Positions 1-64,000 of a stretch of DNA of 64,000 nt are shown here, in pieces. The translations under genes and the position numbers were made by a program. The stretch comes from Nocardioides glacieisoli (GTDB taxonomy: Bacteria > Actinomycetota > Actinomycetes > Propionibacteriales > Nocardioidaceae), in assembly GCF_004137245.1 (NCBI RefSeq), contig NZ_SDWS01000009.1:1-64000 (forward strand), written 5' to 3'. The notes under the pieces are model-generated. The model was not told where the DNA came from. It saw only the letters and a list, made by a program, of their open reading frames with translations, and ran no database searches. Each line of letters starts with the position of its first letter. The first letter of the stretch is position 1.

Positions 1-359
1 CCACGACCGAACATCTCGGCCGCCTGGCGGGCTGTTGGCGTGCCGGCGTCCAGGTCGGCACCGGCGCCTACGAGTCGGCGTACGACCTCATCGGCGCCCT
101 TGAACATGGCACCAGCGACGATCGACTGGTCGCGAGCGTTGCGCAGGTCGGGGTCGGCGCCGCGGTCGAGCAGCATGTTCACGGTGTCGGGACGATCGTG
201 GTAGGCCGCCAGCATCAGCAACGAGTCGCCCGACTCGGATACCGCATTGACGGGGACGCCGTGGTCGAGGAACTCCTCCAACTGCTCAGTCTCACCGGCG
301 CGGGCCAGGTCGAGGGCCAGCGAGAGGACGCGTTCGGTCTGCTCGGGCGTGAGACTCAT
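1..359 (-). CDS. ankyrin-repeat protein, C-terminus cut by window edge
   Basis: Reading from an ATG at 359, about 119 residues are visible before the window edge. Two ankyrin-type units can be read, with cores SLLMLAAYHDRPDTVNMLLD followed by RGADPDLRN, then VVRRLVGAGADLDAG. Ankyrin repeats mediate protein-protein contacts. No signal peptide or membrane segment is visible, so it is probably cytoplasmic. The partner is unknown and the missing C-terminus could carry further repeats. Confidence 0.75.
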   Translation of the reverse strand, partial: MSLTPEQTERVLSLALDLARAGETEQLEEFLDHGVPVNAVSESGDSLLMLAAYHDRPDTVNMLLDRGADPDLRNARDQSIVAGAMFKGADEVVRRLVGAGADLDAGTPTARQAAEMFGR

Positions 360-593
360 CTGAGAAGTCTACGAGCACGTGCAGAACTCACCGATCATGT
401 GTCGCTAACGCTGTAAAGACGGGAGTTCTTGGCCTTCCCCGCGCTCCGGGCCATCCCGTAAGCCGATGGCCGGCTGGACGCCTGTGGACGTGCTCAGTCG
501 ACACACCTCCGCCGGTGCCATGGCCGAGGGGCGGCGCCTCGACCTCGACAACCGATCGCGCTCTGAGGGCGAGGTGCGGACAGTAAGCCGATC

Positions 594-619
594 GGGTCCC
601 AGCACGCCTGCCGGGACCC
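594..619. terminator. possible hairpin terminator in a gene-free stretch (360-652)
   Basis: A 7-bp perfect inverted repeat (gggtccc / gggaccc) with a 12-base loop lies 34 bp downstream of the DUF305 remnant on the minus strand. There is no clear T-tract, so termination is only inferred. I see nothing else recognisable between 360 and 652. Confidence 0.3.
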
Positions 620-652
620 GAGCACGGTCCGTGTGAGCCTCAGTTGTGGCGA

Positions 653-1095
653 TCAGGACGCGAGGAGTTCCTTCATCGTCTCGATCTCGAAGGCCTGCGT
701 CTTCTCGATGGTCTGGGCCAGGTCGACGGCGCCGGGGTTCTCGCCGTCTGCCTGCTCGGTCTGGGCCATCTCGATTGCGCCCTCGTGATGCTCGATCATC
801 ATCGACAGGAACATCTCGTCGAACGCCGACCCGGACGCAGACGCCAACTCCTCCATCTTGTCGGACGACATCATGCCCGGCATGTCTTCCATGCTGCCCG
901 CCCGCCGTGGTCCATGCCACCCATGTCACCGCTGCCGGTGTCGGGGACGTCCTCAACGCCTCAGCCACGAGCTCATCTTCTCGGTCTCGGGCTCTTGGAC
1001 GACACTGATGTCCGCGGCGAGGTCCTTCACCCCTTGGCTCTCGGCGTCGGGCCGGAAACTACCGATTCGCTCGGTGTGGTGAGGGATTCGCCCTC
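653..1095 (-). pseudogene. broken DUF305 family gene
   Basis: The minus strand encodes DUF305 pieces in three frames. From high to low coordinates they are: the motif IPHH followed by VKDLAADISVVQEPETEKMSSWL, ending in a stop; a middle piece EDVPDTGSGDMGGMDHGG in a second frame; and MEDMPGMMSSDKMEELASAS with FDEMFLSMMIEHHEGAIEMA in a third. Both HH motifs typical of the family are present. A stop sits six codons before the first IPHH, so the N-terminus is gone as well. DUF305 proteins are usually exported and often sit near copper or metal genes. Two indels plus a 5' deletion make this a decayed gene. The short intact frame from 892 to 653 is unlikely to act alone. Confidence 0.75.
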
Positions 1096-1175
1096 GCTTC
1101 CGATCTCAGGATACCCGTCCAGTACCGAGTAGCACGGGCCCAATGTGGACCGTAGGTGGTACCGGGTCGAATCAC

Positions 1176-1658
1176 TCAGGCGAGCTCGGAGACAAGATCA
1201 ATGATGTGACGCAGCAGCGGGACCGCGATCGACTGCTCCTCGGCGGTGAGGGATGTCCAGGCCACCGCCAACCGGTCGGCAACCAGGCCGCGCTTGGCGG
1301 CCAGGAGTTGCTCCCCGCGCTCGGTGAGCGTGAGTACGCGTCGGCGTCGATCGTCCACGGCTGGGATACGGCACAGCAGGCCGGCCGCTTCCAGCCCGGC
1401 GGCCTGTTGGGTCACCGTGGGTTGGCTCAGCAGCGTGTATGCCGAGATGGCGGCGATGCCCTCGCGACCACAAGCCTGCACGGCGTCCAGCAGTACCAGC
1501 TGTGGCACGGTGACGTCCTCGAAAAGCGGCTGCAGTCGGCCCCTGGTCCGCCGAGCGACTGCGAGCAGGGCCAGCACCGCATCGGCGAACTGTTCCCCGT
1601 CAGTCGTCGTCTGGTTCCGTGTACGGTCAACGCCGACCGCTTCGCCATCAGCACCCAT
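1176..1658 (-). CDS. MarR family transcriptional regulator
   Basis: A 160-residue protein starting at the internal ATG at 1658; a longer frame to 1736 exists, but its first 26 residues are Arg/Pro-rich and unlike the family. The winged helix covers roughly residues 50-115, including LLSQPTVTQQAAGLEAAGLL and the wing RIPAVDDRRRRVLTLTERG. MarR proteins are dimeric repressors that respond to small ligands. The gene diverges from the TetR-MMPL pair at 1843-4823 and may share control of that promoter region. The ligand is unknown. Confidence 0.85.
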   Translation of the reverse strand: MGADGEAVGVDRTRNQTTTDGEQFADAVLALLAVARRTRGRLQPLFEDVTVPQLVLLDAVQACGREGIAAISAYTLLSQPTVTQQAAGLEAAGLLCRIPAVDDRRRRVLTLTERGEQLLAAKRGLVADRLAVAWTSLTAEEQSIAVPLLRHIIDLVSELA

Positions 1659-1792
1659 ACGCGCTCCCCTAGGTCGATGCCGCCGACTGACAGGACCGGC
1701 CGTCCAAGGCGGATCAGCAGTCGCGTGTGCCGTCACGCTACCGGCCGCCGCCGGCGGCTACCGCTCAGCAAGGCGTCAGGCGACTGTCTGCG

Positions 1793-1822
1793 TGCTCACT
1801 GGGCAATGTTGCTCATTGGGCA
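1793..1822. promoter_or_regulatory. candidate operator upstream of the TetR-MMPL pair
   Basis: Two near-identical 13-mers, tgctcactgggca and tgctcattgggca, lie 17 bp apart. The interval also contains the inverted repeat caatg-N5-cattg at 1804-1818. The site ends 21 bp before the TetR start. Repeats of this spacing in front of an autoregulated tetR gene are typical operators. Which regulator binds (TetR or the divergent MarR) cannot be told from sequence. Confidence 0.45.
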
Positions 1823-1842
1823 GGCCCGGTCATACTGAGGGC

Positions 1843-2445
1843 ATGGATCGTGGGTTGCGGGACCTCAAGCGGGAGGCGACGGCGCAGGCGCTGGCCGAGG
1901 CGGCCTTCGAGCTGACCCGTGAGCGCGGGTTGTTCGGGTTTGTCACTGCGGACGTCGTGGAGCGGGCGGGCTACTCCCGGCGCACCTTCGCGAACCACTT
2001 CTCCTGCAAGGAGGAGGCAGTCGCCGCGGTCGCGTTCGGGGGTGTCGACGACGCCAGCGCGATCCTCGCCGACCTGCCGGAAGACCTGCCACTGCTCGAT
2101 GCCCTGTTGTCCGTGATGAGGGATCAGTTCACCGCGGACACCTTGGTGAGGATGCGCGAGCTGATGGCCATGGCACGGCAGTACCCGACGCTCGAGCCGT
2201 ACGTCCTCAGCGTTCAGCAACGCATGCGCCACACCGCCCAGGAGCTCTTGGGATCCGCAGCCGGGGACCGCTATCCCGCCATCTACGTGCCGCTGCTGTT
2301 CGGCGCCGTCTATGGCGCCGTGATGGCCGCCTTGGAGGGAACTCTCGACGTGCACCTGGACGGCGAGAACGACGCCACCCCCGCATCGATGGACTACGCC
2401 TCGTTCCTCGATCTCACCTTCGACTACCTGCGCCACGGCCTCTAG
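1843..2445 (+). CDS. TetR family transcriptional regulator
   Basis: A 200-residue protein. The N-terminal HTH runs over about residues 10-58, with the family core FVTADVVERAGYSRRTFANH and FSCKEEAVAA. The C-terminal ligand domain is helical. The ATG at 1843 was chosen because homology to TetR starts a few residues later. It lies 38 bp upstream of the MMPL transporter and almost certainly represses it; the inducer would be an MMPL substrate, identity unknown. Confidence 0.88.
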   Translation: MDRGLRDLKREATAQALAEAAFELTRERGLFGFVTADVVERAGYSRRTFANHFSCKEEAVAAVAFGGVDDASAILADLPEDLPLLDALLSVMRDQFTADTLVRMRELMAMARQYPTLEPYVLSVQQRMRHTAQELLGSAAGDRYPAIYVPLLFGAVYGAVMAALEGTLDVHLDGENDATPASMDYASFLDLTFDYLRHGL

Positions 2446-2483
2446 CCACCGCCGCCCCGCCCCCTCAAGGAGACCCAGAACCC

Positions 2484-4823
2484 ATGTCCACATTCTTGTA
2501 CCGACTCGGACGAACCGCATTCGGCCGGCCGTGGCTGTTCATTGCCGGTTGGGTGGCGGTCCTCGCCGCGGTCGTCGGTGCCGTGGCCATCAACGGGGTG
2601 AACGTCAGCTCCGAGATGAAGATCGAGGGCACCGAGGCTCAGACCGTGCTCGACCGCGTGGCCGATGAGCTTCCCGCGGCGTCGGGAGGCCAGGCCAGCG
2701 TCGTCTTCACTGTGCCAGGCGGTGAGCGCCTCGACACTCCGGAGCGTCTTGCGGTGATCAGCGGCACCGTCAGCGACGTCTATGCCCTTGAGAAGGTCGT
2801 CAATCCCCTGGACGCCGCTCTGGGTGCCGGGGAGCAGGGCGGACCGGGCACTCCTCAGGAAGGTGCTCCGGCCGATCCCTCAGCCGGGACGGAGCAGGGG
2901 CAGGCGCCTCCCTACCAGCCGCTGGTGGTGGACGGGGCCGCGGTGCCCGGCGTGCTGGTGTCCTCGGACGGGCAGGTCGCACTGTTCCAGTTCCAGTTCA
3001 CAGTCGCCTCGACCTCATTGACCGATGACGACGTCACCTCGGTGGTCGAGGTGGTGGAGCGTGCCGAGCAGGGAACCGGGATCACCGTGCTCCCGAGCGA
3101 CTCGCTCAAGGCCATCGAAATCCCGGTCGGTATTGGTGAGGTGATCGGTCTCGCCGTCGCCGCTCTCGTGCTGGTGCTCACCCTGGGTTCGCTGATCGCG
3201 GCCGGTCTGCCCCTGATCACCGCCCTGGTCGGCGTCGGCATCGGCGTGGGTGGCGCGTACGCGCTCTCCACGGCCGTCGAGATGAACTCCGCCACCCCCG
3301 TCCTCGGTCTCATGGTCGGCCTCGCCGTCGGCATCGACTATGCGCTGTTCGTCGTCAACCGGCAGCGACGGTTGATTCTCGATCGGGGACTCAGCGCGCA
3401 GGAGGCAGCGGGCAGAGCGGTCGGCACCGCGGGCAGTGCTGTGTTCTTCGCCGGCCTGACCGTCCTTATCGCGCTGACCGCTTTGACCGTGATCGGCATC
3501 GCCATGCTGTCCACGATGGCACTGGTCGCGGCGTCCACGGTCGCCTTGGCCGTGCTCATCGCACTGACCCTGCTGCCCGCCCTGCTGGGGCTGGTCGGGG
3601 AGCGGATCTGCTCCGACAAGGCCCGATCCCGGCGCCGCGCCAAGGTGGAGGCGGAGTCCCACAGCGTCGCCGACCACTGGGTCAAGGGCGTGATCAGGTT
3701 ACGGTGGCCCGTCATCGCAGGAGTGGTCGCGATCCTGGGCGTGATGGCGATCCCCGCTGCCAGCATGAACCTGGGCATCCCCACCGGCGAGACCGCGAAC
3801 CAGGACACCGCCGCCCGGCAGAGCCACGAGGCCGTCTCCCAAGGCTTCGGTGAGGGATTCAACGGCCCCCTCCTGGTCACCGCAGAGCCCACCGGCACCG
3901 CAGACCGCGTCACACCCGAGCTGACCGACAAGCTCCTCGCCGAGTTCCAGGACCGAGACGACATCGTGCTGGCCGCGCCGGTCGGCGTCAACGAGGCCGG
4001 CGACCTCGCCGTGTTCAGCATCATCCCCACCTCCGGCCCCAGCGACGAGGCGACCAGCGACCTCGTGAAGTCGCTGCGCGAGCCCGACAACGACATCGCC
4101 CAGGACAACCAGGTGCAGTTAGGCGTCACCGGGTTCACCGCCATCGGCATCGACATGTCCGACAAGCTCGCCGACGTCCTACCGCTCTACCTCGGCATCA
4201 TCATCGTGCTGTCCGTCCTGATCCTGACGCTGGTCTTCCGCTCGATCGTCGTCCCACTCAAGGCCACCGCCGGCTTCCTGCTCAGCATCCTGGCCACCTT
4301 CGGCGCCACCACCGCCGTCTTCCAGTGGGGCTGGCTCAGCAGCCTCTTCGGGTTCGACACCGGCGGCCCGCTGATGAGCTTCATGCCGATCATCGTGACC
4401 GGCATCCTCTACGGCCTCGCCATGGACTACGAGGTCTTCCTGGTCTCCTCCATGCGCGAGGCACACATCCACGGCCAGCCAGCCCGCCAGAGCGTCGTGC
4501 ATGGGTTCGACCAGGCCAGCCGCGTCGTCGTGGCAGCCGCGATCATCATGGTCGCGGTCTTCTCCGGCTTCATCTTCAGCCACGACATCATGATCAAGCA
4601 GATCGGCTTCGCCCTCGCCGCCGGCATCCTCATCGACGCCTTCATCGTCCGGCTGACCCTCGTCCCCGCGCTGATGGCCTTCTTCGACGAGCGAGCATGG
4701 TGGCTACCCCGCTGGCTCGACCGCCTACTGCCCGACCTCGACATCGAGGGCGACAAGCTCCTGACCATGCTCAACCAGCAGGCCGAGGCCACCGACCGAC
4801 AAAGCATCGAGGTCAGCAACTGA
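2484..4823 (+). CDS. MMPL family RND-type transporter
   Basis: A 779-residue membrane protein, normal length for actinobacterial MMPL exporters. It has a first membrane helix at about residues 17-37, a large extracellular loop to about 205 with a Gly/Pro/Gln-rich insert near 113-145, a helix bundle to about 375, a second loop, and a second bundle from about 560 to 735. The two MMPL signatures are GIDYALF near residue 283 and AMDYEVF near 648; the Asp-Tyr pairs carry the proton relay in this family. RBS aaggag precedes the ATG. It is co-transcribed with the upstream TetR gene. MMPL proteins export lipids, siderophores or drugs; the substrate is not evident. Confidence 0.93.
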   Translation: MSTFLYRLGRTAFGRPWLFIAGWVAVLAAVVGAVAINGVNVSSEMKIEGTEAQTVLDRVADELPAASGGQASVVFTVPGGERLDTPERLAVISGTVSDVYALEKVVNPLDAALGAGEQGGPGTPQEGAPADPSAGTEQGQAPPYQPLVVDGAAVPGVLVSSDGQVALFQFQFTVASTSLTDDDVTSVVEVVERAEQGTGITVLPSDSLKAIEIPVGIGEVIGLAVAALVLVLTLGSLIAAGLPLITALVGVGIGVGGAYALSTAVEMNSATPVLGLMVGLAVGIDYALFVVNRQRRLILDRGLSAQEAAGRAVGTAGSAVFFAGLTVLIALTALTVIGIAMLSTMALVAASTVALAVLIALTLLPALLGLVGERICSDKARSRRRAKVEAESHSVADHWVKGVIRLRWPVIAGVVAILGVMAIPAASMNLGIPTGETANQDTAARQSHEAVSQGFGEGFNGPLLVTAEPTGTADRVTPELTDKLLAEFQDRDDIVLAAPVGVNEAGDLAVFSIIPTSGPSDEATSDLVKSLREPDNDIAQDNQVQLGVTGFTAIGIDMSDKLADVLPLYLGIIIVLSVLILTLVFRSIVVPLKATAGFLLSILATFGATTAVFQWGWLSSLFGFDTGGPLMSFMPIIVTGILYGLAMDYEVFLVSSMREAHIHGQPARQSVVHGFDQASRVVVAAAIIMVAVFSGFIFSHDIMIKQIGFALAAGILIDAFIVRLTLVPALMAFFDERAWWLPRWLDRLLPDLDIEGDKLLTMLNQQAEATDRQSIEVSN

Positions 4824-4954
4824 GGGACCGAAGCGTCGAGAGACGAACGCCGGGGCACGTCCTGGAGGCCTCACCACACCGATCCGGACCGCAGCCAGGG
4901 CCCGAACGCAATCGACCACCAATCCCTGACGGCGCCTCGATCACCGAGGATCGC

Positions 4955-5458
4955 TCATCCAGGATGTCGGCGGTACTCGGCCCAGCGCTCGAGCATGCCC
5001 TCCGTCTCGCCGCGCAGGAACGCGATGAACTCTGTCGCCTCGGCCAATCGGTGGCCGCCGCCGTTCGCGCCGAGCTCGACGGCGGCGGACTCCACCACGG
5101 ACTCCCACTGCTTGAGAACCGGGATCCAGGCGGCCACGATCATGCCGCACACGTCGCCCTCACAGACCCGGTAGAACTCGGCCCTCCTCCCGGGTTCGCG
5201 CTCCTTGACCACCATCCGTGTCGCGGTGAGATGCCGCACGGCCCCCGAGATTGCGGCCGGACTGACCCGGACCCCGTCCGCGAGCGCGGCGGCGGAGTAG
5301 CGGTCAGCGTCGTCGGCGAGCATGTAGGCCAACACCCTGGCGGACATCCGTGGGATCCCGGCTTCGTTCAGGATCAGGGCAATACGCTCGACCACGCGAA
5401 GCAGCCCCTCGCTCTCGTCCTGCCAGCGGCTCGGCAGCATCTGCTCAGCATCGCTCAT
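4955..5458 (-). CDS. GbsR/MarR-type transcriptional regulator
   Basis: A 167-residue winged-helix protein convergent with the MMPL gene. Residues 33-100 hold GIPRMSARVLAYMLADDADR, the recognition region VSPAAISGAVRHL, and a wing rich in Arg/Glu (VVKEREPGRRAEFYRV). The C-terminal half is helical, ending in MLERWAEYRRHPG. Such regulators often control drug or osmolyte transporters. A role in regulating the adjacent MMPL gene is possible but is inference. Confidence 0.82.
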   Translation of the reverse strand: MSDAEQMLPSRWQDESEGLLRVVERIALILNEAGIPRMSARVLAYMLADDADRYSAAALADGVRVSPAAISGAVRHLTATRMVVKEREPGRRAEFYRVCEGDVCGMIVAAWIPVLKQWESVVESAAVELGANGGGHRLAEATEFIAFLRGETEGMLERWAEYRRHPG

Positions 5459-5557
5459 CGAGCCAGGCCCATCCGGGTATGCCCGTTGGGATAGCAGCCC
5501 TCAGAGATCCCCCTGCGAACGCAGATCCTGGAGGCGTCCGGGCTGTGGGGGTCTGTT

Positions 5558-5941
5558 TCAAGGTCGGTGCCAGCCCCGGCGCCTCCAGGTCCGAGACCGG
5601 CCGGAAGGGGCGGGCCCGTCGTTGAGGTGCGCTGGATCGCGTTCGCGGAGGTACTCCTCAAGGTCGCCCAGCCCGCGGGCGATGTCTCGACGCAGCCTGC
5701 GTTCGGCGAAGAACCGTAGGCGGGGCGCAGGATGGTCGCGAACCCACTCGGTGTACATGAACTGCCCCATGCACCAGCATGCACCGAACGCGACGCTGCC
5801 AGCCACCAGCGTCCACCACACGACTGCCAAGACATCCCACAGGGCGTTCCCCAGCTGTTGCCATGCCGGCCCGTACGGATTCCCGTATCTCACCTCACCC
5901 ACCTCCAGCCGTGGCGGCCGAACCCGGGGGATCGCGATCAC
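5558..5941 (-). CDS. small membrane protein of unknown function
   Basis: A GTG-started frame of 127 residues. Residues about 34-62 form a hydrophobic span, LWDVLAVVWWTLVAGSVAFG followed by ACWCMGQFMY, that would cross the membrane once. The downstream part is basic, then acidic (RRLRRDIARGLGDLEEYLRE). No family is recognised. The Trp- and Cys-containing membrane segment and the charge segregation favour a real protein. The Arg-rich last 20 residues could be out-of-frame readthrough. Confidence 0.5.
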   Translation of the reverse strand: MIAIPRVRPPRLEVGEVRYGNPYGPAWQQLGNALWDVLAVVWWTLVAGSVAFGACWCMGQFMYTEWVRDHPAPRLRFFAERRLRRDIARGLGDLEEYLRERDPAHLNDGPAPSGRSRTWRRRGWHRP

Positions 5942-6394
5942 CCGTAGGTAGCGGTCGGCGCCAGCCTACGCCGAAATACATAGGAGGAAAAGGGTAGAAG
6001 TAGAGGGTCCAGCCGCCCACGGCGCCACGCCTGTCCCTGCAGTGGGCGTGCAGTGGGCTACCGATGGCGTTCATCGCCCGGCGTTGCCGCGTCTGGCTGA
6101 GCGAGTTCGGCAGACCACCAAGAATCGGCGCACTCAGCATTGTCGCCTCCGCTTTGAGTCGTCGTTGCCCGGATGTCGTGTTGACCACGTATGCAGCCTC
6201 GTTGCCCTTCGAGCACCATCGTCCGACACTGTCAGGATGGCGGCACCGGCCTCGACGAGGTGACGCGGTCGCTGACCAGTGACGGACAGGCTGAATTTCA
6301 TGAGGACTGCCACGCCCCGGCGTGTCGCGTCCGCTCTCCTGAGCCGCCAGCCCTTCGTCGACGGCCTTTGGACGGAAAACTAGGCGGGTGGGGT
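5942..6394. other. gene-poor stretch
   Basis: No reading frame here has recognisable family features on either strand. The local sequence aggaggaaaagggtag at 5982-5997 is purine-rich and looks like an RBS without a convincing gene. It separates the membrane protein at 5558-5941 from the next TetR gene and may be decayed DNA. Confidence 0.4.
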
Positions 6395-7024
6395 ATGGAG
6401 CAACCTTCTGATGGAACGGCGGCCGTGAGCCCGGTCAGGGCACGACCAGGGCGCCGGCCGGGGCACAGTTCTACACGCGAGGAGATAGCTCAGGCAGCCC
6501 GCGAGCAGTTCGCCGCTGGAGGCTACGACCGCGTCACCCTGAGGGCGGTCGCAGCACAGGCGGGCGTGGATGCCGCCCTCGTGGCGTACTTCTTCGGCTC
6601 GAAACGAGAGCTGTTCGACGAAGTCGTCAACTCTTCTTCGGATTCGTCCGCGCTCATGGCTCGGCTCCTGGACGGGGACCCGAGGCTCGTGGGCGAGCGC
6701 TTGGCAAGACTGGTGATCGAGGCACTCGATGAGACGGGCCGGCGAGAGCGCATCCTCGGAACCCTCCGCACCGCGGCGGTCGAAGCCGACACCGCTCGCA
6801 TGATTGGCGAGAAGTTCACCACTGATCTGCTGGAACCGGTCGTGTCCCATCTCGGGGTCGGGCAGGCACCATTGCGCGCCGCGCTCGTGATGTCGCAGAT
6901 CCTTGGCCTCGCCTTGGCTCGCCACGTCGTCGGCCTCGAGGATCTGACCTCTGCAAGCCAGGACGAGCTGGTGGCCGCGCTTGCTCCCACGTTGCAGCGC
7001 TACTTGGTCGGCGACATCTCCTGA
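6395..7024 (+). CDS. TetR family transcriptional regulator
   Basis: A 209-residue protein from the ATG at 6395. Residues about 22-80 form the TetR HTH, with TREEIAQAAREQFAAGGYDR, VTLRAVAAQAGVDAALVAYF and FGSKRELFDEVV. The helical C-terminal domain ends APTLQRYLVGDIS. The gene is followed after 48 bp by a truncated DHA2 exporter gene, so it probably once controlled that transporter. Confidence 0.88.
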   Translation: MEQPSDGTAAVSPVRARPGRRPGHSSTREEIAQAAREQFAAGGYDRVTLRAVAAQAGVDAALVAYFFGSKRELFDEVVNSSSDSSALMARLLDGDPRLVGERLARLVIEALDETGRRERILGTLRTAAVEADTARMIGEKFTTDLLEPVVSHLGVGQAPLRAALVMSQILGLALARHVVGLEDLTSASQDELVAALAPTLQRYLVGDIS

Positions 7025-7072
7025 CTGGCGTCCGGCTGTCCCCAAACATCGCCCACTTGCGATCTGCGTCTG

Positions 7073-7751
7073 GTGGCACTGCTGAGCCGCTACACCTGGA
7101 GGAGTAGCGCTTATCCCGGCGCCGCTCCGGCTCTGGCCACGCGAGAGACGCTGATGAGCCGGCTGTCGGTGGACACCTCGCTGTGGCTGGCCGGCGTTTT
7201 CATGTTCATCACCGGCGCCGGCATAGGGATGGTGATGCAGGTCCTCGTGCTGGCGACCCAGAATGCGGTGCCCCATGCCGACCTCGGCGTCGCCACCTCC
7301 GGCGCCACCTTCTTCCGCTCCCTGGGCGGCGCGATGGGAGTCGCCGTCTTCGGTGCACTGCTCACCCACCGGCTCCGCGACACCATCCCCGCCCAGCTGA
7401 AGGCGGCCGGGGTGAGCGCCGACCAGATGCCCGCCGGGTCCGCCCCCCCAGGGCAGCCCCGAGCAGATCGCCGCGCTACCCGAGCCCATCCATCTCGCGG
7501 TCACCAGCGGGTTCGCCGAGGCGCTGAAGACCACGTTCCTCGCCGCCGTACCGTTCGCGATCCTCGGGTTCGTCATCCTGCCGTTCCTGCGGGAGACCCC
7601 GTTGCGACAGACCCGGGGACACACCTCGGGCGAGGACCTCGCCGCCGCGTTCGAGACCTCCGTCGACCCCGACGCACATCTCACCGACGACGAAGACACC
7701 CCACGGCCCGAGAACCCCCCGCCCCCGGGGAGGCCACCCCGCCGTCGCTAG
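7073..7751 (+). pseudogene. DHA2-type MFS drug exporter, C-terminal fragment with frameshift
   Basis: Only about the last third of an EmrB/QacA-like transporter remains. The first frame carries SRLSVDTSLWLAGVFMFITG, GIGMVMQVLVLATQNAVPHA and TSGATFFRSLGGAMGVAVFG, all typical of helices 11-13 of 14-helix exporters. Near 7440 the frame shifts, and the reading continues as SPEQIAALPEPIHLAVTSGF and FLAAVPFAILGFVILPFLRE to a stop at 7749-7751. The first ten or so helices are missing. It lies downstream of a TetR gene that likely was its repressor. Confidence 0.85.
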
Positions 7752-8242
7752 GCAGGCCCGGTCCCCCCGGCGTCCGCGCCCCCGTCGGCTGCGAGGATGC
7801 GCAACGCCTCGTCGGCATGGGCCTCCATCCGCAGCTCACTACGAATCACTCCCCGCACGCGCTGGTCGGAGCCGATCACGAAGGTGCTCCGCCGCGGCGG
7901 CAACCCGAGAAGATTCCGCTGCGCACCGTAGGCAACAGCCACGGCCCCCTCGGCGTCGGAGAGCAACCGGTACCCCAGGTCATGCTCGGCGTCGAACTGA
8001 CGCTGACGAGCCACGGAGTCGCGGCTAACCCCCACCCTGGTCGCACCGGCCGCCGCGAACTCCGCAGCCAAGTCACGGAAATGGCAGCTCTCCGCGGTAC
8101 AGCCCCGACTCATCGCCAACGGGTAGAAGAACAGCACCACCGGCCCGGCCACGAGCAGCCGACTCAACCGGACCGGAGTCTCATGCTGGTCGGGCAGCTT
8201 GAAGTCCGGAGCAAGGTCACCGACACCTATCGGTCCGCTCAT
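7748..8242 (-). CDS. peroxiredoxin (AhpC/TSA, BCP-like)
   Basis: A 164-residue protein from the second in-frame ATG (8242), which fits the family start better than the ATG at 8254. The thioredoxin-like fold begins VGDLAPDFKLPDQHETPVRL. The peroxidatic site is SRGCTAESCHF, with Cys in the family position and a second Cys five residues on, as in BCP-type peroxiredoxins that form an intramolecular disulfide. It reduces hydroperoxides in the cytoplasm with thioredoxin. It follows the DoxX-like gene on the same strand. Its stop overlaps the end of the convergent DHA2 remnant. Confidence 0.87.
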   Translation of the reverse strand: MSGPIGVGDLAPDFKLPDQHETPVRLSRLLVAGPVVLFFYPLAMSRGCTAESCHFRDLAAEFAAAGATRVGVSRDSVARQRQFDAEHDLGYRLLSDAEGAVAVAYGAQRNLLGLPPRRSTFVIGSDQRVRGVIRSELRMEAHADEALRILAADGGADAGGTGPA

Positions 8243-8294
8243 CGACGACCCCATCCGGTACCGGCCAGTCGGTTCGGATCGCCGGACACGCCGC

Positions 8295-8720
8295 TCAGCC
8301 CAGGTCGAACAGCGGGTCGGTCAGGGTGAGCCCCAGATCAGGGCCGGCCCAGCCGAACAGGACCAACACCATCAGCGCCGCCCCGGCCAGCGCCAGGTCT
8401 TTGAGGAACTGGGTCTGCTCCATCATCCGCTGCTGAGGATCCTCGACGCCCCACGGGCCGTGCATGACCACCGCCGTCGGAACCAGGAAGACCACCAGGA
8501 ACAGCGCGCCCAGGTCGCCCCATACGCCCAGCAGGACCATCAGTGCGCCGGCCACGATCAGCAGCCCCGTCCCGAAGACCGCTGTCGGGGCGAGCGCCTG
8601 AGGAACCCCGCGCGAGGCCGTGTACTGGGCCATCATCTTGGTCTGGGTCAGGTGCCCGAATCCCGACATCAAGAACAACGCGGCGAACAGGATGCGCCCC
8701 ACCAACACGAGTACGTCCAC
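8295..8720 (-). CDS. DoxX family membrane protein
   Basis: The protein has four hydrophobic segments, starting VDVLVLVGRILFAALFLMSG and followed by GFGHLTQTKMMAQY, the conserved DoxX region. I chose the GTG at 8720, just before the first helix; an ATG at 8798 would add 26 residues overlapping the divergent promoter. DoxX proteins are small quinone- or thiol-associated membrane proteins linked to oxidative stress. Pairing with a peroxiredoxin downstream and a divergent HxlR regulator supports a redox-stress cluster. Confidence 0.82.
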   Translation of the reverse strand: MDVLVLVGRILFAALFLMSGFGHLTQTKMMAQYTASRGVPQALAPTAVFGTGLLIVAGALMVLLGVWGDLGALFLVVFLVPTAVVMHGPWGVEDPQQRMMEQTQFLKDLALAGAALMVLVLFGWAGPDLGLTLTDPLFDLG

Positions 8721-8799
8721 GGTCAGCCACCAGACCTTCCACGTCGAGGTGCGGAGCAGAACTGTGGGCCGTCCGCTCCATGGCCATCCTAGCCACAAA

Positions 8800-8828
8800 A
8801 CTTACGTATGGTAAGTACTCTTCGTAAG
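8800..8828. promoter_or_regulatory. candidate HxlR operator in the DoxX/HxlR divergent region
   Basis: The AT-rich stretch contains cttac-N5-gtaag at 8801-8815 and an overlapping outer pair ttacg / cgtaa at 8802-8827. Such nested dyads between a redox-type HxlR regulator and the gene it controls are common. The site lies about 80 bp upstream of the chosen DoxX start and about 100 bp upstream of the HxlR start. Confidence 0.5.
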
Positions 8829-8928
8829 TGGTGTTGAAAGTGGGTGTGCCCTGCGACGACGTGACCCCGCCGCGCGTGGTGTCCGGCCAAAGGTTCCTCG
8901 CGACGAACCGAAACGTCATGATGGACCA

Positions 8929-9300
8929 GTGACGCAGCAGAGCAGCACTCCCGGACAATGGCCGCCTGGCCACTGCCTCGGCCTGCAGCAAGCGCTGGAA
9001 CTCATCGGCGGCAGATGGACGGGCAGCATCCTGCTCGCAGTGCTCTCCGGAGCCCGGCGGTTCAGCGACATCCGCGTCGCCGTGCCTGGCGTATCGGATC
9101 GGCTGCTGTGCGACCGCCTGCGCCGGCTCGAGGCCGAGGGACTCCTTGAGCGTCACACCGCCACGGATCCGGGCCTGGTCGGGTATTCCCCGACCGCGGC
9201 AGCGCAGGCGCTCGTGCCCGCGCTACGCGCGTTGTCAGACTGGACCACGCATTGGAGGGGCGGGACCGGGCGCGAATCCGACACCGGGCCCGGCCGTTGA
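8929..9300 (+). CDS. HxlR family transcriptional regulator
   Basis: A GTG-started protein of 123 residues. The family core is complete: CLGLQQALELIGGRWTGSIL, LSGARRFSDI, GVSDRLLCDRLRRLEAEGLL, then the wing. The only upstream ATG in reach (8921) runs into a stop after three codons, which decides for GTG. HxlR regulators often sense thiol or aldehyde stress through a Cys; here a Cys occurs at residue 16 and in the recognition helix. It probably controls the divergent DoxX-peroxiredoxin pair. Confidence 0.85.
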   Translation: MTQQSSTPGQWPPGHCLGLQQALELIGGRWTGSILLAVLSGARRFSDIRVAVPGVSDRLLCDRLRRLEAEGLLERHTATDPGLVGYSPTAAAQALVPALRALSDWTTHWRGGTGRESDTGPGR

Positions 9301-9452
9301 ATCCGAGCGCCGTCCTGAGCTGTTCGTGCTGCTCAGGTTGTACCAACCGCTGCCGAGACTCTGAGGCAACCGCCACCAGGATCGGCACCCACGGGACTGC
9401 AGACCTTCGGAACACGAGGCGTCGGGAAGTACGGCGCCCGACGATGGGCCCG

Positions 9453-9941
9453 TCATCGCGGCATGCCCTGGTTGAAGTGGGTCACGTCCACCGAAAGGAA
9501 GAGGGCCGTGGCGGAGGCGACACGCGACCCTCCGAGCTGCTTCATGTCGGCTTCCATGAAGAGCTTGCGCCCTTCTGTCCGGACGACCCTGGCCGCGAGA
9601 TCGTAGGTGGTGCCGAGGATGACCGGTGAGTCGTAGAGCACCTCGAGCTTCCGGGTCACCGCAGGACCGCCCGTGAGGTAGAGCAGGAACCCGAAGAGGT
9701 CGTCGAAAACGGTTGCTACGGCACCGCCGTGGGCAATCCCGGGGGCGCCCACGTGACGTTCGTCGAAGACGTGGGTCGCGTGCACCTCCTCGCCTCGACG
9801 ACGGGCGGTGAGGTGGTGGCCGTGTGGGTTGTCGGGGCCACAGGCGAGGCAGTGGGTGTGGTGCGGCGGAAGCTGAGCACCATCAGCGTGCGGCCGGAAC
9901 TTCTCGTTCCAGCTGGCGAGGAGCTCCTCCATGCTGCTCAC
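9453..9941 (-). CDS. PaaI-type hotdog-fold thioesterase
   Basis: A 162-residue protein with the hotdog core GIAHGGAVATVFDDLFGFLL, in which HGG and the following Asp are the acyl-CoA thioesterase active region. An N-terminal segment HHTHCLACGPDNPHG matches the CxxCG-type start of many PaaI-like proteins. It likely hydrolyses an acyl-CoA in the cytoplasm; the substrate is unknown. Its ATG overlaps the stop of the upstream TetR gene by 4 bp (ATGA), so both are one transcript. Confidence 0.87.
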   Translation of the reverse strand: MSSMEELLASWNEKFRPHADGAQLPPHHTHCLACGPDNPHGHHLTARRRGEEVHATHVFDERHVGAPGIAHGGAVATVFDDLFGFLLYLTGGPAVTRKLEVLYDSPVILGTTYDLAARVVRTEGRKLFMEADMKQLGGSRVASATALFLSVDVTHFNQGMPR

Positions 9942-10564
9942 AGCGGCTCACTCCGCCGCTGGTCGCGACTGCCAGGTGTCGCGAGACCGTCGAGGACCAG
10001 CTCGCTGACCGCGGCAGACAAGCGCGCTGCGTCGGCGGATGGGTCGGCGGACGGCCCCTCCACGGCCGCGCTGAGGCCAGCGAGGGTGATGGCACCGAAG
10101 ACGCTCAAGGCCACGGCGCCCGGATCGGCGACCTGGCGCAGCGACCCGTCGGAGACACCCTCAGCCAATAGTTGCTCGATCGGTTCGTAGAAGGCAGTCC
10201 GCAGTGCCGCCGCCAACTCGGGCAGCCGGGTCGCGCGTCCGAGGTCGCCGACCAGTGCCCGACACAAGGACGGGTGCTCGAGCATCACGCCCAGCTGCGC
10301 TTGCACAGCCGCCTCCAGTCGGGTCCGCGCGTTCTCCTCGCTCGCCACCGCAACACCGACCGCCCCGGCGATCATGTCCAACAGGTCGCCGAGGAGAAAC
10401 TCCAGCACCGCGTTCTTGCCGTCGAGGTGGTAATAAATCGTGGCCTTGGGGATGCCCGTGGCCTCAGCGATGTCTTCGATCTTGGTGCCGTCCAGACCGC
10501 GCTCCGCGATCAGCTCCGCCGCCCCGTAGAGCTGACTGGCCAACTTCGCTGGAAGCTTCCTCAT
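9938..10564 (-). CDS. TetR family transcriptional regulator
   Basis: A 208-residue protein. The HTH, residues about 8-55, reads GAAELIAERGLDGTKIEDIA, EATGIPKATIYYHLDGKNAV. It is translationally coupled to the thioesterase gene downstream. A perfect palindrome lies 70 bp upstream of its start, between it and the divergent P450 remnant, and is the obvious operator. The ligand may be an acyl-CoA or P450 substrate; this is inference from neighbours. Confidence 0.88.
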   Translation of the reverse strand: MRKLPAKLASQLYGAAELIAERGLDGTKIEDIAEATGIPKATIYYHLDGKNAVLEFLLGDLLDMIAGAVGVAVASEENARTRLEAAVQAQLGVMLEHPSLCRALVGDLGRATRLPELAAALRTAFYEPIEQLLAEGVSDGSLRQVADPGAVALSVFGAITLAGLSAAVEGPSADPSADAARLSAAVSELVLDGLATPGSRDQRRSEPL

Positions 10565-10633
10565 CCCACACGTCTCCGTTCACTTGCCGCCCAGCTCGGG
10601 AGGTCACGGCTCTCGACCTACGCGACATCGTAG

Positions 10634-10650
10634 TTGTACTTCCAGTACAA
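10634..10650. promoter_or_regulatory. perfect palindromic operator, probable TetR site
   Basis: The sequence ttgtacttccagtacaa is an exact 7-bp inverted repeat with a 3-bp centre. Its size and position between a divergent tetR gene and a P450 operon match TetR operators. It lies 17 bp before the first codon of the downstream 31-codon frame, so binding would block transcription in that direction. Confidence 0.7.
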
Positions 10651-10666
10651 ACCATGAGTTCAGGAG

Positions 10667-10762
10667 ATGACGTGGTCAACCGAGCGACCTCGGGTGGGCG
10701 GCACGCCCGTCGCCCCCACCCACCTGTCCGTACTCGACGTCGATCACACCGAGGGCCGCTGA
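10667..10762 (+). CDS. 31-residue frame coupled to the P450 start
   Basis: The frame begins MTWSTERPRVGGTPVA and ends in VLDVDHTEGR. Its stop shares bases with the next ATG (TGATG), the usual form of translational coupling, and a ggag run sits directly before its start. I do not recognise the product. It may be a small coupled leader or the leftover N-terminus of a lost enzyme. Confidence 0.35.
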   Translation: MTWSTERPRVGGTPVAPTHLSVLDVDHTEGR

Positions 10763-10980
10763 TGAAGGAGCGACCGCGAAGGAGATGTTCGGGGAGCGAC
10801 CAGCCACTGACCGATAGCCCGTTCGACGCCGAGGTGATCGCCGATCCCTATCCCCTCTACCGAGAGCTGCGCGCCAACGCCCCGGCCCACTGGTCGCGCA
10901 AGGCCAACTCGTGGGTCCTCCGCCGGTACGACGACGTCTCCGCCGCGCTCGCCGACCCGGCGACGTACTCCTGGCAATAA
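10762..10980 (+). pseudogene. cytochrome P450, N-terminal fragment
   Basis: After about 17 leading residues the frame reads SPFDAEVIADPYPLYRELRA, then WVLRRYDDVSAALADPATYS, the standard start of bacterial P450s. It stops at 10978 (ending SWQ) where the family continues for another 330 residues. The oxygen-binding, ExxR and heme Cys regions are missing, so it cannot be active. The sequence after the stop has no P450 similarity I can see, pointing to a deletion or insertion breakpoint near 10976. Confidence 0.8.
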
Positions 10981-11517
10981 TGCATTTGACCCCGGATGAC
11001 CTCCTCGCATTCAACACACACGAGCCGAGCCAAGGTCATCCTCAAGGGACGATGCCCCCTTGCCTGCGGGCGACTGATGCTGGTTCAAGGCATAGCGATC
11101 CACCAGGACACATGTGCCTCGCCGGGACTCGGCGGAGGTGGTCAGAACGTGCAGCGACGAACCAGCCAGCATCCAGGGTTGTGCCGAGGTTGAGCAGGCG
11201 ATCGGATCATCGTTCTCGCAGAGCGCGTTCCTCCTGCGCTTGCCCGCGTCCACCTCGGGGAGGTTGCCGACGAGCACTCGGTCGAGCTTGTCGATCTGGC
11301 GCGCACTGTGATAGCCACCGCCGTCGGGTGCGCCATCACCAAGGTTGCCCCAAAGACAGGCGCCCGACGTCGTGGAGATCCTCGACCAGGTATGTGGCGA
11401 TCTGCTGTCGTAGGCACAACCGTACGGTGCGGATTGGCATTCCAATGTGAGACACATCCTTCTCGATGCCCCACGAGAACGTCCCGCCCACCTCCTCCTC
11501 GTTTGCTCCTGGTCAGC
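10981..11517. other. decayed stretch with no recognisable gene
   Basis: Several open frames cross this area on both strands, but none shows a family motif or an ordered hydrophobic pattern. It follows the P450 breakpoint and precedes two decayed DHFR-like remnants, so it is most simply read as degenerating DNA. Confidence 0.4.
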
Positions 11518-11790
11518 GCGGAGTCGCTGATTCAGTACAACCGGGACCTGCGGATGGTATTCGGGGCGACCACCTACCGGGCCCATGCCCAGATGCTCGC
11601 CGCAGGCGACCAGATCGAGTAACTCGGACACATGGGTCACCCCCATGCCGGGCCTTCTCGCCCATTGTGGCGGCACCCCTGGTCCCGTTGGCCGAACGCC
11701 TATCGGTCTCCGGCCCGGCATCGAGACGGTCAATGCGTGGGCGTCGCGATCACCGATTGAGGATACCCCTGTGGGACATCGGCGTCTCGC
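11518..11790 (+). pseudogene. dihydrofolate-reductase-like (RibD C-terminal domain) remnant, plus strand
   Basis: One frame gives RDLRMVFGATTYRAHAQMLA and stops; a second frame continues SDTWVTPMPG and later GIETVNAWASRSPIEDTPVG. These follow the order seen in actinobacterial DHFR-family proteins (a GATTYRAHAQML helix, then a DPWVTRM-like segment). At least one frameshift and many substitutions separate it from a working gene. The assignment rests on the first motif; the rest is weak. Confidence 0.45.
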
Positions 11791-11848
11791 CGTTTCCGTT
11801 TGCGTTTCAGCGCTCTTTGGGGTTCGGCTCGCGGGACAGCCCAAACGG

Positions 11849-12032
11849 TTAAGACGTTTTCACCTCCGCGCTGGTACGTGGCGGGAGCACTCCGGCCACT
11901 GTTGGTGTGGCACTTACCAACTGCAGTCCGTGCGCATGGTCATCCGGCCCGAACAGGCGATGACCGGAGCCAAGCACGAGCGGGTAGATCATCAGGAGCA
12001 ACTCGTCGATTAAGCCACAGCGACCATCCTCA
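11849..12032 (-). pseudogene. dihydrofolate-reductase-like (RibD C-terminal domain) remnant, minus strand
   Basis: On the minus strand, codons read GLIDELLLMIYPLVLGSGHR followed by LFGPDDHAHGLQLVSATPTV. This is the last third of DHFR/RibD-like proteins, where the DEL-LMIYP-V-GSG-RLF pattern is highly conserved. The expected last strand (ATYQRGGE) is present, but in the next frame. The N-terminal two thirds are missing. It is a different copy from the remnant on the plus strand just to the left. Confidence 0.7.
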
Positions 12033-12053
12033 ACCGGAAACTGAACCGTCGCA

Positions 12054-12791
12054 TCAGACTTCGATCGTTAGCCCGGGGGTGGCCACGGCGATCTCTCCGG
12101 AGAACTCTCGGCGAGCCGCCTGCCGCAGCCGGTCAGTGCTCTCGCCGGGCCAGACGTGGCACAACACCAGCTGGCCGACTCCTGCCTCGGCGGCGACCTT
12201 TCCGCGGTCGCGGGCGCTGCTCAGTCCCTCGGCCGACTCCGTGGGTACCTCGTCGACGAAGCTCGCTTCGGCCAGGAGTGCGTCGGCACCGCGAGCCAGG
12301 TCGACGGTGTCGGGACTCGCACCCGCGTCGCCGGTATAGGCGAGCAGGCGACCGCCGGCGCTAATGCGGACACCGAGGTTCGAGACGAAGTGCGGGAGCT
12401 CGACCGAGGTTACCGTGAAAGGACCGATCACCACCTCTTGCGCCGATAAGAGAACGGTCAGGGTCCAGTCATCGGCGAGCATCGCGCCGTCGAGACTCAG
12501 CAGCGCGTCGAGCGCGCCCGAGGGTGCGTGGATAGGCAGCTGGCCGGGTGGGTCGTCAGCGAGGTGCCGCGCGCGCAGCAACGGGTTGAGGTCGGCGCAG
12601 TGGTCGGCGTGACCGTGAGTGACCAGCACGGCGTCGACGTCCTCGGGCGAGACGTACTCCACCAGCCGGGACATGGTCGCGTGCCCTGGGTCCATCAGCA
12701 GGTGGAAGTCATCGTGCTCGACCAAGTAGCCGCTGCACGCTCGCTCCGGGGTGGGGTACCCACCCCCGCCTCCCAGCACGGTCACTCGCAT
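12054..12791 (-). CDS. MBL-fold metallo-hydrolase
   Basis: A 245-residue protein starting MRVTVLGGGGGYPTPERACS. The zinc motif is THGHADHCAD near residue 60. Further ligands fit the His of VELPHFVSN, the Asp of LAYTGDAG and the His of LVLCHVWPG, an order typical of the RNase Z-like branch. Members cleave phosphodiester or ester bonds; the substrate here is unknown. The gene stands alone between decayed sequence and the truncated DUF202 gene. Confidence 0.88.
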   Translation of the reverse strand: MRVTVLGGGGGYPTPERACSGYLVEHDDFHLLMDPGHATMSRLVEYVSPEDVDAVLVTHGHADHCADLNPLLRARHLADDPPGQLPIHAPSGALDALLSLDGAMLADDWTLTVLLSAQEVVIGPFTVTSVELPHFVSNLGVRISAGGRLLAYTGDAGASPDTVDLARGADALLAEASFVDEVPTESAEGLSSARDRGKVAAEAGVGQLVLCHVWPGESTDRLRQAARREFSGEIAVATPGLTIEV

Positions 12792-12931
12792 GCTTGGAGG
12801 ATACGTCGTTCACGGGGCATCACTTGTTGTGGTGCTTGCCATTCTCGAGCGTCAGCGACCCGAATGTCATGACGTTGTCGGCGCACCCCCGACGTTTGGG
12901 CTCTGGGTCGGGGCTCACCGAGTGCAGGTGG

Positions 12932-13241
12932 TCAGCGGCCTTGACCGTTCGATGCTTCTCCGATGATCAGCAGAATCAGTGATGCGAGCACGGCGAGGGT
13001 CAGGACCGTCGAGGCCATGGCGGGGCCGCGTCCGCGGCTGCCGGTGGTGTACTCGCCGTGCTCGATCTCGCGGTTGACACGGCGGTAGCGTCGGGTGCCG
13101 TAGAACAGTCCGGCAACGCCGACCACGATGAGCACTGCCCCGGCGGCGATGGTGTAGATGGTGGTGGCGTCGCCGAAGGTGGCCACGGCCAGGCCGAGCA
13201 CCATGACCCCACCCGCGGTGCGGAGCCAGGCTAGGTAGGTG
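12932..13241 (-). pseudogene. DUF202-like membrane protein truncated by an IS remnant
   Basis: The frame reads TYLAWLRTAGGVMVLGLAVA, a second helix IYTIAAGAVLIVVGVAGLFY, a basic loop GTRRYRRVNREIEHGEY and a third helix MASTVLTLAVLASLILLIIG. That is the three-helix layout of DUF202/YidH-type inner-membrane proteins. The N-terminal residues before the conserved R-TYLAW are replaced by IS sequence reading from the other strand at about 13240. An ATG at 13261 keeps the frame open, so a hybrid protein might still be made. Confidence 0.65.
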
Positions 13242-14173
13242 CAAGTAGTAGCCGCGTTCATCGACGCCAACCGCGACGATGTCGTCGCGGGCCGGCGCCT
13301 GGGGGTCGGGGTCATCTGCCGCATGCTGCAGGTGGCCCCGAGCAGCTACTACGAGTACAAGAACCGCCACCCTCCGCCCGTGTCCAGCGCGACGCCGTCA
13401 TGGCCCCGGTCGTGCGTCAGCTCTGGGAGGACAACTACCGCGTCTACGGGGCCCGCAAGATCTGGAAGGCCGCCCACCGTGGTGGCCACGACATCGGTCG
13501 CGACCAGGTCGCCCGACTCATGCGCGCCGACGGTATCGAAGGGGCCCGGCGCACCAAGCGGGTCCGCACCACCAAGCCAGACCCCGGTGCGCCACGCCAC
13601 CCCGATCTGGTGGGTCGTGACTTCACCGCTGCGGCACCTAACCAGCTGTGGGTCACCGACCTGACGTTCGTGCCGACCTGGGCCGGGATCGCCTACGTCT
13701 GCTTCATCATCGACGTATACTCCCGCACCATCGTCGGGTGGAGGGCCGCCTCGCACATCAGGACCACGATGGTCCTCGACGCGATCGAGATGGCCCGCTG
13801 GTCACGCGGCACCCAGCTGGCCGGGCTGCGGTGTCACAGCGACGCTGGGTCGCAATTTACGTCGATTCGGTATGGCGAACGCCTGGCCGAGATTGGCGCG
13901 GTTCCTTCGATCGGGGCCGTCGGAGATTCCTACGATAACGCTCTCGCTGAGACCGTGAACGGCTACTACAAGGCCGAACTGATCCGCGGCCCAGCTCGTG
14001 AAGGTCGGCCCTGGAAGACGGTTGAGGACGTCGAGCTCGCGACCCTGTCGTGGGTCTACTGGCACAACCACGAGCGCCTTCACGGCTACCTCGACGACGT
14101 ACCGCCAGCAGAGTTCGAGGAGACGTTCTACGCTCGAGCTAGGACCGACCAACCCCTGGTCGAAATCCAATAG
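13239..14173 (+). pseudogene. IS3-family transposase OrfB, frameshifted
   Basis: The first frame starts VVAAFIDANRDDVVAGRRLG, with VICRMLQVAPSSYYEYKNRH, the usual OrfB N-terminus. Near 13378 the coding shifts to the frame of ARVQRDAVMAPVVRQLWEDN, which continues to the stop. The DDE integrase core is complete: Asp in LWVTDLTFV, Asp in CHSDAGSQFTS, Glu in DNALAETVNGYYKAELI. The break is inside orfB, so it is not the programmed orfA-orfB frameshift of this family. Confidence 0.85.
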
Positions 14174-14204
14174 CCCGAGCCTCCATCAGACCCAGGGCGA
14201 GTCA
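13239..14204 (+). mobile_element. IS3-family remnant, left end and orfA missing
   Basis: It contains the orfB transposase (frameshifted) and the right terminal repeat at 14177-14204, which reads gagcctccatcagaccca and ends gagtca, a typical IS3 right end. The left end and orfA are deleted at about 13240, where the DUF202 gene begins. The element cannot move by itself. Confidence 0.8.
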
Positions 14205-14340
14205 AGGGTCCCCGACGCCGCAGCCTCGACGTGAGCCGACGAGTCCACATCCCAACCACCTTCGAAACTGGTGCAGTCTCTGGGCGAGCTGATCGCCCGA
14301 GGTCCCAGGAGACCCGTCCGCAGGCGCTTGCGGAATGGGG

Positions 14341-14475
14341 TCACGCGCCGGAGGTTTGATGCCGCTCCTGTTTGAGTCCAGGAGGACGAGCACCATGCCA
14401 AGAAAGATCGATGACGAGCTGAGATCCGGTGCTGTGCGACCGGTCAATGATCATCAGGGCGAGTGCTCCTCGACC
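14341..14475 (+). mobile_element. left end and start of orfA of a second IS3-family copy
   Basis: Positions 14341-14368 (tcacgcgccggaggtttgat...) match the complement of the right repeat at 14177-14204 at about two thirds of positions. An ATG at 14395 opens MPRKIDDELRSGAVRPVNDH, the standard OrfA N-terminus, and the match ends after about 27 codons. Coming after an IS3 right end, the order right end - 136 bp - left end implies two copies in tandem or a rearrangement. Confidence 0.65.
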
Positions 14476-14615
14476 GCGGACATCTGGCCAGCTCACGTTG
14501 TCGGTCGACGGCCATGGGATCGCACGCCCCGAAATTCCTCGGGGTACTTCCGCGGGTGCTCCCCGTGATGCTGACGCGAAGCACGGCTAAACGACCAGCT
14601 CGCCCTGCAGGCAAG

Positions 14616-14642
14616 GGTCGTCGCCGCTGGGGCGACGACCCT
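14616..14642. terminator. strong hairpin terminator after the sigma-factor operon
   Basis: An 11-bp perfect stem (gggtcgtcgcc / ggcgacgaccc) with a 5-base loop lies 52 bp downstream of the last gene of the minus-strand operon that ends at 14695. There is no long T-run, as is usual in GC-rich actinobacteria. It could act in both directions. Confidence 0.75.
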
Positions 14643-14694
14643 TGGCGGCGTCCCTGCACTCGTGAGTCCGGATGATCTTCAGGGACCACGCAGG

Positions 14695-15168
14695 TCAGCT
14701 GACGGTCAGGGTCAGCTTCTGCATCACGGGCATCTCGCCGTCGAGCACCGGCAGGTCGACGCCTTCGACATCGGGGAACTCGTAGGCCCCGATCTCGCCG
14801 TCGTCGACGTGCAGCATCGGCCAGTAGTCGCCGGTGGCGACGGTGTCGTCGAGCTCGACGACCACGTCACTGCTCTCACCCTGCTCGACCTGGACGGTGC
14901 CGACGACCGGTCCGGGTTTGCCGTCGACGTCACTGTGCACTGCGATCCAACCCTGCTCGACACCCTCGAGGCTGACGGAGCTCACGGTCAGGGTGCTGCC
15001 GTCACCGTCTTGGTCGGCTGCCTCGACCGTGCCGGTAGTCGTGGTGGAAGAATCCTCGGCGGGGACAGCGGTGGACGACTCGTCGTCGCTACCACAGCCG
15101 GCCAGGACGAAAGCCAGGAACAGGCTCGAGATGACAGCGGCGCTGCGCCGCGCGGTCAGGTTACGCAT
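14695..15168 (-). CDS. exported lipoprotein with DUF7282-like domain
   Basis: A 157-residue protein from the ATG at 15168, set by the RBS aaggagatcacc. A lipoprotein signal peptide (MRNLTARRSAAVISSLFLAF, then VLAGC) places it on the outer face of the membrane. After a Ser/Thr/Asp-rich linker, the domain reads EGVEQGWIAVHSDVDGKPGP, a central acidic strand region and YWPMLHVDDGEIGAYEFPD. This resembles DUF7282, often found beside cupredoxins. It is the last gene of the operon. Function is unknown; a role with the neighbouring copper protein is inferred. Confidence 0.8.
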   Translation of the reverse strand: MRNLTARRSAAVISSLFLAFVLAGCGSDDESSTAVPAEDSSTTTTGTVEAADQDGDGSTLTVSSVSLEGVEQGWIAVHSDVDGKPGPVVGTVQVEQGESSDVVVELDDTVATGDYWPMLHVDDGEIGAYEFPDVEGVDLPVLDGEMPVMQKLTLTVS

Positions 15169-15194
15169 GGTGATCTCCTTGGTGTGGCTTTTCA

Positions 15195-15623
15195 TTACTG
15201 AACGGTCAGAGTGCCGGTCATCGACGGGTGGATCTCACAGACGAAGTCGTAGGTCCCGGGCTTGTCAGGAGCGGTAAACGTGCCCGGCGAGCTGTTGTCG
15301 AAGCTGCCTGTGTCGAAGGAGCCGTCGATCGCGGTCAGGGTGTGCGCTTCGGCGTCGCTGTCGACGACCTCGACCTCTTGGCCAGGCGCGACGGTGAGCG
15401 GCGCGAATGCGTAGTCCGCCACGGTGTAGGCCACCCCCTCCGGCAGCACATCACCCGACGCGCCGTCCGGCGTAGCGGACGAGACGGGGGCGGGCGAGGA
15501 CGAGGGCTCCTCCGACGAAGACCCACAGGCCGTTAGAAGGAAGAGGACAGGGACGATCAGAGCCTTCAGGACGTGTCGCGAGACCTGGGGTCGGTCCAAC
15601 GGAGCCGGACGGATCACTCTCAT
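15195..15623 (-). CDS. cupredoxin-domain lipoprotein
   Basis: A 142-residue protein. The signal peptide ends in the lipobox LLTAC (Cys 33), followed by a Ser/Pro-rich linker. Residues about 63-142 form a plastocyanin-like fold with a complete type 1 copper set: His 94 (AEAHTL), Cys 129, His 132 and Met 135 (FVCEIHPSM). It should be a membrane-anchored extracytoplasmic blue-copper electron carrier. Its ATG overlaps the upstream gene stop by 4 bp and the next gene follows after 26 bp, so it is in the middle of the operon. Confidence 0.9.
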   Translation of the reverse strand: MRVIRPAPLDRPQVSRHVLKALIVPVLFLLTACGSSSEEPSSSPAPVSSATPDGASGDVLPEGVAYTVADYAFAPLTVAPGQEVEVVDSDAEAHTLTAIDGSFDTGSFDNSSPGTFTAPDKPGTYDFVCEIHPSMTGTLTVQ

Positions 15624-16315
15624 GCGGGGGCGCCGTTGATACGGAAGTCCACGGTCTCGACCTTGGAGGCGACGCCGATGGCTTCGAGGTCGCGGCGGTC
15701 GATGCGTCCGTCGGCGTTCTGGTCGGTGACGACGGCGGGTGCGTCGTTGTAGATGCCGTCGTGGTTGAGGTCGTCGATGACGGCGACGGTCAGCGTGGTG
15801 GTGACGTCCTTGCCGGCGATCGGGGCGCCGACGATCCAGGTGTCCCAGATCTCGACGTCGTTCTTGGAGCGGTCGGTGACTCCGGTGAGGTTGAACAGGT
15901 TGGCCAGGTTGGTTCCGGGCCCGGAGAAGCCGGGGAGGGTGCTGTTGGTGGTGCTGGTGAGCACGACCAAACCGGGCATCCGGTCGTCGGCACCGGTCGA
16001 GAAGCTACCGGGGAAGGGAGCGGTGTTGTTGTGCGCGGCCGGCCCGGTCAACTGGTTGGCGGTGAAGCCGGTGCCTGCGAGCGAGGTGTCATTGAACTCG
16101 ATCTCGAGGTCGACGAACCACCCGGCTCCGGCGATGCCGGCGTTGTCGCCGCGTGCGGGGGCGAGGATCTCGACGTCCACGGACTTGGCCGCGTCATGGC
16201 GGTCGCGGTGCCCAGGCCCAGGGGCGGCGGAGGCCCCACCGGCGGTGGCGGCGTAGGTGCCGCCGAGCGCCGCGGTCACGGTGAGGGCGGTGAGGGCAGT
16301 GGTCATCTTCTTCAT
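15620..16315 (-). CDS. secreted protein with EF-hand-like C-terminus
   Basis: A 231-residue protein with a cleavable signal peptide (MKKMTTALTALTVTAALGGT, AxA site before APGPG). The middle, with EILAPARGDNAGIAGAGWFV and many Thr/Asn residues, has no family I recognise and is probably beta-rich. Near the C-terminus are two Asp-rich loops, DLNHDGIYND and DQNADGRIDRRDLE, which look like EF-hand/dockerin calcium loops. It lies 58 bp after the anti-sigma gene and overlaps the cupredoxin gene, so it is part of the sigma operon and probably its main extracellular product. Confidence 0.75.
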   Translation of the reverse strand: MKKMTTALTALTVTAALGGTYAATAGGASAAPGPGHRDRHDAAKSVDVEILAPARGDNAGIAGAGWFVDLEIEFNDTSLAGTGFTANQLTGPAAHNNTAPFPGSFSTGADDRMPGLVVLTSTTNSTLPGFSGPGTNLANLFNLTGVTDRSKNDVEIWDTWIVGAPIAGKDVTTTLTVAVIDDLNHDGIYNDAPAVVTDQNADGRIDRRDLEAIGVASKVETVDFRINGAPA

Positions 16316-16373
16316 TGGTGGGTCCCTTTTCGTCGGATGTCACGCAGGGGTACGCCGTCGCCGGCGGATCGGT

Positions 16374-17027
16374 TCACCGGGTAGTGGCGGAGATCACGAG
16401 ATCACCGTCGGAGTCGGTGACCCGCACCTGGGCGACATCGCGCGTGACGAACGCCGAGGCCCCGGTCACGCGCGCTTCGCCGTTGCCGGTCGATCCCCAA
16501 GTGGCGACCTGCTGGCGCTCTCCTTCGGGTGAGACCAGCCAGGCGACGAACTGCTCGTCTTGTGGGAGCCCCCGCAGGTCGAGCTCGACCGACGTGCCCC
16601 ACGGCTTGGCGCTCAAGGAGGCCGCACCGGTGGCGCTCACTCCCGCCGGTGCGCTCAGGGCGAGAGTCGTAGCGAGGGGTGCGTCGGGTTCGAGGACCAC
16701 CGCCGTGCCGACACCCGCTCCCGCCACCAGCACGACCGCGGCGGCAGCGGTGAGGAGCAGCCGGCGACGATGCCGACGGGTCCGCAGGGCTCCGATCGCG
16801 TCACCCAAGGCAGCATCGGAGGTTTCGCGGTGTGCTGATGACGGCGCCCCGGCCCGCAGCAGCGCCGGCAGCCCGGCGTACGTCGCGAGCTCGTCGCGGC
16901 ACGAGGCGCAGGTCGGGAGATGGGCCTCGAGCCGAGCCCGGTCGTCGGCGTCGAGACCGCCCAGGACGTAGGGGCCCAGCAGCTCGCGCAGCCGGGTGTG
17001 AGCGCGGTCCTCCTCGTGCTGGTTCAT
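16374..17027 (-). CDS. anti-sigma factor, RskA-type with zinc finger
   Basis: A 217-residue protein. The N-terminal domain (residues 1-75) has the ZAS zinc-finger pattern in LEAHLPTCASCRDELATYAG. A single membrane helix follows at about 88-108 (LLLTAAAAVVLVAGAGVGTA), then an extracytoplasmic RskA C-terminal domain ending SDGDLVISATTR. It would hold the sigma factor encoded upstream at the membrane and release it after regulated proteolysis. The gene overlaps the sigma gene by 4 bp. Confidence 0.9.
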   Translation of the reverse strand: MNQHEEDRAHTRLRELLGPYVLGGLDADDRARLEAHLPTCASCRDELATYAGLPALLRAGAPSSAHRETSDAALGDAIGALRTRRHRRRLLLTAAAAVVLVAGAGVGTAVVLEPDAPLATTLALSAPAGVSATGAASLSAKPWGTSVELDLRGLPQDEQFVAWLVSPEGERQQVATWGSTGNGEARVTGASAFVTRDVAQVRVTDSDGDLVISATTR

Positions 17028-17611
17028 CGCTCGACTCCCATCTCTTCGAACGCGGTCCGCAGGATGCGGATCGCGTAGTACGAGCGTGACTTCACGGTGC
17101 CCGGGCGCAGCCCGAGGGTGCTGGCGGCCTCGGTGACGGTGGCGCCGCGGTAGTAGAGCTCGTCGACCACGGCCCGGTGCTCGGGTGAGAGCCGGTCCAG
17201 TGCCTGCTCGACGACATAGGCGTCGACCAGCGCGTCGGCGCGGTCACCGACCGACTGGGCTGCCACGGTGTCGTCGTCGCCGATGAGTCGTGGGCGGCGC
17301 TCGTCGGCGCGCCACAGATCGATGACCAGGTTGCGGGCCACCGCGAACAGGTAGGCCCGCGGATCACCGCGACTCGGATCGATCCTGTCGAGGTTGCGCC
17401 AGCCGCGCAGCATCGTCTCCTGCACGACGTCCTCGGCGCGGCCCCGGTCATCGACCAGGCGCAGCACGAAGGTCATCAGGGCCGTCCCGTGCCGTAGGTA
17501 GAGCTCGGTCAGCACTCGCTCATCGGCCCCGGCCGACCTACCGGGTGCCCGCGAGCCGGGGAGCAGCGATCTCACGGGTTTGGGTACGACCCGCTTTCGG
17601 GATCGGTTCAC
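17024..17611 (-). CDS. ECF sigma factor (SigK/SigL-like)
   Basis: A 195-residue protein with region 2 (LRLVDDRGRAEDVVQETMLR, GWRNLDRIDP, YLFAVARNLVIDLWRADERR) and region 4 (LDRLSPEHRAVVDELYYRGA, TVTEAASTLGLRPGTVKSRS). The first 25 residues are basic and may be non-native; an internal start is possible. It is paired with the overlapping RskA-like anti-sigma gene and probably directs its own operon. Confidence 0.9.
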   Translation of the reverse strand: MNRSRKRVVPKPVRSLLPGSRAPGRSAGADERVLTELYLRHGTALMTFVLRLVDDRGRAEDVVQETMLRGWRNLDRIDPSRGDPRAYLFAVARNLVIDLWRADERRPRLIGDDDTVAAQSVGDRADALVDAYVVEQALDRLSPEHRAVVDELYYRGATVTEAASTLGLRPGTVKSRSYYAIRILRTAFEEMGVER

Positions 17612-17635
17612 CGTGTCGCGCCGTGCACGACGGCT

Positions 17636-17651
17636 CCGTGAGGGCTCACGG
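17636..17651. promoter_or_regulatory. inverted repeat between hydrolase and sigma genes
   Basis: An exact 7-bp inverted repeat (ccgtgag / ctcacgg) with a 2-bp centre covers the end of the hydrolase gene, 25 bp before the sigma start. The loop is too short for an RNA terminator, so a DNA-binding site is more likely. The binding protein is unknown. Confidence 0.35.
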
Positions 17652-18299
17652 GGCAGCGAAGCGCTTGAGGCGTTGGAGCATCGCGTCGAGGACCGGACCG
17701 GCCTGGTCTGTGGCGAAGATGTTCTGCGCGTGGGCCGTGCCCGGCAGGATCGTCACCTCGTTCTCCTCACCGGGGGAGGACGCGGCCAGCTCCGTCGAGA
17801 CGTTGGCCACGGGCTCGTCCTCGCTGGCCACGAAGAGCTTCGGCTCCTCCCCGAGACCGTCGACCGTTGCGTTCGGCGATAGCAAGATCAGCTGATCGGC
17901 CAGCGATGGGTCCTGGCTCGCGAGATCGAGGATGGCGTCGGCCCCAGCGCTGGCCCCGACGAGCGCGACGTCGGCGACTCCCTCGCCCTGTAGCTGTTCC
18001 ACGGCGTCGCGAATCGCATCGGGGTCGATGTCCTCGACAGCGATCACGCTCGCTCCCTGGTCGGCGATCGCGACGGCTTGCTCCTCCCAACTGGCCGCGT
18101 TGAAGGCGGCGCCATGAGCGAGGACAACTCCGTAGTCTCCCTGGCCCCACCTCGACGCCGGGGCGCCGGCGACGGAGATGGTCTGCCCTGAGGAGTCACC
18201 GGTGGAACCGGTGCTGGCCGTCTCCGGCGATCCTCCGCAACTCGCCAGGGCCAGGACAAGGACCGGTGCGAGTGCCGTTCTCTTCAGGGTTCCGAGCAT
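17646..18299 (-). CDS. alpha/beta-hydrolase lipoprotein
   Basis: A 217-residue protein from the ATG at 18299; the ATG at 18308 is an alternative. A lipobox (LALASC) follows a short hydrophobic signal. The hydrolase core has YGVVLAHGAAFNAASWEEQA, the nucleophile elbow GASAG, an acidic residue in FVASEDEPVANV and the catalytic His in PGTAHAQ. It is a surface-anchored serine hydrolase of unknown substrate. It sits 34 bp upstream of the sigma gene on the same strand and may be the first gene of that operon. Confidence 0.85.
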   Translation of the reverse strand: MLGTLKRTALAPVLVLALASCGGSPETASTGSTGDSSGQTISVAGAPASRWGQGDYGVVLAHGAAFNAASWEEQAVAIADQGASVIAVEDIDPDAIRDAVEQLQGEGVADVALVGASAGADAILDLASQDPSLADQLILLSPNATVDGLGEEPKLFVASEDEPVANVSTELAASSPGEENEVTILPGTAHAQNIFATDQAGPVLDAMLQRLKRFAAP

Positions 18300-18393
18300 G
18301 TCCACCACACTAGGTCGCTGTGCACGGAATGCTCATCTGTGTGACCGTCCCTTGCCCGCCACGCGTAAGCCGTCGTACACCACGCCTGTGGAC

Positions 18394-19116
18394 TCAACTG
18401 TGGGCTGTTCGCCCGCAGAGATCTGCGGCTCGTTCCAGAGCGGCGGTGGTTCGCTGGAGGGCTTCCTGGCGCCGGTGTCCGTTGGCAGGTGAGGGATGGG
18501 GAACGGCCAGGGTCGGGACGACGACCGGGTGCTCGGCGAGCGTGAGGTACCTCATCCACCCTTCAAGTGCCGCGCCGCCGAAGGTCACGACCACCCGGAG
18601 GTCGACCAGTTCGGCGAGCAGCGCGCTCAAGGCCGGCCGGGCGTCTTCCAGGTCATCGACCCGGGGGGCGCGGAGTCGACCTTCAGGTCCGGTCAGGGCC
18701 CAGGGGACGACGTTCCACCGCAGGCAGCGAGCCTGGTCGAGATTGGAGGAGGTCAGCGCCCGGTGAACCTGTCGGGTGGTGGGATCGTCGTTGTCGAGCG
18801 AGCTGAAGCCGAGGTCGCCCGCGGCGACCGTTCTGGGGCCGGGCGCCTCCATCAGTAGCAGCACCTGGGCCTTAGTTCCTGCACCGTCGGGGTCGAACCA
18901 GGGCACGAACCTGGAATTGCTCGGACCTTCTAACCGCCACCGTTCGGCCAGCTCGTTCAAGCGGCCAACCGGGTCGTCGTGGACGCGCGCTCGTTTGCTG
19001 GCAGGGTCAGGCAGCACGGTGTCCGCTCCAGCCCACGGGCGCAACACCGACAGCCAGGCAGATGCCCGCGAATCCGGCGGCCACCGGGAGGGGGAACGCT
19101 TGCTCATCCCGTACAT
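18394..19116 (-). CDS. uracil-DNA glycosylase-like superfamily protein
   Basis: The protein has the fold start RFVPWFDPDGAGTKAQVLLL, MEAPGPRTVAAGDLGFSSLD, then CLRWNVVPWALTGPEGRLR and a late strand VVTFGGAALEGWMRYL with PHPSPANGH. These match the GxDPG-like, NxxPW and H(P)SP motifs of UDG-like enzymes. The catalytic Asp of classic UDG is not clear, so activity is uncertain. The start is doubtful: the first 30 residues are atypical and a GTG at 19017 would give a more usual protein. Confidence 0.7.
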   Translation of the reverse strand: MYGMSKRSPSRWPPDSRASAWLSVLRPWAGADTVLPDPASKRARVHDDPVGRLNELAERWRLEGPSNSRFVPWFDPDGAGTKAQVLLLMEAPGPRTVAAGDLGFSSLDNDDPTTRQVHRALTSSNLDQARCLRWNVVPWALTGPEGRLRAPRVDDLEDARPALSALLAELVDLRVVVTFGGAALEGWMRYLTLAEHPVVVPTLAVPHPSPANGHRRQEALQRTTAALERAADLCGRTAHS

Positions 19117-19226
19117 GCGGCGGCGACGTCACAAGAGAAACCCTATGCCGAACCAGCGGTGAGCCATGTGCCCGCACCCGGCTCCACTTCGTGGGCCACC
19201 AGTTCATTGTGGAGGCGCTCTGGTGG

Positions 19227-19540
19227 TCAGCGCTCAGCCGCACGCGCGATCGCGACGAGGTCACGCACGGCCCCGGCCGGCGGGTTCTTGGTTCCGACCC
19301 AGACGGCGCGGAAGTACCGTCGCAGATCGAGGTCCAGTACCGCCACGACGCTCAGGCTCCCGGAATCCACGTCGCGCGCGACGACGCGACGGCACCGCCG
19401 GCGCTGATGGCGAGCAGCACGTCCCACTGCGACGTGAACAAGGAAGGCAACCGGTGGACCGTGCCGGTGAGCCTGTCACCGGACGTATCGGGATCGATCG
19501 GCAGATCGCCGACGTCGGGGTAACTATTTTCGGGCACACG
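19227..19540 (-). pseudogene. LysR-type regulator, C-terminal fragment with frameshift
   Basis: One frame has LTGTVHRLPSLFTSQWDVLL and AISAGGAVA, and after a shift near 19390 the other frame has SLSVVAVLDLDLRRYFRAVW and VGTKNPPAGAVRDLVAIARA. This order (SGQGVA-like loop, then the L-L-W strand) is the last part of LysR ligand domains. The HTH and most of the effector domain are absent. Confidence 0.55.
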
Positions 19541-19544
19541 AACT

Positions 19545-19563
19545 CCTACCTGTCTCAGGTAGG
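19545..19563. promoter_or_regulatory. palindrome next to the LysR fragment
   Basis: cctacctg-tct-caggtagg is an exact 8-bp inverted repeat with a 3-bp centre. It could be an orphan operator or a weak hairpin. No intact gene starts beside it. The rest of 19564-19817 shows nothing recognisable. Confidence 0.35.
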
Positions 19564-19817
19564 GACTGTTGGTGGCCTGCCGCCACGGTTGTCGGCGAGC
19601 CCCACCGCCATCGTGTGCGCTCATTCTAACCAACTGCGACACTCACCGGCGAACCCGGACACCCCGAACACATCAGCGCGGACCGCCCAGCGTTTGGGAT
19701 CCCCGACGATCACGCCGAAGGGTCGGGCCAAGTTGGGCCAGGTTGGGCGCAGGAGTGCCCGAACCACACGACCCACCCACCGCGGGGTTGGTCGAACCGA
19801 CCACCACCCCTTGCCCG

Positions 19818-20885
19818 TCATGCGCCGGTGAGCTGTACGCCGGCGTAGGCGACCCCCGCGACGAGGACCCATGACATGAGGCCGAGCACCAGCGCGCGGC
19901 CTCCGGTGCGCCGCAGCACCGGGAGGTGGATCCCGGTGCCCAGACCGACCAGGGCTGCGGCGAGCAAGACCTCCTGGAGGACCTTCGCGCCGTGCAGGAC
20001 CGGATCGGGCAGGAGCCCGGTGCTCGCGACGGCGATCGCTGCCAGGAAGCCGGCGACGAACAGGGGAAGCAGCGGTGGGCGGCGCCCCGTCGCCGCCGCG
20101 GGGGTGCGACGCCGCAGCGCAACGGCGGTCCCGGCGACCAGCGGGGCGAGGAGCACGACGCGGCTGAGCTTGACGACGACCGCGGTCGTCAGGGCTCCCG
20201 GTACGCGGTCGGCTGTCGCCACGGTCTGGCCCACGTCGTGCACGCTTGCGCCGACCCAGCTGCCGAACGCAGCAGGGTCGAGCCCGAGGGGCTCACGAAG
20301 CAGCGGGAGCAGCACGATGGCCAGGCTCCCGCACAACGTGACGAGCGCGATTGCGACCGCCGTGTCGTCCTCGTCCCCGCCGGCGACCTCCTCCATCGCG
20401 GCGACGGCCGAGGCGCCGCAGATCGAGAAGCCGGTGGCGACGAGCAGGGACCGGGCCGGCGGCACACCCAGCAGCCGCCCAAGCAGGCGCGTTCCGGTGA
20501 ACGTGACCGTGACGGTGGTGACCACGACGAGGGCACCGCGCGGCCCCAGGTCGAGCAGCTGTTGCAGCCCCAGCTGCAGGCCAAGCAGCACGACGGCCAG
20601 GCGCAGGAACCGGTGTGAGGCGACGTGGGTGCCGACGTGCAGGGAGGGGTGGTGCAGCCCGATGTTGACCGCGATCGCGCCGATGACCACAGCAACGGTG
20701 GAGGGGTTCACCGCTGGGACCAAGGCATGCACGCCGAACGCGACGCCGGTGGCGGTTGCGACGGCGAGCAACCCAGGTACCGGACTGCGGTGCCCGGGCT
20801 CGGGAGTGGGCGGGCAGGACGGGCGGCAGCGGCTGCCGGTGCGGTGTCGGTGGACAGGGGCTTCGTGGGCCGTGGTCACAGGCAT
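19818..20885 (-). CDS. YeiH/UPF0324 family membrane protein
   Basis: A 355-residue protein from the ATG at 20885, chosen for its RBS gaaggaga; a longer frame reaches 20939. Eight to ten hydrophobic helices follow a hydrophilic N-terminus, with family motifs LRLAVVLLGLQLGLQQLLDL, ATGFSICGASAVAAMEEVAG and GSWVGASVHDVGQTVATADR. The family is proposed to export sulfite/sulfate or a related anion, but this is not well proven. The divergent LysR gene is the usual partner. Confidence 0.88.
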   Translation of the reverse strand: MPVTTAHEAPVHRHRTGSRCRPSCPPTPEPGHRSPVPGLLAVATATGVAFGVHALVPAVNPSTVAVVIGAIAVNIGLHHPSLHVGTHVASHRFLRLAVVLLGLQLGLQQLLDLGPRGALVVVTTVTVTFTGTRLLGRLLGVPPARSLLVATGFSICGASAVAAMEEVAGGDEDDTAVAIALVTLCGSLAIVLLPLLREPLGLDPAAFGSWVGASVHDVGQTVATADRVPGALTTAVVVKLSRVVLLAPLVAGTAVALRRRTPAAATGRRPPLLPLFVAGFLAAIAVASTGLLPDPVLHGAKVLQEVLLAAALVGLGTGIHLPVLRRTGGRALVLGLMSWVLVAGVAYAGVQLTGA

Positions 20886-20992
20886 TCTCCTTCGTCGGTA
20901 CTTCCAGCCTGCGCCGGCAGACGGGCGCTCGGTAGACATCCTGGATCGATGACGTCATCCACCGGACTGATGGCGGGCTCTAGAGTGGGTCG

Positions 20993-21937
20993 ATGACTCT
21001 CACCCGGGTGCCCGACCTCGACACCCTGTCGCTGCTCCTCGAGATCGCTGCCAGCGGCAGCCTGAGCAAGGCCGGTGCCTCCCGCGGGCTAAGCCAGCCT
21101 GCCGTGAGCGCACGGGTGCGCGGACTCGAACGGCTGGTCGGGTTCGCGGTCCTCACTCGCTCGGCCCGTGGCTCGAACCTCACCCCCAACGGTGCACTGC
21201 TGGCCGAGTGGGCACGTGGGGTCCTCGCTGCTGCGGACGTCCTCGAGGCGGGCATCGCGTCCCTGCGCAGCGACCGCATCGCGCGGCTGCGGGTCGCGGC
21301 GAGCTTGACCGTGGCCGAGCATCTACTGCCGAGCTGGCTCGTCGTGCTGGCCGCCACGCATCCGGACACCGCCGTCAGCCTGACCGCAGGCAACAGCGAC
21401 ACCACGGCGGCCGCGGTTCTCGCGGGCGACGCCGACCTCGGCTTCATCGAGGGCCCCGACCTTCCCTCCGGCCTGTCTGCTCAGGTCGTGGCGACCGACC
21501 GGCTCGTGGTCGTCGTCGCGCCCGCTCACCCGTGGGCCCACCGCCGTAGATCGGTAGAGGCTGAGGAGCTGGCCGCAACGCGGCTGGTGCACCGCGAAGC
21601 CGGGTCGGGGACCCGCACCGCGCTGGACCGAGCCCTGACCCCGTTCGGCACCCCCACCCAACCCCTGCTCGAGGTGTCGACCAGCAGCGGCGTCCGCTCC
21701 GCAGTCATCGCCGGAGCCGGCCCGGCCGTGCTCTCCGACCTGGCAGTGCACGACGACGTCGCAGCCGGCCGCCTAGTCCAGGTCCCCGTTCACGGAGTCG
21801 ACCTCGACCGCTCGCTACGTGCCGTCTGGCTCACCGGCCAGCGACCGGTCGGCCCGGCAGAGGACCTGCTTCGGCTTGCAGTCCCCGAGAGGCCACGAGC
21901 CCGGCGTCTACCCCGGAGCAGAGCGCGAGTTCGTTGA
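20993..21937 (+). CDS. LysR family transcriptional regulator (YeiE-like)
   Basis: A 314-residue protein. The winged HTH at residues 7-65 reads LDTLSLLLEIAASGSLSKAG, ASRGLSQPAVSARVRGLERL. The periplasmic-binding-like effector domain includes TVAEHLLPSWLVVLAATHPD and IAGAGPAVLSDLAVHDDVAA. It diverges from the YeiH-like gene (107 bp between starts), an arrangement known for YeiE/YeiH and CbbR-type pairs. Confidence 0.9.
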   Translation: MTLTRVPDLDTLSLLLEIAASGSLSKAGASRGLSQPAVSARVRGLERLVGFAVLTRSARGSNLTPNGALLAEWARGVLAAADVLEAGIASLRSDRIARLRVAASLTVAEHLLPSWLVVLAATHPDTAVSLTAGNSDTTAAAVLAGDADLGFIEGPDLPSGLSAQVVATDRLVVVVAPAHPWAHRRRSVEAEELAATRLVHREAGSGTRTALDRALTPFGTPTQPLLEVSTSSGVRSAVIAGAGPAVLSDLAVHDDVAAGRLVQVPVHGVDLDRSLRAVWLTGQRPVGPAEDLLRLAVPERPRARRLPRSRARVR

Positions 21938-22271
21938 GGATCGCTGGCGCTACCGTGACTCGCGCGAGCTGGTCAACGCGCCACAAACTACTGGTCACAA
22001 AGAGCGCGACCGCAGCAGGATCGGCTCGCGGAGCGTGCCAGTGCAGGATCGGCTCGCGGAGCGCGCCAGTGCAGGATCCGTCATCGGTACGCGCACTCAA
22101 CGCCAGCCGGACTTACAACCCGCCCCAGCACGCCGGCACCTAACACGACTTCGCATCACGATCACACGCATCGAGGACTACGCGGCGGCCGGAGCGGCAC
22201 CGTTGTGCTTCGACCGCCGCGCTCGCTCCGGCTACCCCACGACTCCAGCGGTGGCGTGACTCAGCCGGTGG
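21938..22271. other. intergenic region, no gene seen
   Basis: Apart from the tandem repeat at 22015-22078 I see no gene, RNA or terminator. Both flanking genes point into it, so it is a convergent spacer. Confidence 0.5.
22015..22078. repeat. 28-bp tandem repeat, 2.3 copies
   Basis: Unit one at 22015-22042 and unit two at 22043-22070 begin gcaggatcggctcgcggagc and differ by one base (gt versus gc before gccagt). A third partial copy (gcaggatc) follows. The repeat is too short for CRISPR and lies between convergent genes. Confidence 0.85.
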
Positions 22272-23447
22272 TCAGAGTGCCGTGTACAACGCCTTCTCGA
22301 AGTCGCCGTAGAGCTTCCAGGCCTCATGCTCAGTGATGAAGGGCAGCGAGTTGGTGTAGATCGAGGCGCAGATCCCGGTGCTCCGGTCGATGAAGAAGTG
22401 GGTGTTGAACAGACCGGCCCAGGCGCCGCTGCCTGCCTTGCGGCCGCCGGGTGAGTCGGCGCCGTTGAGCATCAGGCCGTAGCCCCACTTCCAGCCGGGA
22501 CCGGCGTGGAGCGTGTCGGTGATCGCCGGGTCGGCGGTTGCGATCTCGGCGGGGAAGTCGAGGTCGCCGATCTGGTTGCTGAACGCCGCGTCGACGGTGC
22601 CCTCCTCGAGGATGCGGGTGCCGTCGAGCTCCCCGCCGCGGAGCAGGGCGCGCTCGAAGCGGATGTAGTCGCGCGGGGTGGAGTAGAGGCCGTGGCCGCC
22701 GGCCCACCAGTCGGGCTCGGGGTTGAGGATGCTGCCGGCCGAGCCCCACGACCCGTCCTCGCCCTTGACGTGGACCGTCACCGCGTTGTCGCGCTGGGCG
22801 TCGCTGGGGTGGAAGGTCGTGTTGCTCATGCCCAGGGGGCCGGCGATGCCCTCCTCGATCACCGCATCGAGCTGCTTCCCAGCCACCGCCTCGACGACCC
22901 GGCCGAGCCAGTCGGTGTTGATCCCGTAGACGAACTTCTCGCCGGGGTGCGCGGTCATGGGCGCCTTGAAGGCGTCCATCGAGCCCGGCACCACGTTGGG
23001 GATCCCGGTCGCCGCTTCGTACTTCACGAGGTCGTCGTTCCAGAACCAGTAGCCCAAGCCGCTGGTGTGGGTCACAAGCTGGTGGACGGTCGGCGGAGTA
23101 CGTGGAGCGACCAGGATCGGCTCGTCGCCGTCCCAGCCTTCAAGGACCCTCACGTCCGCGAAGTCCGGCACGTAGTCCGCGACGGGGGCGTCGAAGTCGA
23201 GGTCGCCCCGCTCCTTCTGCTGCAGGGCGGCGGTGGTGCACACCATCTTGGTCATGGACATGATCCGGAACTGGGTAGACGTCCCGACCGGGTCGTCGGA
23301 CTCGCCGGCGATCCGCACGCCAGCCCCACCCTCGTAGAAGACGCCGTCGGCATCCGCGGCGATGGCGGCGACGTGCGGCACCGCCCCGTTGTCCACGCCC
23401 TGCCGAAGCACGGCGTCGATCGCCGCGCCGTCGATGGTCCTCGTCAT
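22272..23447 (-). CDS. serine hydrolase, class C beta-lactamase/esterase family
   Basis: A 391-residue protein without a signal peptide. The Ser-x-x-Lys site is SMTK (FRIMSMTKMVCTTAALQ), the second motif Tyr-x-Asn is YGIN (EKFVYGINTDWLGRVVEAV), and the C-terminal region has AGPGWKWGYGLMLNG. The length and the absence of secretion suggest an EstB-like cytoplasmic esterase or peptidase rather than a beta-lactamase. It diverges from a second hydrolase gene at 23638; both may act on related esters. Confidence 0.88.
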   Translation of the reverse strand: MTRTIDGAAIDAVLRQGVDNGAVPHVAAIAADADGVFYEGGAGVRIAGESDDPVGTSTQFRIMSMTKMVCTTAALQQKERGDLDFDAPVADYVPDFADVRVLEGWDGDEPILVAPRTPPTVHQLVTHTSGLGYWFWNDDLVKYEAATGIPNVVPGSMDAFKAPMTAHPGEKFVYGINTDWLGRVVEAVAGKQLDAVIEEGIAGPLGMSNTTFHPSDAQRDNAVTVHVKGEDGSWGSAGSILNPEPDWWAGGHGLYSTPRDYIRFERALLRGGELDGTRILEEGTVDAAFSNQIGDLDFPAEIATADPAITDTLHAGPGWKWGYGLMLNGADSPGGRKAGSGAWAGLFNTHFFIDRSTGICASIYTNSLPFITEHEAWKLYGDFEKALYTAL

Positions 23448-23637
23448 GATGCGTCCTCCTCGTGGTGGGCGCCGGCGTTACCGGTCGCTGTGGCTCACCG
23501 TGCTCCTCCGGCGGCGCGCAGGGAACCGCCGTCGCGACGCAGTTCGGTGTGCTCGGACCGCCATCTGGCGGGTCGCATCTCGCGAGTTGCACATTCGTCG
23601 GGTCGACCCCTGTCGCGGACGTCCGTCCGGGGCTAGC

Positions 23638-24609
23638 GTGACGAGGGTGACGAACGTCGTACGCCCCGAGTTCGACCCCGAGCTCAAGGCCGGACTGGCC
23701 ATCGTGGGGGGCATGTTCCCGCCCACGATCACGCCCGACCTCATCGACTTCATGCGGGTGTCCTACGCCTCGGCCCCACTCGACGACCTCCTCGCCGAGC
23801 GCGGGATCGGACGGGTCGACCTGGAGGTGCCGGGGCACGAGGGGACTGCCTTGGCCGTCTCGGTGCTGCGACCGGCCGGGGCCACCTCCGGTCGCCCCGG
23901 AGTCCTCTACGCCCACTCCGGCGGGCTGATGTTCGGCGACCGGTTCAGCGGCATCGACCTGGTCCTCGACTGGGTGGACCGGCTGGGCGTGGTCATGGTG
24001 ACCGTCGAATACCGCCTCGCCCCCGAGTTCCCCGATCCCTATCCCCGCGAGGACATGTACGCCGCCCTCGAGTGGACCGCTTCCCACTGCGAGGACCTCG
24101 GGATCCGCTCCGACCGGCTGCTCGTGGCCGGAGCGAGTGCCGGTGGCGGGCTGGCCGCCGGCCTCGCCCTCGCTGCACGCGACCGTGGGGGACCGCGGCT
24201 GTGCGGCCAGGTGCTCGACTATCCGATGCTCGACGACCGGGGCACCACAGCGTCGACAGGTCAGTTCGACGGGATCGGCGTGTGGGACCGGGTGAGCAAC
24301 GAGACCGGCTGGGGCGCCCTGCTCGGGGCGCAGCGAGGAGGCGATCAGGTGTCGCCGTACGCCGCACCGTCGCGGGCCGACGACCTGTCGGGGCTCCCGC
24401 CGGCCTTCATCGACGTCGGGGCCGCCGAGATCTTCCGCGACGAGGCCATCGACTATGCCGACGCCATCTGGCGGGCCGGCGGCAACGCCGAGCTGCACGT
24501 GTGGGCAGGCGCGTTCCACGCCTGCGACATCTTCGCCCCGCACACAGCAGTCGGGCGCTCGATGATCCAGGCGCGCGACACGTGGGTGGAGAAGATCCTC
24601 GGTGACTGA
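23638..24609 (+). CDS. HSL-type alpha/beta hydrolase (esterase/lipase)
   Basis: A 323-residue protein from GTG 23638; a second in-frame GTG is at 23647. The oxyanion-hole motif is HSGGLMFGD in place of the usual HGGG, the nucleophile is GASAGG, Asp lies in the PAFIDVGAAEIFRDE region and His in FHACD. The strand VTVEYRLAPEFPDPYPREDM is a clear family mark. It is a cytoplasmic carboxylesterase of unknown substrate. The next gene starts 17 bp downstream, so it is co-transcribed with the PucR-like regulator. Confidence 0.88.
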   Translation: MTRVTNVVRPEFDPELKAGLAIVGGMFPPTITPDLIDFMRVSYASAPLDDLLAERGIGRVDLEVPGHEGTALAVSVLRPAGATSGRPGVLYAHSGGLMFGDRFSGIDLVLDWVDRLGVVMVTVEYRLAPEFPDPYPREDMYAALEWTASHCEDLGIRSDRLLVAGASAGGGLAAGLALAARDRGGPRLCGQVLDYPMLDDRGTTASTGQFDGIGVWDRVSNETGWGALLGAQRGGDQVSPYAAPSRADDLSGLPPAFIDVGAAEIFRDEAIDYADAIWRAGGNAELHVWAGAFHACDIFAPHTAVGRSMIQARDTWVEKILGD

Positions 24610-24626
24610 GCGGGAGAAGAGCTGAC

Positions 24627-25676
24627 GTGCAGGAGCTGTTGGGCCGCATCGCGCGTCTCGATCCCAGCGCCAGTCTGGGGTTGCGGGTGATCGCCTGTTT
24701 CGACGAGCTGGTCGTCGGCAACGTCAACACGCGTGGCCTCCTCGCCGCCGCTGCATCGCTGGCCGGGTGCTCGGCCGGCTTCCGCCAGGAGCACCCGCGT
24801 CGGGTGCTGCGCGTGAGTCCGCGCGGGAGCGTGGTGGACGGTGATCCGCCCGAGCTCGACGCCGAGTTCATGGCCCCCGCCTCGGACGGCCTGGTCGTCT
24901 GGCTCGAGCGCGAGGGTGAGGCGCTGCCCAACGACGCGATCACACTTGAACGGCTCGCGCTGGCTGTCCGGATTCGGCACGGTCGCGGTCGGCGCGACCA
25001 CGACAACCGGCGCCACCTCGGGCTGCTCACCGACCTCGACGTGGCCGCGGAGGAGAGGATCGCCGCGGCGGTCGCCCTCGGTCTCAGCGCCACCGGTCGC
25101 TACCGCGTGGCGGCCGCGCCGCTGTTCGCCGTGTGGGTGCGCCACCCGGACGGTCCGGAGGACGTCATTCCCACCCGGCACGGGCCCATCCACGCGATCG
25201 TCCTGCCCGAGTCCTACGACGCGTTCGAGGCCAGTCCCTGCGGGGTCGGGATGGTCAGCTCGGTCGACGAGCTCCACCACTCGTTCCGCACCGCGATGGT
25301 CGCGCTCCGGTTGTGCGCACCACCGGACGACGGCCTCGTCTGCGCCGACGTCTACGGCGGACTGATCGACATGCTGGCCGACACCCCGGAGGACGCTCAC
25401 CAGCCCGATGTCGCGCGGATGGATGACGTGGCGAAGCACCCGTGGGGTCTCACGACGGTGGCTGCCATCTTGGCGACCCAGTCGGTGCGCGAGGCAGCGC
25501 GCCGGGCTGGAGTACACCACAGCACGCTGAGCACCCGGGTGGATGTCATCTCCGCTGCCCTGGGCTTCGACCCGCTCGACGGGTTCGGTCGTGCCCGCCT
25601 CGGCCTGGCCTACCTCAGCCACCGCCTGCGCCGCTCGAAGGTGCTCGATCTACCTGCGCCACCCTTCGGCACCTGA
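24627..25676 (+). CDS. PucR-type helix-turn-helix regulator
   Basis: A 349-residue GTG-started protein. The C-terminal HTH (about residues 275-335) includes VAAILATQSVREAARRAGVH, HSTLSTRVDVISAALGFDP, with the late helix ARLGLAYLSHRLRRSK. The N-terminal part is variable and probably senses a ligand. It is the last gene of the pair with the HSL esterase and probably controls the divergent hydrolase genes. Confidence 0.78.
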   Translation: MQELLGRIARLDPSASLGLRVIACFDELVVGNVNTRGLLAAAASLAGCSAGFRQEHPRRVLRVSPRGSVVDGDPPELDAEFMAPASDGLVVWLEREGEALPNDAITLERLALAVRIRHGRGRRDHDNRRHLGLLTDLDVAAEERIAAAVALGLSATGRYRVAAAPLFAVWVRHPDGPEDVIPTRHGPIHAIVLPESYDAFEASPCGVGMVSSVDELHHSFRTAMVALRLCAPPDDGLVCADVYGGLIDMLADTPEDAHQPDVARMDDVAKHPWGLTTVAAILATQSVREAARRAGVHHSTLSTRVDVISAALGFDPLDGFGRARLGLAYLSHRLRRSKVLDLPAPPFGT

Positions 25677-26237
25677 CGAAATCGCGACACCGGCCGAGGC
25701 GACGCCGGTCGACACGATTGGTCAATCGGTTGATAAGCCACGTTACGGGCACTGACCGAGCGAGGGCCCATTCTCGCTGCGACGACATCCTGGCTGCTCC
25801 CGCTCGCCGGCATGTCTAGACGTCCCCGTTTGGCGAACCTCGACCGACAAGGCTCCCGGCCCAAGAGTCGTCCTCCCGTGTTCTGTCGCCGTTTGGCCCG
25901 TCCGGTGACTTGTTCCGGTGACGGACCCCTATCCGGACGAGCCAACGCATCCCCCCGAGTCGGACTCCCTACCCGAACTTCGAACGCCGTCCGCGACAGC
26001 GGCCCAGCCCGGATCGCCCTTCTTGAAGCTCCTCACACACTGTCCCGCCTTTTCTCACAATCTTCCTGTTCACACGTTCTCGGCCCTCCACCGCTCCTGC
26101 CGCTCACCCCAGTCCCCCAGTCCTCTCGCTGACCCTGCTCCCTTCCTTCTCCGTCTCCTCCATTCGCCACACACCTCTTTCATTCAGGTTCCCCCCTGGC
26201 CACTCGCGGCAGTTCGGGCGCCTTGGGGGGTGTGACG
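25677..26237. other. long intergenic leader of the relaxase gene; possible oriT region
   Basis: No gene is seen. At 25901-25922 the 9-mer tccggtgac occurs twice with 13-bp period. From about 26016 to 26200 the plus strand is strongly pyrimidine-rich: 26101-26160 has only 11 purines in 60 bases. The relaxase start follows directly. An origin of transfer usually lies upstream of a MobF relaxase gene, so this is the natural candidate, but no nic site was recognised. Confidence 0.45.
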
Positions 26238-29200
26238 ATGACACTGCGCAAGCTGGCGGCCGGGTCGGGGTACGAGTACCTCACCAACCAGGTCGCCGCG
26301 CTCGACTCGACGGAGAAGGGCGCCACTCCCCTGGCTGACTACTACGCAGCCAAGGGCGAGGCGCCGGGCCGTTGGCTGGGTTCAGGGCTGGTCGGCATCG
26401 GCGGGCTCGAAGCCGGCGACGTCGTGACGGCGGAGCAGATGACCCACCTGTTCGGCAGCGGCTGCGATCCGGTCAGTGGGCAACCCTTGGGATCGCCGTA
26501 CAAGGTGTTCACCAACGAGACCGCAGACGCCTTCGCAGCGCGGGTCGGCGAGCTCCTCGCAGATACGCCGAAGCCGAGTTCGGCTGAGCGGGCAGTGGCG
26601 CGGACCATCACGGCCCGCGGGATGTTCGTCGACGAGCACGGTCGCGAGCCGACCGCACCCGAGCTGTCGGCCGCGGTGGCGCGCTACGCGCGAGCCCGTC
26701 AGACGGCGGTCGCGGGCTTCGACCTGACGTTCAGTCCGGTGAAGTCGGTCTCCACCTTGTGGGCGATCGCGCCACCGGAGATTGCCCTCAAGATCGAACA
26801 GGCTCATGCTGCGGCAATCAACGACGCGTTGGTCTTCATCGAGCAGCACGCGCTCTTCACAAGGGAGGGCAAGGATGGAGCCCGGCAGGTCGAGACGCGC
26901 GGACTTATCGCCACCGCGTTCACGCACCGTGACTCTCGGGCCGGCGACCCGGATCTGCACACCCACGTAGCGGTCGCCAACAAGGTGCAGACGAAGCAGG
27001 GCAAGTGGCTCTCCATCTACGGGCGGGTGCTGCACCAGCACGTGGTCGCCGCGTCGGAGACGTACAACACCGCACTCGAGCGCCACCTCACGACGACCCT
27101 CGGCGTGAGGTTCACCGAACGCCCTGGCGCTCAGCGCGAGAGGCGGCCCATCCGGGAGGTCGTCGGCATCGACCGGGAGCTTTGCGAAGCGTGGTCGAGC
27201 AGGCGGGCTGACATTGTCGTCCGGCAGCGCGAATTGGCGCGGGCGTTCCATGAGGCGCACGTACGGTCGCCGACATCGATCGAATCGGTGGCACTCGCCC
27301 AGCAGGCGAACCTCGAGACCCGCGAGCGCAAGCACGAACCACGCTCGTTGGGCGATCAGCGCAGGACGTGGCGAGCCGAGGCGATCGAGTTGCTCGGCTC
27401 GGAGCGAGCCGTCGAGGCGACCATCCGTGCCGCCCTTCACCTGCCCGAGGACTTTGCACCGGTGTCGATGAAGACCGGCTGGCTCCGTCAGGTGGCTGCA
27501 GACACCTTGGCGGAATTGGAGCAGCACCGCGCGACCTGGCAGCGCTGGCACATCTACGCCGAAGTCCAACGGCAGATCCGACGCGCGGATCTGCCGCCCG
27601 AGTACCTCCCCGAGATCTCACGCATGATCGCCGACGAGGTCGTCGGCCTGTCGGTCCATCTCAACCCCGACCTGGATTCGATCCCTGAGCCCGGCGCGCT
27701 ACGCCGGACGGACGGGTCCAGCGTCTACCGACATGCCGGCCGCGACCGCTTCAGCTCGACGCGCGTACTGGAAGCCGAGCAACGCATCGTCAGCGCCGCC
27801 GCGGGCACAGACGCCCCGAGATGGACCACCGACGACGTCGAACTAGCCATCCTTGCCGCCCGCATCACGGGCACCGAACTCAACGTCGACCAGCAGCGGC
27901 TGGTCCGCGCGATGGCCACGAGCGGCCGGCGCGTGCAGCTCTCAATCGCCCCGGCCGGAGCAGGCAAGACAACAGCGATGCGGGTTCTCGCCAAGGTGTG
28001 GACCGAGGCGAGCGCCGACGTGCTCGGGCTCGCCCCGTCTGCAGCCGCCGCGGCCGCACTCCACGACGCCACTGGCATGCCGTGCGAGACGCTCGCCAAG
28101 CTCGCGCACGACCTCGACACGCAGCCCGATTCGGCGCTGGCGGCCGCCGTCGGTCCCAACACCTTGCTCGTCGTTGACGAAGCTGGCATGGCCGACACCA
28201 TCACCCTCGAGCGGATCATCGGCGTAGCGATGGAACGGGGCGCCACGGTCCGGCTGATCGGCGACGACCAACAACTCGCCGCGATCGGCGCCGGCGGAGT
28301 CCTGCGCGACATCGCTCGCACCAGTGGCGCCGTACGACTGGAAGAGGTTGTGAGGTTCGACGACCCGATCGAAGCCGAGGCTTCGTTGGCGCTGAGGGAA
28401 GGCAACCGCGGGGCGCTCGGCTTCTACCTCGACCACGACCGCATCCACTGCGGGGACCAAGAATCCGTCCTCGCCGACGTCTTCGACGCCTGGCGGCGCG
28501 AGCATGAGGCCGGCCGGGACTGTCTGATGCTGGCGCCGACCCACGAACTCGTGAGCGAGCTCAACGAGCGAGCGCGCACCGCGCGGCTCGCGGACGGGAT
28601 CCCTGACGACGAGCTGCGACTGAGGGACGGTACGCATGCGTCGGTCGGCGACGTCGTGCTCACGCGTTGCAACGAGCGTCGGCTCTCTTTGAGCGGCAGC
28701 GACTGGGTCAAGAACGGCGACCGCTGGACCGTCACCGGCATCCGGGACGGCGGCCTGACTGTGCAGCATCGCGACTCCGGACTCGTCACCGTGCTGCCGT
28801 CCGAGTACGTCGCCGCCCACGTCGAGCTCGGCTACGCCTCCACAGTCCACACCGCCCAAGGCTTGACCGCCGATGTGATGCACAGCGTCATCACGGGTGA
28901 GGAGACCAGGCAACTGCTCTACACAATGCTGACGCGCGGCCGCGTCGAGAACCACGTCCACGTGATCACCGACCACGTGGGCGACGAGCACGAGCTCGAG
29001 CTGCCCGGAATCAGCGAACAACTCACGGCCACCGGGGCCGTCGAGCGCGTGGTGGCCCGCGACGGCGCTGCAGTCTCAGCGACCTCCACCCGCCACGACT
29101 CGGCTACCCCTGAAGCACGACTCCACGACGCCACCACGAGGTACGCCGACGCAGTGGCCTTGGCCACGCAACGGATTCTCGGCGCCTGGGATGACGAGTC

Positions 29201-29822
29201 CTCCGCGCCCGGCCCGCTCCCCTGGCTGCCTGACGTGCCGGCCGAGGTGGCCGACCACCCGCGGTGGGGCCCATACCTCGCAGCCCGAGCACGCCTCGTG
29301 CACAGCCTCGCGGCTGAGGCCCGCAACCGGGCAGACGCGACGCTGCCCTCTTGGTTCGACGACTACGACGACGTACTCACTCCTGCGCTACGTGCCGATC
29401 TCGCGGTCTGGCGGGCAGCACACGGCGTGGCAGCAGGAGAGCGCACCATGACAGGGCCAGTACCCGCGGACGATCGAGCCGCGCGGTATCGCCGAACCCT
29501 CCTTCGTGAGATCCACTCCCGGTACGACGACGCAGTCCGTGTATGGGAACGAAGGGTGGTCGAGTACATCGGCCGGCCCGACGAGCACACCCTCGACGTC
29601 GCACGCGAACTCGACAAGGTCCGTCGCCAAGGGCACGATCCCGAGCGCCTGCTCAAGCGCGCGATGACCCGGCCGCTGCCGGTGGAGCACCCGACGTCGG
29701 CCCTCGCGTATCGGATCCGCAGGCTCTCGCGTCCGAAGCCGGCCGCCGTGCAACGCGGCTGGCAGCCGGCGACGTCCGTGCCTTCGCGGCCACCCGCTCA
29801 CGGGCCCGGACTCGGGCTGTGA
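26238..29822 (+). CDS. MobF-type conjugative relaxase-helicase (TraA/TrwC-like)
   Basis: A 1194-residue protein. The ATG at 26238 was chosen because a ggggg run lies 7 bp before it and homology starts at once. The relaxase domain (about 1-300) has Tyr 12/14 near the N-terminus, the DYYAAKGEAPGRW segment (Tyr 35/36) and the metal triad His 230, His 241, His 243 in HRDSRAGDPDLHTHVAVANK. The RecD-like helicase follows with Walker A PAGAGKT at 572-578, Walker B VVDEAGM at 645-651 and the late motif YASTVHTAQGLTADVM. It nicks oriT and unwinds DNA for transfer. No coupling protein or type IV secretion gene is nearby, so the element is likely mobilised in trans or incomplete. Confidence 0.95.
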   Translation: MTLRKLAAGSGYEYLTNQVAALDSTEKGATPLADYYAAKGEAPGRWLGSGLVGIGGLEAGDVVTAEQMTHLFGSGCDPVSGQPLGSPYKVFTNETADAFAARVGELLADTPKPSSAERAVARTITARGMFVDEHGREPTAPELSAAVARYARARQTAVAGFDLTFSPVKSVSTLWAIAPPEIALKIEQAHAAAINDALVFIEQHALFTREGKDGARQVETRGLIATAFTHRDSRAGDPDLHTHVAVANKVQTKQGKWLSIYGRVLHQHVVAASETYNTALERHLTTTLGVRFTERPGAQRERRPIREVVGIDRELCEAWSSRRADIVVRQRELARAFHEAHVRSPTSIESVALAQQANLETRERKHEPRSLGDQRRTWRAEAIELLGSERAVEATIRAALHLPEDFAPVSMKTGWLRQVAADTLAELEQHRATWQRWHIYAEVQRQIRRADLPPEYLPEISRMIADEVVGLSVHLNPDLDSIPEPGALRRTDGSSVYRHAGRDRFSSTRVLEAEQRIVSAAAGTDAPRWTTDDVELAILAARITGTELNVDQQRLVRAMATSGRRVQLSIAPAGAGKTTAMRVLAKVWTEASADVLGLAPSAAAAAALHDATGMPCETLAKLAHDLDTQPDSALAAAVGPNTLLVVDEAGMADTITLERIIGVAMERGATVRLIGDDQQLAAIGAGGVLRDIARTSGAVRLEEVVRFDDPIEAEASLALREGNRGALGFYLDHDRIHCGDQESVLADVFDAWRREHEAGRDCLMLAPTHELVSELNERARTARLADGIPDDELRLRDGTHASVGDVVLTRCNERRLSLSGSDWVKNGDRWTVTGIRDGGLTVQHRDSGLVTVLPSEYVAAHVELGYASTVHTAQGLTADVMHSVITGEETRQLLYTMLTRGRVENHVHVITDHVGDEHELELPGISEQLTATGAVERVVARDGAAVSATSTRHDSATPEARLHDATTRYADAVALATQRILGAWDDESSAPGPLPWLPDVPAEVADHPRWGPYLAARARLVHSLAAEARNRADATLPSWFDDYDDVLTPALRADLAVWRAAHGVAAGERTMTGPVPADDRAARYRRTLLREIHSRYDDAVRVWERRVVEYIGRPDEHTLDVARELDKVRRQGHDPERLLKRAMTRPLPVEHPTSALAYRIRRLSRPKPAAVQRGWQPATSVPSRPPAHGPGLGL

Positions 29823-29825
29823 GGG

Positions 29826-30716
29826 TCAGGCCGGATAGCCGAACTCCTCGAAGTGGTCCCAGAAGTACAGCTCGAGGAGCTCCGCCAACTCCACCGGCGG
29901 CAGATCGTGCGTCGCCACGAAGTCCCGCAGGTCGTCAACGATGCGCTGCTCGCGCGCGAACGCTCCAAGCTGGTCGAGGGCCGTTGTCGCCCGTCGGCGC
30001 ACCGTTCGAGTCGGCATCTTGCGGAAGCGCATGGCATCGTCCACGGCGACGGGAGCGGTGAGCCCGCCCCGACCACGACGGGACGATACGGCGTGCTCAT
30101 CTGCCGCTGTGGCGAGCTGATGCAGCAGGCTGGCGTCGTGATAGCTGATCGCGCCGGCGAGCAGCGCAGCCTGCACGAGATGCCCCGACTGCGACTCCGC
30201 GTTGGTCTCCTGGTCGGGCACGCTGGCCAACGAGTCGAGAACGGCATCGTCGCCACAAACCCACGTGTTGGCCCAGGTTTTGTCGCTCCTGCGCGCCGAT
30301 TCGCCATGCCCGAGTTCATCCAGCAGTGCGCGGCGGACCCCTCGGAGGATGGTGGCCGCAACGCATCGCTCCACCGGCCGGCTCCTGATCCGCAGCCAAA
30401 GCTCGCCCGCCGTCAGTGCGTCGATGTCCGGCGAAAGATCACGTAATCCGTTGGCCACTCGCGTGGCGCCCGGAAGCATCAGCCAGGCCAAGACCAGTGC
30501 GGCTTCAGCATCTTCCTGAGCCAGGCGATGCAGATGTACCAGCAGACTGTCCTTGGTGGCTGCGGTCACCTGGCGGGTCCAGCCGGGTAAGGCGAGCAGG
30601 TCGTCAACCACCGCCAGCTCGGGATTCTGATGGCACCAGCGCTGCCACGCAACGGCCGCCACCGTCATCGCCGGGCCGTCCACGTCATCCACGCCAAGAC
30701 AATTCGCCACGCTCAT
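29826..30716 (-). CDS. unknown protein paired with the relaxase
   Basis: A 296-residue protein from the ATG at 30716, which has the RBS aaggag at a normal distance; longer frames lack this. It starts MSVANCLGVDDVDGPAMTVA. Helical segments include WQRWCHQNPELAVVDDLLAL, LHRLAQEDAEAALVLAWLML, and AGELWLRIRSRPVERCVAAT followed by ILRGVRRALLDELG. The last two weakly recall sigma region 2, and RTVRRRATTALDQLGAFARE near 230 could be a DNA-binding helix pair; both are inference. It ends EFGYPA, four bases from the relaxase stop and convergent with it. No family is recognised. Confidence 0.75.
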   Translation of the reverse strand: MSVANCLGVDDVDGPAMTVAAVAWQRWCHQNPELAVVDDLLALPGWTRQVTAATKDSLLVHLHRLAQEDAEAALVLAWLMLPGATRVANGLRDLSPDIDALTAGELWLRIRSRPVERCVAATILRGVRRALLDELGHGESARRSDKTWANTWVCGDDAVLDSLASVPDQETNAESQSGHLVQAALLAGAISYHDASLLHQLATAADEHAVSSRRGRGGLTAPVAVDDAMRFRKMPTRTVRRRATTALDQLGAFAREQRIVDDLRDFVATHDLPPVELAELLELYFWDHFEEFGYPA

Positions 30717-30912
30717 TGCCGCCGCTCCTTCCATCGTCCGGGCAGACGCCTGCCACGGTGCGGGCAGACCCGCTTCACTAGGTAGGTGTGCAGGCATGTC
30801 CCGATTTGGCCCGGAATCGCCGTACACACTGCCCATCTGTTGTCCGTGGTTGGTGGCATCTGTGCAGGTGGGAGTGCGAATCGCGCGATCTGGCCATCTA
30901 GATCCGGTCGGA

Positions 30913-30918
30913 TATCCT
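30913..30918 (+). promoter_or_regulatory. probable -10 box of the XRE gene (near-leaderless transcript)
   Basis: TATCCT lies six bases before the ATG at 30925. This spacing puts the transcription start on or next to the start codon, as in the leaderless mRNAs common in actinobacteria; no RBS is present. A -35 box is not clear. Confidence 0.45.
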
Positions 30919-30924
30919 TGGAGC

Positions 30925-31557
30925 ATGTCCGGGCACTCCTTGCTCGTGTATGCCCGCCGTGCGGCCGGGCTGTCGCAGGCCGCGCTCGCACGGCTCGCCG
31001 GCACGTCGCAGCCGACCCTGTCGGCGTACGAGCGAGGCACGAAGTCGCCCTCATTGGCTGTCGCCGACCGGATCGTCGAGGCCGCCGGCCACCACCTGGA
31101 AGCGGTGTCGAACCTGGAGTTCGTGGAAGTGCCAGGCCAGCATGGCTTGCACCCGTTCTGGCTGGCCAACGAGCCGTGGCGGCTGGATCCGGAACGCGCG
31201 TTCAGCACAGTCCTGCTTCCCGGACCCGAGCACCAGTGGCCGGCGCCTCGTCGCCTCTACTACCTGCACGAGCGCGAAGATCGCGCCCGCGCCTACGAGC
31301 TGATCCTCCGCGAGGGCAGTCCGACCGACTTGCTCGACTACATCGACGCCACGTTGCTCGTCGACATCTGGAAGGAGCTCGACCTACCCGGTCCCATCCG
31401 TCGCGCCTGGCAACCGCTGATCCGCAAGGCCCTGCGAACGAGCCGGCGGCGGCCGGTGCCCCGTGGCGCCGGCCCGTCAACGACGCCGCAGCGCGTCCGG
31501 CAAGTTCAGGTGCGTAACATTCGTGATACGCTGGGCCGCGAAGGAGTTGGTGAATGA
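30925..31557 (+). CDS. XRE family HTH regulator with unknown C-terminal domain
   Basis: A 210-residue protein. Residues 5-60 are a Cro/C1-type HTH: LLVYARRAAGLSQAALARLA, GTSQPTLSAYERGTKSPSLA. The remaining 150 residues (with PFWLANEPWRLDPERAFSTV and LLDYIDATLLVDIWKELDLP) match no family I can name. It overlaps the next gene by 4 bp (ATGA), so the two are translated together. It probably regulates the toxin-antitoxin and integrase block of the element. Confidence 0.85.
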   Translation: MSGHSLLVYARRAAGLSQAALARLAGTSQPTLSAYERGTKSPSLAVADRIVEAAGHHLEAVSNLEFVEVPGQHGLHPFWLANEPWRLDPERAFSTVLLPGPEHQWPAPRRLYYLHEREDRARAYELILREGSPTDLLDYIDATLLVDIWKELDLPGPIRRAWQPLIRKALRTSRRRPVPRGAGPSTTPQRVRQVQVRNIRDTLGREGVGE

Positions 31558-31970
31558 TGACGAAGCACAGCGCATTCTGGGACGACCTGGCTGGCGACCT
31601 TGAGGACCCTGGGTTCCTGCGGGAGTACGTCGCCGAGTCGATGCGCATCGCGACCATCGACGCGATCGTCAATGCACTCGATGACGCACGGGAGGCTGCT
31701 GGATTGTCGAAAGCTGAGCTCGCCCGGGCCATTCAGGTGGAGCCAGCAACGATCCGAAGGCTCTTCTCCTCCGACAAGACCAATCCAACGCTCGGCACCC
31801 TCGCCGAAGTCGCGGCTGCTCTCGGCCTGCGCATCACTGTCGAGCCCATGGGCAAAGACGAGAGAACCCAAGTCACAGGTCCACTTCTCGAAGGACGCGT
31901 CGCTGACCCGAAGAAGTTGGCCAAGCACCTCGACACCCTGCGGACGCGCAAGACGAAGGTTCCCGCCTGA
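31554..31970 (+). CDS. HigA-like HTH antitoxin
   Basis: A 138-residue protein with RBS aaggag. Residues about 30-98 read ATIDAIVNALDDAREAAGLS, KAELARAIQVEPATIRRLFS, TLGTLAEVAAALGLRITVEP, a typical XRE antitoxin domain. The basic tail may contact the toxin or DNA. It faces a RelE/HigB-like gene whose stop lies four bases away on the opposite strand, instead of the usual toxin-antitoxin operon. Confidence 0.8.
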   Translation: MMTKHSAFWDDLAGDLEDPGFLREYVAESMRIATIDAIVNALDDAREAAGLSKAELARAIQVEPATIRRLFSSDKTNPTLGTLAEVAAALGLRITVEPMGKDERTQVTGPLLEGRVADPKKLAKHLDTLRTRKTKVPA

Positions 31971-31973
31971 CGA

Positions 31974-32471
31974 TCAGACAATTGAGCGAGGGTTGCGCTT
32001 GCGGTACTCCTCGCCGAGAGCCCGAACCTCGGCGTAATCCTTGTTTGGCAACACAGTGCGGAACGGCTTGTCTCGACCATCGATGACCACCAGCAGCGGC
32101 TTCTCGCGGCCCATGGCCTCGTAGTCGAGCAAGCAGAACAAGCGGTAATGGTGGCGACCTGGACCGTCGGAGCGCACCTCGAACCACCCACTCATCTCGC
32201 CCTTCATCGCCTCCCAGTAACCGCCACCAGAGAAGCGCTTGGGTGGCGCCGTGGCGACGGCGACGAGTGCGGCGCGCATCTTCGCCCGAACCGTTGTTGG
32301 ATAGCCGTTGAGCGCTTCACGGCCTGGGGTCGCCTGCTTCGGATCGTCATCTCTGTGGCGCCTGAAGAAGACGATCTCGTGTTCATCGTCTGGTGACGGC
32401 CCGGTGCGCACCGCAGGCACCTTCGGCTGTGACTTCCTTTGCTTCCGGCGGTCGCGTGGGTCTGGGCTCAT
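31974..32471 (-). CDS. RelE/HigB-like toxin
   Basis: A 165-residue protein. After a basic, disordered N-terminus (about 50 residues), the RelE fold includes MKGEMSGWFEVRSDGPGRHH, YRLFCLLDYEAMGREKPLLV, VIDGRDKPFRTVLPNKDYAE. This matches ribosome-dependent mRNA endonuclease toxins of the HigB/Gp49 type. It is translationally coupled to the integrase gene (stop of int overlaps its ATG) and convergent with the HigA-like gene. Whether it is toxic is not shown. Confidence 0.75.
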   Translation of the reverse strand: MSPDPRDRRKQRKSQPKVPAVRTGPSPDDEHEIVFFRRHRDDDPKQATPGREALNGYPTTVRAKMRAALVAVATAPPKRFSGGGYWEAMKGEMSGWFEVRSDGPGRHHYRLFCLLDYEAMGREKPLLVVIDGRDKPFRTVLPNKDYAEVRALGEEYRKRNPRSIV

Positions 32472-33640
32472 CGCGGCTCATCTTCGCCGCGCACACCGAC
32501 AAGCGCGGACAAGCGCTTGGCAATCTCGGTGTCGCGGTCGGCGGCGGCGTGTTGGTAGCGCATGGCCGCACCGGGAGTGGAGTGACCCAAACGCCCCATG
32601 AGTTCGGCAAGCGTCGCGCCGGTCTGCGCGGCCAATACGGCTCCGGTGTGGCGCAGATCGTGCCAGCGCAGATCCTCACGTCCCGCCGCCTTCCGAGCCG
32701 GGTAGTAGACCTTGTACAGCGTCGACGGTGCCATGTGGGCGTCGTGGTCGGCGGCGGCCGAGAACAGCAACGCGTCCTTGCCAGGACCCGTGTAGTCCTT
32801 GAGGTGAGCACTCACGAGTGGCAGCAGGTGCGGCGGGATGGCCACGTCTCGAATCCCGGCGTCGGTCTTCGGCAGGCCGACGATCATCTGGCCGTCGGCA
32901 CGGACGACGGCGCGGCGGATCTTGACCTGCTTGGTCCGCAGATCGATGTCGCCCCGTCGGAGCTCGGCAAGCTCACCGAAACGCATGGCGCACCAAGCGG
33001 CCAGCAGTGCCATCAGTTGGTATCGCGTCGGCAGCTCGTCAACGATCGTCTCGAGCTCCTGCAGGGATGCCGGCCTGACCTTGTGCACGCGTTTGGTATT
33101 GCCCGCTCCCCTGATGTGCGCCGGGTTGTACGGGATGAACGCGCGCGGCCTCTCGGTCGCGGCACTCGTGAAGATCGTCCGCAGCAGGCTGTACGCCTGT
33201 GCCCGGATCGTCTCGCGGCCGGGGGCCAGGGCGTCGTACCACTTGTTGACGTCGTCGGCCGAGATCCGGTCGACGCGCTCGTCCCCGAAGGTCGGGTAGA
33301 TGAACTTGTCGAGGAGCATCCGATATTGCTGCCGCGTCGTCGGGCGGAGTTCGCGGCCGCGGGTCTTCCTGGTCTCCAACCACAAGTCGCCGTACGCGCG
33401 CATCGTCGGTGCCGTCCGGCGAGCGGCGCCCCGGGCGGCAACGTCGGGCGCCCAGACCTCCATCTCGATCTCCGCGCGCCGGGCGGACAGCCAGGCAATG
33501 GCGTCATCCCGCGCACCGAAGGTCACCGGACCGCGGTAGAGCCGTCCGTCCGGACCGGTGTAGCCGGCGCGATAGCGACCGGATGCCAACTTCTCGATCC
33601 GCCCGAATCCACGCCTCGTGCGCCGCTGTTCGTTGACCAA
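32468..33640 (-). CDS. tyrosine recombinase / integrase
   Basis: A 390-residue protein in the phage-integrase family. The N-terminal AP2-like DNA-binding part (GRYRAGYTGPDGRLYRGPVT) is followed by a SAM-like core-binding domain (residues about 80-165) and the catalytic domain with Arg 220, Lys 258, His 327, Arg 330, His 353 and Tyr 362 (motifs AMRFGELAELRRGDID, WHDLRHTGA, GHSTPGAAMRYQHA). All six residues are present. It lies 166 bp from a tRNA-Val 3' end, its presumed attachment site. Confidence 0.95.
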   Translation of the reverse strand: MVNEQRRTRRGFGRIEKLASGRYRAGYTGPDGRLYRGPVTFGARDDAIAWLSARRAEIEMEVWAPDVAARGAARRTAPTMRAYGDLWLETRKTRGRELRPTTRQQYRMLLDKFIYPTFGDERVDRISADDVNKWYDALAPGRETIRAQAYSLLRTIFTSAATERPRAFIPYNPAHIRGAGNTKRVHKVRPASLQELETIVDELPTRYQLMALLAAWCAMRFGELAELRRGDIDLRTKQVKIRRAVVRADGQMIVGLPKTDAGIRDVAIPPHLLPLVSAHLKDYTGPGKDALLFSAAADHDAHMAPSTLYKVYYPARKAAGREDLRWHDLRHTGAVLAAQTGATLAELMGRLGHSTPGAAMRYQHAAADRDTEIAKRLSALVGVRGEDEPR

Positions 33641-33650
33641 CTTTTTCGCC

Positions 33651-33662
33651 CCCAGTATCGCC
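33651..33662 (+). repeat. 12-bp copy of the att core
   Basis: cccagtatcgcc occurs here and again at 33814-33825 inside the tRNA-Val fragment, 163 bp apart in direct orientation. This copy is 11 bp upstream of the integrase start and may be a second core, an accessory binding site or chance. Confidence 0.5.
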
Positions 33663-33699
33663 TTTCGTGGAACAAGCGAGGAATAGTGGCGTCAAAACG

Positions 33700-33727
33700 T
33701 GTCCGGGACTGTCCGGTCTTGTCCAGA
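33700..33727 (+). repeat. three direct repeats, candidate integrase arm sites
   Basis: tgtccggg, tgtccggt and tgtccaga begin at 33700, 33710 and 33720, exactly one helical turn apart. They lie between the integrase gene and the tRNA-derived att core, where arm-type binding sites are expected. Confidence 0.5.
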
Positions 33728-33805
33728 CCCAAAATGGCCTCTGACCTGCGAGTTTACGTCAAATCAACCCGCATTCGGAACACTCCAGATGACCCGCTTC
33801 TCAAA

Positions 33806-33830
33806 GGTTCAAACCCAGTATCGCCCACCA
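33806..33830 (+). other. attachment site: 3' end of tRNA-Val
   Basis: ggttcaaacccagtatcgcc and the following caccA match the T-loop, T-stem 3' strand, acceptor strand and encoded CCA of actinobacterial tRNA-Val (5' acceptor GGGCGAT). The 5' T-stem and the rest of the tRNA are absent, so this is a fragment. With the tRNA terminator just downstream and an integrase upstream, it marks the right end (att) of an integrated element. Confidence 0.75.
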
Positions 33831-33836
33831 ACAGAC

Positions 33837-33864
33837 GAAGGCCCCGCAGGAATGCGGGGCCTTC
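33837..33864 (+). terminator. rho-independent-type terminator, originally of tRNA-Val
   Basis: A perfect 12-bp stem (gaaggccccgca / tgcggggccttc) with a GNRA-like ggaa loop starts 6 bp after the encoded CCA of the tRNA fragment. It would have ended the tRNA-Val transcript before the element inserted. Confidence 0.85.
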
Positions 33865-33929
33865 CTCCATGTGGCGGCTCAGTGACGGGATGGGGCGACC
33901 ACACCCCCGTGGTGGTCGCCCCTCCCCCG

Positions 33930-35549
33930 TCATTCCTCCGGCAGGCCGTGCCCGCGCGCGGCGTAGATCTCGAGGACCTGCTCGCGCGGAATGACCCCGC
34001 ACCGGTCGGCCCACGCCTGCCAGGCCTCGGCGAGGGTGGCGATGAGGTCGGGGTGCTCCGAGGCACGGTCGTCGAGCTCGGTGCGGTCGGCCTCGATGTC
34101 GTAGAGCTCCCACTCGCCGCGGTGCTTCCTGACGAGCTTCCACCGGCCGCGGCGTACGGCGCAGTTGCCCTCGTGCTCCCAGAAGAGGTCGCGGTCGTCG
34201 GCACTCCCCTCGCCCCGCAGCGCGGAGAGCAGGCTGACGCCCTCCGCATCCGGGATCGCCGCGCCGTTGCGCTCCTTCGGGTATCGGGCACCCGCCGCCT
34301 CGGCGATCGTCGGCAGCACGTCGACGAGCTGGCTCGGCACGGTGCACAGCGAGCCGTCGGTCGGCAGCCCGACAGGCCAGTGCGCGATGAACGGCGTCGA
34401 GATGCCGCCCTCGTGCACCCAGTGCTTGTACTCGCGGAACGGCGTGTTGGAGAGGTTGGCCCAGGACCGGCCGTAGGACATGTACGTGGACTCGGGGCCC
34501 GGGACGAGCGCCGGGTCGTTGCCGGGCACGACCGGCTCGCCCTCGCGGGTCGTCTCCTGCAGCGGGACGAACGCGGTGACGAACTCGCGCGCGCCGTCGC
34601 CCGGCGGCATCTCCTCGGCGCACCCGCCGTTGTCGGAGAGGAACACCACGAGCGTGTTGTCGAGCCGGCCGGTCCTCTCGAGCTGGTCGAGCACGCGCCC
34701 GATCCCCTGGTCCATCCGGTCGACCTGGGCGGCGTACGTCGCCATCCGGGACGCCTCCCACTCGCGGTCGACGACGTCCTCCCACGCCGGCACCCGCTCG
34801 TCACGCGGGGTCAGCGGCCACGAGGCGTCGATGATCCCCTCCTTCACGAGCCTCTCCAGCCGCTCCTCCCGGAGCTGGTCCCACCCGGCGTCGAAGCGAC
34901 CGGCGTAGCGCGCGATGTCCTCGTCGTGGGCGTGCAGCGGCCAGTGCGGCGCGGTATAAGCGAGGAAGAGGAAGAAGGGGTCGTCGCCGCGCTGCTCGTC
35001 GTGCTCGGCGAGGAACTCGACCGCGGTGTCGGAGATCGCGTCGGTGTAGAACCAGCCCGGCTCCTCGGCCTCGTGCTCGATGTTGGTCTCCTGCCGCACG
35101 AGCGTGCGCGGTCGGTAGAACGAGCCCGCACCCTCGAGCGTGCCGAAGAAGCGGTCGAAGCCGCGTCGGGTGGGCCAGGCCGGGTTGGGGGTGTCCATGT
35201 CGACGGCGAGGTGCCACTTGCCGGAGAGGTACGTCGCGTAGCCCGCGTCGCGGCACACCTCCGCGACCGTCGCGCACTCCTCGCTGAGGTTGCCGGGGTA
35301 GCCGTCGGGCGCGTCGTCGAAGTTGAGGATGCCGATCCCGACCTGGTGCGGGTGGAGCCCGGTGAGCAGCGAGGCGCGCGACGGGCTGCACCGCGCGGTG
35401 TTGTAGAACTGCGTCATCCGGACCCCGCCGCTGGCCAGCCGGTCGAGGGACGGCGTGCGCACCTCACCGCCGTAGGACGCGATGTCGGAGAAGCCCATGT
35501 CGTCGGCCAGGATCAGCAGGACGTCGGGCCGCCCCTCGCGTGCGCTCAT
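33930..35549 (-). CDS. type I sulfatase (arylsulfatase)
   Basis: A 539-residue protein without a signal peptide. It begins with RPDVLLILADDMGFSDIASY (metal-binding Asp pair) and has the formylglycine signature CSPSR at residues 54-58, with Cys 54 the residue converted by a formylglycine-generating enzyme. Later family marks are GKWHLA, and VVFLSDNGG with Asp/Asn metal ligands. It hydrolyses a sulfate ester. Its ATG overlaps the stop of the symporter gene (ATGA), implying that the substrate or its precursor is imported by that symporter. Confidence 0.92.
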   Translation of the reverse strand: MSAREGRPDVLLILADDMGFSDIASYGGEVRTPSLDRLASGGVRMTQFYNTARCSPSRASLLTGLHPHQVGIGILNFDDAPDGYPGNLSEECATVAEVCRDAGYATYLSGKWHLAVDMDTPNPAWPTRRGFDRFFGTLEGAGSFYRPRTLVRQETNIEHEAEEPGWFYTDAISDTAVEFLAEHDEQRGDDPFFLFLAYTAPHWPLHAHDEDIARYAGRFDAGWDQLREERLERLVKEGIIDASWPLTPRDERVPAWEDVVDREWEASRMATYAAQVDRMDQGIGRVLDQLERTGRLDNTLVVFLSDNGGCAEEMPPGDGAREFVTAFVPLQETTREGEPVVPGNDPALVPGPESTYMSYGRSWANLSNTPFREYKHWVHEGGISTPFIAHWPVGLPTDGSLCTVPSQLVDVLPTIAEAAGARYPKERNGAAIPDAEGVSLLSALRGEGSADDRDLFWEHEGNCAVRRGRWKLVRKHRGEWELYDIEADRTELDDRASEHPDLIATLAEAWQAWADRCGVIPREQVLEIYAARGHGLPEE

Positions 35550-36897
35550 CGACCGGCGCCCACGGACTCGCGCGTGGTGTCGTACGCCGATGCGTCCCGC
35601 AGGTCGCGTCGGTGGGTCTCCGGGAGGAAGTACACCGAGACCAGCGAGATCAGGGCCATCGCCATCACGTAGATCGCGACCGGCCAGACCGAGCCGCTCC
35701 ACGCGCTGACGAGCGACGTGCCGATCAGGGGGGCGACGGCGCCGGTCGGGATCACGCCGATCTGGTAGACCGCGCTCATCCCGGAGTAGCGCACGCGCGT
35801 CGGGAAGACCTCGGCGAACATCGCGCCCTCCGGGCCGAACATGATGCAGGCCGCGAGGCCCCAGCCGACGACGACGCCGAGGGTGATGAGCGCAGCGTTC
35901 TCGGTGTTCACGAGCGCGAAGATCGGGACGGCGCTCACCAGCGCGAGCCCGGCACCGGTCGCGAAGACCGGTCGACGGCCGAACCGGTCGGAGAGGCGGC
36001 CCGCGACCAGGATCGTGAAGAAGCCGACGACCGAGGCGACCAGCAGCGCGTCGAGGACGACGGACGCGGCCAGCCCGAGCACGGTGACGGTGTAGGTGAC
36101 CAGGAACGCGTTGTAGATGTTGAAGGTGACGCTCTCGCTCACTCGCGCGCCCATCGCGAGCAGGGTGACCTTGGGGTGCTTGCGGAACACCTCGACGAGG
36201 GCAGCGCTGCCTTCTCGTCGGCCTCCTCGATCTCCTTGAAGGCCGGCGGCTCGTCGATCTTGAGCCGGATCACCAGGCCCACCGCGACCAGCACGATCGA
36301 CACGAGGAACGGCACGCGCCAGCCCCACGACTGGAAGTCGTCCTCGGGGAGCTGGGTCACGGCGGTGACCGCGAGGGTCGAGGTCAGCAGGCCGATCGGC
36401 ACACCGAGCTGGGGCCACGACGAGAACCAGCCGCGCTTGTCGTCCGGGGCGTGCTCGACGCAGAGCAGGACCGCGCCGCCCCACTCGCCCCCGAGGCCGA
36501 TGCCCTGCAGCATGCGGAGGAGGAGCAGCAGCATCGGGGCCGCGACACCGATCGCGGCGTAGTTGGGCAGCAGGCCCATCGCAAAGGTGGAGAGGCCCAT
36601 GATGAGCATCGTCAGCACCAGCATCTTCTTGCGACCGACCCGGTCGCCGAAGTGGCCGAAGATGAAGCCGCCGAGCGGGCGGGTGACGAACCCCGCCGCG
36701 AAGGTGGCGAAGGAGAGCATCGTGCCGACCAGCGGGTCGACCGTCGGGAAGAACTGCCCGTTGAAGACCAGCGCGGCCATCGTCCCGTAGAGGAAGAAGT
36801 CGTACCACTCGACGACGGAGCCGAGCAGGCTCGCGCCCGCCACACGTCGGATCTCGGACTGGTCCGACCCGGACTCGGGTGCGGCGACGGTTGCCAT
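35546..36897 (-). pseudogene. MHS-family MFS metabolite symporter, single frameshift
   Basis: The start (MATVAAPESGSDQSEIRRVA, RBS aaggag) and first six helices are in one frame, including SVVEWYDFFLYGTMAALVFN and the loop GHFGDRVGRKKML. After KIDEPPAFKEIEEADEKAAL the frame shifts near 36200 and the remaining six helices (VEVFRKHPKVTLLAMGARVS, GRLSDRFGRRPVF) follow in the next frame to the stop. Apart from this one-base change, the gene is intact, so it is either a recent mutation or a sequencing error. MHS proteins import organic acids or osmolytes with protons. It is operonic with the sulfatase. Confidence 0.82.
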
Positions 36898-36915
36898 GCG
36901 GTTCTCCTTGCGATG

Positions 36916-36957
36916 TGTCCCGATTTGCGGGACAGTGGTACCCCACGTGGGACACTG
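36916..36957. promoter_or_regulatory. palindromes in the symporter/IclR divergent region
   Basis: There is a 7-bp inverted repeat tgtcccg-atttg-cgggaca at 36916-36934, followed by the perfect palindrome cccacgtggg at 36942-36951 framed by cagtg / cactg. The sites lie 19 bp before the symporter start and 78 bp before the IclR start. They are natural operators for the IclR protein. Confidence 0.55.
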
Positions 36958-37034
36958 CTGATCAGTCTTGGACGGCCGCACGGGCCTGTCAAGGTGTGCC
37001 CGACATCCCCTGTCACCGAGCGAGGAGTGCGCGC

Positions 37035-37841
37035 GTGCCCCTGTCACCGAGCAGCGACGGGTCCCCGCCCGAGGAGCGTGGCCTGCTGCGCCGCGCCGTG
37101 GCGGTGCTCGACTCGCTCGCGGACGACGCCGCCACCCCGAGCGTGCGCGCGATCGCCGAGAGGACCGGGCTGTCGAAGTCCGCGGTGCAGCGCATCCTGG
37201 TCGAGCTCGAGTCCGTCGACCTCGCCGTGCAGGACCCGGCGTCGCGGCGCTACCGCCTCGGCCCGCGCACGCTCGCGCTCGGCGCGGCCTACCAGCGCGG
37301 CCTGAGCCTGCACGCCGCGGCGGTCGGGCCGATGACGGAGCTGGTCGCGGAGGTGTCGGAGACCGTGGGCCTCTCCGTGGGCCGGGCGGACCGGATGATC
37401 CACGTCGAGCAGGTCGAGGCCCAGCGCCGGCTCAGCGCCCGCTTCGACGTCGGCCGCCCGCTCCCCCTGTGGTTCGGCGCCCCGGCGCGGGTGCTGCTCG
37501 CCGAGCGGTCGGACGACGACATCTCGCGCGTCCTCGAGGTCCGCGAGCTCACCGACATCGAGCCTGCCGACCCGCCGACGGCTGCCGAGCTGCGGCGTCA
37601 GGTGGACGACGTACGCCGGACCGGGCACGCGCGAGCGTTCGGCGAGACGATCGAGGGCGTGCACACGCTGTCGGTCCCGGTGCGCGACGCACTCGGCGAC
37701 CTGGCGGCCGTGCTGTCGATCACCGCGCCGTCGGACCGGCTGCCGGTCGAGCGGATGGACGAGCTGCTGCCCCGCCTCCGGGACGCCGCCGCCCGGATCT
37801 CGGCCAGCCTCGGCCACCGCGTCGGAGCCGTCGGGCCGTAA
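37035..37841 (+). CDS. IclR family transcriptional regulator
   Basis: A 268-residue protein started by GTG at 37035 with RBS gaggag. The HTH reads [40 protein letters not shown]; the GAF-like effector domain includes [20 protein letters not shown] and ends in [20 protein letters not shown]. Divergent from the symporter-sulfatase operon, it most likely controls it in response to a small aromatic or organic acid. Confidence 0.88.
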
Positions 37842-37959
37842 CGACGATGTAACTCCATCTGGTGTCACCACGAAACATGTCGTGCCTACCTTCGAGGTCA
37901 TCGAACGGCACGACGACGTGCCGGTGGCGCCCTCTGGGCTGGGACCGAGAGGGGACGGC

Positions 37960-38262
37960 ATGCACCTGACGCCCGCCGACACCGAGAAGCTCCTCCTCGC
38001 CGTCGCCGGCATGGTGGCGCGCGACCGCCTCGACCGGGGCGTCCTGCTCAACCACCCCGAGACGGTGGCCCTGCTCAGCACGTGGGTTATCGAGCGCGCG
38101 CGGGAAGGTGCGAGCGTGGCCGACCTCATGGACCGCGGTCGCCACGTGCTCACCCGTGACCAGGTGATGCCGCAGGTCGCAGCGATGCTCACCGACGTGC
38201 AGGTCGAGGCGACCTTCCCCGACGGCCGCAAGCTCGTCACGCTCCACCAACCCATCGCGTGA
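37960..38262 (+). CDS. ureA: urease subunit gamma
   Basis: A 100-residue protein beginning [20 protein letters not shown], with the conserved [20 protein letters not shown] and [20 protein letters not shown]. The ATG at 37960 gives exactly the family length; an upstream ATG at 37882 would add 26 unrelated residues. It is the first gene of a six-gene urease operon and part of the (UreABC)3 enzyme that cleaves urea to ammonia and carbamate. Confidence 0.95.
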
Positions 38263-38295
38263 TCCCGCGCCGATCGCCGAGACAGGAGGAGACCA

Positions 38296-38622
38296 GTGGC
38301 CGACCTGCCCACCGGACCCGGTGAGATCCGGACCCAGGACGGAACCGTCGTGCTCAACGCGGACCGGACGGAGGACGAACGCATCGACCTCGTCATCCTG
38401 AACACGGGTGACCGGCCCGTCCAGATCGGCTCGCACATCCACCTGCCGGACGTGAACGCGGCGCTCTCCTTCGACCGCGAGGCGGCCGCGGGCTTCCGGC
38501 TCGACGTCCCGTCCGGCACCAGCAGGCGGTTCGAGCCGGGTGCGTCACAGGAGGTCCAGGCCGTCGCGCTCCGAGGCCTGCGGCGCGTGCCCGGGATCCA
38601 GGTGCGGGCCATCGATGGTTGA
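38296..38622 (+). CDS. ureB: urease subunit beta
   Basis: A 108-residue GTG-started protein with RBS aggagga. It carries [40 protein letters not shown]-type core and the [20 protein letters not shown] segment. Its last 8 bases overlap ureC. It packs against the alpha subunit near the active-site flap. Confidence 0.95.
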
Positions 38623-40315
38623 GATCAGCCGGCGCGCCTACGCCGCCCTCTACGGACCGACGGCCGGCGACCAGGTGCGTCTCGCTGACACCGACCTGTG
38701 GATCGAGGTCGAGCAGGACCTCACCTTCGGCGGCGAGGAATCGGTCTTCGGCGGGGGGAAGTCGATCCGCGAGTCGATGCACCAGTCCACGGCCTCGCGC
38801 GCGGAAGGTGCCCTGGACACGGTGATCACCAGCGCCGTGGTCCTGGACCACTGGGGCATCGTCAAGGCCGACGTCGGCATCCGCGACGGGCGCGTCGTCG
38901 CGCTGGGCCGCAGCGGCAACCCCGACATCGCTGACGGTGTGCACCCCGACCTCGTCATCGGCCCGTCCACGGACGTCATCTCCGGCGAGGGGAAGATCCT
39001 CACGGCCGGCGGGATCGACGTGCACGTCCACTTCCTCTCGCGCTCGCAGGTCCACGAGGGGCTCGCCACCGGGCTCACCACCCTGGGCGGCGGCGGGACC
39101 GGCCCCTCCGAGGGCTCGAAGGCGACGACCGTGACGCCCGGCGCGTGGCACCTGCGCACCGTGCACCGCGCGCTGGATCCCCTGCCGGTCAACGTGCTGT
39201 TGATGGGCAAGGGCAACACCGTGTCCGCCGCGGCGCTCGCCGAGCAGGCCCTCGCGGGCGCGGCCGCCTACAAGGTCCACGAGGACTGGGGCTCGACACC
39301 GGCGGCCATCGACGCGGCGCTCCGCGCGGCCGACGAGCACGGCCTGCAGGTCGCCCTGCACTCCGACAGCCTCAACGAGGCGGGCTACCTCGAGTCCACG
39401 CTCCGGGCGATCGGCGGGCGATCGATCCACGCCTTCCACGCCGAGGGGGCCGGCGGCGGGCACGCGCCCGACATCGTGCGCGTGGCCGGGGAGCCGTACG
39501 TGATCCCGGGCTCGACCAACCCGACCCTCCCGCACACGGTCAACACGGTCGCCGAGCACCTCGACATGCTGATGGTCTGCCACCACCTCAACCCCCGCGT
39601 CCCGGAAGACCTCGCGTTCGCCGAGTCCAGGATCCGGGCGACCACGATCGCGGCCGAGGACGTGCTGCACGACATCGGCGCCATGTCGATCACGTCCTCC
39701 GACGCCCAGGCCATGGGGCGCATCGGCGAGGTGATCACCCGCACCTGGCAGGTGGCGCACACCATGAAGGCCAGGTTCGGCGTGCTCGGCACCGGACCGG
39801 CGGACAACGAGCGCGCTCGACGCTACGTCGCCAAGTACACGATCAACCCGGCCATCGCCCACGGCATCGACCACGAGGTCGGGTCGGTGGAGGCCGGCAA
39901 GCTCGCGGACCTCGTCCTCTGGGACCCCCGCTTCTTCGGCGTACGTCCGTCGATCGTGCTCAAGGCAGGGGCGATCGTGTACGCCGCGCTCGGCGACCCG
40001 AACGCCTCGATCCCGACCCCCCAGCCCGTCCTCATGCGACCGACCCTGGTCGAGGCCGACGGTGCCGACCACTCCGTCACCTTCGTCGCGCGGTCGGCGC
40101 TCGAGTCCGGGCTGGCCGCCGACCTGGGCCTCCGGCGACGGCTGGCAGCCGTGCGCCCGACGCGCGACGTGGGCAAGGCGCAGATGGTCAACAACGACGC
40201 CCTCCCGGTCATCAAGGTGGACCCCGAGACGTTCGCCATCGACATCGACGGCGAACGGGTCGTGCCTGTCCCGGCGTCGTGGCTCCCCCTGGCCCAGCTC
40301 TACACGATGTTCTGA
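38615..40315 (+). CDS. ureC: urease subunit alpha, catalytic
   Basis: A 566-residue protein, full length. Nickel ligands are present: His 137 and His 139 (GIDVHVHF), carbamylated Lys 220 and nearby His 222 (KVHEDWG), His 249, His 275 ([14 protein letters not shown]) and Asp 363 ([10 protein letters not shown]). The mobile flap residues Cys 322-His 323 (VCHHLN) are also conserved. It catalyses urea hydrolysis in the cytoplasm. The operon order ureABCFGD is usual for actinobacteria. Confidence 0.97.
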
Positions 40316-40993
40316 GTGGTCGTGGACCACGTGCCGAGCGACCTCCTGCTCATGCTGCTCGCCGATGCGCGCCTGCCGGTGGCCGGCCACACCCAGTCGG
40401 CCGGGCTCGAAGGTGCGGTCCAGCACGGGTTGACCGGCGCCGACGTCCCGCTCTACATCTCGGCCCGGCTCGCCACGACCGTCCGGGTCGAGGCCGGCAC
40501 CGCGGTCGTCGCCCTCCACCACCTCACCCACGCGCTGCCGCTCGAGCCCGTCGTGGCGGCGTGGGCGGCGCGCACGCCCAGCCACGCGCTGAGGCGCGCC
40601 TCCCGGATGCAGGGCCGGGCCCTGAGCCGCCTCACCACCCGGCTCTGGCCGGACGAGGAGCCCGTCCGTCGGGTGTCCGGGCTCGACGGCTGCCCGCGCG
40701 CAGTGGCCCTCGCCGGCGCAGCTGCGGCTGCGGGCCTCGAGGCCGTGGCCCTGGCACGGCTCGTCGGCTACGACGACGTCCAGACCGTCGCCTCCGCGTC
40801 GCTCAAGCTGCTCCCCCTCGACCCGGCCGAGACCACCGCGTGGGTGCACGGCGCCCTGCCCGCAGTGGCGGGGGCCGCAGCGGCCCTGGCCGGGCTCACC
40901 GACCCCCGCGACATCCCGGCGACCGCCGCACCCCAGACCGAGGTGTGGGCCCAGGCCCACGCCCACAGCACCAGGAGGTTGTTCAGTGCCTGA
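40316..40993 (+). CDS. ureF: urease accessory protein UreF
   Basis: A 225-residue, GTG-started protein immediately after the ureC stop. It is all helical, with the motif [20 protein letters not shown] and the C-terminal [20 protein letters not shown]. UreF joins UreD and UreG in the complex that loads nickel on apo-urease and gates GTP hydrolysis. It overlaps ureG by 8 bp. Confidence 0.9.
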
Positions 40994-41696
40994 CCTGTCC
41001 CCCACCCGTGGCCTTCGACTAGGGGTCTGCGGCCCCGTCGGCACCGGCAAGAGCTCGCTCATCGCCCTGCTGTGCCGCGAGCTCGCCGGCCGGATGTCGC
41101 TCGCCGTCGTCACCAACGACATCTACACCGACGAGGACGCCCGCTTCCTGCGTGCCTCCGGCGTGCTGGCGCCCGAGCGGATCCGCGCAGTCGAGACCGG
41201 GGCGTGTCCGCACACCGCCATCCGGGACGACATCACCGCCAACCTGCTGACGGTCGAGGAGCTCGAGGAGGAGTTCGCTCCCGACCTGGTGCTGATCGAG
41301 TCCGGGGGCGACAACCTCACCGCGACGTTCTCACCGGCGCTCGTCGACACCCAGGTCTTCGTGCTGGACATCGCCGGCGGGGGCGACGTGGCGCGCAAGG
41401 GCGGGCCGGGCATCGAGCGCGCCGACCTGCTGGTCATCAACAAGACCGACCTCGCGCCCCACGTCGGAGTCGACCGGGACCGCATGGTGGCTGACGCGGA
41501 GGCAGCGCGCGACGGACGCACGGTGATCCCCCTGTCCCGCACCGACCTCGACTCCGTGGCCGCACTGACCGCGTGGGTCACCGCCGAGGTCGTCCGGCAC
41601 CGCGCCGGCGACCTGGTGCCCACCGACCCCGGCCCGATGGCCGCGCACACCCACGGCCACACCCACGATCACGACCATGACCACCCTGCTGCCTGA
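40986..41696 (+). CDS. ureG: urease accessory GTPase UreG with His-rich tail
   Basis: A 236-residue protein, GTG start. P-loop GPVGTGKS at 16-23, the [11 protein letters not shown] and [13 protein letters not shown] segments (metal-binding CPH), ESGGDNL and the NKTD guanine motif are all present. The C-terminus ends [13 protein letters not shown], an added nickel-binding tail. No ureE gene is found, so this tail may take over nickel delivery. It overlaps ureD by 20 bp. Confidence 0.95.
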
Positions 41697-42426
41697 CCGC
41701 GCGACCGCCCGCAGCACCAGGCTCTCCGTCACGCCGACCGATGGACGCGTCCACGTCCGGATCGCCACACCAGGCAACCCGGACGCCCCCTGCCTCCGCC
41801 CGATCCTGCTCGACAGCGGGCACCGTCATGCTCGCGTGGCACTCGTCCCGGACGGCGCGCTGCTGCTGGCGGGCGACGCCGTACGCCTCGACCTCGAGGT
41901 CGGGCACGGGGTCCGGCTCGAGGTGATCGAGCCCTCCGGCACGGTCGCCTTCGACATGCGGGGCGGCGAGGCCTCGTGGGACGTACGCATCGGCCTGGCA
42001 CCGGACGCCACGCTGGTGTGGGCGGGAGAGCCGTTCGTGGTCTCCTCCGGTGCGCGCGTGCGCCGCAGCACGAGCGTCGACCTGGACGTCGGGGCGCGGC
42101 TGCTGCTGCGCGAGACCCTTGTGATGGGGCGGCACGGCGAGCGCGGCGGCCACCTCGAGCAGCAGTGGTCCGCGCACGGGCCCGACGGCGTACCCCTCCT
42201 GGTCGAGGAGACGGTCCTGGACGAGCGGTCACACCGTCCCGGCATCCTCGGCGGGCACCGGGCGCTCGGCACCGTCGTCGCACTGGGAGCCGTGATCGAC
42301 CCCGACCTGTGCCCCGAGGGACGACTCGACCTCGAGTGCGCAGGGACGGTGTGGCGTGGCCTGAGCCACGAGGCCCACCGCGCCGTGCCCCGGGAGGCGT
42401 GGCAGGCAGCGGTCGTGGCGTGGTGA
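41677..42426 (+). CDS. ureD: urease accessory protein UreD/UreH
   Basis: A 249-residue beta-rich protein. Typical parts are [56 protein letters not shown] and [20 protein letters not shown]. It is the scaffold that binds apo-urease for UreFG. It closes the operon; the next gene is convergent. Confidence 0.88.
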
Positions 42427-42433
42427 CCGACGC

Positions 42434-43057
42434 TCAGAACTCGTAGCCGAACTCGCGGATCGTCCTCCTGAACCGCTCGGCCACGATCTCGGCGTCGCCG
42501 GGGCCGTAGAGCTTGCGGTAGTGCGGGCCGCTGCCCTGCTTCGCGTGCGGGAGGTCGAGGTCGAGGCCGAGCCGCTGCGAGAGGTCCTCGACCGCGGCCG
42601 GCAGCTCCTCGTAGCGGTAGACCCGATCGACGACGACCTGGCCGTCCATGCGGTAGAGCCGCTCGTTGAGGGCGAGCCGGTCGAGTCGGCGCGGCGTGCG
42701 GACGAACTCGGCGAAGGACTTGGTGAAGCTCGGCTTGCGCGCGCTGTAGCGCCACGAGGAGGCGACCACGTCGAACGGGTTCCGCTCGACGGCGAAGGTG
42801 AAGTAGTCGTCCCAGGTCTCGCGGCCGATCACCTTGACGACGCGGCGCGCGCCCATGTGGGCGTACGAGCTCGGCGACGTGTCGTCGTTCTGCGGCGGCA
42901 CTCCCCCGGCGGCCGCGCGGAGCTCCTCGTCGGCCGGGCTGATCCGGGTGACGATGTCGTCGGGCCCGCAGTGGCGCGACAGCGCGATCTCCAGGCTGGT
43001 GCCGGCCGTCTTGCGGGTCTTGACGAAGACGAAGCGGTGACGGTGCGAGCAGATCAA
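42434..43057 (-). CDS. sulfotransferase family protein
   Basis: A 207-residue protein. The 5'-phosphosulfate loop is FVKTRKTAGTSLEIALSRHC and the 3'-phosphate motif is FAVERNPFDVVASSWRYSAR, as in sulfotransferase family 2. There is no signal or membrane segment. It likely transfers sulfate from PAPS to an unknown acceptor. It is separated from the K+ channel gene by only 4 bp and lies on the same strand. Confidence 0.85.
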   Translation of the reverse strand: MICSHRHRFVFVKTRKTAGTSLEIALSRHCGPDDIVTRISPADEELRAAAGGVPPQNDDTSPSSYAHMGARRVVKVIGRETWDDYFTFAVERNPFDVVASSWRYSARKPSFTKSFAEFVRTPRRLDRLALNERLYRMDGQVVVDRVYRYEELPAAVEDLSQRLGLDLDLPHAKQGSGPHYRKLYGPGDAEIVAERFRRTIREFGYEF

Positions 43058-43061
43058 CGGA

Positions 43062-44150
43062 TCAGTCGTCCTCGTCGGCGAGGTCCTCGCCGTGCGTGCC
43101 GGGGCGCGGCGCCCACGGCAGCTCCTTGGCGGGGCGTACGACGATGAGGCGGTCGCCGCGGGCGAGCAGCGAGACCACCGGGTCGAAGTAGCGGTAGACC
43201 TTCTCGTCCCGCACGACGGCGATGACCTGGTCCGGCAGGCGCTGCGGCTGCTTGCCGACCTCGTTGACGAGCAGGTCGCGCTCGGCGACCTCGAGACCCT
43301 CGCCGTAGGTCATCAGGTCCTCCATCACCGAGCCGAGCGTCGGCGACATCGACGACAGGCCGAGCAGCCGCCCGACGGCGTCGGAGGACGTGATAACCGA
43401 GTTGGCGCCGGACTGGCGCATCAGCGGGACGTTCTCGTGCTCGCGCACGGCGGCGACGATCCAGGCGTCGGGGTTGAGCTGGCGGACCGTCAGCGTGACG
43501 AGCACGTTGGAGTCGTCGCGATCGGTGGTGATGATGACGTGGGTGGCCTTCTCCACCTCCGCCTGGCGCAGCACGCCGCGACGGGTGGCGTCACCGGCGA
43601 TCACGACCATGCCGTCGCGGTTGCCGTCGGCGACGGCGACCGGGCTCGGATCCACCACCGTGATGGCTTCGCGGGCGTAGCCGTTGTTGACGAGGGTCTC
43701 GATCGCGCTGCGGCCCTTGGTGCCGTAGCCGACGACGACGACGTGCTGGTCCATCTTGTTCCTCCATCGGGAGACCCGGATCATCTCGCGTCCCTGGGAG
43801 GCGAGGACCTCGAGGGTGGTGCCGATCAGCAGGACCAGGAAGGCGATGCGGGCCGGTGTGATCACCAGCGCGTTGACCAGCCTGGCCTGGGGTGTGAACG
43901 GGGCGATGTCGCCGTAGCCGGTCGTGCTGAGCGTGACGGTCGTGTAGTAGAACGCGTCGAGCAGGCTGATCTCGTTGTTCGGGTCGTTCCCGTCGACGTA
44001 GCCCTCGCGGTCGAAGTAGACCAGCAGCACCGTGCCCACCAGGATCGCGAGCGCCATCAGCAGCCGCCGGGCCAGCTCCCACCACGGTGAACGGTTGCGC
44101 TCAGGCAAGGACACCCGGCCCACGCTGGGCTGGTGGCTGAACGTCGACAC
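43062..44150 (-). CDS. potassium channel with TrkA-N (RCK) domain
   Basis: A 362-residue GTG-started protein. It has two membrane helices at about 28-48 and 88-112, with the selectivity filter TTGYGD between them (TTVTLSTTGYGDIAPFTPQA). The RCK nucleotide-binding domain starts DQHVVVVGYGTKGRSAIETL, followed by a TrkA-C-like domain. It is a tetrameric K+ channel gated by ligand binding. It follows the YihY-like gene after 2 bp and both are one unit. Confidence 0.92.
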   Translation of the reverse strand: MSTFSHQPSVGRVSLPERNRSPWWELARRLLMALAILVGTVLLVYFDREGYVDGNDPNNEISLLDAFYYTTVTLSTTGYGDIAPFTPQARLVNALVITPARIAFLVLLIGTTLEVLASQGREMIRVSRWRNKMDQHVVVVGYGTKGRSAIETLVNNGYAREAITVVDPSPVAVADGNRDGMVVIAGDATRRGVLRQAEVEKATHVIITTDRDDSNVLVTLTVRQLNPDAWIVAAVREHENVPLMRQSGANSVITSSDAVGRLLGLSSMSPTLGSVMEDLMTYGEGLEVAERDLLVNEVGKQPQRLPDQVIAVVRDEKVYRYFDPVVSLLARGDRLIVVRPAKELPWAPRPGTHGEDLADEDD

Positions 44151-44152
44151 GG

Positions 44153-45118
44153 TCAGGAGTCTCGCACGCTGATGCGCTCGCGCAGGCGCTGCACCATCTC
44201 GAGGCGGGCGCGCGTCGTGCTCTTCTGCGGCCAGACGGTGTCGAAGGCCGCGTTGACGGCCGCACCGATCAGCACGGCCAGCGCCAGGAGGTAGAGCCAC
44301 AGGAGCACGGCGATGGGTGCGGCGAGGGGTCCGTAGATCGATCGCGACTCGGCCGCGGTCACCGTCAGCACCCAGCGCAGGACGTAGGACCCGGCGACCC
44401 AGCAGAACAGCGAGAACGTCGCGCCGGGGAGGTTGAACGTCCACTTCGTCCGCACCGGCACGGACACGTGGTAGAGCGTGGCGAGGAAGCAGATGCACAG
44501 CGCGAGCACGAGCGGCCAGTAGAGGCTGTTGACGAAGTCGAGCCGGTCGGGCAGCACGCGGTCCACCAGCGTCGGACCGGCCACCACCAGTGGGATGCTG
44601 ATCGCCCCCGTGATCATGGCGAGCACGTAGAGCACGAACGACAGGGCGCGCGTCGCCACGATCCCGCGGTGCCCGCCGAGGCCGTGCATGATCGTGATGG
44701 TGTCGACGAAGACGTTGAGCGCGCGCGAGCCCGACCACAGCGCGAGGATGAAGCCGATCGAGATCACGTCGTAGCGGCCGCCGCCGAGCACCTCGCGGAT
44801 GGTCGGCTCGATGATGTTGTCGACCGCGCGGTCGGTCAGCGCCTGGCGGGAGATCTCGAGCACCGCGTTGCTGATGTCGTCGACCTGCGTGTCGGTGAAG
44901 CTCCCGCTGACGAAGCCGACCGCCCCCGCGAGCGCGAAGACCAGCGGCGGGACGGACAGCACGGCGAAGAAGGCGGCCTCGGCGGCAAGCCCGGTCACCC
45001 GGTTGCGCAGGCAGGACCCGACGGTCGTCACGATCACCCGCCACAGGTGCTCGCGGCCCTGCCGGGCGAGCACCTCGATCCGGCGCGGGGCAGGGTTCTG
45101 CTCACGCGCCTCGACCAT
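44153..45118 (-). CDS. YihY/virulence factor BrkB family membrane protein
   Basis: A 321-residue protein from the ATG at 45118; an ATG 15 codons earlier exists. It has six membrane helices with family marks GLAAEAAFFAVLSVPPLVFA, ISIGFILALWSGSRALNVFV, and GPLAAPIAVLLWLYLLALAV, LIGAAVNAA. The family was once called ribonuclease BN, which is a misannotation; the function is unknown. Confidence 0.9.
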   Translation of the reverse strand: MVEAREQNPAPRRIEVLARQGREHLWRVIVTTVGSCLRNRVTGLAAEAAFFAVLSVPPLVFALAGAVGFVSGSFTDTQVDDISNAVLEISRQALTDRAVDNIIEPTIREVLGGGRYDVISIGFILALWSGSRALNVFVDTITIMHGLGGHRGIVATRALSFVLYVLAMITGAISIPLVVAGPTLVDRVLPDRLDFVNSLYWPLVLALCICFLATLYHVSVPVRTKWTFNLPGATFSLFCWVAGSYVLRWVLTVTAAESRSIYGPLAAPIAVLLWLYLLALAVLIGAAVNAAFDTVWPQKSTTRARLEMVQRLRERISVRDS

Positions 45119-45179
45119 GTCGTCAACGCTAGTCGAGCACCCGCCCACGAGAGGTTTCCCCACGCCTTACGGTGTGGCC

Positions 45180-46823
45180 ATGAGTGACATGCGCACGGCC
45201 GCCGTGACCAACCAGGCACCCGCTCTGGTGGGGCACAACGTGGTCACGTCCGACGTCGCCCTGACCGAGGCGCTCGTCCGCCACGGGTCGGCAGACCTCG
45301 TCGAGGAGCTCGCCCCGCTCGGCGCCGAGGCCGGCACCGAGGAGGCCCGCGAGCACGGCAGGCTCGCCAACCGCCACCACCCCGAGCTGACGACGTACGA
45401 CCGCTTCGGCAACCGCATCGACGAGGTCGAGTTCCACCCGTCGTGGCACTGGCTGATGGAGCGCGCGGTGGGCCACGGCCTGCAGGCGGCGCCGTGGGAG
45501 CAGCAGGAGGGCGGCGACCCGCACGCCCACCTCCGGCGCGCGGCCGGCTTCTTCGCGTGGTCGCAGACCGAGCCCGGGCACGGCTGTCCGATCTCGATGA
45601 CGTACGCCGCCGTGCCGGCGCTGCGGGCCGACGACGCGATCGCCCAGGAGTGGACCCCGCTGCTCGCGGCGCGGTCCTACGACCCGGGCGTGCGACCGCG
45701 GACCGAGAAGGTCGGCGCGCTGGCGGGGATGGGCATGACCGAGAAGCAGGGCGGCTCCGACGTGCGGGCCAACCAGACCCGCGCGCTGCCGACCGCCGAG
45801 GACGGCTGGTACACGCTGCACGGCCACAAGTGGTTCACCTCCGCCCCGATGAACGACGTCTTCCTCGTGCTCGCCCAGGCCGCGGGTGGGATGACCTGCT
45901 TCGTCGTGCCGCGCGTGCTCGCCGACGGCACCCGCAACCGGATCGACGTGGTGCGGCTCAAGGACAAGCTCGGCAACCGGTCCAACGCCTCGAGCGAGCT
46001 CGAGCTCGACGGCACCCTCGCGCAGCGCCTCGGCGACGAGGGCCGCGGCGTGCGCACCATCCTCGAGATGGTCGCCGCGACGCGGCTCGACTGCGTGCTG
46101 GGCTCGGCCTCGCTGATGCGGCACGCGCTGGCGGAGGCATCGTGGCACGTCGCGCACCGCTCGGCGTTCGGCGGTCTGCTGGTCGACAAGCCGCTGATGC
46201 AGAACGTCGTCGCCGACCTGGCCGTCGAGTCCGAGGCCGCGACGGCGCTCGCGATGCGGCTGGCCGCGGCGGTCGACCGGCCCGGGGACGCCCACGAGGT
46301 CGCGCTGCGGCGGATCGCCCTGCCGCTGGCGAAGTTCTGGGTGTGCAAGCGCACGCCCGCGATGGTCGCCGAGGCGCTCGAGTGCCTCGGCGGCAACGGC
46401 TACGTCGAGGACTCCGGCCTGCCCCTGATGTTCCGCGAGTCACCGCTGAACTCGATCTGGGAAGGCTCGGGCAACGTCAACGCCCTCGACGTCCTCCGCG
46501 CCCTCGGCCGTGAGCCGGAGGTCCTCCAGGCGTGGATCACCGAGGTCGGTGCCGCCCGCGGGGCGGACAGCCGCCTGGACCGGGCCGTCGACGACACGCT
46601 GGCCCTCCTCGGGGACGTCGGCTCGCTGGAGTCCGGCGCCCGGCTGCTCGCGGGACAGATGGCCGCGTGCCTGCAGGGGTCGCTCCTCGTGCGCTTCGCA
46701 CCCGCCGAGGTGGCCGACGCCTTCTGCGGGAGCCGGTTCGGGACGTCGTACGGCGGAACGTTCGGGATGCTCACGAGCGGTTCGCTGCGGGAGATCGTGG
46801 ACCGGACCACTCCCCAGGGGTGA
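45180..46823 (+). CDS. acyl-CoA dehydrogenase family protein, AidB-like
   Basis: A 547-residue protein, the length of AidB rather than ordinary acyl-CoA dehydrogenases (about 380). Marks are GMGMTEKQGGSDVRANQT, WYTLHGHKWFTSAPMNDVFL, and ALECLGGNGYVEDSGLPLMF followed by RESPLNSIWEGSGNVNALDV. AidB proteins bind FAD and DNA and protect from alkylation. Whether this one is AidB in function or an isovaleryl-CoA-type enzyme is open. The ATG at 45180 follows a GC-rich leader without a strong RBS. Confidence 0.88.
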   Translation: MSDMRTAAVTNQAPALVGHNVVTSDVALTEALVRHGSADLVEELAPLGAEAGTEEAREHGRLANRHHPELTTYDRFGNRIDEVEFHPSWHWLMERAVGHGLQAAPWEQQEGGDPHAHLRRAAGFFAWSQTEPGHGCPISMTYAAVPALRADDAIAQEWTPLLAARSYDPGVRPRTEKVGALAGMGMTEKQGGSDVRANQTRALPTAEDGWYTLHGHKWFTSAPMNDVFLVLAQAAGGMTCFVVPRVLADGTRNRIDVVRLKDKLGNRSNASSELELDGTLAQRLGDEGRGVRTILEMVAATRLDCVLGSASLMRHALAEASWHVAHRSAFGGLLVDKPLMQNVVADLAVESEAATALAMRLAAAVDRPGDAHEVALRRIALPLAKFWVCKRTPAMVAEALECLGGNGYVEDSGLPLMFRESPLNSIWEGSGNVNALDVLRALGREPEVLQAWITEVGAARGADSRLDRAVDDTLALLGDVGSLESGARLLAGQMAACLQGSLLVRFAPAEVADAFCGSRFGTSYGGTFGMLTSGSLREIVDRTTPQG

Positions 46824-46905
46824 GCCTGACGCCGATTCCTCGACGAAGCCTCGCGCGGCACCCTCTTCGCGCCTAACGTGGCACCGATCCCCCGAGGAGG
46901 CCGCC

Positions 46906-47214
46906 TTGTCCGGCAAGACCAGCACCCTGTTCACCGTCGGCACCCTGCTCAGGCACGCCCAGGACGCCGCGGCCCCCGTGCGCGTCCTGGTCGAGGGCAC
47001 CTGGCTCGACGGGCGCATCGTCGGTGCCGACTCGCACGGCGTGGTGCTCGACGACGGCAACGGACAGCAGGTGCTGGTGCGGCTCGAGGCGGTCATCGCC
47101 GTCAGCTTCTCCCGCACCGACATCGACGATCCCGGCGCCGACCCGGACGAGGACACCCGCAGCCATGGGCGTCGCCGCCGCGACCCAATCGAGGCCGGCC
47201 CCGTCGGCGGCTGA
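46906..47214 (+). CDS. small protein, paralog of 47376-47738
   Basis: A 102-residue protein started by TTG at 46906, decided by RBS gaggagg. It reads TLFTVGTLLRHAQDAAAPVR, VLVEGTWLDGRIVGADSHGV, VLDDGNGQQVLVRLEAVIAV, and ends DPIEAGPVGG. A beta-rich, Sm/SH3-like barrel is suggested by the GxVxGxD-x-G-VLDDG pattern. No known family. The next gene encodes a clear paralog. Confidence 0.75.
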   Translation: MSGKTSTLFTVGTLLRHAQDAAAPVRVLVEGTWLDGRIVGADSHGVVLDDGNGQQVLVRLEAVIAVSFSRTDIDDPGADPDEDTRSHGRRRRDPIEAGPVGG

Positions 47215-47335
47215 CCGGTCCATACCAGCTGCCGCGTGGCGAGCCGAGGATCATCAAGTTTCGTCGAAGTCCTCGGTCACGCTCAGCCCATCGGCAATCC
47301 GGTGTCGGAGCCGCGGCATACGTTCTCCCCACTGC

Positions 47336-47369
47336 ACCTGTGGGGGGTGCTCACTCGTACCTGTGGGGG
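47336..47369 (+). repeat. 11-bp direct repeat upstream of the second paralog
   Basis: acctgtggggg occurs at 47336-47346 and 47359-47369, 23 bp apart. The second copy ends 7 bp before the ATG and would provide the RBS-like G-run. It may be a regulator site for this gene. Confidence 0.4.
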
Positions 47370-47375
47370 TATGCC

Positions 47376-47718
47376 ATGACCAAGATGTCCAGCACGATGT
47401 TCAGCGTGGGGACGCTCCTGCGGCGGGCCGAGGACACCGGCGCCGAGGTGAAGGTGCTGGTGCAGAACAGCTGGCTCACGGGCCACGTCCTCGGCTGTGA
47501 CGGACTCGGTGCCGTCCTCGACGACGGTGAAGGCAGCCAGTCGCTCGTGCGGCTCGACCAGGTCGCCGCGGTGACCTTCTCCCGCGCCGCGATGGAGGAC
47601 GACCTCGTCGACGCGTCCGCCCGAGCGCACGGTGGTGGACGCGGCCCGATCGAGGCGGGCCCGGTCACGGTGCCCACCCAGGGCCGCGGCGAGCAGTCCA
47701 TCCGCATGTTGCACGGCC

Positions 47719-47738
<20 letters not shown>
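47376..47738 (+). CDS. small protein, paralog of 46906-47214
   Basis: A 120-residue protein. It aligns with the upstream protein along its length: TMFSVGTLLRRAEDTGAEVK, VLVQNSWLTGHVLGCDGLGA, VLDDGEGSQSLVRLDQVAAV, and GPIEAGPV. A basic tail ending IRMLHGLTAKPY is extra. Its 3' end overlaps the convergent pgm gene by 20 bp. The function is unknown; a role in nucleic acid binding is only suggested by the barrel-like pattern. Confidence 0.8.
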
Positions 47739-49362
<1,624 letters not shown>

Positions 49363-49496
49363 GGCCCCATCTTGGTGGGTCGGGCAACTCCCGTCGAGAA
49401 AGGTGTCGGCCTCGTGTCGAATCGGGCAGGGTTGACCCGTCAACGGGGTGAGGCCGCAGCCCTGCGGCCCAGACGACCGAAGGAGCTCGACCGACG

Positions 49497-49847
49497 ATGA
49501 GCCGCTACCTGATCCTGCTGCCTGCGCCCGAGGCCGAGTGGGCGGACCTGCCGCCGGATGAGCACGCGAAGGGACATGCGTCCCACGTGCAGTTCCAGCA
49601 GGACCTGGAGGCCGGTGGCCACGAGCTGCTGGTCGCGGGTCCGCTCGACCCCTCGGCCACGGCCACCTCGATGCGTCCCGACGGTGCGGGCGGCACGCTC
49701 GTCACCGACGGACCCTTCACCGAGTCGGCGGAGCAGGTGGTCGGGTTCTACCTCGTCCGCTCGGACGACGAGGCCGACCTGCGCGCGGCGTGCGAGCGGT
49801 GGTCAAGCCGGGGTGAGCTCCTCGAGTTCCGCCGGATGGCGGAGTGA
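49497..49847 (+). CDS. YciI-like DGPF-domain protein 1
   Basis: A 116-residue protein with the DGPF motif (TLVTDGPFTESAEQVVGFYL) near residue 72. The dimeric alpha/beta barrel YciI-like family has no firm function. It is the first of four related genes that precede an ECF42-like sigma gene; the next gene begins 10 bp downstream. Confidence 0.9.
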   Translation: MSRYLILLPAPEAEWADLPPDEHAKGHASHVQFQQDLEAGGHELLVAGPLDPSATATSMRPDGAGGTLVTDGPFTESAEQVVGFYLVRSDDEADLRAACERWSSRGELLEFRRMAE

Positions 49848-49857
49848 GGAGACCGAC

Positions 49858-50217
49858 ATGACCGACTACATCGTGCTGCTGTTGGGTGATACCGACGCGT
49901 GGTGGGACACGCCGGAGGAGGAGAAGAAGGCGACCTACGACGTGCACGGGCGCTTCACCGAGGAGCTCGAACGGCGTGGCCACACCATCGTGGGCGGCGC
50001 GGAGCTGCCGCGGGCGTCGGAGGCGAAGTCGCTCGCGCCCCACTCCGACGTCGTGACCGACGGGCCCTACACCGAGAGCACCGAGCAGCTCGGCGGCTAC
50101 TACGAGGTCTCCACCGACGACCTCGACGACCTGATGGACGTGTGCAAGATCCTCTCGGCGACCGGCGACGCCGTCGAGGTGCACCGCAAGATCACCGGCG
50201 AGGAGCAGCCGACGTGA
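49858..50217 (+). CDS. YciI-like DGPF-domain protein 2
   Basis: A 119-residue protein with the motif VVTDGPYTESTEQLGGYYEV. It is related to its neighbours but diverged in the N-terminal half (MTDYIVLLLGDTDAWWDTPE). It overlaps the next gene by 4 bp (GTGA). Confidence 0.9.
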   Translation: MTDYIVLLLGDTDAWWDTPEEEKKATYDVHGRFTEELERRGHTIVGGAELPRASEAKSLAPHSDVVTDGPYTESTEQLGGYYEVSTDDLDDLMDVCKILSATGDAVEVHRKITGEEQPT

Positions 50218-50573
50218 CCCGGTTCGTCGTCCTCATCGCCTACGGGTCGTCCGAGTGGGACGGCGCCAGTGCGGAGACGCGGGACTACTACTTCCGGGCC
50301 CACGACGCCTTCTCCGCCTACGTCGCCGAGCACGGCACCGAGCACTCCTCCGGCGCCCTCGCGGATCCGGGCGCGGCCACCACGGTGCGCCGGGCAGGTC
50401 GCGCCCGCGACGGTGACGTCGTCGTGACCATCGGCCCGTTCGCCGAGACGACCGAGCAGGTCGGCGGCTACTACGACGTCGAGCTGCCCGACCTCGACCA
50501 CGCGATCACGGCCGCGAGCCTGCTCCCGGCGGCGTACTCCGTCGAGATCCGGCCCACCATCACCATCACCTGA
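50214..50573 (+). CDS. YciI-like DGPF-domain protein 3, degenerate motif
   Basis: A 119-residue GTG-started protein. The usual DGPF is changed to IGPF (VVTIGPFAETTEQVGGYYDV). The Asp loss could alter the active-site pocket. It is otherwise like its neighbours and lies in the same transcript. Confidence 0.88.
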   Translation: MTRFVVLIAYGSSEWDGASAETRDYYFRAHDAFSAYVAEHGTEHSSGALADPGAATTVRRAGRARDGDVVVTIGPFAETTEQVGGYYDVELPDLDHAITAASLLPAAYSVEIRPTITIT

Positions 50574-50599
50574 CACCACCCGACGAGACTGGAGCCGAC

Positions 50600-50959
50600 A
50601 TGAGATACCTGGTGCTGCTGATCGGCGACGGGGCGGAGAAGCCCTGGCCCGAGCAGACCGAGGACGAGCAGTCCGCCGCGATGGAGAAGTTCGGGGCGTT
50701 CGACGCGGCCTGCCGCGAGCGCGAGGGCGTCGAGCTGCTGGCCGGCGAGGCGCTGAGCGGACCGGACGACGCCACCGTGATGCGTACGTCGAGCGAGGGC
50801 CGGGTCGCGCTGACCGACGGACCCTACGCCGAGGTCATCGAGGGCATGGGCGGGTTCTACCTGCTGGAGGCGCCCGACCTCGACGTCGTCGTGGAGCTGC
50901 TGCGAGTGCTGCCGCGCTACGACATCCAGATCCACCCGACCGTGGACGTGACGCTCTGA
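50600..50959 (+). CDS. YciI-like DGPF-domain protein 4
   Basis: A 119-residue protein with the motif ALTDGPYAEVIEGMGGFYLL and a preceding GATV-like segment DDATVMRTSSEGR. It lies 23 bp upstream of the sigma gene, the position of the standard ECF42 partner. Confidence 0.9.
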   Translation: MRYLVLLIGDGAEKPWPEQTEDEQSAAMEKFGAFDAACREREGVELLAGEALSGPDDATVMRTSSEGRVALTDGPYAEVIEGMGGFYLLEAPDLDVVVELLRVLPRYDIQIHPTVDVTL

Positions 50960-50982
50960 GAGATCCAGCCCTCGAGGAGGTC

Positions 50983-52191
50983 GTGCGACAGGAGTGGGGC
51001 CGCCTGGTGGCCCTGCTCCTGTCGCAGTTCCGCCGTCTCGACCTCGTCGAGGACGCGCTCGGCGACGCGGTCGAGGCGGCCAGCCGGACGTGGCCCGCGG
51101 ACGGCACGCCCGACAACCCGGCCGGCTGGCTGATGACCGCCGCCAAGCGGCGGGTGCTGGACCGGCTCCGCACCGAGGGCGTCGCCCAACGCAAGCTGCC
51201 GATGCTCCTCACCGACGCCGAGCACCGTGAGGAGGGCGCACGCACGATGGCCGACAGCGGCAGCCTCGTCGAGGACGACGTCCTCCGGCTCGTGCTGATG
51301 TGCGCCCACCCGGCGCTCGCGCCCGAGGCGGCCGGCGCCCTCAGCCTGAGGCTCGTCCTGGGCGTGCCGACGGCCGACATCGCGCGGCTCTTCCTCGTGC
51401 CCGAGCCGACGATGGCGGCCCGGATCACCCGGGCGAAGAAGCGCATCGTCGGGGCCGGCATCCCGTTCGCCGTGCCGGACGCCGCGGTGCTGCCCGACCG
51501 GCTCGACATCGTGGCGCAGACGACCTACCTCGCCTTCACCGCTGGGTACGCGCCGGGCACCGGACCCGACCTGCTCCGCGCCGACCTGTCGGGCGAGGCG
51601 ATCCGGCTGGCGCGCGTGGTGCTCGGGCTGCGCCCCGACGAGCCGGCACTGGTCGCGCTGCTCGCCCTCATGCTGCTCCAGCACTCGCGGCGGGACGCCC
51701 GCGTCCGCGACGGCCGCCTCGTGCTGCTGGCCGACCAGGACCGCGGACGCTGGCACCACGACGAGATCGCCGAGGGGACCCGGCTGCTGGTGGGACCGGT
51801 GCTGGCGGGACCGGTCACGCCGCTCACGGCGTCGTACGCCCTCCAGGCGCGGATCGCGGCCGAGCACGCCACCGCGCCGACCGCCGACGACACCCGGTGG
51901 GACCGCATCGTCGGGCTCTACGACCTGCTGCTGCAGGTGTCGCCCTCCCCCGCCGCCCGGCTCGCACGAGCGGTCGCCGTCGCGGAGGACCGCGGCACCG
52001 CCGCGGGCCTGGCAGCGCTCGAGGGACTGGAGATCCCGTCGAGCCACCGTCCCGCCGCGGTCCGCGCCGAGCTGCTCGCCCGCTCGGGCGACACCGACGC
52101 CGCGCGGGCGGCGTACGACCAGGCGATCGCGGCGTGCGGCAACGACGTGGAGCGCGAGTTCCTCGAGCGGCAGCGCGAGACCCTGGGCTAG
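50983..52191 (+). CDS. ECF sigma factor with long C-terminal extension (ECF42-like)
   Basis: A 402-residue protein, twice the usual ECF length. The sigma part (about 1-170) has [39 protein letters not shown], and a region 4 [20 protein letters not shown] with [13 protein letters not shown]. The rest is helical and TPR-like ([40 protein letters not shown]). This architecture next to DGPF proteins is the ECF42 group. The GTG at 50983 is only 2 bp from the RBS-like aggagg; the frame is open upstream (DPALEEVV), so the true start may be earlier. Confidence 0.9.
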
Positions 52192-53438
52192 GACTCCACC
52201 TTCTGCTGCTTGGCCAGGACGGTCAGGCCCTCGTCCACGACGAAGCCGCGGGCGCGGTCCTCCTCGTGGTCGACACCGATCCGGGCACCCGGAGGCACGA
52301 TCACGCCCTTGTCGAGGATCGCGTTGCGCACGACCGCGCCCTCGCCGATCTGCACGCCGTCCATCAGCACGGAGTCCGACACCTCGGCCCCGTCCTTGAC
52401 CCACACCGCCGGCGACAGCACCGACTGGTTGACGGTGCCACCGGTGACGACCACTCCGGGCGAGAGGATCGAGTTGTGCGTCGACACACCGGCGCCACTG
52501 GCGCCCTCGACGAGCTTGGCCGGCGGGTGCGGGCCGTAGCTGGTGTAGATCGGCCAGGCGTTGTTGTAGAGGTTGAAGACCGGCAGCGGCGAGACCAGGT
52601 CCTTGTGGGCGTCGTAGTAGGACCGCATCGTCCCGACGTCGCGCCAGTAGCCGCGGTCGCGGTCGGTCGATCCCGGGACCTCGTTGTCCTTGTAGTCGTA
52701 GACCGCGGACTCCGCCTTGTCGACGAACCACGGCACGATGTCGCCGCCCATGTCGTGCTTGGACTGCTCGAAGTCCGCGTCGCGGGTGACGGCGTCGACC
52801 AGTGCGTCGGCGGTGAAGACGTAGTTGCCCATGCTGGCGAGCACCTCGTCGGGCGAGTCCGGCAGGCCGACGGGATCGGTGGGCTTCTCGAGGAAGGCGC
52901 GGATCTTCTGGGGGTTGCCCGGGTCGACGTCGATGACGCCGAACTGGTCGGCGAGGCTGATCGGCTGGCGGATCGCGGCGACCGTGCAGCCCGCACCGGA
53001 CTCGACGTGGTCGGCGACCATCTGCGAGAAGTCCATCCGATAGACGTGGTCCGCGCCCACCACCACGACGATGTCGGGGCGCTCGTCGGTGAGCAGGTTG
53101 AGCGACTGGAAGATCGCGTCGGCGCTGCCGAGGTACCACCGCTTGCCGACGCGCTGCTGGGCGGGCACCGGGGTGACGTAGTTGCCGAGGAGGTTGGACA
53201 TCCGCCACGTCGTCGTGACGTGGCGGTCGAGGCTGTGCGACTTGTACTGCGTGAGCACGACGACCTTGAGGTAGCCGGAGTTCACGACGTTGGACAGCGC
53301 GAAGTCGATCAGGCGGTAGATGCCTCCGAACGGCACCGCGGGTTTGGCCCGGTCGGCGGTCAGGGGCATCAGTCGCTTGCCCTCACCGCCTGCCAGGACG
53401 ACTGCGAGGACCTTCTTGCGCGGGGGCGTGATGGCCAT
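52188..53438 (-). CDS. glgC: glucose-1-phosphate adenylyltransferase
   Basis: A 416-residue protein. Family marks: [20 protein letters not shown] (nucleotide site), [20 protein letters not shown], the [15 protein letters not shown] loop, and the left-handed beta-helix C-terminus. It makes ADP-glucose from ATP and glucose 1-phosphate, the committed step of glycogen synthesis. Its stop shares the ctag palindrome with the stop of the convergent sigma gene. It diverges from glgA. Confidence 0.96.
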
Positions 53439-53512
53439 GCGACGAAACTAGCCGTCCGGCAGGGGCGCGGTCGACCACCTACGGGGCCAGTTTGAGGACT
53501 ACCTTCGTGCCC

Positions 53513-54700
53513 ATGCGCATCGACGTCCTGAGCAAGGAGTACCCACCGGAGGTCTACGGCGGTGCGGGGGTGCACGTCGCCGAGCTGGTCCGTGCCCTGC
53601 GGGTCCTCCCCGACATGGACGCGCGGGTGCGCTGCTTCGGCGCCCCGCGCTCCGAGCCCGGCACGACGGCGTACCACGAGGCCTCGTCGCTCGTCGACGC
53701 CAACCCGGCGATCCGGACGCTCGGCGTCGACCTCGCGATGGTCGACGACTGCCTCGGGGCGGACCTCGTGCACTCACACACCTGGTACGCCAACATGGCC
53801 GGCCACCTCGCGTCGCTGATGCACGGCATCCCGCACGTCGTCAGCGCGCACTCCCTCGAGCCCATGCGACCATGGAAGGCCGAGCAGCTCGGTGGCGGCT
53901 ACGCCCTCTCCAGCTGGGCGGAGCGGACGGCGTACGAGGGTGCTGCGGGGATCGTCGCCGTCAGCGCTGCGATGCGCGACGACGTGCTGCGCAGCTATCC
54001 CGCGGTCGACCCGGCGCGCGTCCACGTCGTGCACAACGGCATCGACACCACGCAGTGGTCCCCCATCGACAACCCCGACCGGGTCCGCGAGCTCGGCGTC
54101 GACCCCGACCGACCGAGCGTCATCTTCGTCGGCCGGATCACCCGCCAGAAGGGCCTGCCCCTCTTCCTCCGCGCCGCGGCCGCGCTGCCGCCCGACGTGC
54201 AGCTCGTGCTGTGCGCCGGCGCGCCCGACACCCCCGAGATCATGGCCGAGGTGACCGAGCTGGTCTCCGAGCTGGCCGCCACGCGATCGGGTGTCGTCTG
54301 GATCGCCGAGATGCTCCCGCGTCCCGATGTCGTCGCGCTGCTGACCGCGGCCACCGTCTTCGCCTGCCCCTCGATCTACGAACCCCTCGGCATCGTGAAC
54401 CTCGAGTCGATGGCCTGCGAGACCGCCGTCGTCGCCACCGCCACCGGTGGCATCCCCGAGGTCGTCGTCCACGGCGAGACCGGCTGGCTCGTCCCGATCG
54501 AGCAGGCCACCGACGGCACCGGCACCCCCCTCGACCCGGAGGCCTACGTCGCCGACCTCGCCGCCGCGCTGACCGATGCCGTGAGCGACCCCGCCCGCGC
54601 CCGGACGTACGGCGTCGCCGGACGCCAGCGCGCCATCGAGTCGTTCAGCTGGGACGCCATCGCGGGTCGGACGCTCGACCTGTACTCGTCCCTCACCTGA
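53513..54700 (+). CDS. glgA: glycogen synthase (GT4/GT5-type), actinobacterial GlgA
   Basis: A 395-residue protein from the ATG at 53513 (MRIDVLSKEYPPEVYGGAGV). It has HSHTWYANMAGHLASLMHGI, the Rossmann donor domain with FVGRITRQKGLPLFLRAAAA, and the donor-binding CPSIYEPLGIVNLESMACET. It adds ADP-glucose to alpha-glucan; in some actinobacteria the same family makes maltose 1-phosphate (GlgM), so that alternative should be kept in mind. Confidence 0.93.
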   Translation: MRIDVLSKEYPPEVYGGAGVHVAELVRALRVLPDMDARVRCFGAPRSEPGTTAYHEASSLVDANPAIRTLGVDLAMVDDCLGADLVHSHTWYANMAGHLASLMHGIPHVVSAHSLEPMRPWKAEQLGGGYALSSWAERTAYEGAAGIVAVSAAMRDDVLRSYPAVDPARVHVVHNGIDTTQWSPIDNPDRVRELGVDPDRPSVIFVGRITRQKGLPLFLRAAAALPPDVQLVLCAGAPDTPEIMAEVTELVSELAATRSGVVWIAEMLPRPDVVALLTAATVFACPSIYEPLGIVNLESMACETAVVATATGGIPEVVVHGETGWLVPIEQATDGTGTPLDPEAYVADLAAALTDAVSDPARARTYGVAGRQRAIESFSWDAIAGRTLDLYSSLT

Positions 54701-54833
54701 CCGACCGACGGACCGAACCATCCGTGGCGGGCCACGTTTGGCGTACGGCGTGCAGCTGGCGTGTCGTTCGGTCCGCTGGTCGGCCTGTGGAGAGCGCCAG
54801 CGCGGGGATGCCTCCAGCAGGCAGGCTCACGAG

Positions 54834-55718
54834 ATGGAGATCTCGCGGCTGATGGTGGTGCTGGGAGGCGTCGCCGACCGGAAGATGCTCGTCAACGTCA
54901 CCTCCCGACGCCGGTTCGAGGAAGCCCTCGCCGCTGGCGAGATCGTCCGAGTGTCCCGCGGGCGCTACGTGGTCCCCGCCGTCCAGAAGGGCACCGAGCT
55001 GGCGCATGCCGTGACCGGCCACGTCTGCCTGGCTTCGGCGGCGTTGGCGCACGGCTGGAAGGTCAAGGTGGTGCCGGTGCGCCCGCAGATCGCCGTACCG
55101 AAGGACCGGCGCCTCCCGGCCACGACGCGACGTGTGATGGAGGTCCACTGGATCGATCTCGCACACACCGACGTCGAGGGCTTGGCCACGAACGCGTCAA
55201 CGACCCTGGCGATGTGTGGACGTCGGCTCCCGTTCGACGAGGCACTGTCCATCGCGGACTCCGCACTGCGGGAGGGCTTTTCCCGCCAGGCCCTCCTGGA
55301 CCTGGCCGATGCCGCGGTCGGTCCCGGCTCGGCCCGCCTGCGGCGGGTGGCTCGCCACGCCGACGGACGTGCGGCCAACCCCTTCGAGTCGACGCTGCGC
55401 GCCATTGCGGCGGGTGTGCCCGGGCTCTCCGTCGAGCCGCAGGTCTGGATCGAGGGTCTGCTCCAGCTCAACGTCCGCTGCGACCTCGTCGACGTACGCC
55501 TCCGCCTCGTGCTCGAGGCCGACTCGTTCGAGTGGCACGGTGACCGGGCTGCGCTCCGCCAGGACGCACGGCGTTATGACCTGCTGGTGGCCAACGGCTG
55601 GACGGTGTTGCGGTTCGCCTGGGAGGACGTGATGCACGACCCGGGCTGGGTCGCGTCCATCCTCGTTGCGACGGTCCAACGGACCGAACAGTCCCTGCTG
55701 GCCACCTCTCCCGCCTGA
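54834..55718 (+). CDS. AbiEi-like N-terminus with DUF559 nuclease-like domain
   Basis: A 294-residue protein from the ATG at 54834. Residues 1-60 resemble the AbiEi antitoxin winged helix (SRRRFEEALAAGEIVRVSRG RYVVP). The C-terminal 110 residues are a Vsr/DUF559 fold with RLRLVLEADSFEWHGDRAAL, RQDARRYDLLVANGWTVLRF and AWEDVM, including the Glu-Asp and late Glu of this nuclease family. No AbiEii toxin lies beside it. Such solitary proteins are common in actinobacteria; function is unknown. Confidence 0.82.
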   Translation: MEISRLMVVLGGVADRKMLVNVTSRRRFEEALAAGEIVRVSRGRYVVPAVQKGTELAHAVTGHVCLASAALAHGWKVKVVPVRPQIAVPKDRRLPATTRRVMEVHWIDLAHTDVEGLATNASTTLAMCGRRLPFDEALSIADSALREGFSRQALLDLADAAVGPGSARLRRVARHADGRAANPFESTLRAIAAGVPGLSVEPQVWIEGLLQLNVRCDLVDVRLRLVLEADSFEWHGDRAALRQDARRYDLLVANGWTVLRFAWEDVMHDPGWVASILVATVQRTEQSLLATSPA

Positions 55719-55762
55719 GCCCCACGTCACGACGGCGTTCGGTCCGTTGATGTACGCCGAAC

Positions 55763-55788
55763 GCCCCGGACCGTGGTGGGTCCGGGGC
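55763..55788. terminator. bidirectional terminator between DUF559 gene and dctA
   Basis: A perfect 10-bp stem (gccccggacc / ggtccggggc) with a 6-base loop lies between two convergent genes, 45 bp after one stop and 15 bp after the other. Confidence 0.8.
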
Positions 55789-55802
55789 GCGGCGGTGGTG
55801 GG

Positions 55803-57164
55803 TCAGCGGCTGGAGGCCATCTCCTCCGCCGGCGAGGCGGGCGGGGGTGAAGTGTCGTGGTCGTCGACCATCGTCGCTTCGTCGAAGCGGTCCTCCCCCG
55901 ACAGCACCCGCTCCAGCTGGGCGTGGTCGATGGTGCCGGTCCACTGGCCGATGAGGAGCGTGGCCACCGAGTTGCCGGCGAAGTTGGTGACCGCTCGGGC
56001 CTCCGACATGAACCGGTCGATCCCGACGATCAGGCCGACGCCGTCGAGGAGCTCCGGGCGGTGCGACGACAGGCCACCGGCCAGGGTCGCGAGGCCGGCG
56101 CCGGTGACACCGGCGGCACCCTTCGAGGCGATGATCATGAACAGCAGGAGCGAGACCTGCTCGCCGATGCTGAGCGGCTTGTCGAGGGCGTCGGCGATGA
56201 AGATCGACGCCATCGTCAGGTAGATCGCGGTGCCGTCGAGGTTGAACGAGTAGCCGGTCGGCACGACGACCCCCACTGTGGTCTTCTCGATGCCGGCGTG
56301 GTTCATCTTCGCGATGAGGCGCGGCAGGGCCGACTCGGAGGACGAGGTGGAGACGATGAGCAGGAACTCGCGGCCGAGGTACTTGAAGAGCCGGAGGATG
56401 TTCACGCCCGTGCCCAGCTTGAGGATCAGGCCCAGGACGCCGAAGACGAAGACGGCGCAGGTGAGGTAGAAGGCGATCATGATCGTGGCGAGGCTCTTGA
56501 GGGCGTCCACACCGGTCTCGCCGACCACCGCCGCGATCGCGGCGAAGGCGCCGACGGGGGCGGCCCACATGATCATCGCGAGCACCCGGAAGACCAGGCG
56601 CTGCAGGTGGCCGATGCCGAGGAGGATCGGCTCGCCGGCGCGGCCCATCGCCTGGAGCGCGAAGCCGACCAGGAGCGCGACGAGCAGGGTCTGGAGGACC
56701 TCGCCGGACGTGAGCGAGGAGAGCAGCGAGTCGGGGACGATGCCGGTGATGAACTCGGTGGTGGAGCCGTGGCCCTCGGCGGCCTGCTCCTGGCCGACCC
56801 CGGCGACCTCGTCGGAGAGGTTGAGGCCCTCACCGGGGTCGAGCAGGTTGCCGACGACCATGCCGATGGCGAGCGCGACGGTCGACATCGAGAGGAAGTA
56901 GGCCAGGGCGAGCCCGCCGACCTTGCCGACGCTGGCCGCACTGCGCACGGACCCGACCCCGATGACGAGGGTGCAGAAGATGACCGGCTGGATCATCATC
57001 TTGATCAGCGCGACGAACGTCGTGCCGATCCACTTCAGGCCCACCGCGAAGTCGGGGAACACGAGGCCGACGACGGCTCCGAGGACCACCGCGATGATGA
57101 CGGCGATGTAGAGGTAGTGCGTACGGTCCCGCTTGACCGTCGCCTCCGGGTTGGTTGTGCTCAT
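55803..57164 (-). CDS. dctA: C4-dicarboxylate:cation symporter, DctA type
   Basis: A 453-residue protein of the glutamate/dicarboxylate family. It has eight membrane helices and the two hairpins, the serine-rich loop LLIVSTSSSESALPRLIAKM and the substrate motif GYSFNLDGTAIYLTMASIFI. It imports succinate, fumarate or malate. It diverges from a DctS/R-like two-component system, the classical controller. Two CRP-like sites lie between them. Confidence 0.93.
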   Translation of the reverse strand: MSTTNPEATVKRDRTHYLYIAVIIAVVLGAVVGLVFPDFAVGLKWIGTTFVALIKMMIQPVIFCTLVIGVGSVRSAASVGKVGGLALAYFLSMSTVALAIGMVVGNLLDPGEGLNLSDEVAGVGQEQAAEGHGSTTEFITGIVPDSLLSSLTSGEVLQTLLVALLVGFALQAMGRAGEPILLGIGHLQRLVFRVLAMIMWAAPVGAFAAIAAVVGETGVDALKSLATIMIAFYLTCAVFVFGVLGLILKLGTGVNILRLFKYLGREFLLIVSTSSSESALPRLIAKMNHAGIEKTTVGVVVPTGYSFNLDGTAIYLTMASIFIADALDKPLSIGEQVSLLLFMIIASKGAAGVTGAGLATLAGGLSSHRPELLDGVGLIVGIDRFMSEARAVTNFAGNSVATLLIGQWTGTIDHAQLERVLSGEDRFDEATMVDDHDTSPPPASPAEEMASSR

Positions 57165-57201
57165 GGTTCCTCCGACTCCGGTGCTGCTCGATGGCTGGGC
57201 C

Positions 57202-57217
57202 TGTGCCCGCCGTCACA
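57202..57217. promoter_or_regulatory. CRP/GlxR-like site 1
   Basis: TGTGC-N6-TCACA fits the CRP consensus TGTGA-N6-TCACA with one mismatch. It lies 38 bp upstream of the dctA start, a place where binding of cAMP-CRP could control uptake. Confidence 0.55.
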
Positions 57218-57230
57218 TCCTGTGCGCCCC

Positions 57231-57246
57231 TGTGATGGCGGTCACC
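57231..57246. promoter_or_regulatory. CRP/GlxR-like site 2
   Basis: TGTGA-N6-TCACC fits the CRP consensus with one mismatch at the last base. It is 72 bp upstream of the sensor kinase start and 29 bp from centre to centre with site 1. Confidence 0.6.
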
Positions 57247-57317
57247 CTTGTGTTCGTTGAGTTCACGCGGCTGCCCGGCGCGTGGCAGACCCGCGCGGCG
57301 ACGGGCACAATGCCCGC

Positions 57318-58925
57318 ATGCGACGACGGGCGGCCGAGCCGGGCGAGAGCCCAGTCGCCCGTCAGATCCTGCTGCTGCAGGTCGCCGTGGTCGTCGTCCT
57401 GGTGGTGACGGCCGTCGCGCTGGCCGCCTGGGACGCCCGCCACGACACCCGCGAGAGCGCACGTGCCCAGGCGACCGCGGTGGCGCGGTCGGTGGCCGAC
57501 TCCCCGTTCGTACGCAACGAGGTGCGCACCGCCGACCCGACCGAGCGGCTCCAGCCCTTCGCCGAGGAAGTGCGCCGCGACACCGGCACCGACTTCGTCG
57601 TGGTCATGGACACCGACCGCACCCGCTACACCCACCCAGACACTGCGCAGATCGGCAAGGCGTTCATCGGCGACCTCGGGCGCGCTCCGCAGGGCGAGGC
57701 CTTCACCCAGGAGTACACCGGGACCCTCGGGCTCTCGGTCCGTGCGGTCGTGCCCGTGGTGGCCGACGGGGACGTCGTCGCGCTCGTCGCGGTCGGCATC
57801 CGGATCGACCGTCTCGACCGCCAGCTCGTCGGCGACCTCCCCGGGATCAGCCTCGCCGCGGGCGCCACCCTGCTCGCGGGCCTGATCGGCGCGTGGCTGA
57901 TCTCGCGACGGCTCCGCCGCCAGACCCACGGCATGGGCGAGCGCGAGATCACCCGGATGTACGAGTACTACCGCGCCGTCCTCGGCGCGGTGCGCGAGGG
58001 ACTGCTGCTCGTCGACTCCGACCAGCGCGTGCAGCTCGTCAACGACGAGGCACGGCGCCTGCTCGCCCTCCCCGACGACGTGGAGGGCCGCTCGCTCGAC
58101 GAGCTGGGCCTGCCACCCGGGCTGGTCGCGGCCGTCGAGCAGCGCATCTCTATGGCCGACCAGACCTACGTGCTCGGTCAGCAGGTGCTCGTCCTCAGCA
58201 CCTCCCCCGCCTACTGGGACCAGGCGGAGGTGGGTGCGGTCGTGACCGTCCGCGACCGCACCGAGCTCCAGGCCGTGACCGGCGAGCTCGACCTGGTGCG
58301 CGGGCTCACCGAGTCGCTGCGATCGCAGAACCACGAGGCCGCCAACCGCCTCCACACGATCGTCTCCCTCGTGGAGATGGGTCGTGTGGATCAGGCCGTC
58401 GAGTTCGCCACCTCCGAGCTCGAGGTCGCTCAGGGGTTCGCCGACGAGCTCGTCTCGGCCGTCGACGAGCCGGTCCTCGCCGCGCTGCTGCTCGGCAAGA
58501 CCGCGCAGGCCGCCGAGCGAGGCATCGACCTCGACATCACCGGCAGCCTGCCTGCCGAGCTCCCCGTCGACGCCCGCGACCTCGTCACCCTCGTCGGCAA
58601 CCTCGTCGACAACGCCTTCGACGCCGTCGCCGAGACGCGGGCCACGACGCCGCAGCGCGTCCGCGTCAACCTGGCCGGGGACGCGGACGCCCTCCGCGTC
58701 GAGGTCGACGACTCCGGCTCCGGCATCGCGCCCGAGGACCGCGCACACGTGCTCGAGCGCGGCTGGTCGAGCAAGGCCCAGGAGGGACGCGGGATCGGCC
58801 TCGCGATGGTCACCCAGGTCGTCTCGCGACACGGCGGCACCCTCGAGGTCACCGATTCCCCGCTCGGCGGCGCGCGCTTCGTGGTCGGCGTACGCACTCC
58901 GGCGGAGCAGGCGGCCCCCCGGTGA
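57318..58925 (+). CDS. sensor histidine kinase, DctS/DcuS/CitA type
   Basis: A 535-residue protein from the internal ATG at 57318. TM1 at about 17-38, an extracytoplasmic PASp/Cache domain to about 170 (with DTGTDFVVVMDTDRTRYTHP and YTGTLGLSVRAVVPVVADGD), TM2 at about 172-193, a cytoplasmic PAS domain, then the phosphoacceptor His in RSQNHEAANRLHTIVSLVEM and an ATPase domain with NLVDNAFDAV and GSGIAPED, GRGIGLAMV. It senses C4-dicarboxylates or citrate. The stop overlaps the regulator start. Confidence 0.92.
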   Translation: MRRRAAEPGESPVARQILLLQVAVVVVLVVTAVALAAWDARHDTRESARAQATAVARSVADSPFVRNEVRTADPTERLQPFAEEVRRDTGTDFVVVMDTDRTRYTHPDTAQIGKAFIGDLGRAPQGEAFTQEYTGTLGLSVRAVVPVVADGDVVALVAVGIRIDRLDRQLVGDLPGISLAAGATLLAGLIGAWLISRRLRRQTHGMGEREITRMYEYYRAVLGAVREGLLLVDSDQRVQLVNDEARRLLALPDDVEGRSLDELGLPPGLVAAVEQRISMADQTYVLGQQVLVLSTSPAYWDQAEVGAVVTVRDRTELQAVTGELDLVRGLTESLRSQNHEAANRLHTIVSLVEMGRVDQAVEFATSELEVAQGFADELVSAVDEPVLAALLLGKTAQAAERGIDLDITGSLPAELPVDARDLVTLVGNLVDNAFDAVAETRATTPQRVRVNLAGDADALRVEVDDSGSGIAPEDRAHVLERGWSSKAQEGRGIGLAMVTQVVSRHGGTLEVTDSPLGGARFVVGVRTPAEQAAPR

Positions 58926-59629
58926 ACGCGTCGATCAACGTCCGGGTGCTCGTCGTCGAGGACGAGGAGGTCGCTGCCGAGGCGCACGCGACCTACGTCG
59001 GCCGCGTGCGCGGCTTCGAGCTGGCCGGGGTCGCGCGGTCGGCAGGCGAGGCCGTGCGGCTGCTCGCCAGGGACGAGGCGGTCGACCTGGTCCTGCTCGA
59101 CATGCACCTCCCCGACGGCCACGGCCTCGGCCTGCTCCAGCGGCTGCGCGCGGAGGGCCGGCAGGTCGACGTCATCGCGGTGACGTCGGCGCGAGACACC
59201 GAGGTCGTCCGTCGCGCCGTCTCGCAGGGGGTCGTGCTCTACCTCCTCAAGCCCTTCACCTTCGCCGCCTTCCGCGGCAAGCTCGAGCAGTACGCCGAGT
59301 TCCGCGCGCAGCTCGAGCGCTCCCCCGCCGACGTGGTGCAGGACGACGTCGACCAGCTCTTCGGCGCGCTGCGGGCACGGCCCACGGGCGACACGCTCCC
59401 CAAGGGGATGAGCCTGGACTCGCTGCGTGCGGTCGTGGTCGCGCTGCGCGCCCGACCGGAGGGCCTGTCGGCCGGTGAGGCCGCCGAGGATGTCGGCGTC
59501 TCGCGCGTCACCGCCCGCCGCTACCTCGAGCACCTGGCCGACGAGGGCCGGGTGACGCGTGCGCCGCGCTACGGCGGCGCGGGACGACCCGAGGTCGGCT
59601 ATGTCTGGACCGGTGCCGACCCCGGCTGA
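58922..59629 (+). CDS. response regulator, DcuR/CitB type
   Basis: A 235-residue GTG-started protein coupled to the kinase by GTGA overlap. Receiver: VRVLVVEDEEVAAEAHATYV, phospho-acceptor Asp in LVLLDMHLPDG, Thr/Ser in VTSARD and Lys in YLLKPF. The C-terminal HTH has LSAGEAAEDVGVSRVTARRY. It probably activates the divergent dctA gene. Confidence 0.92.
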   Translation: MNASINVRVLVVEDEEVAAEAHATYVGRVRGFELAGVARSAGEAVRLLARDEAVDLVLLDMHLPDGHGLGLLQRLRAEGRQVDVIAVTSARDTEVVRRAVSQGVVLYLLKPFTFAAFRGKLEQYAEFRAQLERSPADVVQDDVDQLFGALRARPTGDTLPKGMSLDSLRAVVVALRARPEGLSAGEAAEDVGVSRVTARRYLEHLADEGRVTRAPRYGGAGRPEVGYVWTGADPG

Positions 59630-59670
59630 AATGCACTTGCCGCCCGGCGCGCGCGGGGCCACCGTGGACC

Positions 59671-60351
59671 ATGACCCAGCCGATCCCCGAGGCTCGTGAG
59701 CCGGTGCCGGACGGCGTACGCGCCCAGATCCTCGCCACCGAGCACTGGGGCCTGCTGGCCGTGCGCAGCCAGACGTGGAGCGAGGTGATGGGCCGGATCA
59801 CCGCCCAGCTCATGTTCACCTCGGCGAGCCTGCTGTTCCTGGCGCTGCTCGGCCAGAGCATCGGCTACACCGAGACGTTCCGATCGCTCGCTGTGGCCCT
59901 GGGCCTGACCCTCCTGCTCACCGGGACCCTCACGGCGTTCCGCGTGCACAACGCGAGCCAGGAGGACTACCTGTTCGTCAAGGGGATGAACCGGCTGCGG
60001 GCGGGCTACCTCGACATCGACCCCACCCTCGAGCCGTACTTCATCACCGGGCTCACCGACGACGAGGTGGGCATCGGGCAGACCTACACGATGGGCCCGA
60101 CGCGCAACGTGAGCCACGTCGCGGCGAGCTCGGGTGTCTTCATCGTCGCGGTGAACACGATCGTGGCCGCCGGAGTGACGGCCTTCGTGCTCTGGTCGAT
60201 GGGGCCGTGGGTCGCGAGCATCGGCGCCGCCGTCCTCGGCGCAGCGCACTTCGCCTTCTGGATCTACCTCGCGTGGCGCAACTGGCAGGTCAACCTGACA
60301 CCGGGGTGGGTGCGGTTCCCGACCGGACGGACCCCGGGCCGGCTCAGCTGA
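59671..60351 (+). CDS. membrane protein of unknown function
   Basis: A 226-residue protein with four hydrophobic spans: [60 protein letters not shown] and [21 protein letters not shown] soluble loop of about 65 residues ([20 protein letters not shown]) lies between helices 2 and 3. No family is recognised. Its last 8 bases overlap the end of the convergent glyA gene. Confidence 0.8.
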
Positions 60352-61780
60352 GGACGAGACCTGGGTAGAGCGGGTGCTTGTCGAGCATCTCGGCGGACTG
60401 CTTCGTGACGCGGTCGGCGACTCCGTCGCCCAGGACGTACGACGCCTTGCTCGGCTCGCCCGCCTTGGTCGTGCCGGCCGAGGTGTTCGCCAGCACGTCG
60501 ACGATCAGCTCCGCGACCGTGTCGAACTCGTCGTGGCCGAAGCCGCGGGTGGTGAGCGCGGGAGTGCCGAGCCGGACGCCGGAGGTGTACCAGGCGCCGT
60601 TGGGGTCGGACGGGACCGAGTTGCGGTTGGTCACGACGCCGGCGTCGAGGAGGGCCGACTCGGCCTGGCGGCCGGTGAGCCCGAAGGACGACACGTCGAG
60701 CAGGACGATGTGGTTGTCGGTGCCGCCGGTGACGAGGTTCGCGCCGCGCGTGAGGAACCCCTCGGCGAGCGACTTGGCGTTGTCGGCGACCTGCTGGGCG
60801 TAGGTCTGGAACGAGGGCTGGCGGGCCTCGGCGAAGGCGACGGCCTTGGCGGCCATCACGTGCGAGAGCGGGCCACCGAGGACCATCGGGCAGCCGCGGT
60901 CGACGTCGGCGGCGAACTCCTCCTGCGCCAGCACCATGCCACCGCGCGGACCCCGCAGGGACTTGTGCGTGGTCGTGGTGGTGATGTGGGCGTAGGGCAC
61001 CGGGTTCTCCTCGCCGGTGAAGACCTTGCCGGCCACCAGGCCCGCGAAGTGCGCCATGTCGACCATCAGCACGGCGCCGACCTCGTCGGCGATCTCGCGC
61101 ATCTTGGCGAAGTTCACCCGGCGCGGGTAGGCGGAGTAGCCGGCGACGAGCACCAGCGGCTTGAACTCGCGGGCCTTGGCGGCGACGGCGTCGTAGTCCA
61201 GCAGCCCGGTCTCCGGGTCGGTGCCGTACTGCTGCTGGTGGAACATCTTGCCGCTGATGTTGGGGCGGAAGCCGTGGGTGAGGTGGCCGCCGGCGTCGAG
61301 CGACATGCCGAGCAGGCGCTGGTTGCCGAACTCGTGGCGCAGCGTCTCCCAGTCGGCCTCGGTCAGCTCGTTGACGTTCTTCGCCTGCATCTTCCGCAGG
61401 TAGGGCGTCTCGACCCTGTTGGCCAGGATCGACCAGAAGGCGACGAGGTTGGCGTCGATGCCGGAGTGCGGCTGGACGTAGGCGTAGGGGGCGCCGAACA
61501 GCTCGCGCGCGTGCTCGGCAGCGAGCGTCTCGACCGTGTCGACGTTCTGGCAGCCGGCGTAGAAGCGGTGCCCGACGGTGCCCTCGGCGTACTTGTCGCT
61601 GAACCAGGTGCCCATCGTGAGCAGCACGGCGGGAGAGGCGTAGTTCTCCGAGGCGATCAGCTTGAGGGACCCGCGCTGGTCGGTGAGCTCCTGGCGCGTC
61701 GCCGCGGCGATGCGCGGCTCCACCGACGCGATGACCTCGAGTGCCTGGGAGTACGCGCTGCTGATGAGGGAGTCCGTCAT
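60344..61780 (-). CDS. glyA: serine hydroxymethyltransferase
   Basis: A 478-residue protein from the ATG at 61780. It has [20 protein letters not shown], the PLP-binding Lys in [18 protein letters not shown], and [19 protein letters not shown]-type C-terminal part ([20 protein letters not shown]). It interconverts serine and glycine with tetrahydrofolate, supplying one-carbon units. The length is somewhat greater than the usual 420-430; an insert at about 120-165 (with [20 protein letters not shown]) accounts for it. Confidence 0.95.
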
Positions 61781-61864
61781 GGCGGACAGCCTAGAGGGAC
61801 GCAGCCGTCTCCCGGACACCCGTCTCGGGGCCACCTATCCTGTGCTCCGACCCGAGGAGCACAC

Positions 61865-62188
61865 ATGCGCAGCACGCTGTGGACGACGTTCGCGACGGCG
61901 GTTCTCACCGCGTCCTTCCTGCCCGTCCTGACCGGCGCCGCCGACGGGGCCGCGGCCCCGGGCACCACCCTCGGCGTCGGGCCGGGCGCGTCCCTGTGGC
62001 CGGCCTTCGACCCGGCGGTCCAGCGCTACGCAGTGACGCCCGCCCCCGACGGGACCGTCGACGTGGCCGTCGGCGGTGCGGACGCGGTCTGGTTCGACGG
62101 CGTGCCGGACGACGACGGCGCGACTGCCGCGTCGGAGGCCGGCCGAGACAGGGTGCGCCTGGTGATCCGGCGCCTCCCGCGAGTGTGA
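61865..62188 (+). CDS. small exported protein
   Basis: A 107-residue protein with a signal peptide (TLWTTFATAVLTASFLPVLT, AxA site near residue 29). The mature part has SLWPAFDPAVQRYAVTP, a motif seen at the start of cadherin-like and arylsulfotransferase beta domains. It stops after one such unit, so it may be the leftover start of a longer secreted protein. A TATCCT-like box lies about 25 bp before the ATG. Confidence 0.6.
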   Translation: MRSTLWTTFATAVLTASFLPVLTGAADGAAAPGTTLGVGPGASLWPAFDPAVQRYAVTPAPDGTVDVAVGGADAVWFDGVPDDDGATAASEAGRDRVRLVIRRLPRV

Positions 62189-62257
62189 CGTGGACCGCAC
62201 GACGGTGCGCACCGCGCCGTACCCGATGACATCCATCTCACATTGTGGAGGACGGTC

Positions 62258-62283
62258 CCACGATACGAGATTTCGTCTTGTGG
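62258..62283. promoter_or_regulatory. 26-bp dyad upstream of the sulfur leader peptide
   Basis: Ten of thirteen base pairs are symmetric, with arms ccac-a-acga and tcgt-t-gtgg around a 4-bp centre. It lies 31 bp before the leader peptide ATG, in a locally AT-rich region, where a promoter or repressor site is expected. Confidence 0.5.
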
Positions 62284-62314
62284 AAAAGGCGTCCACTCCC
62301 TGAGACTTCTTGAC

Positions 62315-62404
62315 ATGGTCACCGCTTCCACCGACACGCACCTGGTGGTTCGACGTCACGTCGACCTCATGCGCGTGGGCAGCGCGACCTGTTGGCATCG
62401 CTGA
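62315..62404 (+). CDS. actinobacterial Cys leader peptide (sulfur attenuator)
   Basis: A 29-residue frame ending RRHVDLMRVGSATCWHR. The RRHVDL-x-RV-x-SA-x-C pattern is the mark of short leader peptides found before sulfur-assimilation genes in actinobacteria. Translation through the Cys codon (TGT) near the end would sense Cys-tRNA and adjust expression of the sulfite reductase gene that starts 73 bp downstream. The ATG at 62315 is the natural start; an internal ATG (62370) gives an 11-residue form. Confidence 0.8.
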   Translation: MVTASTDTHLVVRRHVDLMRVGSATCWHR

Positions 62405-62477
62405 ATCGCCGCCCCGTAGTCCCTTCCGCGCTCAACGTCGCGCGCGGCACTTCTCAGCGAACAGGAATTTCCTGATC

Positions 62478-64000
62478 ATGCCCGACCTCCGGTTCAAGCC
62501 CACGGCTGCCCAGAGCACCGACATCCCGCGCCCCAAGCGCGCGGAGGGTCAGTGGGCGCTCGGCTACACCGAGCCGCTCAACAAGAACGAGCAGTCCAAG
62601 AAGGACGACGACCCGCTCAACGTCCGCGACCGGATCCTCCACACCTACTCGCGACGCGGCTTCGACTCGATCGACCCGGCCGACCTGCGCGGCCGCTTCC
62701 GCTGGCTGGGCCTCTACACCCAGCGCGCGCCCGGGTTCGACGGCGGCAAGACCGCCCAGCTCGAGGAGGAGGAGCTCGACGACCGCTTCTTCATGATGCG
62801 GATCCGCACCGACGGCCAGGTGCTCGACGGCAACGCCCTCCGGGCGCTCGGCGAGCTGTCGACGGCGTACGCCCGCAACACCGCGGACATCACCGACCGC
62901 AACAACATCCAGTACCACTGGATCGAGATCGAGAGCGTCCCGGCGATCTGGGAGCGGCTCGAGGGCGTCGGCCTCACCACGCTCGAGGCGTGCGGCGACA
63001 GCCCGCGCCCGTTCCTCGGCTCCCCCGTCGCCGGCATCGCCAAGGACGAGATCATCGACGGCACCGAGGCGCTCGAGGAGATCAAGCGCCGCGTGCTCGG
63101 CAACCCCGACTTCTCCAACCTGCCGCGCAAGTTCAAGACCGCGCTGACCGGCCACCCCAGCCACGACGTCGCGCCCGAGGTCAACGACGTGTCCTTCGTC
63201 GGCACGGTCCACCCCGAGCACGGCCCCGGCTTCGACCTCTGGGTCGGCGGCGGCCTGTCCACCAACCCGATGCTCGCCCACAAGCTCGGCGTCTGGATCC
63301 CGCTCGACGAGGTGGCCGACGCCTGGGAGGGCGTGGCCGGCATCTTCCGCGACTACGGCTACCGCCGGCTGCGCTCGAAGGCGCGGCTGAAGTTCCTGCT
63401 CGCCGACTGGGGCAAGGAGAAGTTCCGCGAGGTGCTGGAGAACGAGTACCTCCACCGCGCGCTCGTCGACAACCCCTCCCCCGAGGCGCCGGTCACGCAG
63501 GGCGACCACATCGGCATCCACGAGCAGAAGGACGGCCGCTTCTACATCGGTGCCGCTCCCGTCGTGGGTCGCATCGACGGCACCACGCTGACCGCGCTCG
63601 GTGACCTCGTCGAGACCTACGGCGCCCGCGGCGCCCGGCTGACGGCGTACCAGAAGCTGGTCGTGATCGGCGTCGCCGCCGAGGACACCGCCGCCTTCGC
63701 CGACGACCTCGAGAAGATCGGCCTCACCGCCCGCCCCAGCAACTGGCGGCGCTCCACGATGGCGTGCACCGGCATCGAGTTCTGCAAGCTCGCGATCGTC
63801 GACACCAAGGAGCGCTCGCGCGCCCTGGTGACCGAGCTCGAGAAGCGCTTCCCCGACCTCGACGCGCAGATCTCGGTCAACGTCAACGGCTGCCCCAACG
63901 CCTGCGCCCGCACCCAGGTCGCCGACATCGGCCTCAAGGGCCAGCTCGTGATGGACGCCGACGGCAACCAGGTCGAGGGCTTCCAGGTGCACCTCGGCGG
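62478..64000 (+). CDS. nitrite/sulfite reductase (ferredoxin type), cut by window edge
   Basis: The visible 507 residues cover most of a 560-570-residue siroheme enzyme. The first half-repeat carries ADITDRNNIQYHWIEIESVP and ACGDSPRPFLGSP; the second carries the 4Fe-4S/siroheme ligands as CTGIEFC and CPNAC. It reduces sulfite to sulfide (or nitrite to ammonium) in the cytoplasm using ferredoxin. The Cys leader upstream favours sulfite. RBS is weak (agga), which fits attenuation control. Confidence 0.93.
   Translation, partial: MPDLRFKPTAAQSTDIPRPKRAEGQWALGYTEPLNKNEQSKKDDDPLNVRDRILHTYSRRGFDSIDPADLRGRFRWLGLYTQRAPGFDGGKTAQLEEEELDDRFFMMRIRTDGQVLDGNALRALGELSTAYARNTADITDRNNIQYHWIEIESVPAIWERLEGVGLTTLEACGDSPRPFLGSPVAGIAKDEIIDGTEALEEIKRRVLGNPDFSNLPRKFKTALTGHPSHDVAPEVNDVSFVGTVHPEHGPGFDLWVGGGLSTNPMLAHKLGVWIPLDEVADAWEGVAGIFRDYGYRRLRSKARLKFLLADWGKEKFREVLENEYLHRALVDNPSPEAPVTQGDHIGIHEQKDGRFYIGAAPVVGRIDGTTLTALGDLVETYGARGARLTAYQKLVVIGVAAEDTAAFADDLEKIGLTARPSNWRRSTMACTGIEFCKLAIVDTKERSRALVTELEKRFPDLDAQISVNVNGCPNACARTQVADIGLKGQLVMDADGNQVEGFQVHLG

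Follow-up and report, generated by a model that had tools for sequence, protein, structure and literature searches.

The SigK-RskA pair with MPT70/83 is a known case of an ECF/anti-sigma pair having a secreted target, and TGAACC is the -35 element of SigL. The anti-sigma factor of SigL in Mycobacterium tuberculosis, RslA, releases zinc upon oxidation and loses its affinity for SigL, according to the available part of PMC2877774. For sulfite, the accessible sections of one report describe yeiE and yeiH of Salmonella as divergent genes and yeiH as the main sulfite-resistance gene (PMC12880088). Sulfite-responsive ECF factors are reported for the alphaproteobacteria Sinorhizobium meliloti and Starkeya, in the portions of the sources consulted (PMC3511301, PMC6527743); RpoE4 of S. 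meliloti, an ECF26 factor, controls sorT and a pseudoazurin in the excerpted text (PMC3511301). PMC7509140, in its available part, concerns ECF18/19. A sulfite-sensing ECF sigma factor in Actinomycetota was not found in the literature searched.

The window, i.e., the entire analysed stretch of 64,000 nucleotides from Nocardioides glacieisoli, contains six open reading frames spanning 14695-18308, all on the minus strand and in the order given by a preceding sequence-only reading. They are encoded again in other genomes, which identifies them as genes and not as chance reading frames. Start and stop codons overlap between the sigma and anti-sigma genes (17024-17027), between the gene of a 231-residue secreted protein (hereafter sec231) and the cupredoxin gene (15620-15623), and between the cupredoxin and DUF7282 genes (15195). 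A signal peptide or lipobox, judged by eye, is present in four of the six products, in agreement with the earlier statement that four are exported.

The sigma factor (17024..17611, minus strand) possesses Sigma70 regions 2 and 4 and matches NF007227 (3.4e-58), but its 196.4 bits are under the curated SigL-type threshold of 202, so that we call it SigL-like and not SigL. Its best PDB match is M. tuberculosis SigL (6dv9_F, 1.1e-35), with SigK clearly weaker (4.8e-14). As the listed GTG start at 17611 overlaps a promoter, translation more likely begins at a later GTG, for which 17575 (by eye) and 17515 (gene call) are candidates. The membrane anti-sigma factor (16374..17027, minus strand) is RslA-like: it has a HxxxCxxC zinc finger (zf-HC2, PF13490, 1.1e-9) and, by eye, one membrane helix, and its residues 19-58 align with 3hug_B (1.1e-5), the RslA chain that partners a sigma fragment in 3hug. 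Overlapping genes for a sigma factor and a zinc-finger membrane anti-sigma factor, together with the best PDB matches, parallel SigL-RslA. In contrast to that system, the predicted target in the window is sec231, the genome has two exact promoter sites, and a link to polyketide or cell-wall genes was not seen. Compared with SigK-RskA, SigK is the weaker PDB match, and Pfam does not place sec231 among the fasciclin proteins.

Two promoters of the form TGAACC-N16-CGTAC were recognised by motif match on the minus strand, one at the sigma gene (17584..17610) and one before sec231 (16350..16376), the TGA of the latter being the stop codon of the anti-sigma gene. They are the only exact sites in the 4,577,250 bases of the genome, and the reversed control motif has none. 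Across other loci, a strict site precedes sec231 in 22 of 43 (0.0025 expected) and a relaxed site is found no more than 150 nt from sec231 in 28 (0.055 expected); this count, with start codons set by hand, excludes L001-L009, which the search within the genus returned as copies of one and the same cassette, as well as the fragmentary or remote L045, L047 and L051. A single promoter type that is seldom found in the genome and recurs across species is what characterises an ECF module that regulates itself and a target of its own. The sigma/anti-sigma pair very likely drives the set, as these promoter matches indicate, and the earlier proposal that the genes are governed by their own sigma factor is thereby borne out.

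Sec231 (15620..16315, minus strand) is secreted and has two calcium-type loops by sequence and an Ig-like sandwich in the predicted structure (mean pLDDT 78.8). It belongs to no Pfam or NCBIfam family, with weak EF-hand matches in Pfam, and a PDB sequence search gave no match. The loop residues D182, G187 and D191, and D198 and D209, are each invariant in 36 of 36 alignment rows (row L050, out of frame at its end, is excluded). The model weakly matches the dimer domains of sulfite oxidases (Z 6.9), on a par with the unrelated Ig domain of Kit (Z 7.1), and a profile comparison with the sulfite dehydrogenase-like enzyme of locus L077 gave an hhalign probability of 0.1, i.e., no profile kinship; the view of sec231 as a relative of the Mo-co_dimer domain was accordingly set aside as weakly founded. 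A phage or virus origin was likewise discarded, as sec231 is absent from phage records and none of 64 stretches of viral contigs that fitted a pattern was confirmed as sec231. One plasmid record contains it.

By sequence comparison, the conserved core is formed by sigma factor, anti-sigma factor and sec231. In 29 of 40 loci, two gammaproteobacterial MAGs among them, a sigma gene is found no more than 3.5 kb from sec231, on its upstream or downstream side or in divergent orientation. The cupredoxin lipoprotein (15195..15623, minus strand; Cupredoxin_1, PF13473, 6e-7), with type-1 copper ligands H...CxxHxxM recognised by eye, and the DUF7282 lipoprotein (14695..15195, minus strand; PF23951, 2.4e-21) are found in just five of 51 loci (L001-L003, L010, L011). 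The lipoprotein encoded at 17646..18308 (minus strand) has alpha/beta-hydrolase matches alone, all below curated cut-offs, and its gene lies upstream of the sigma promoter. This position, the separate promoter of sec231 and the five-locus co-occurrence leave a single six-gene operon unsupported. The sequence-only reading had proposed a possible six-gene operon and a dedicated copper/calcium module: of this, the three-gene core and the calcium-type loops stand, while sec231 and the cupredoxin do not regularly occur together and the copper/calcium operon is rejected as a conserved unit. The strong hairpin proposed to end the operon is real (14607..14649, minus strand; arms 14607-14625 and 14631-14649; -36.4 kcal/mol, z -3.1), but it has no T tract and is missing from the list of the terminator scan.

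That reading mentioned neither the two sigma-type promoters nor the genes further upstream. A uracil-DNA-glycosylase (UDG) superfamily protein is encoded at 18394..19116 (minus strand; PF03167, 2.8e-9, 37.6 bits against a cut-off of 24.3); a PDB sequence search gave no match. Its motifs EAPGP and HPSP each occur in five of six alignment rows or nearly so, with ESPGP and HPSQ as variants. The hydrolase gene stays with the UDG gene in L010-L017, and in L061 and L016 the UDG gene overlaps a LysR gene. We rejected the idea that the UDG always accompanies exporters, as none of four remote relatives elsewhere has an exporter or LysR neighbour. Beyond the UDG gene of the window lies a divergent pair (19818-21937) with starts 53 bp apart: a YeiH-family exporter (19818..20939, minus strand; PF03601, 1.1e-59; TIGR00698, 5.7e-39, 134.3 bits, below the cut-off of 232.6) and a YeiE-like LysR regulator (20993..21937, plus strand; PF03466/PF00126; NF040786, 2e-43). 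The latter is not an equivalog of YeiE, since its 144.7 bits against NF040889 (3.2e-42) are below the cut-off of 480. As in YeiE-YeiH of Salmonella and E. coli, a LysR gene and a PF03601 transporter gene thus point away from each other. The window differs in that both genes fall below the YeiE and TIGR00698 cut-offs, in that the pair is embedded in the sigma/sec231 cassette, and in that SLAC1 takes the place of the exporter in sister cassettes.

The block 14171..19393 shares 96.2% DNA identity over 5226 bp with Knoellia subterranea, a member of another family, which implies horizontal transfer. In Knoellia, the stretch examined contains a short LysR match and no exporter. IS3- and IS30-type genes give the setting an island-like character.

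YeiH or SLAC1 occurs in five of 20 lineage groups, where 0.17 would be expected (P 3e-7, post hoc); in the stretches examined, neither was found in the other 15, eight Streptomyces loci among these. Gene counts for these exporter statistics were entered by hand, split hits were merged and lineage groups were hand-chosen. Nine loci were found after the idea of sulfite had been formed, and four of them have an exporter (L057, L060, L077, L079; P 1.7e-7) against 0.045 expected when the average frequency of exporters in the first 42 genomes is applied, and not that of the nine loci's own genomes. Leaving out the plasmid L057, where the exporter is 8.2 kb away, the result is three of nine (P 1.5e-5). 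No exporter was found at L059, L078 and L080-L082, the last three being proteobacterial. L061 (an extension of L036), L062 (a twin of the window) and L063 (the L051 contig) were likewise examined at this later stage and stand outside the nine; including L063, the figure becomes 4/10. A LysR of the window-type subfamily (41-56% identity) adjoins exporters in L012-L017, L036, L038, L049 and L060, and homologous LysR genes lie next to YeiH in L010, L049 and L060 and next to SLAC1 in L012-L017, L036/L061 and L038, so that the exporter is apparently exchanged.

Further sulfur-related genes accompany individual loci. In L077, a gene 2.9 kb away from sec231 encodes a SorA-like sulfite dehydrogenase (PF00174 and PF03404; SorA model 1.5e-75, below cut-off). 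L049 has Xsc (771.9 against a cut-off of 676.4) and Pta, a sulfite-releasing pathway. L079 has SLAC1 between sec231 and the sigma/anti-sigma genes, and a TauE/SafE gene upstream; TauE/SafE was rejected as a signal in itself, not being enriched (2/42 loci, 0.49 expected). Annotation revealed no sulfite dehydrogenase at 12000-32000 of the window, and tblastn with the L077 enzyme gave no match in the whole window or other loci, so that the enzyme is near sec231 in L077 only. The likeness to RpoE4-SorT of S. meliloti and SorAB of Starkeya novella consists of an ECF/anti-sigma pair adjoining an envelope target, a cupredoxin (azu2) among the RpoE4 targets and, in L077, a SorA-like enzyme next to the module; the differences are another ECF type, the lack of a sulfite dehydrogenase in the stretch named above and sec231 as the conserved target.

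From gene order, conserved promoters, exporter linkage and transfer, we interpret the locus, with a probability of roughly 0.6, as a mobile module for defending the envelope against sulfite, controlled by a private SigL-like ECF sigma factor. The membrane zinc-finger anti-sigma factor would hold the sigma factor until a signal from outside frees it, most likely sulfite or its reactive products with copper and oxygen. The freed sigma factor would transcribe from the two TGAACC-N16-CGTAC promoters, the first serving the sigma/anti-sigma genes and the second sec231, a putative secreted calcium-binding Ig-like protein, with the cupredoxin and the DUF7282 lipoprotein behind it in the window. Within the same island, the YeiE-like LysR regulator would control a sulfite exporter, YeiH in the window and SLAC1 in sister cassettes. 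For the UDG-family protein, the proposed role is repair of the uracil that bisulfite deamination of cytosine leaves. Once exported, sulfite would encounter sec231 and its partners at the cell surface. CrcB, of the fluoride-channel family, adjoins SLAC1 in L012 and L077, and another anion is accordingly possible.

We also have to consider a copper response, in which the sigma factor answers the metal, cupredoxin and sec231 act on it in the envelope by binding or oxidation, and the sulfite genes either have no part or are of use through the reduction of Cu(II) to Cu(I) by sulfite. The copper ligands of the cupredoxin and a DUF305 gene near sec231 in L012, L014, L015, L036, L077 and L082 are consistent with this, as is a RicR/CsoR-type repressor in L036, and SigL and Rip1 are tied to metal homeostasis in the available part of PMC10449499. 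We nevertheless consider a copper-stress module unlikely: the cupredoxin is restricted to the five loci, DUF305 is a common family and its recurrence a raw count, the L036 repressor adjoins rhodanese/metallo-beta-lactamase and TauE genes and may be a persulfide sensor, and sec231 has no conserved Cys (none at all in 34 of 37 rows).

Somewhat less probable still is a general redox or envelope-stress module like mycobacterial SigL/RslA, in which the sigma factor is set free by oxidation of HxxxCxxC and sec231 has a structural role in the envelope. SigL and RslA are indeed the closest solved relatives, and zinc release by oxidised RslA offers a precedent, but one would expect a general stress factor to recognise more than two genomic sites, and the repeated linkage to exporters and LysR would be left unexplained. 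Equally improbable, in our view, is that exporter, LysR and UDG genes form a defence-island unit of their own, carried along with sigma factor and sec231 as a passenger and without any common function. The insertion-sequence setting, the transfer to Knoellia without YeiH and the loci lacking an exporter would fit such a passenger. Against it, two unrelated exporter families are linked in several unrelated lineages with differing gene orders, and the linkage recurred in the loci examined later.

Returning to sulfite defence, the sulfite-export genes suggest themselves as more telling neighbours than the copper-type ones. More tentatively, and with the odds somewhat against it, sec231 may found a new class of extracellular sulfite defence, a calcium-stabilised Ig-like protein that handles surface sulfite or radicals on demand via a private ECF factor. 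It would travel as a kit with a swappable exporter, a LysR sensor and a UDG against bisulfite-made uracil, in Actinomycetota and, with other ECF factors, in Gammaproteobacteria. If true, this would provide a function for a family without a Pfam entry and would make export, defence at the surface and DNA repair parts of a single sulfite response. The cassette offers a small self-contained sigma/promoter pair, and with one promoter, one secreted family and one exporter pair the proposal is directly testable.

In the Coriobacteriia-like locus L059, hydrogenase/NADH-dehydrogenase-like genes lie beside sec231, which fits neither the sulfite nor the copper reading. DUF305 is also present in the window, at 656-1030.

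The six open reading frames claimed by the sequence-only reading are genuine and run on the minus strand from 18308 to 14695, in the order alpha/beta-hydrolase-like lipoprotein (hydrolase), ECF sigma factor, anti-sigma factor, 231-residue secreted protein (sec231, 15620..16315), cupredoxin lipoprotein and DUF7282 lipoprotein. The nearest solved protein to the sigma factor is M. tuberculosis SigL (6dv9_F, 1.1e-35), and to the zinc-finger membrane anti-sigma factor RslA (3hug_B, 1.1e-5). The proposal that the genes are driven by their own sigma factor is borne out by same-type sites, TGAACC-N16-CGTAC, on the minus strand at the sigma gene (17610-17584) and before sec231 (16376-16350), the TGA of the latter being the anti-sigma stop codon. 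Over both strands of the 4,577,250-base genome the exact pattern has just two matches in all, both in the cassette; the reversed pattern has none in the same genome. Of the strong hairpin proposed at the end of the group, the stability stands and the T tract is absent.

Among the compared sec231 loci (L-numbers), the strict site occurs within 150 nt upstream of sec231 in 22 of 43 (0.0025 expected from shuffles), and a relaxed form, TGAAC-N17-CGT[A/C], in 28 of 43 (0.055 expected). The relaxed site is absent from the other 15 (L021, L031, L032, L034-L037, L040-L043, L046, L049, L057, L059), some of which carry one-letter variants; in L034 and L049 it sits instead 65 and 59 nt ahead of a YncE/lactonase-type propeller gene preceding sec231. 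The strict site is kept where no sigma gene is in reach, e.g. L039 and L050. We consider private SigL-like regulation of sec231 highly probable (about 0.85). Such propeller genes adjoin sec231 in L017, L030, L034, L049 and L082, with a sigma-type site of their own in L017, L034 and L049.

In 29 of the 40 loci with a called sec231, an ECF sigma gene lies no more than 3.5 kb away from it, in upstream, downstream and divergent orders; for anti-sigma genes the figure is 28 of 40, plus L036 from a separate reading. Both accompany sec231 in four of nine loci read later (L060, L077, L079, L080); L078 shows the anti-sigma end alone, its contig starting at that point. Sigma-type sites stand 64-88 nt ahead of sec231 in L077, L078 and L079 and were not found there in L080, L081 and L082. 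The sigma factors of L060, L077 and L079 are 47-51% identical to that of L042 versus 36-43% to that of the window, and the L080 factor is closer to that of L041 (49%) than to the window's; sec231 is thus accompanied by several ECF kinds. The expected co-occurrence of sec231 with the cupredoxin did not generalise, cupredoxin and DUF7282 genes being present in just 5 of 51 loci. In eight Streptomyces loci (L020, L022-L027, L029), the gene after sec231 is of PAP2/vanadium-chloroperoxidase-like type (cluster c4; the L023 copy is PF01569); in L042 such a gene stands ahead of the sigma gene. At L059:9236-9916, sec231 adjoins hydrogenase/NADH-dehydrogenase-like genes, with no sigma factor, promoter or exporter.

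The window sec231 matches no Pfam family, NCBIfam family or PDB sequence; among 37 members, six match EF-hand_5 (best 1.5e-4) and one EF-hand_1. Acidic and glycine residues are conserved in both loops, DLNHDGIYNDAP and DQNADGRIDRRD: all 36 rows counted have D182, G187, D191, D198 and D209, and 34 of them have D202 and G203. The predicted model (37 sequences; mean pLDDT 78.8, low at residues 1-41) is a beta sandwich, for which Foldseek gave no match with E <= 0.001. VIA-align scored it at Z 7.1 against a Kit Ig domain and at Z 6.9 or lower against sulfite-oxidase dimer domains; values below 8 may reflect no more than a common arrangement.

A role for sulfite was suggested by reading neighbour genes, and was recorded before further loci were sought. 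In the window, a YeiH gene (19818-20939, minus) and a LysR gene (20993-21937, plus) lie back to back with 53 bp between starts; neither reaches the NCBIfam cut-off, for YeiH or YeiE. The arrangement is like that of yeiH/yeiE in Salmonella, likewise back to back; sulfite resistance there depends mainly on yeiH (PMC12880088). Pfam confirmed SLAC1 with LysR in L017, PF03601 with LysR in L049, and TauE in L036 and L046. SLAC1 is presumably akin to yeast SSU1, on which basis we take it as a sulfite exporter. SSU1 is named a sulfite pump in paper titles, where kinship to SLAC1 is not given. Post hoc, exporter genes (PF03601 or SLAC1) occur in the stretches of 5 of 20 hand-made lineage groups versus 0.17 expected from their counts per genome in 42 genomes (P 3e-7). 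The adjoining LysR proteins belong to a single subfamily, 41-56% identical to the LysR of L010, beside YeiH in L010 and L049 and beside SLAC1 in L012-L017, L038 and L036 (there ~1.7 kb into the extension L061); the exporter is thus swapped and the regulator retained.

Of the nine later loci, four have an exporter versus 0.045 expected (P 1.7e-7), or three without L057 (P 1.5e-5), a Paenarthrobacter conjugative plasmid whose PF03601-type transporter is 8.2 kb from sec231. In L060, sigma, anti-sigma and sec231 are followed by a divergent LysR/YeiH pair 0.3 and 1.4 kb on; L079 reads TauE/SafE, sec231, SLAC1 (0.4 kb on), sigma, anti-sigma; in L077 sigma, anti-sigma and sec231 are followed by a SorA-like molybdoenzyme at 2.9 kb and SLAC1 at 4.9 kb, with DUF305 and DUF4396 between. 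The sec231 profile shows no kinship to this sulfite-dehydrogenase-like enzyme (hhalign probability 0.1). No exporter is present in the stretches read of L059, L078, L080, L081 and L082. L049 continues from sigma, anti-sigma, propeller, sec231, YeiH and LysR to Pta and an Xsc exceeding its curated cut-off, and L021 has Pta and YeiH upstream of sec231; the Xsc/Pta pathway releases sulfite from sulfoacetaldehyde.

Sulfite as signal or substrate is the somewhat favoured reading. Its chief rival is copper, since DUF305 proteins recur near sec231 (L012, L014, L015, L036, L077, L082) and copper catalyses sulfite oxidation; for the same reasons both readings may be true. A DUF305-type gene also lies at window 653-1030, 13 kb from the cassette. 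Published accounts describe a sulfite-responsive ECF factor of S. meliloti controlling a sulfite dehydrogenase and pseudoazurin, a cupredoxin (PMC3511301), and cognate sulfite-responsive ECF factors in two alphaproteobacteria (PMC6527743). The present system would work like these, yet is not one of them: sigma type and target differ, and no sulfite dehydrogenase was found in the window.

A UDG-family (uracil-DNA-glycosylase) gene and the hydrolase accompany the core of sigma, anti-sigma and sec231 in L010-L017, adjoining each other; the UDG gene overlaps LysR in L061 and L016. Bisulfite deaminates cytosine to uracil. In four other genomes, remote relatives of the UDG gene adjoin neither an exporter nor a LysR gene, so the link is limited to this clade. 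L016 has two UDG-family copies (605-1192 and 3516-3934), one overlapping LysR, the other broken into frames and adjoining the hydrolase.

The gene sec231 is rare: within the genus, 9 genomes of 215 carry it (the carriers among genus-mates are Nocardioides species). It occurs in 4 of 396 genomes from the phylum (the own genome is counted, and one match is partial), 1 of 295 in the family of genome G632 (the centre genome itself), and 4 of 259 and 4 of 255 in two further sets. As a sign of mobility, positions 14171-19393 (5226 bp) are 96.2% identical to Knoellia subterranea, and an IS3-family integrase gene (13400-14173) ends at the edge of this block; 15626-19404 is common to other Nocardioides (L012, L013, L014) at 90-94%. 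The Knoellia copy has the LysR gene in part only (tblastn) and an ABC-type gene in the exporter position. L062, a close copy of the window, has more IS-type genes within and around the cassette. CrcB (fluoride-channel family) genes adjoin SLAC1 at L012:201-776 and L077:16927-17729, and window 19391-19729 is a remnant-like match to the CrcB part of L012. A DUF202 protein gene (PF02656) lies at window 12932-13324, and a protein apparently resembling it is encoded in the same place at L077:12018-12419, adjoining the SorA-like enzyme.
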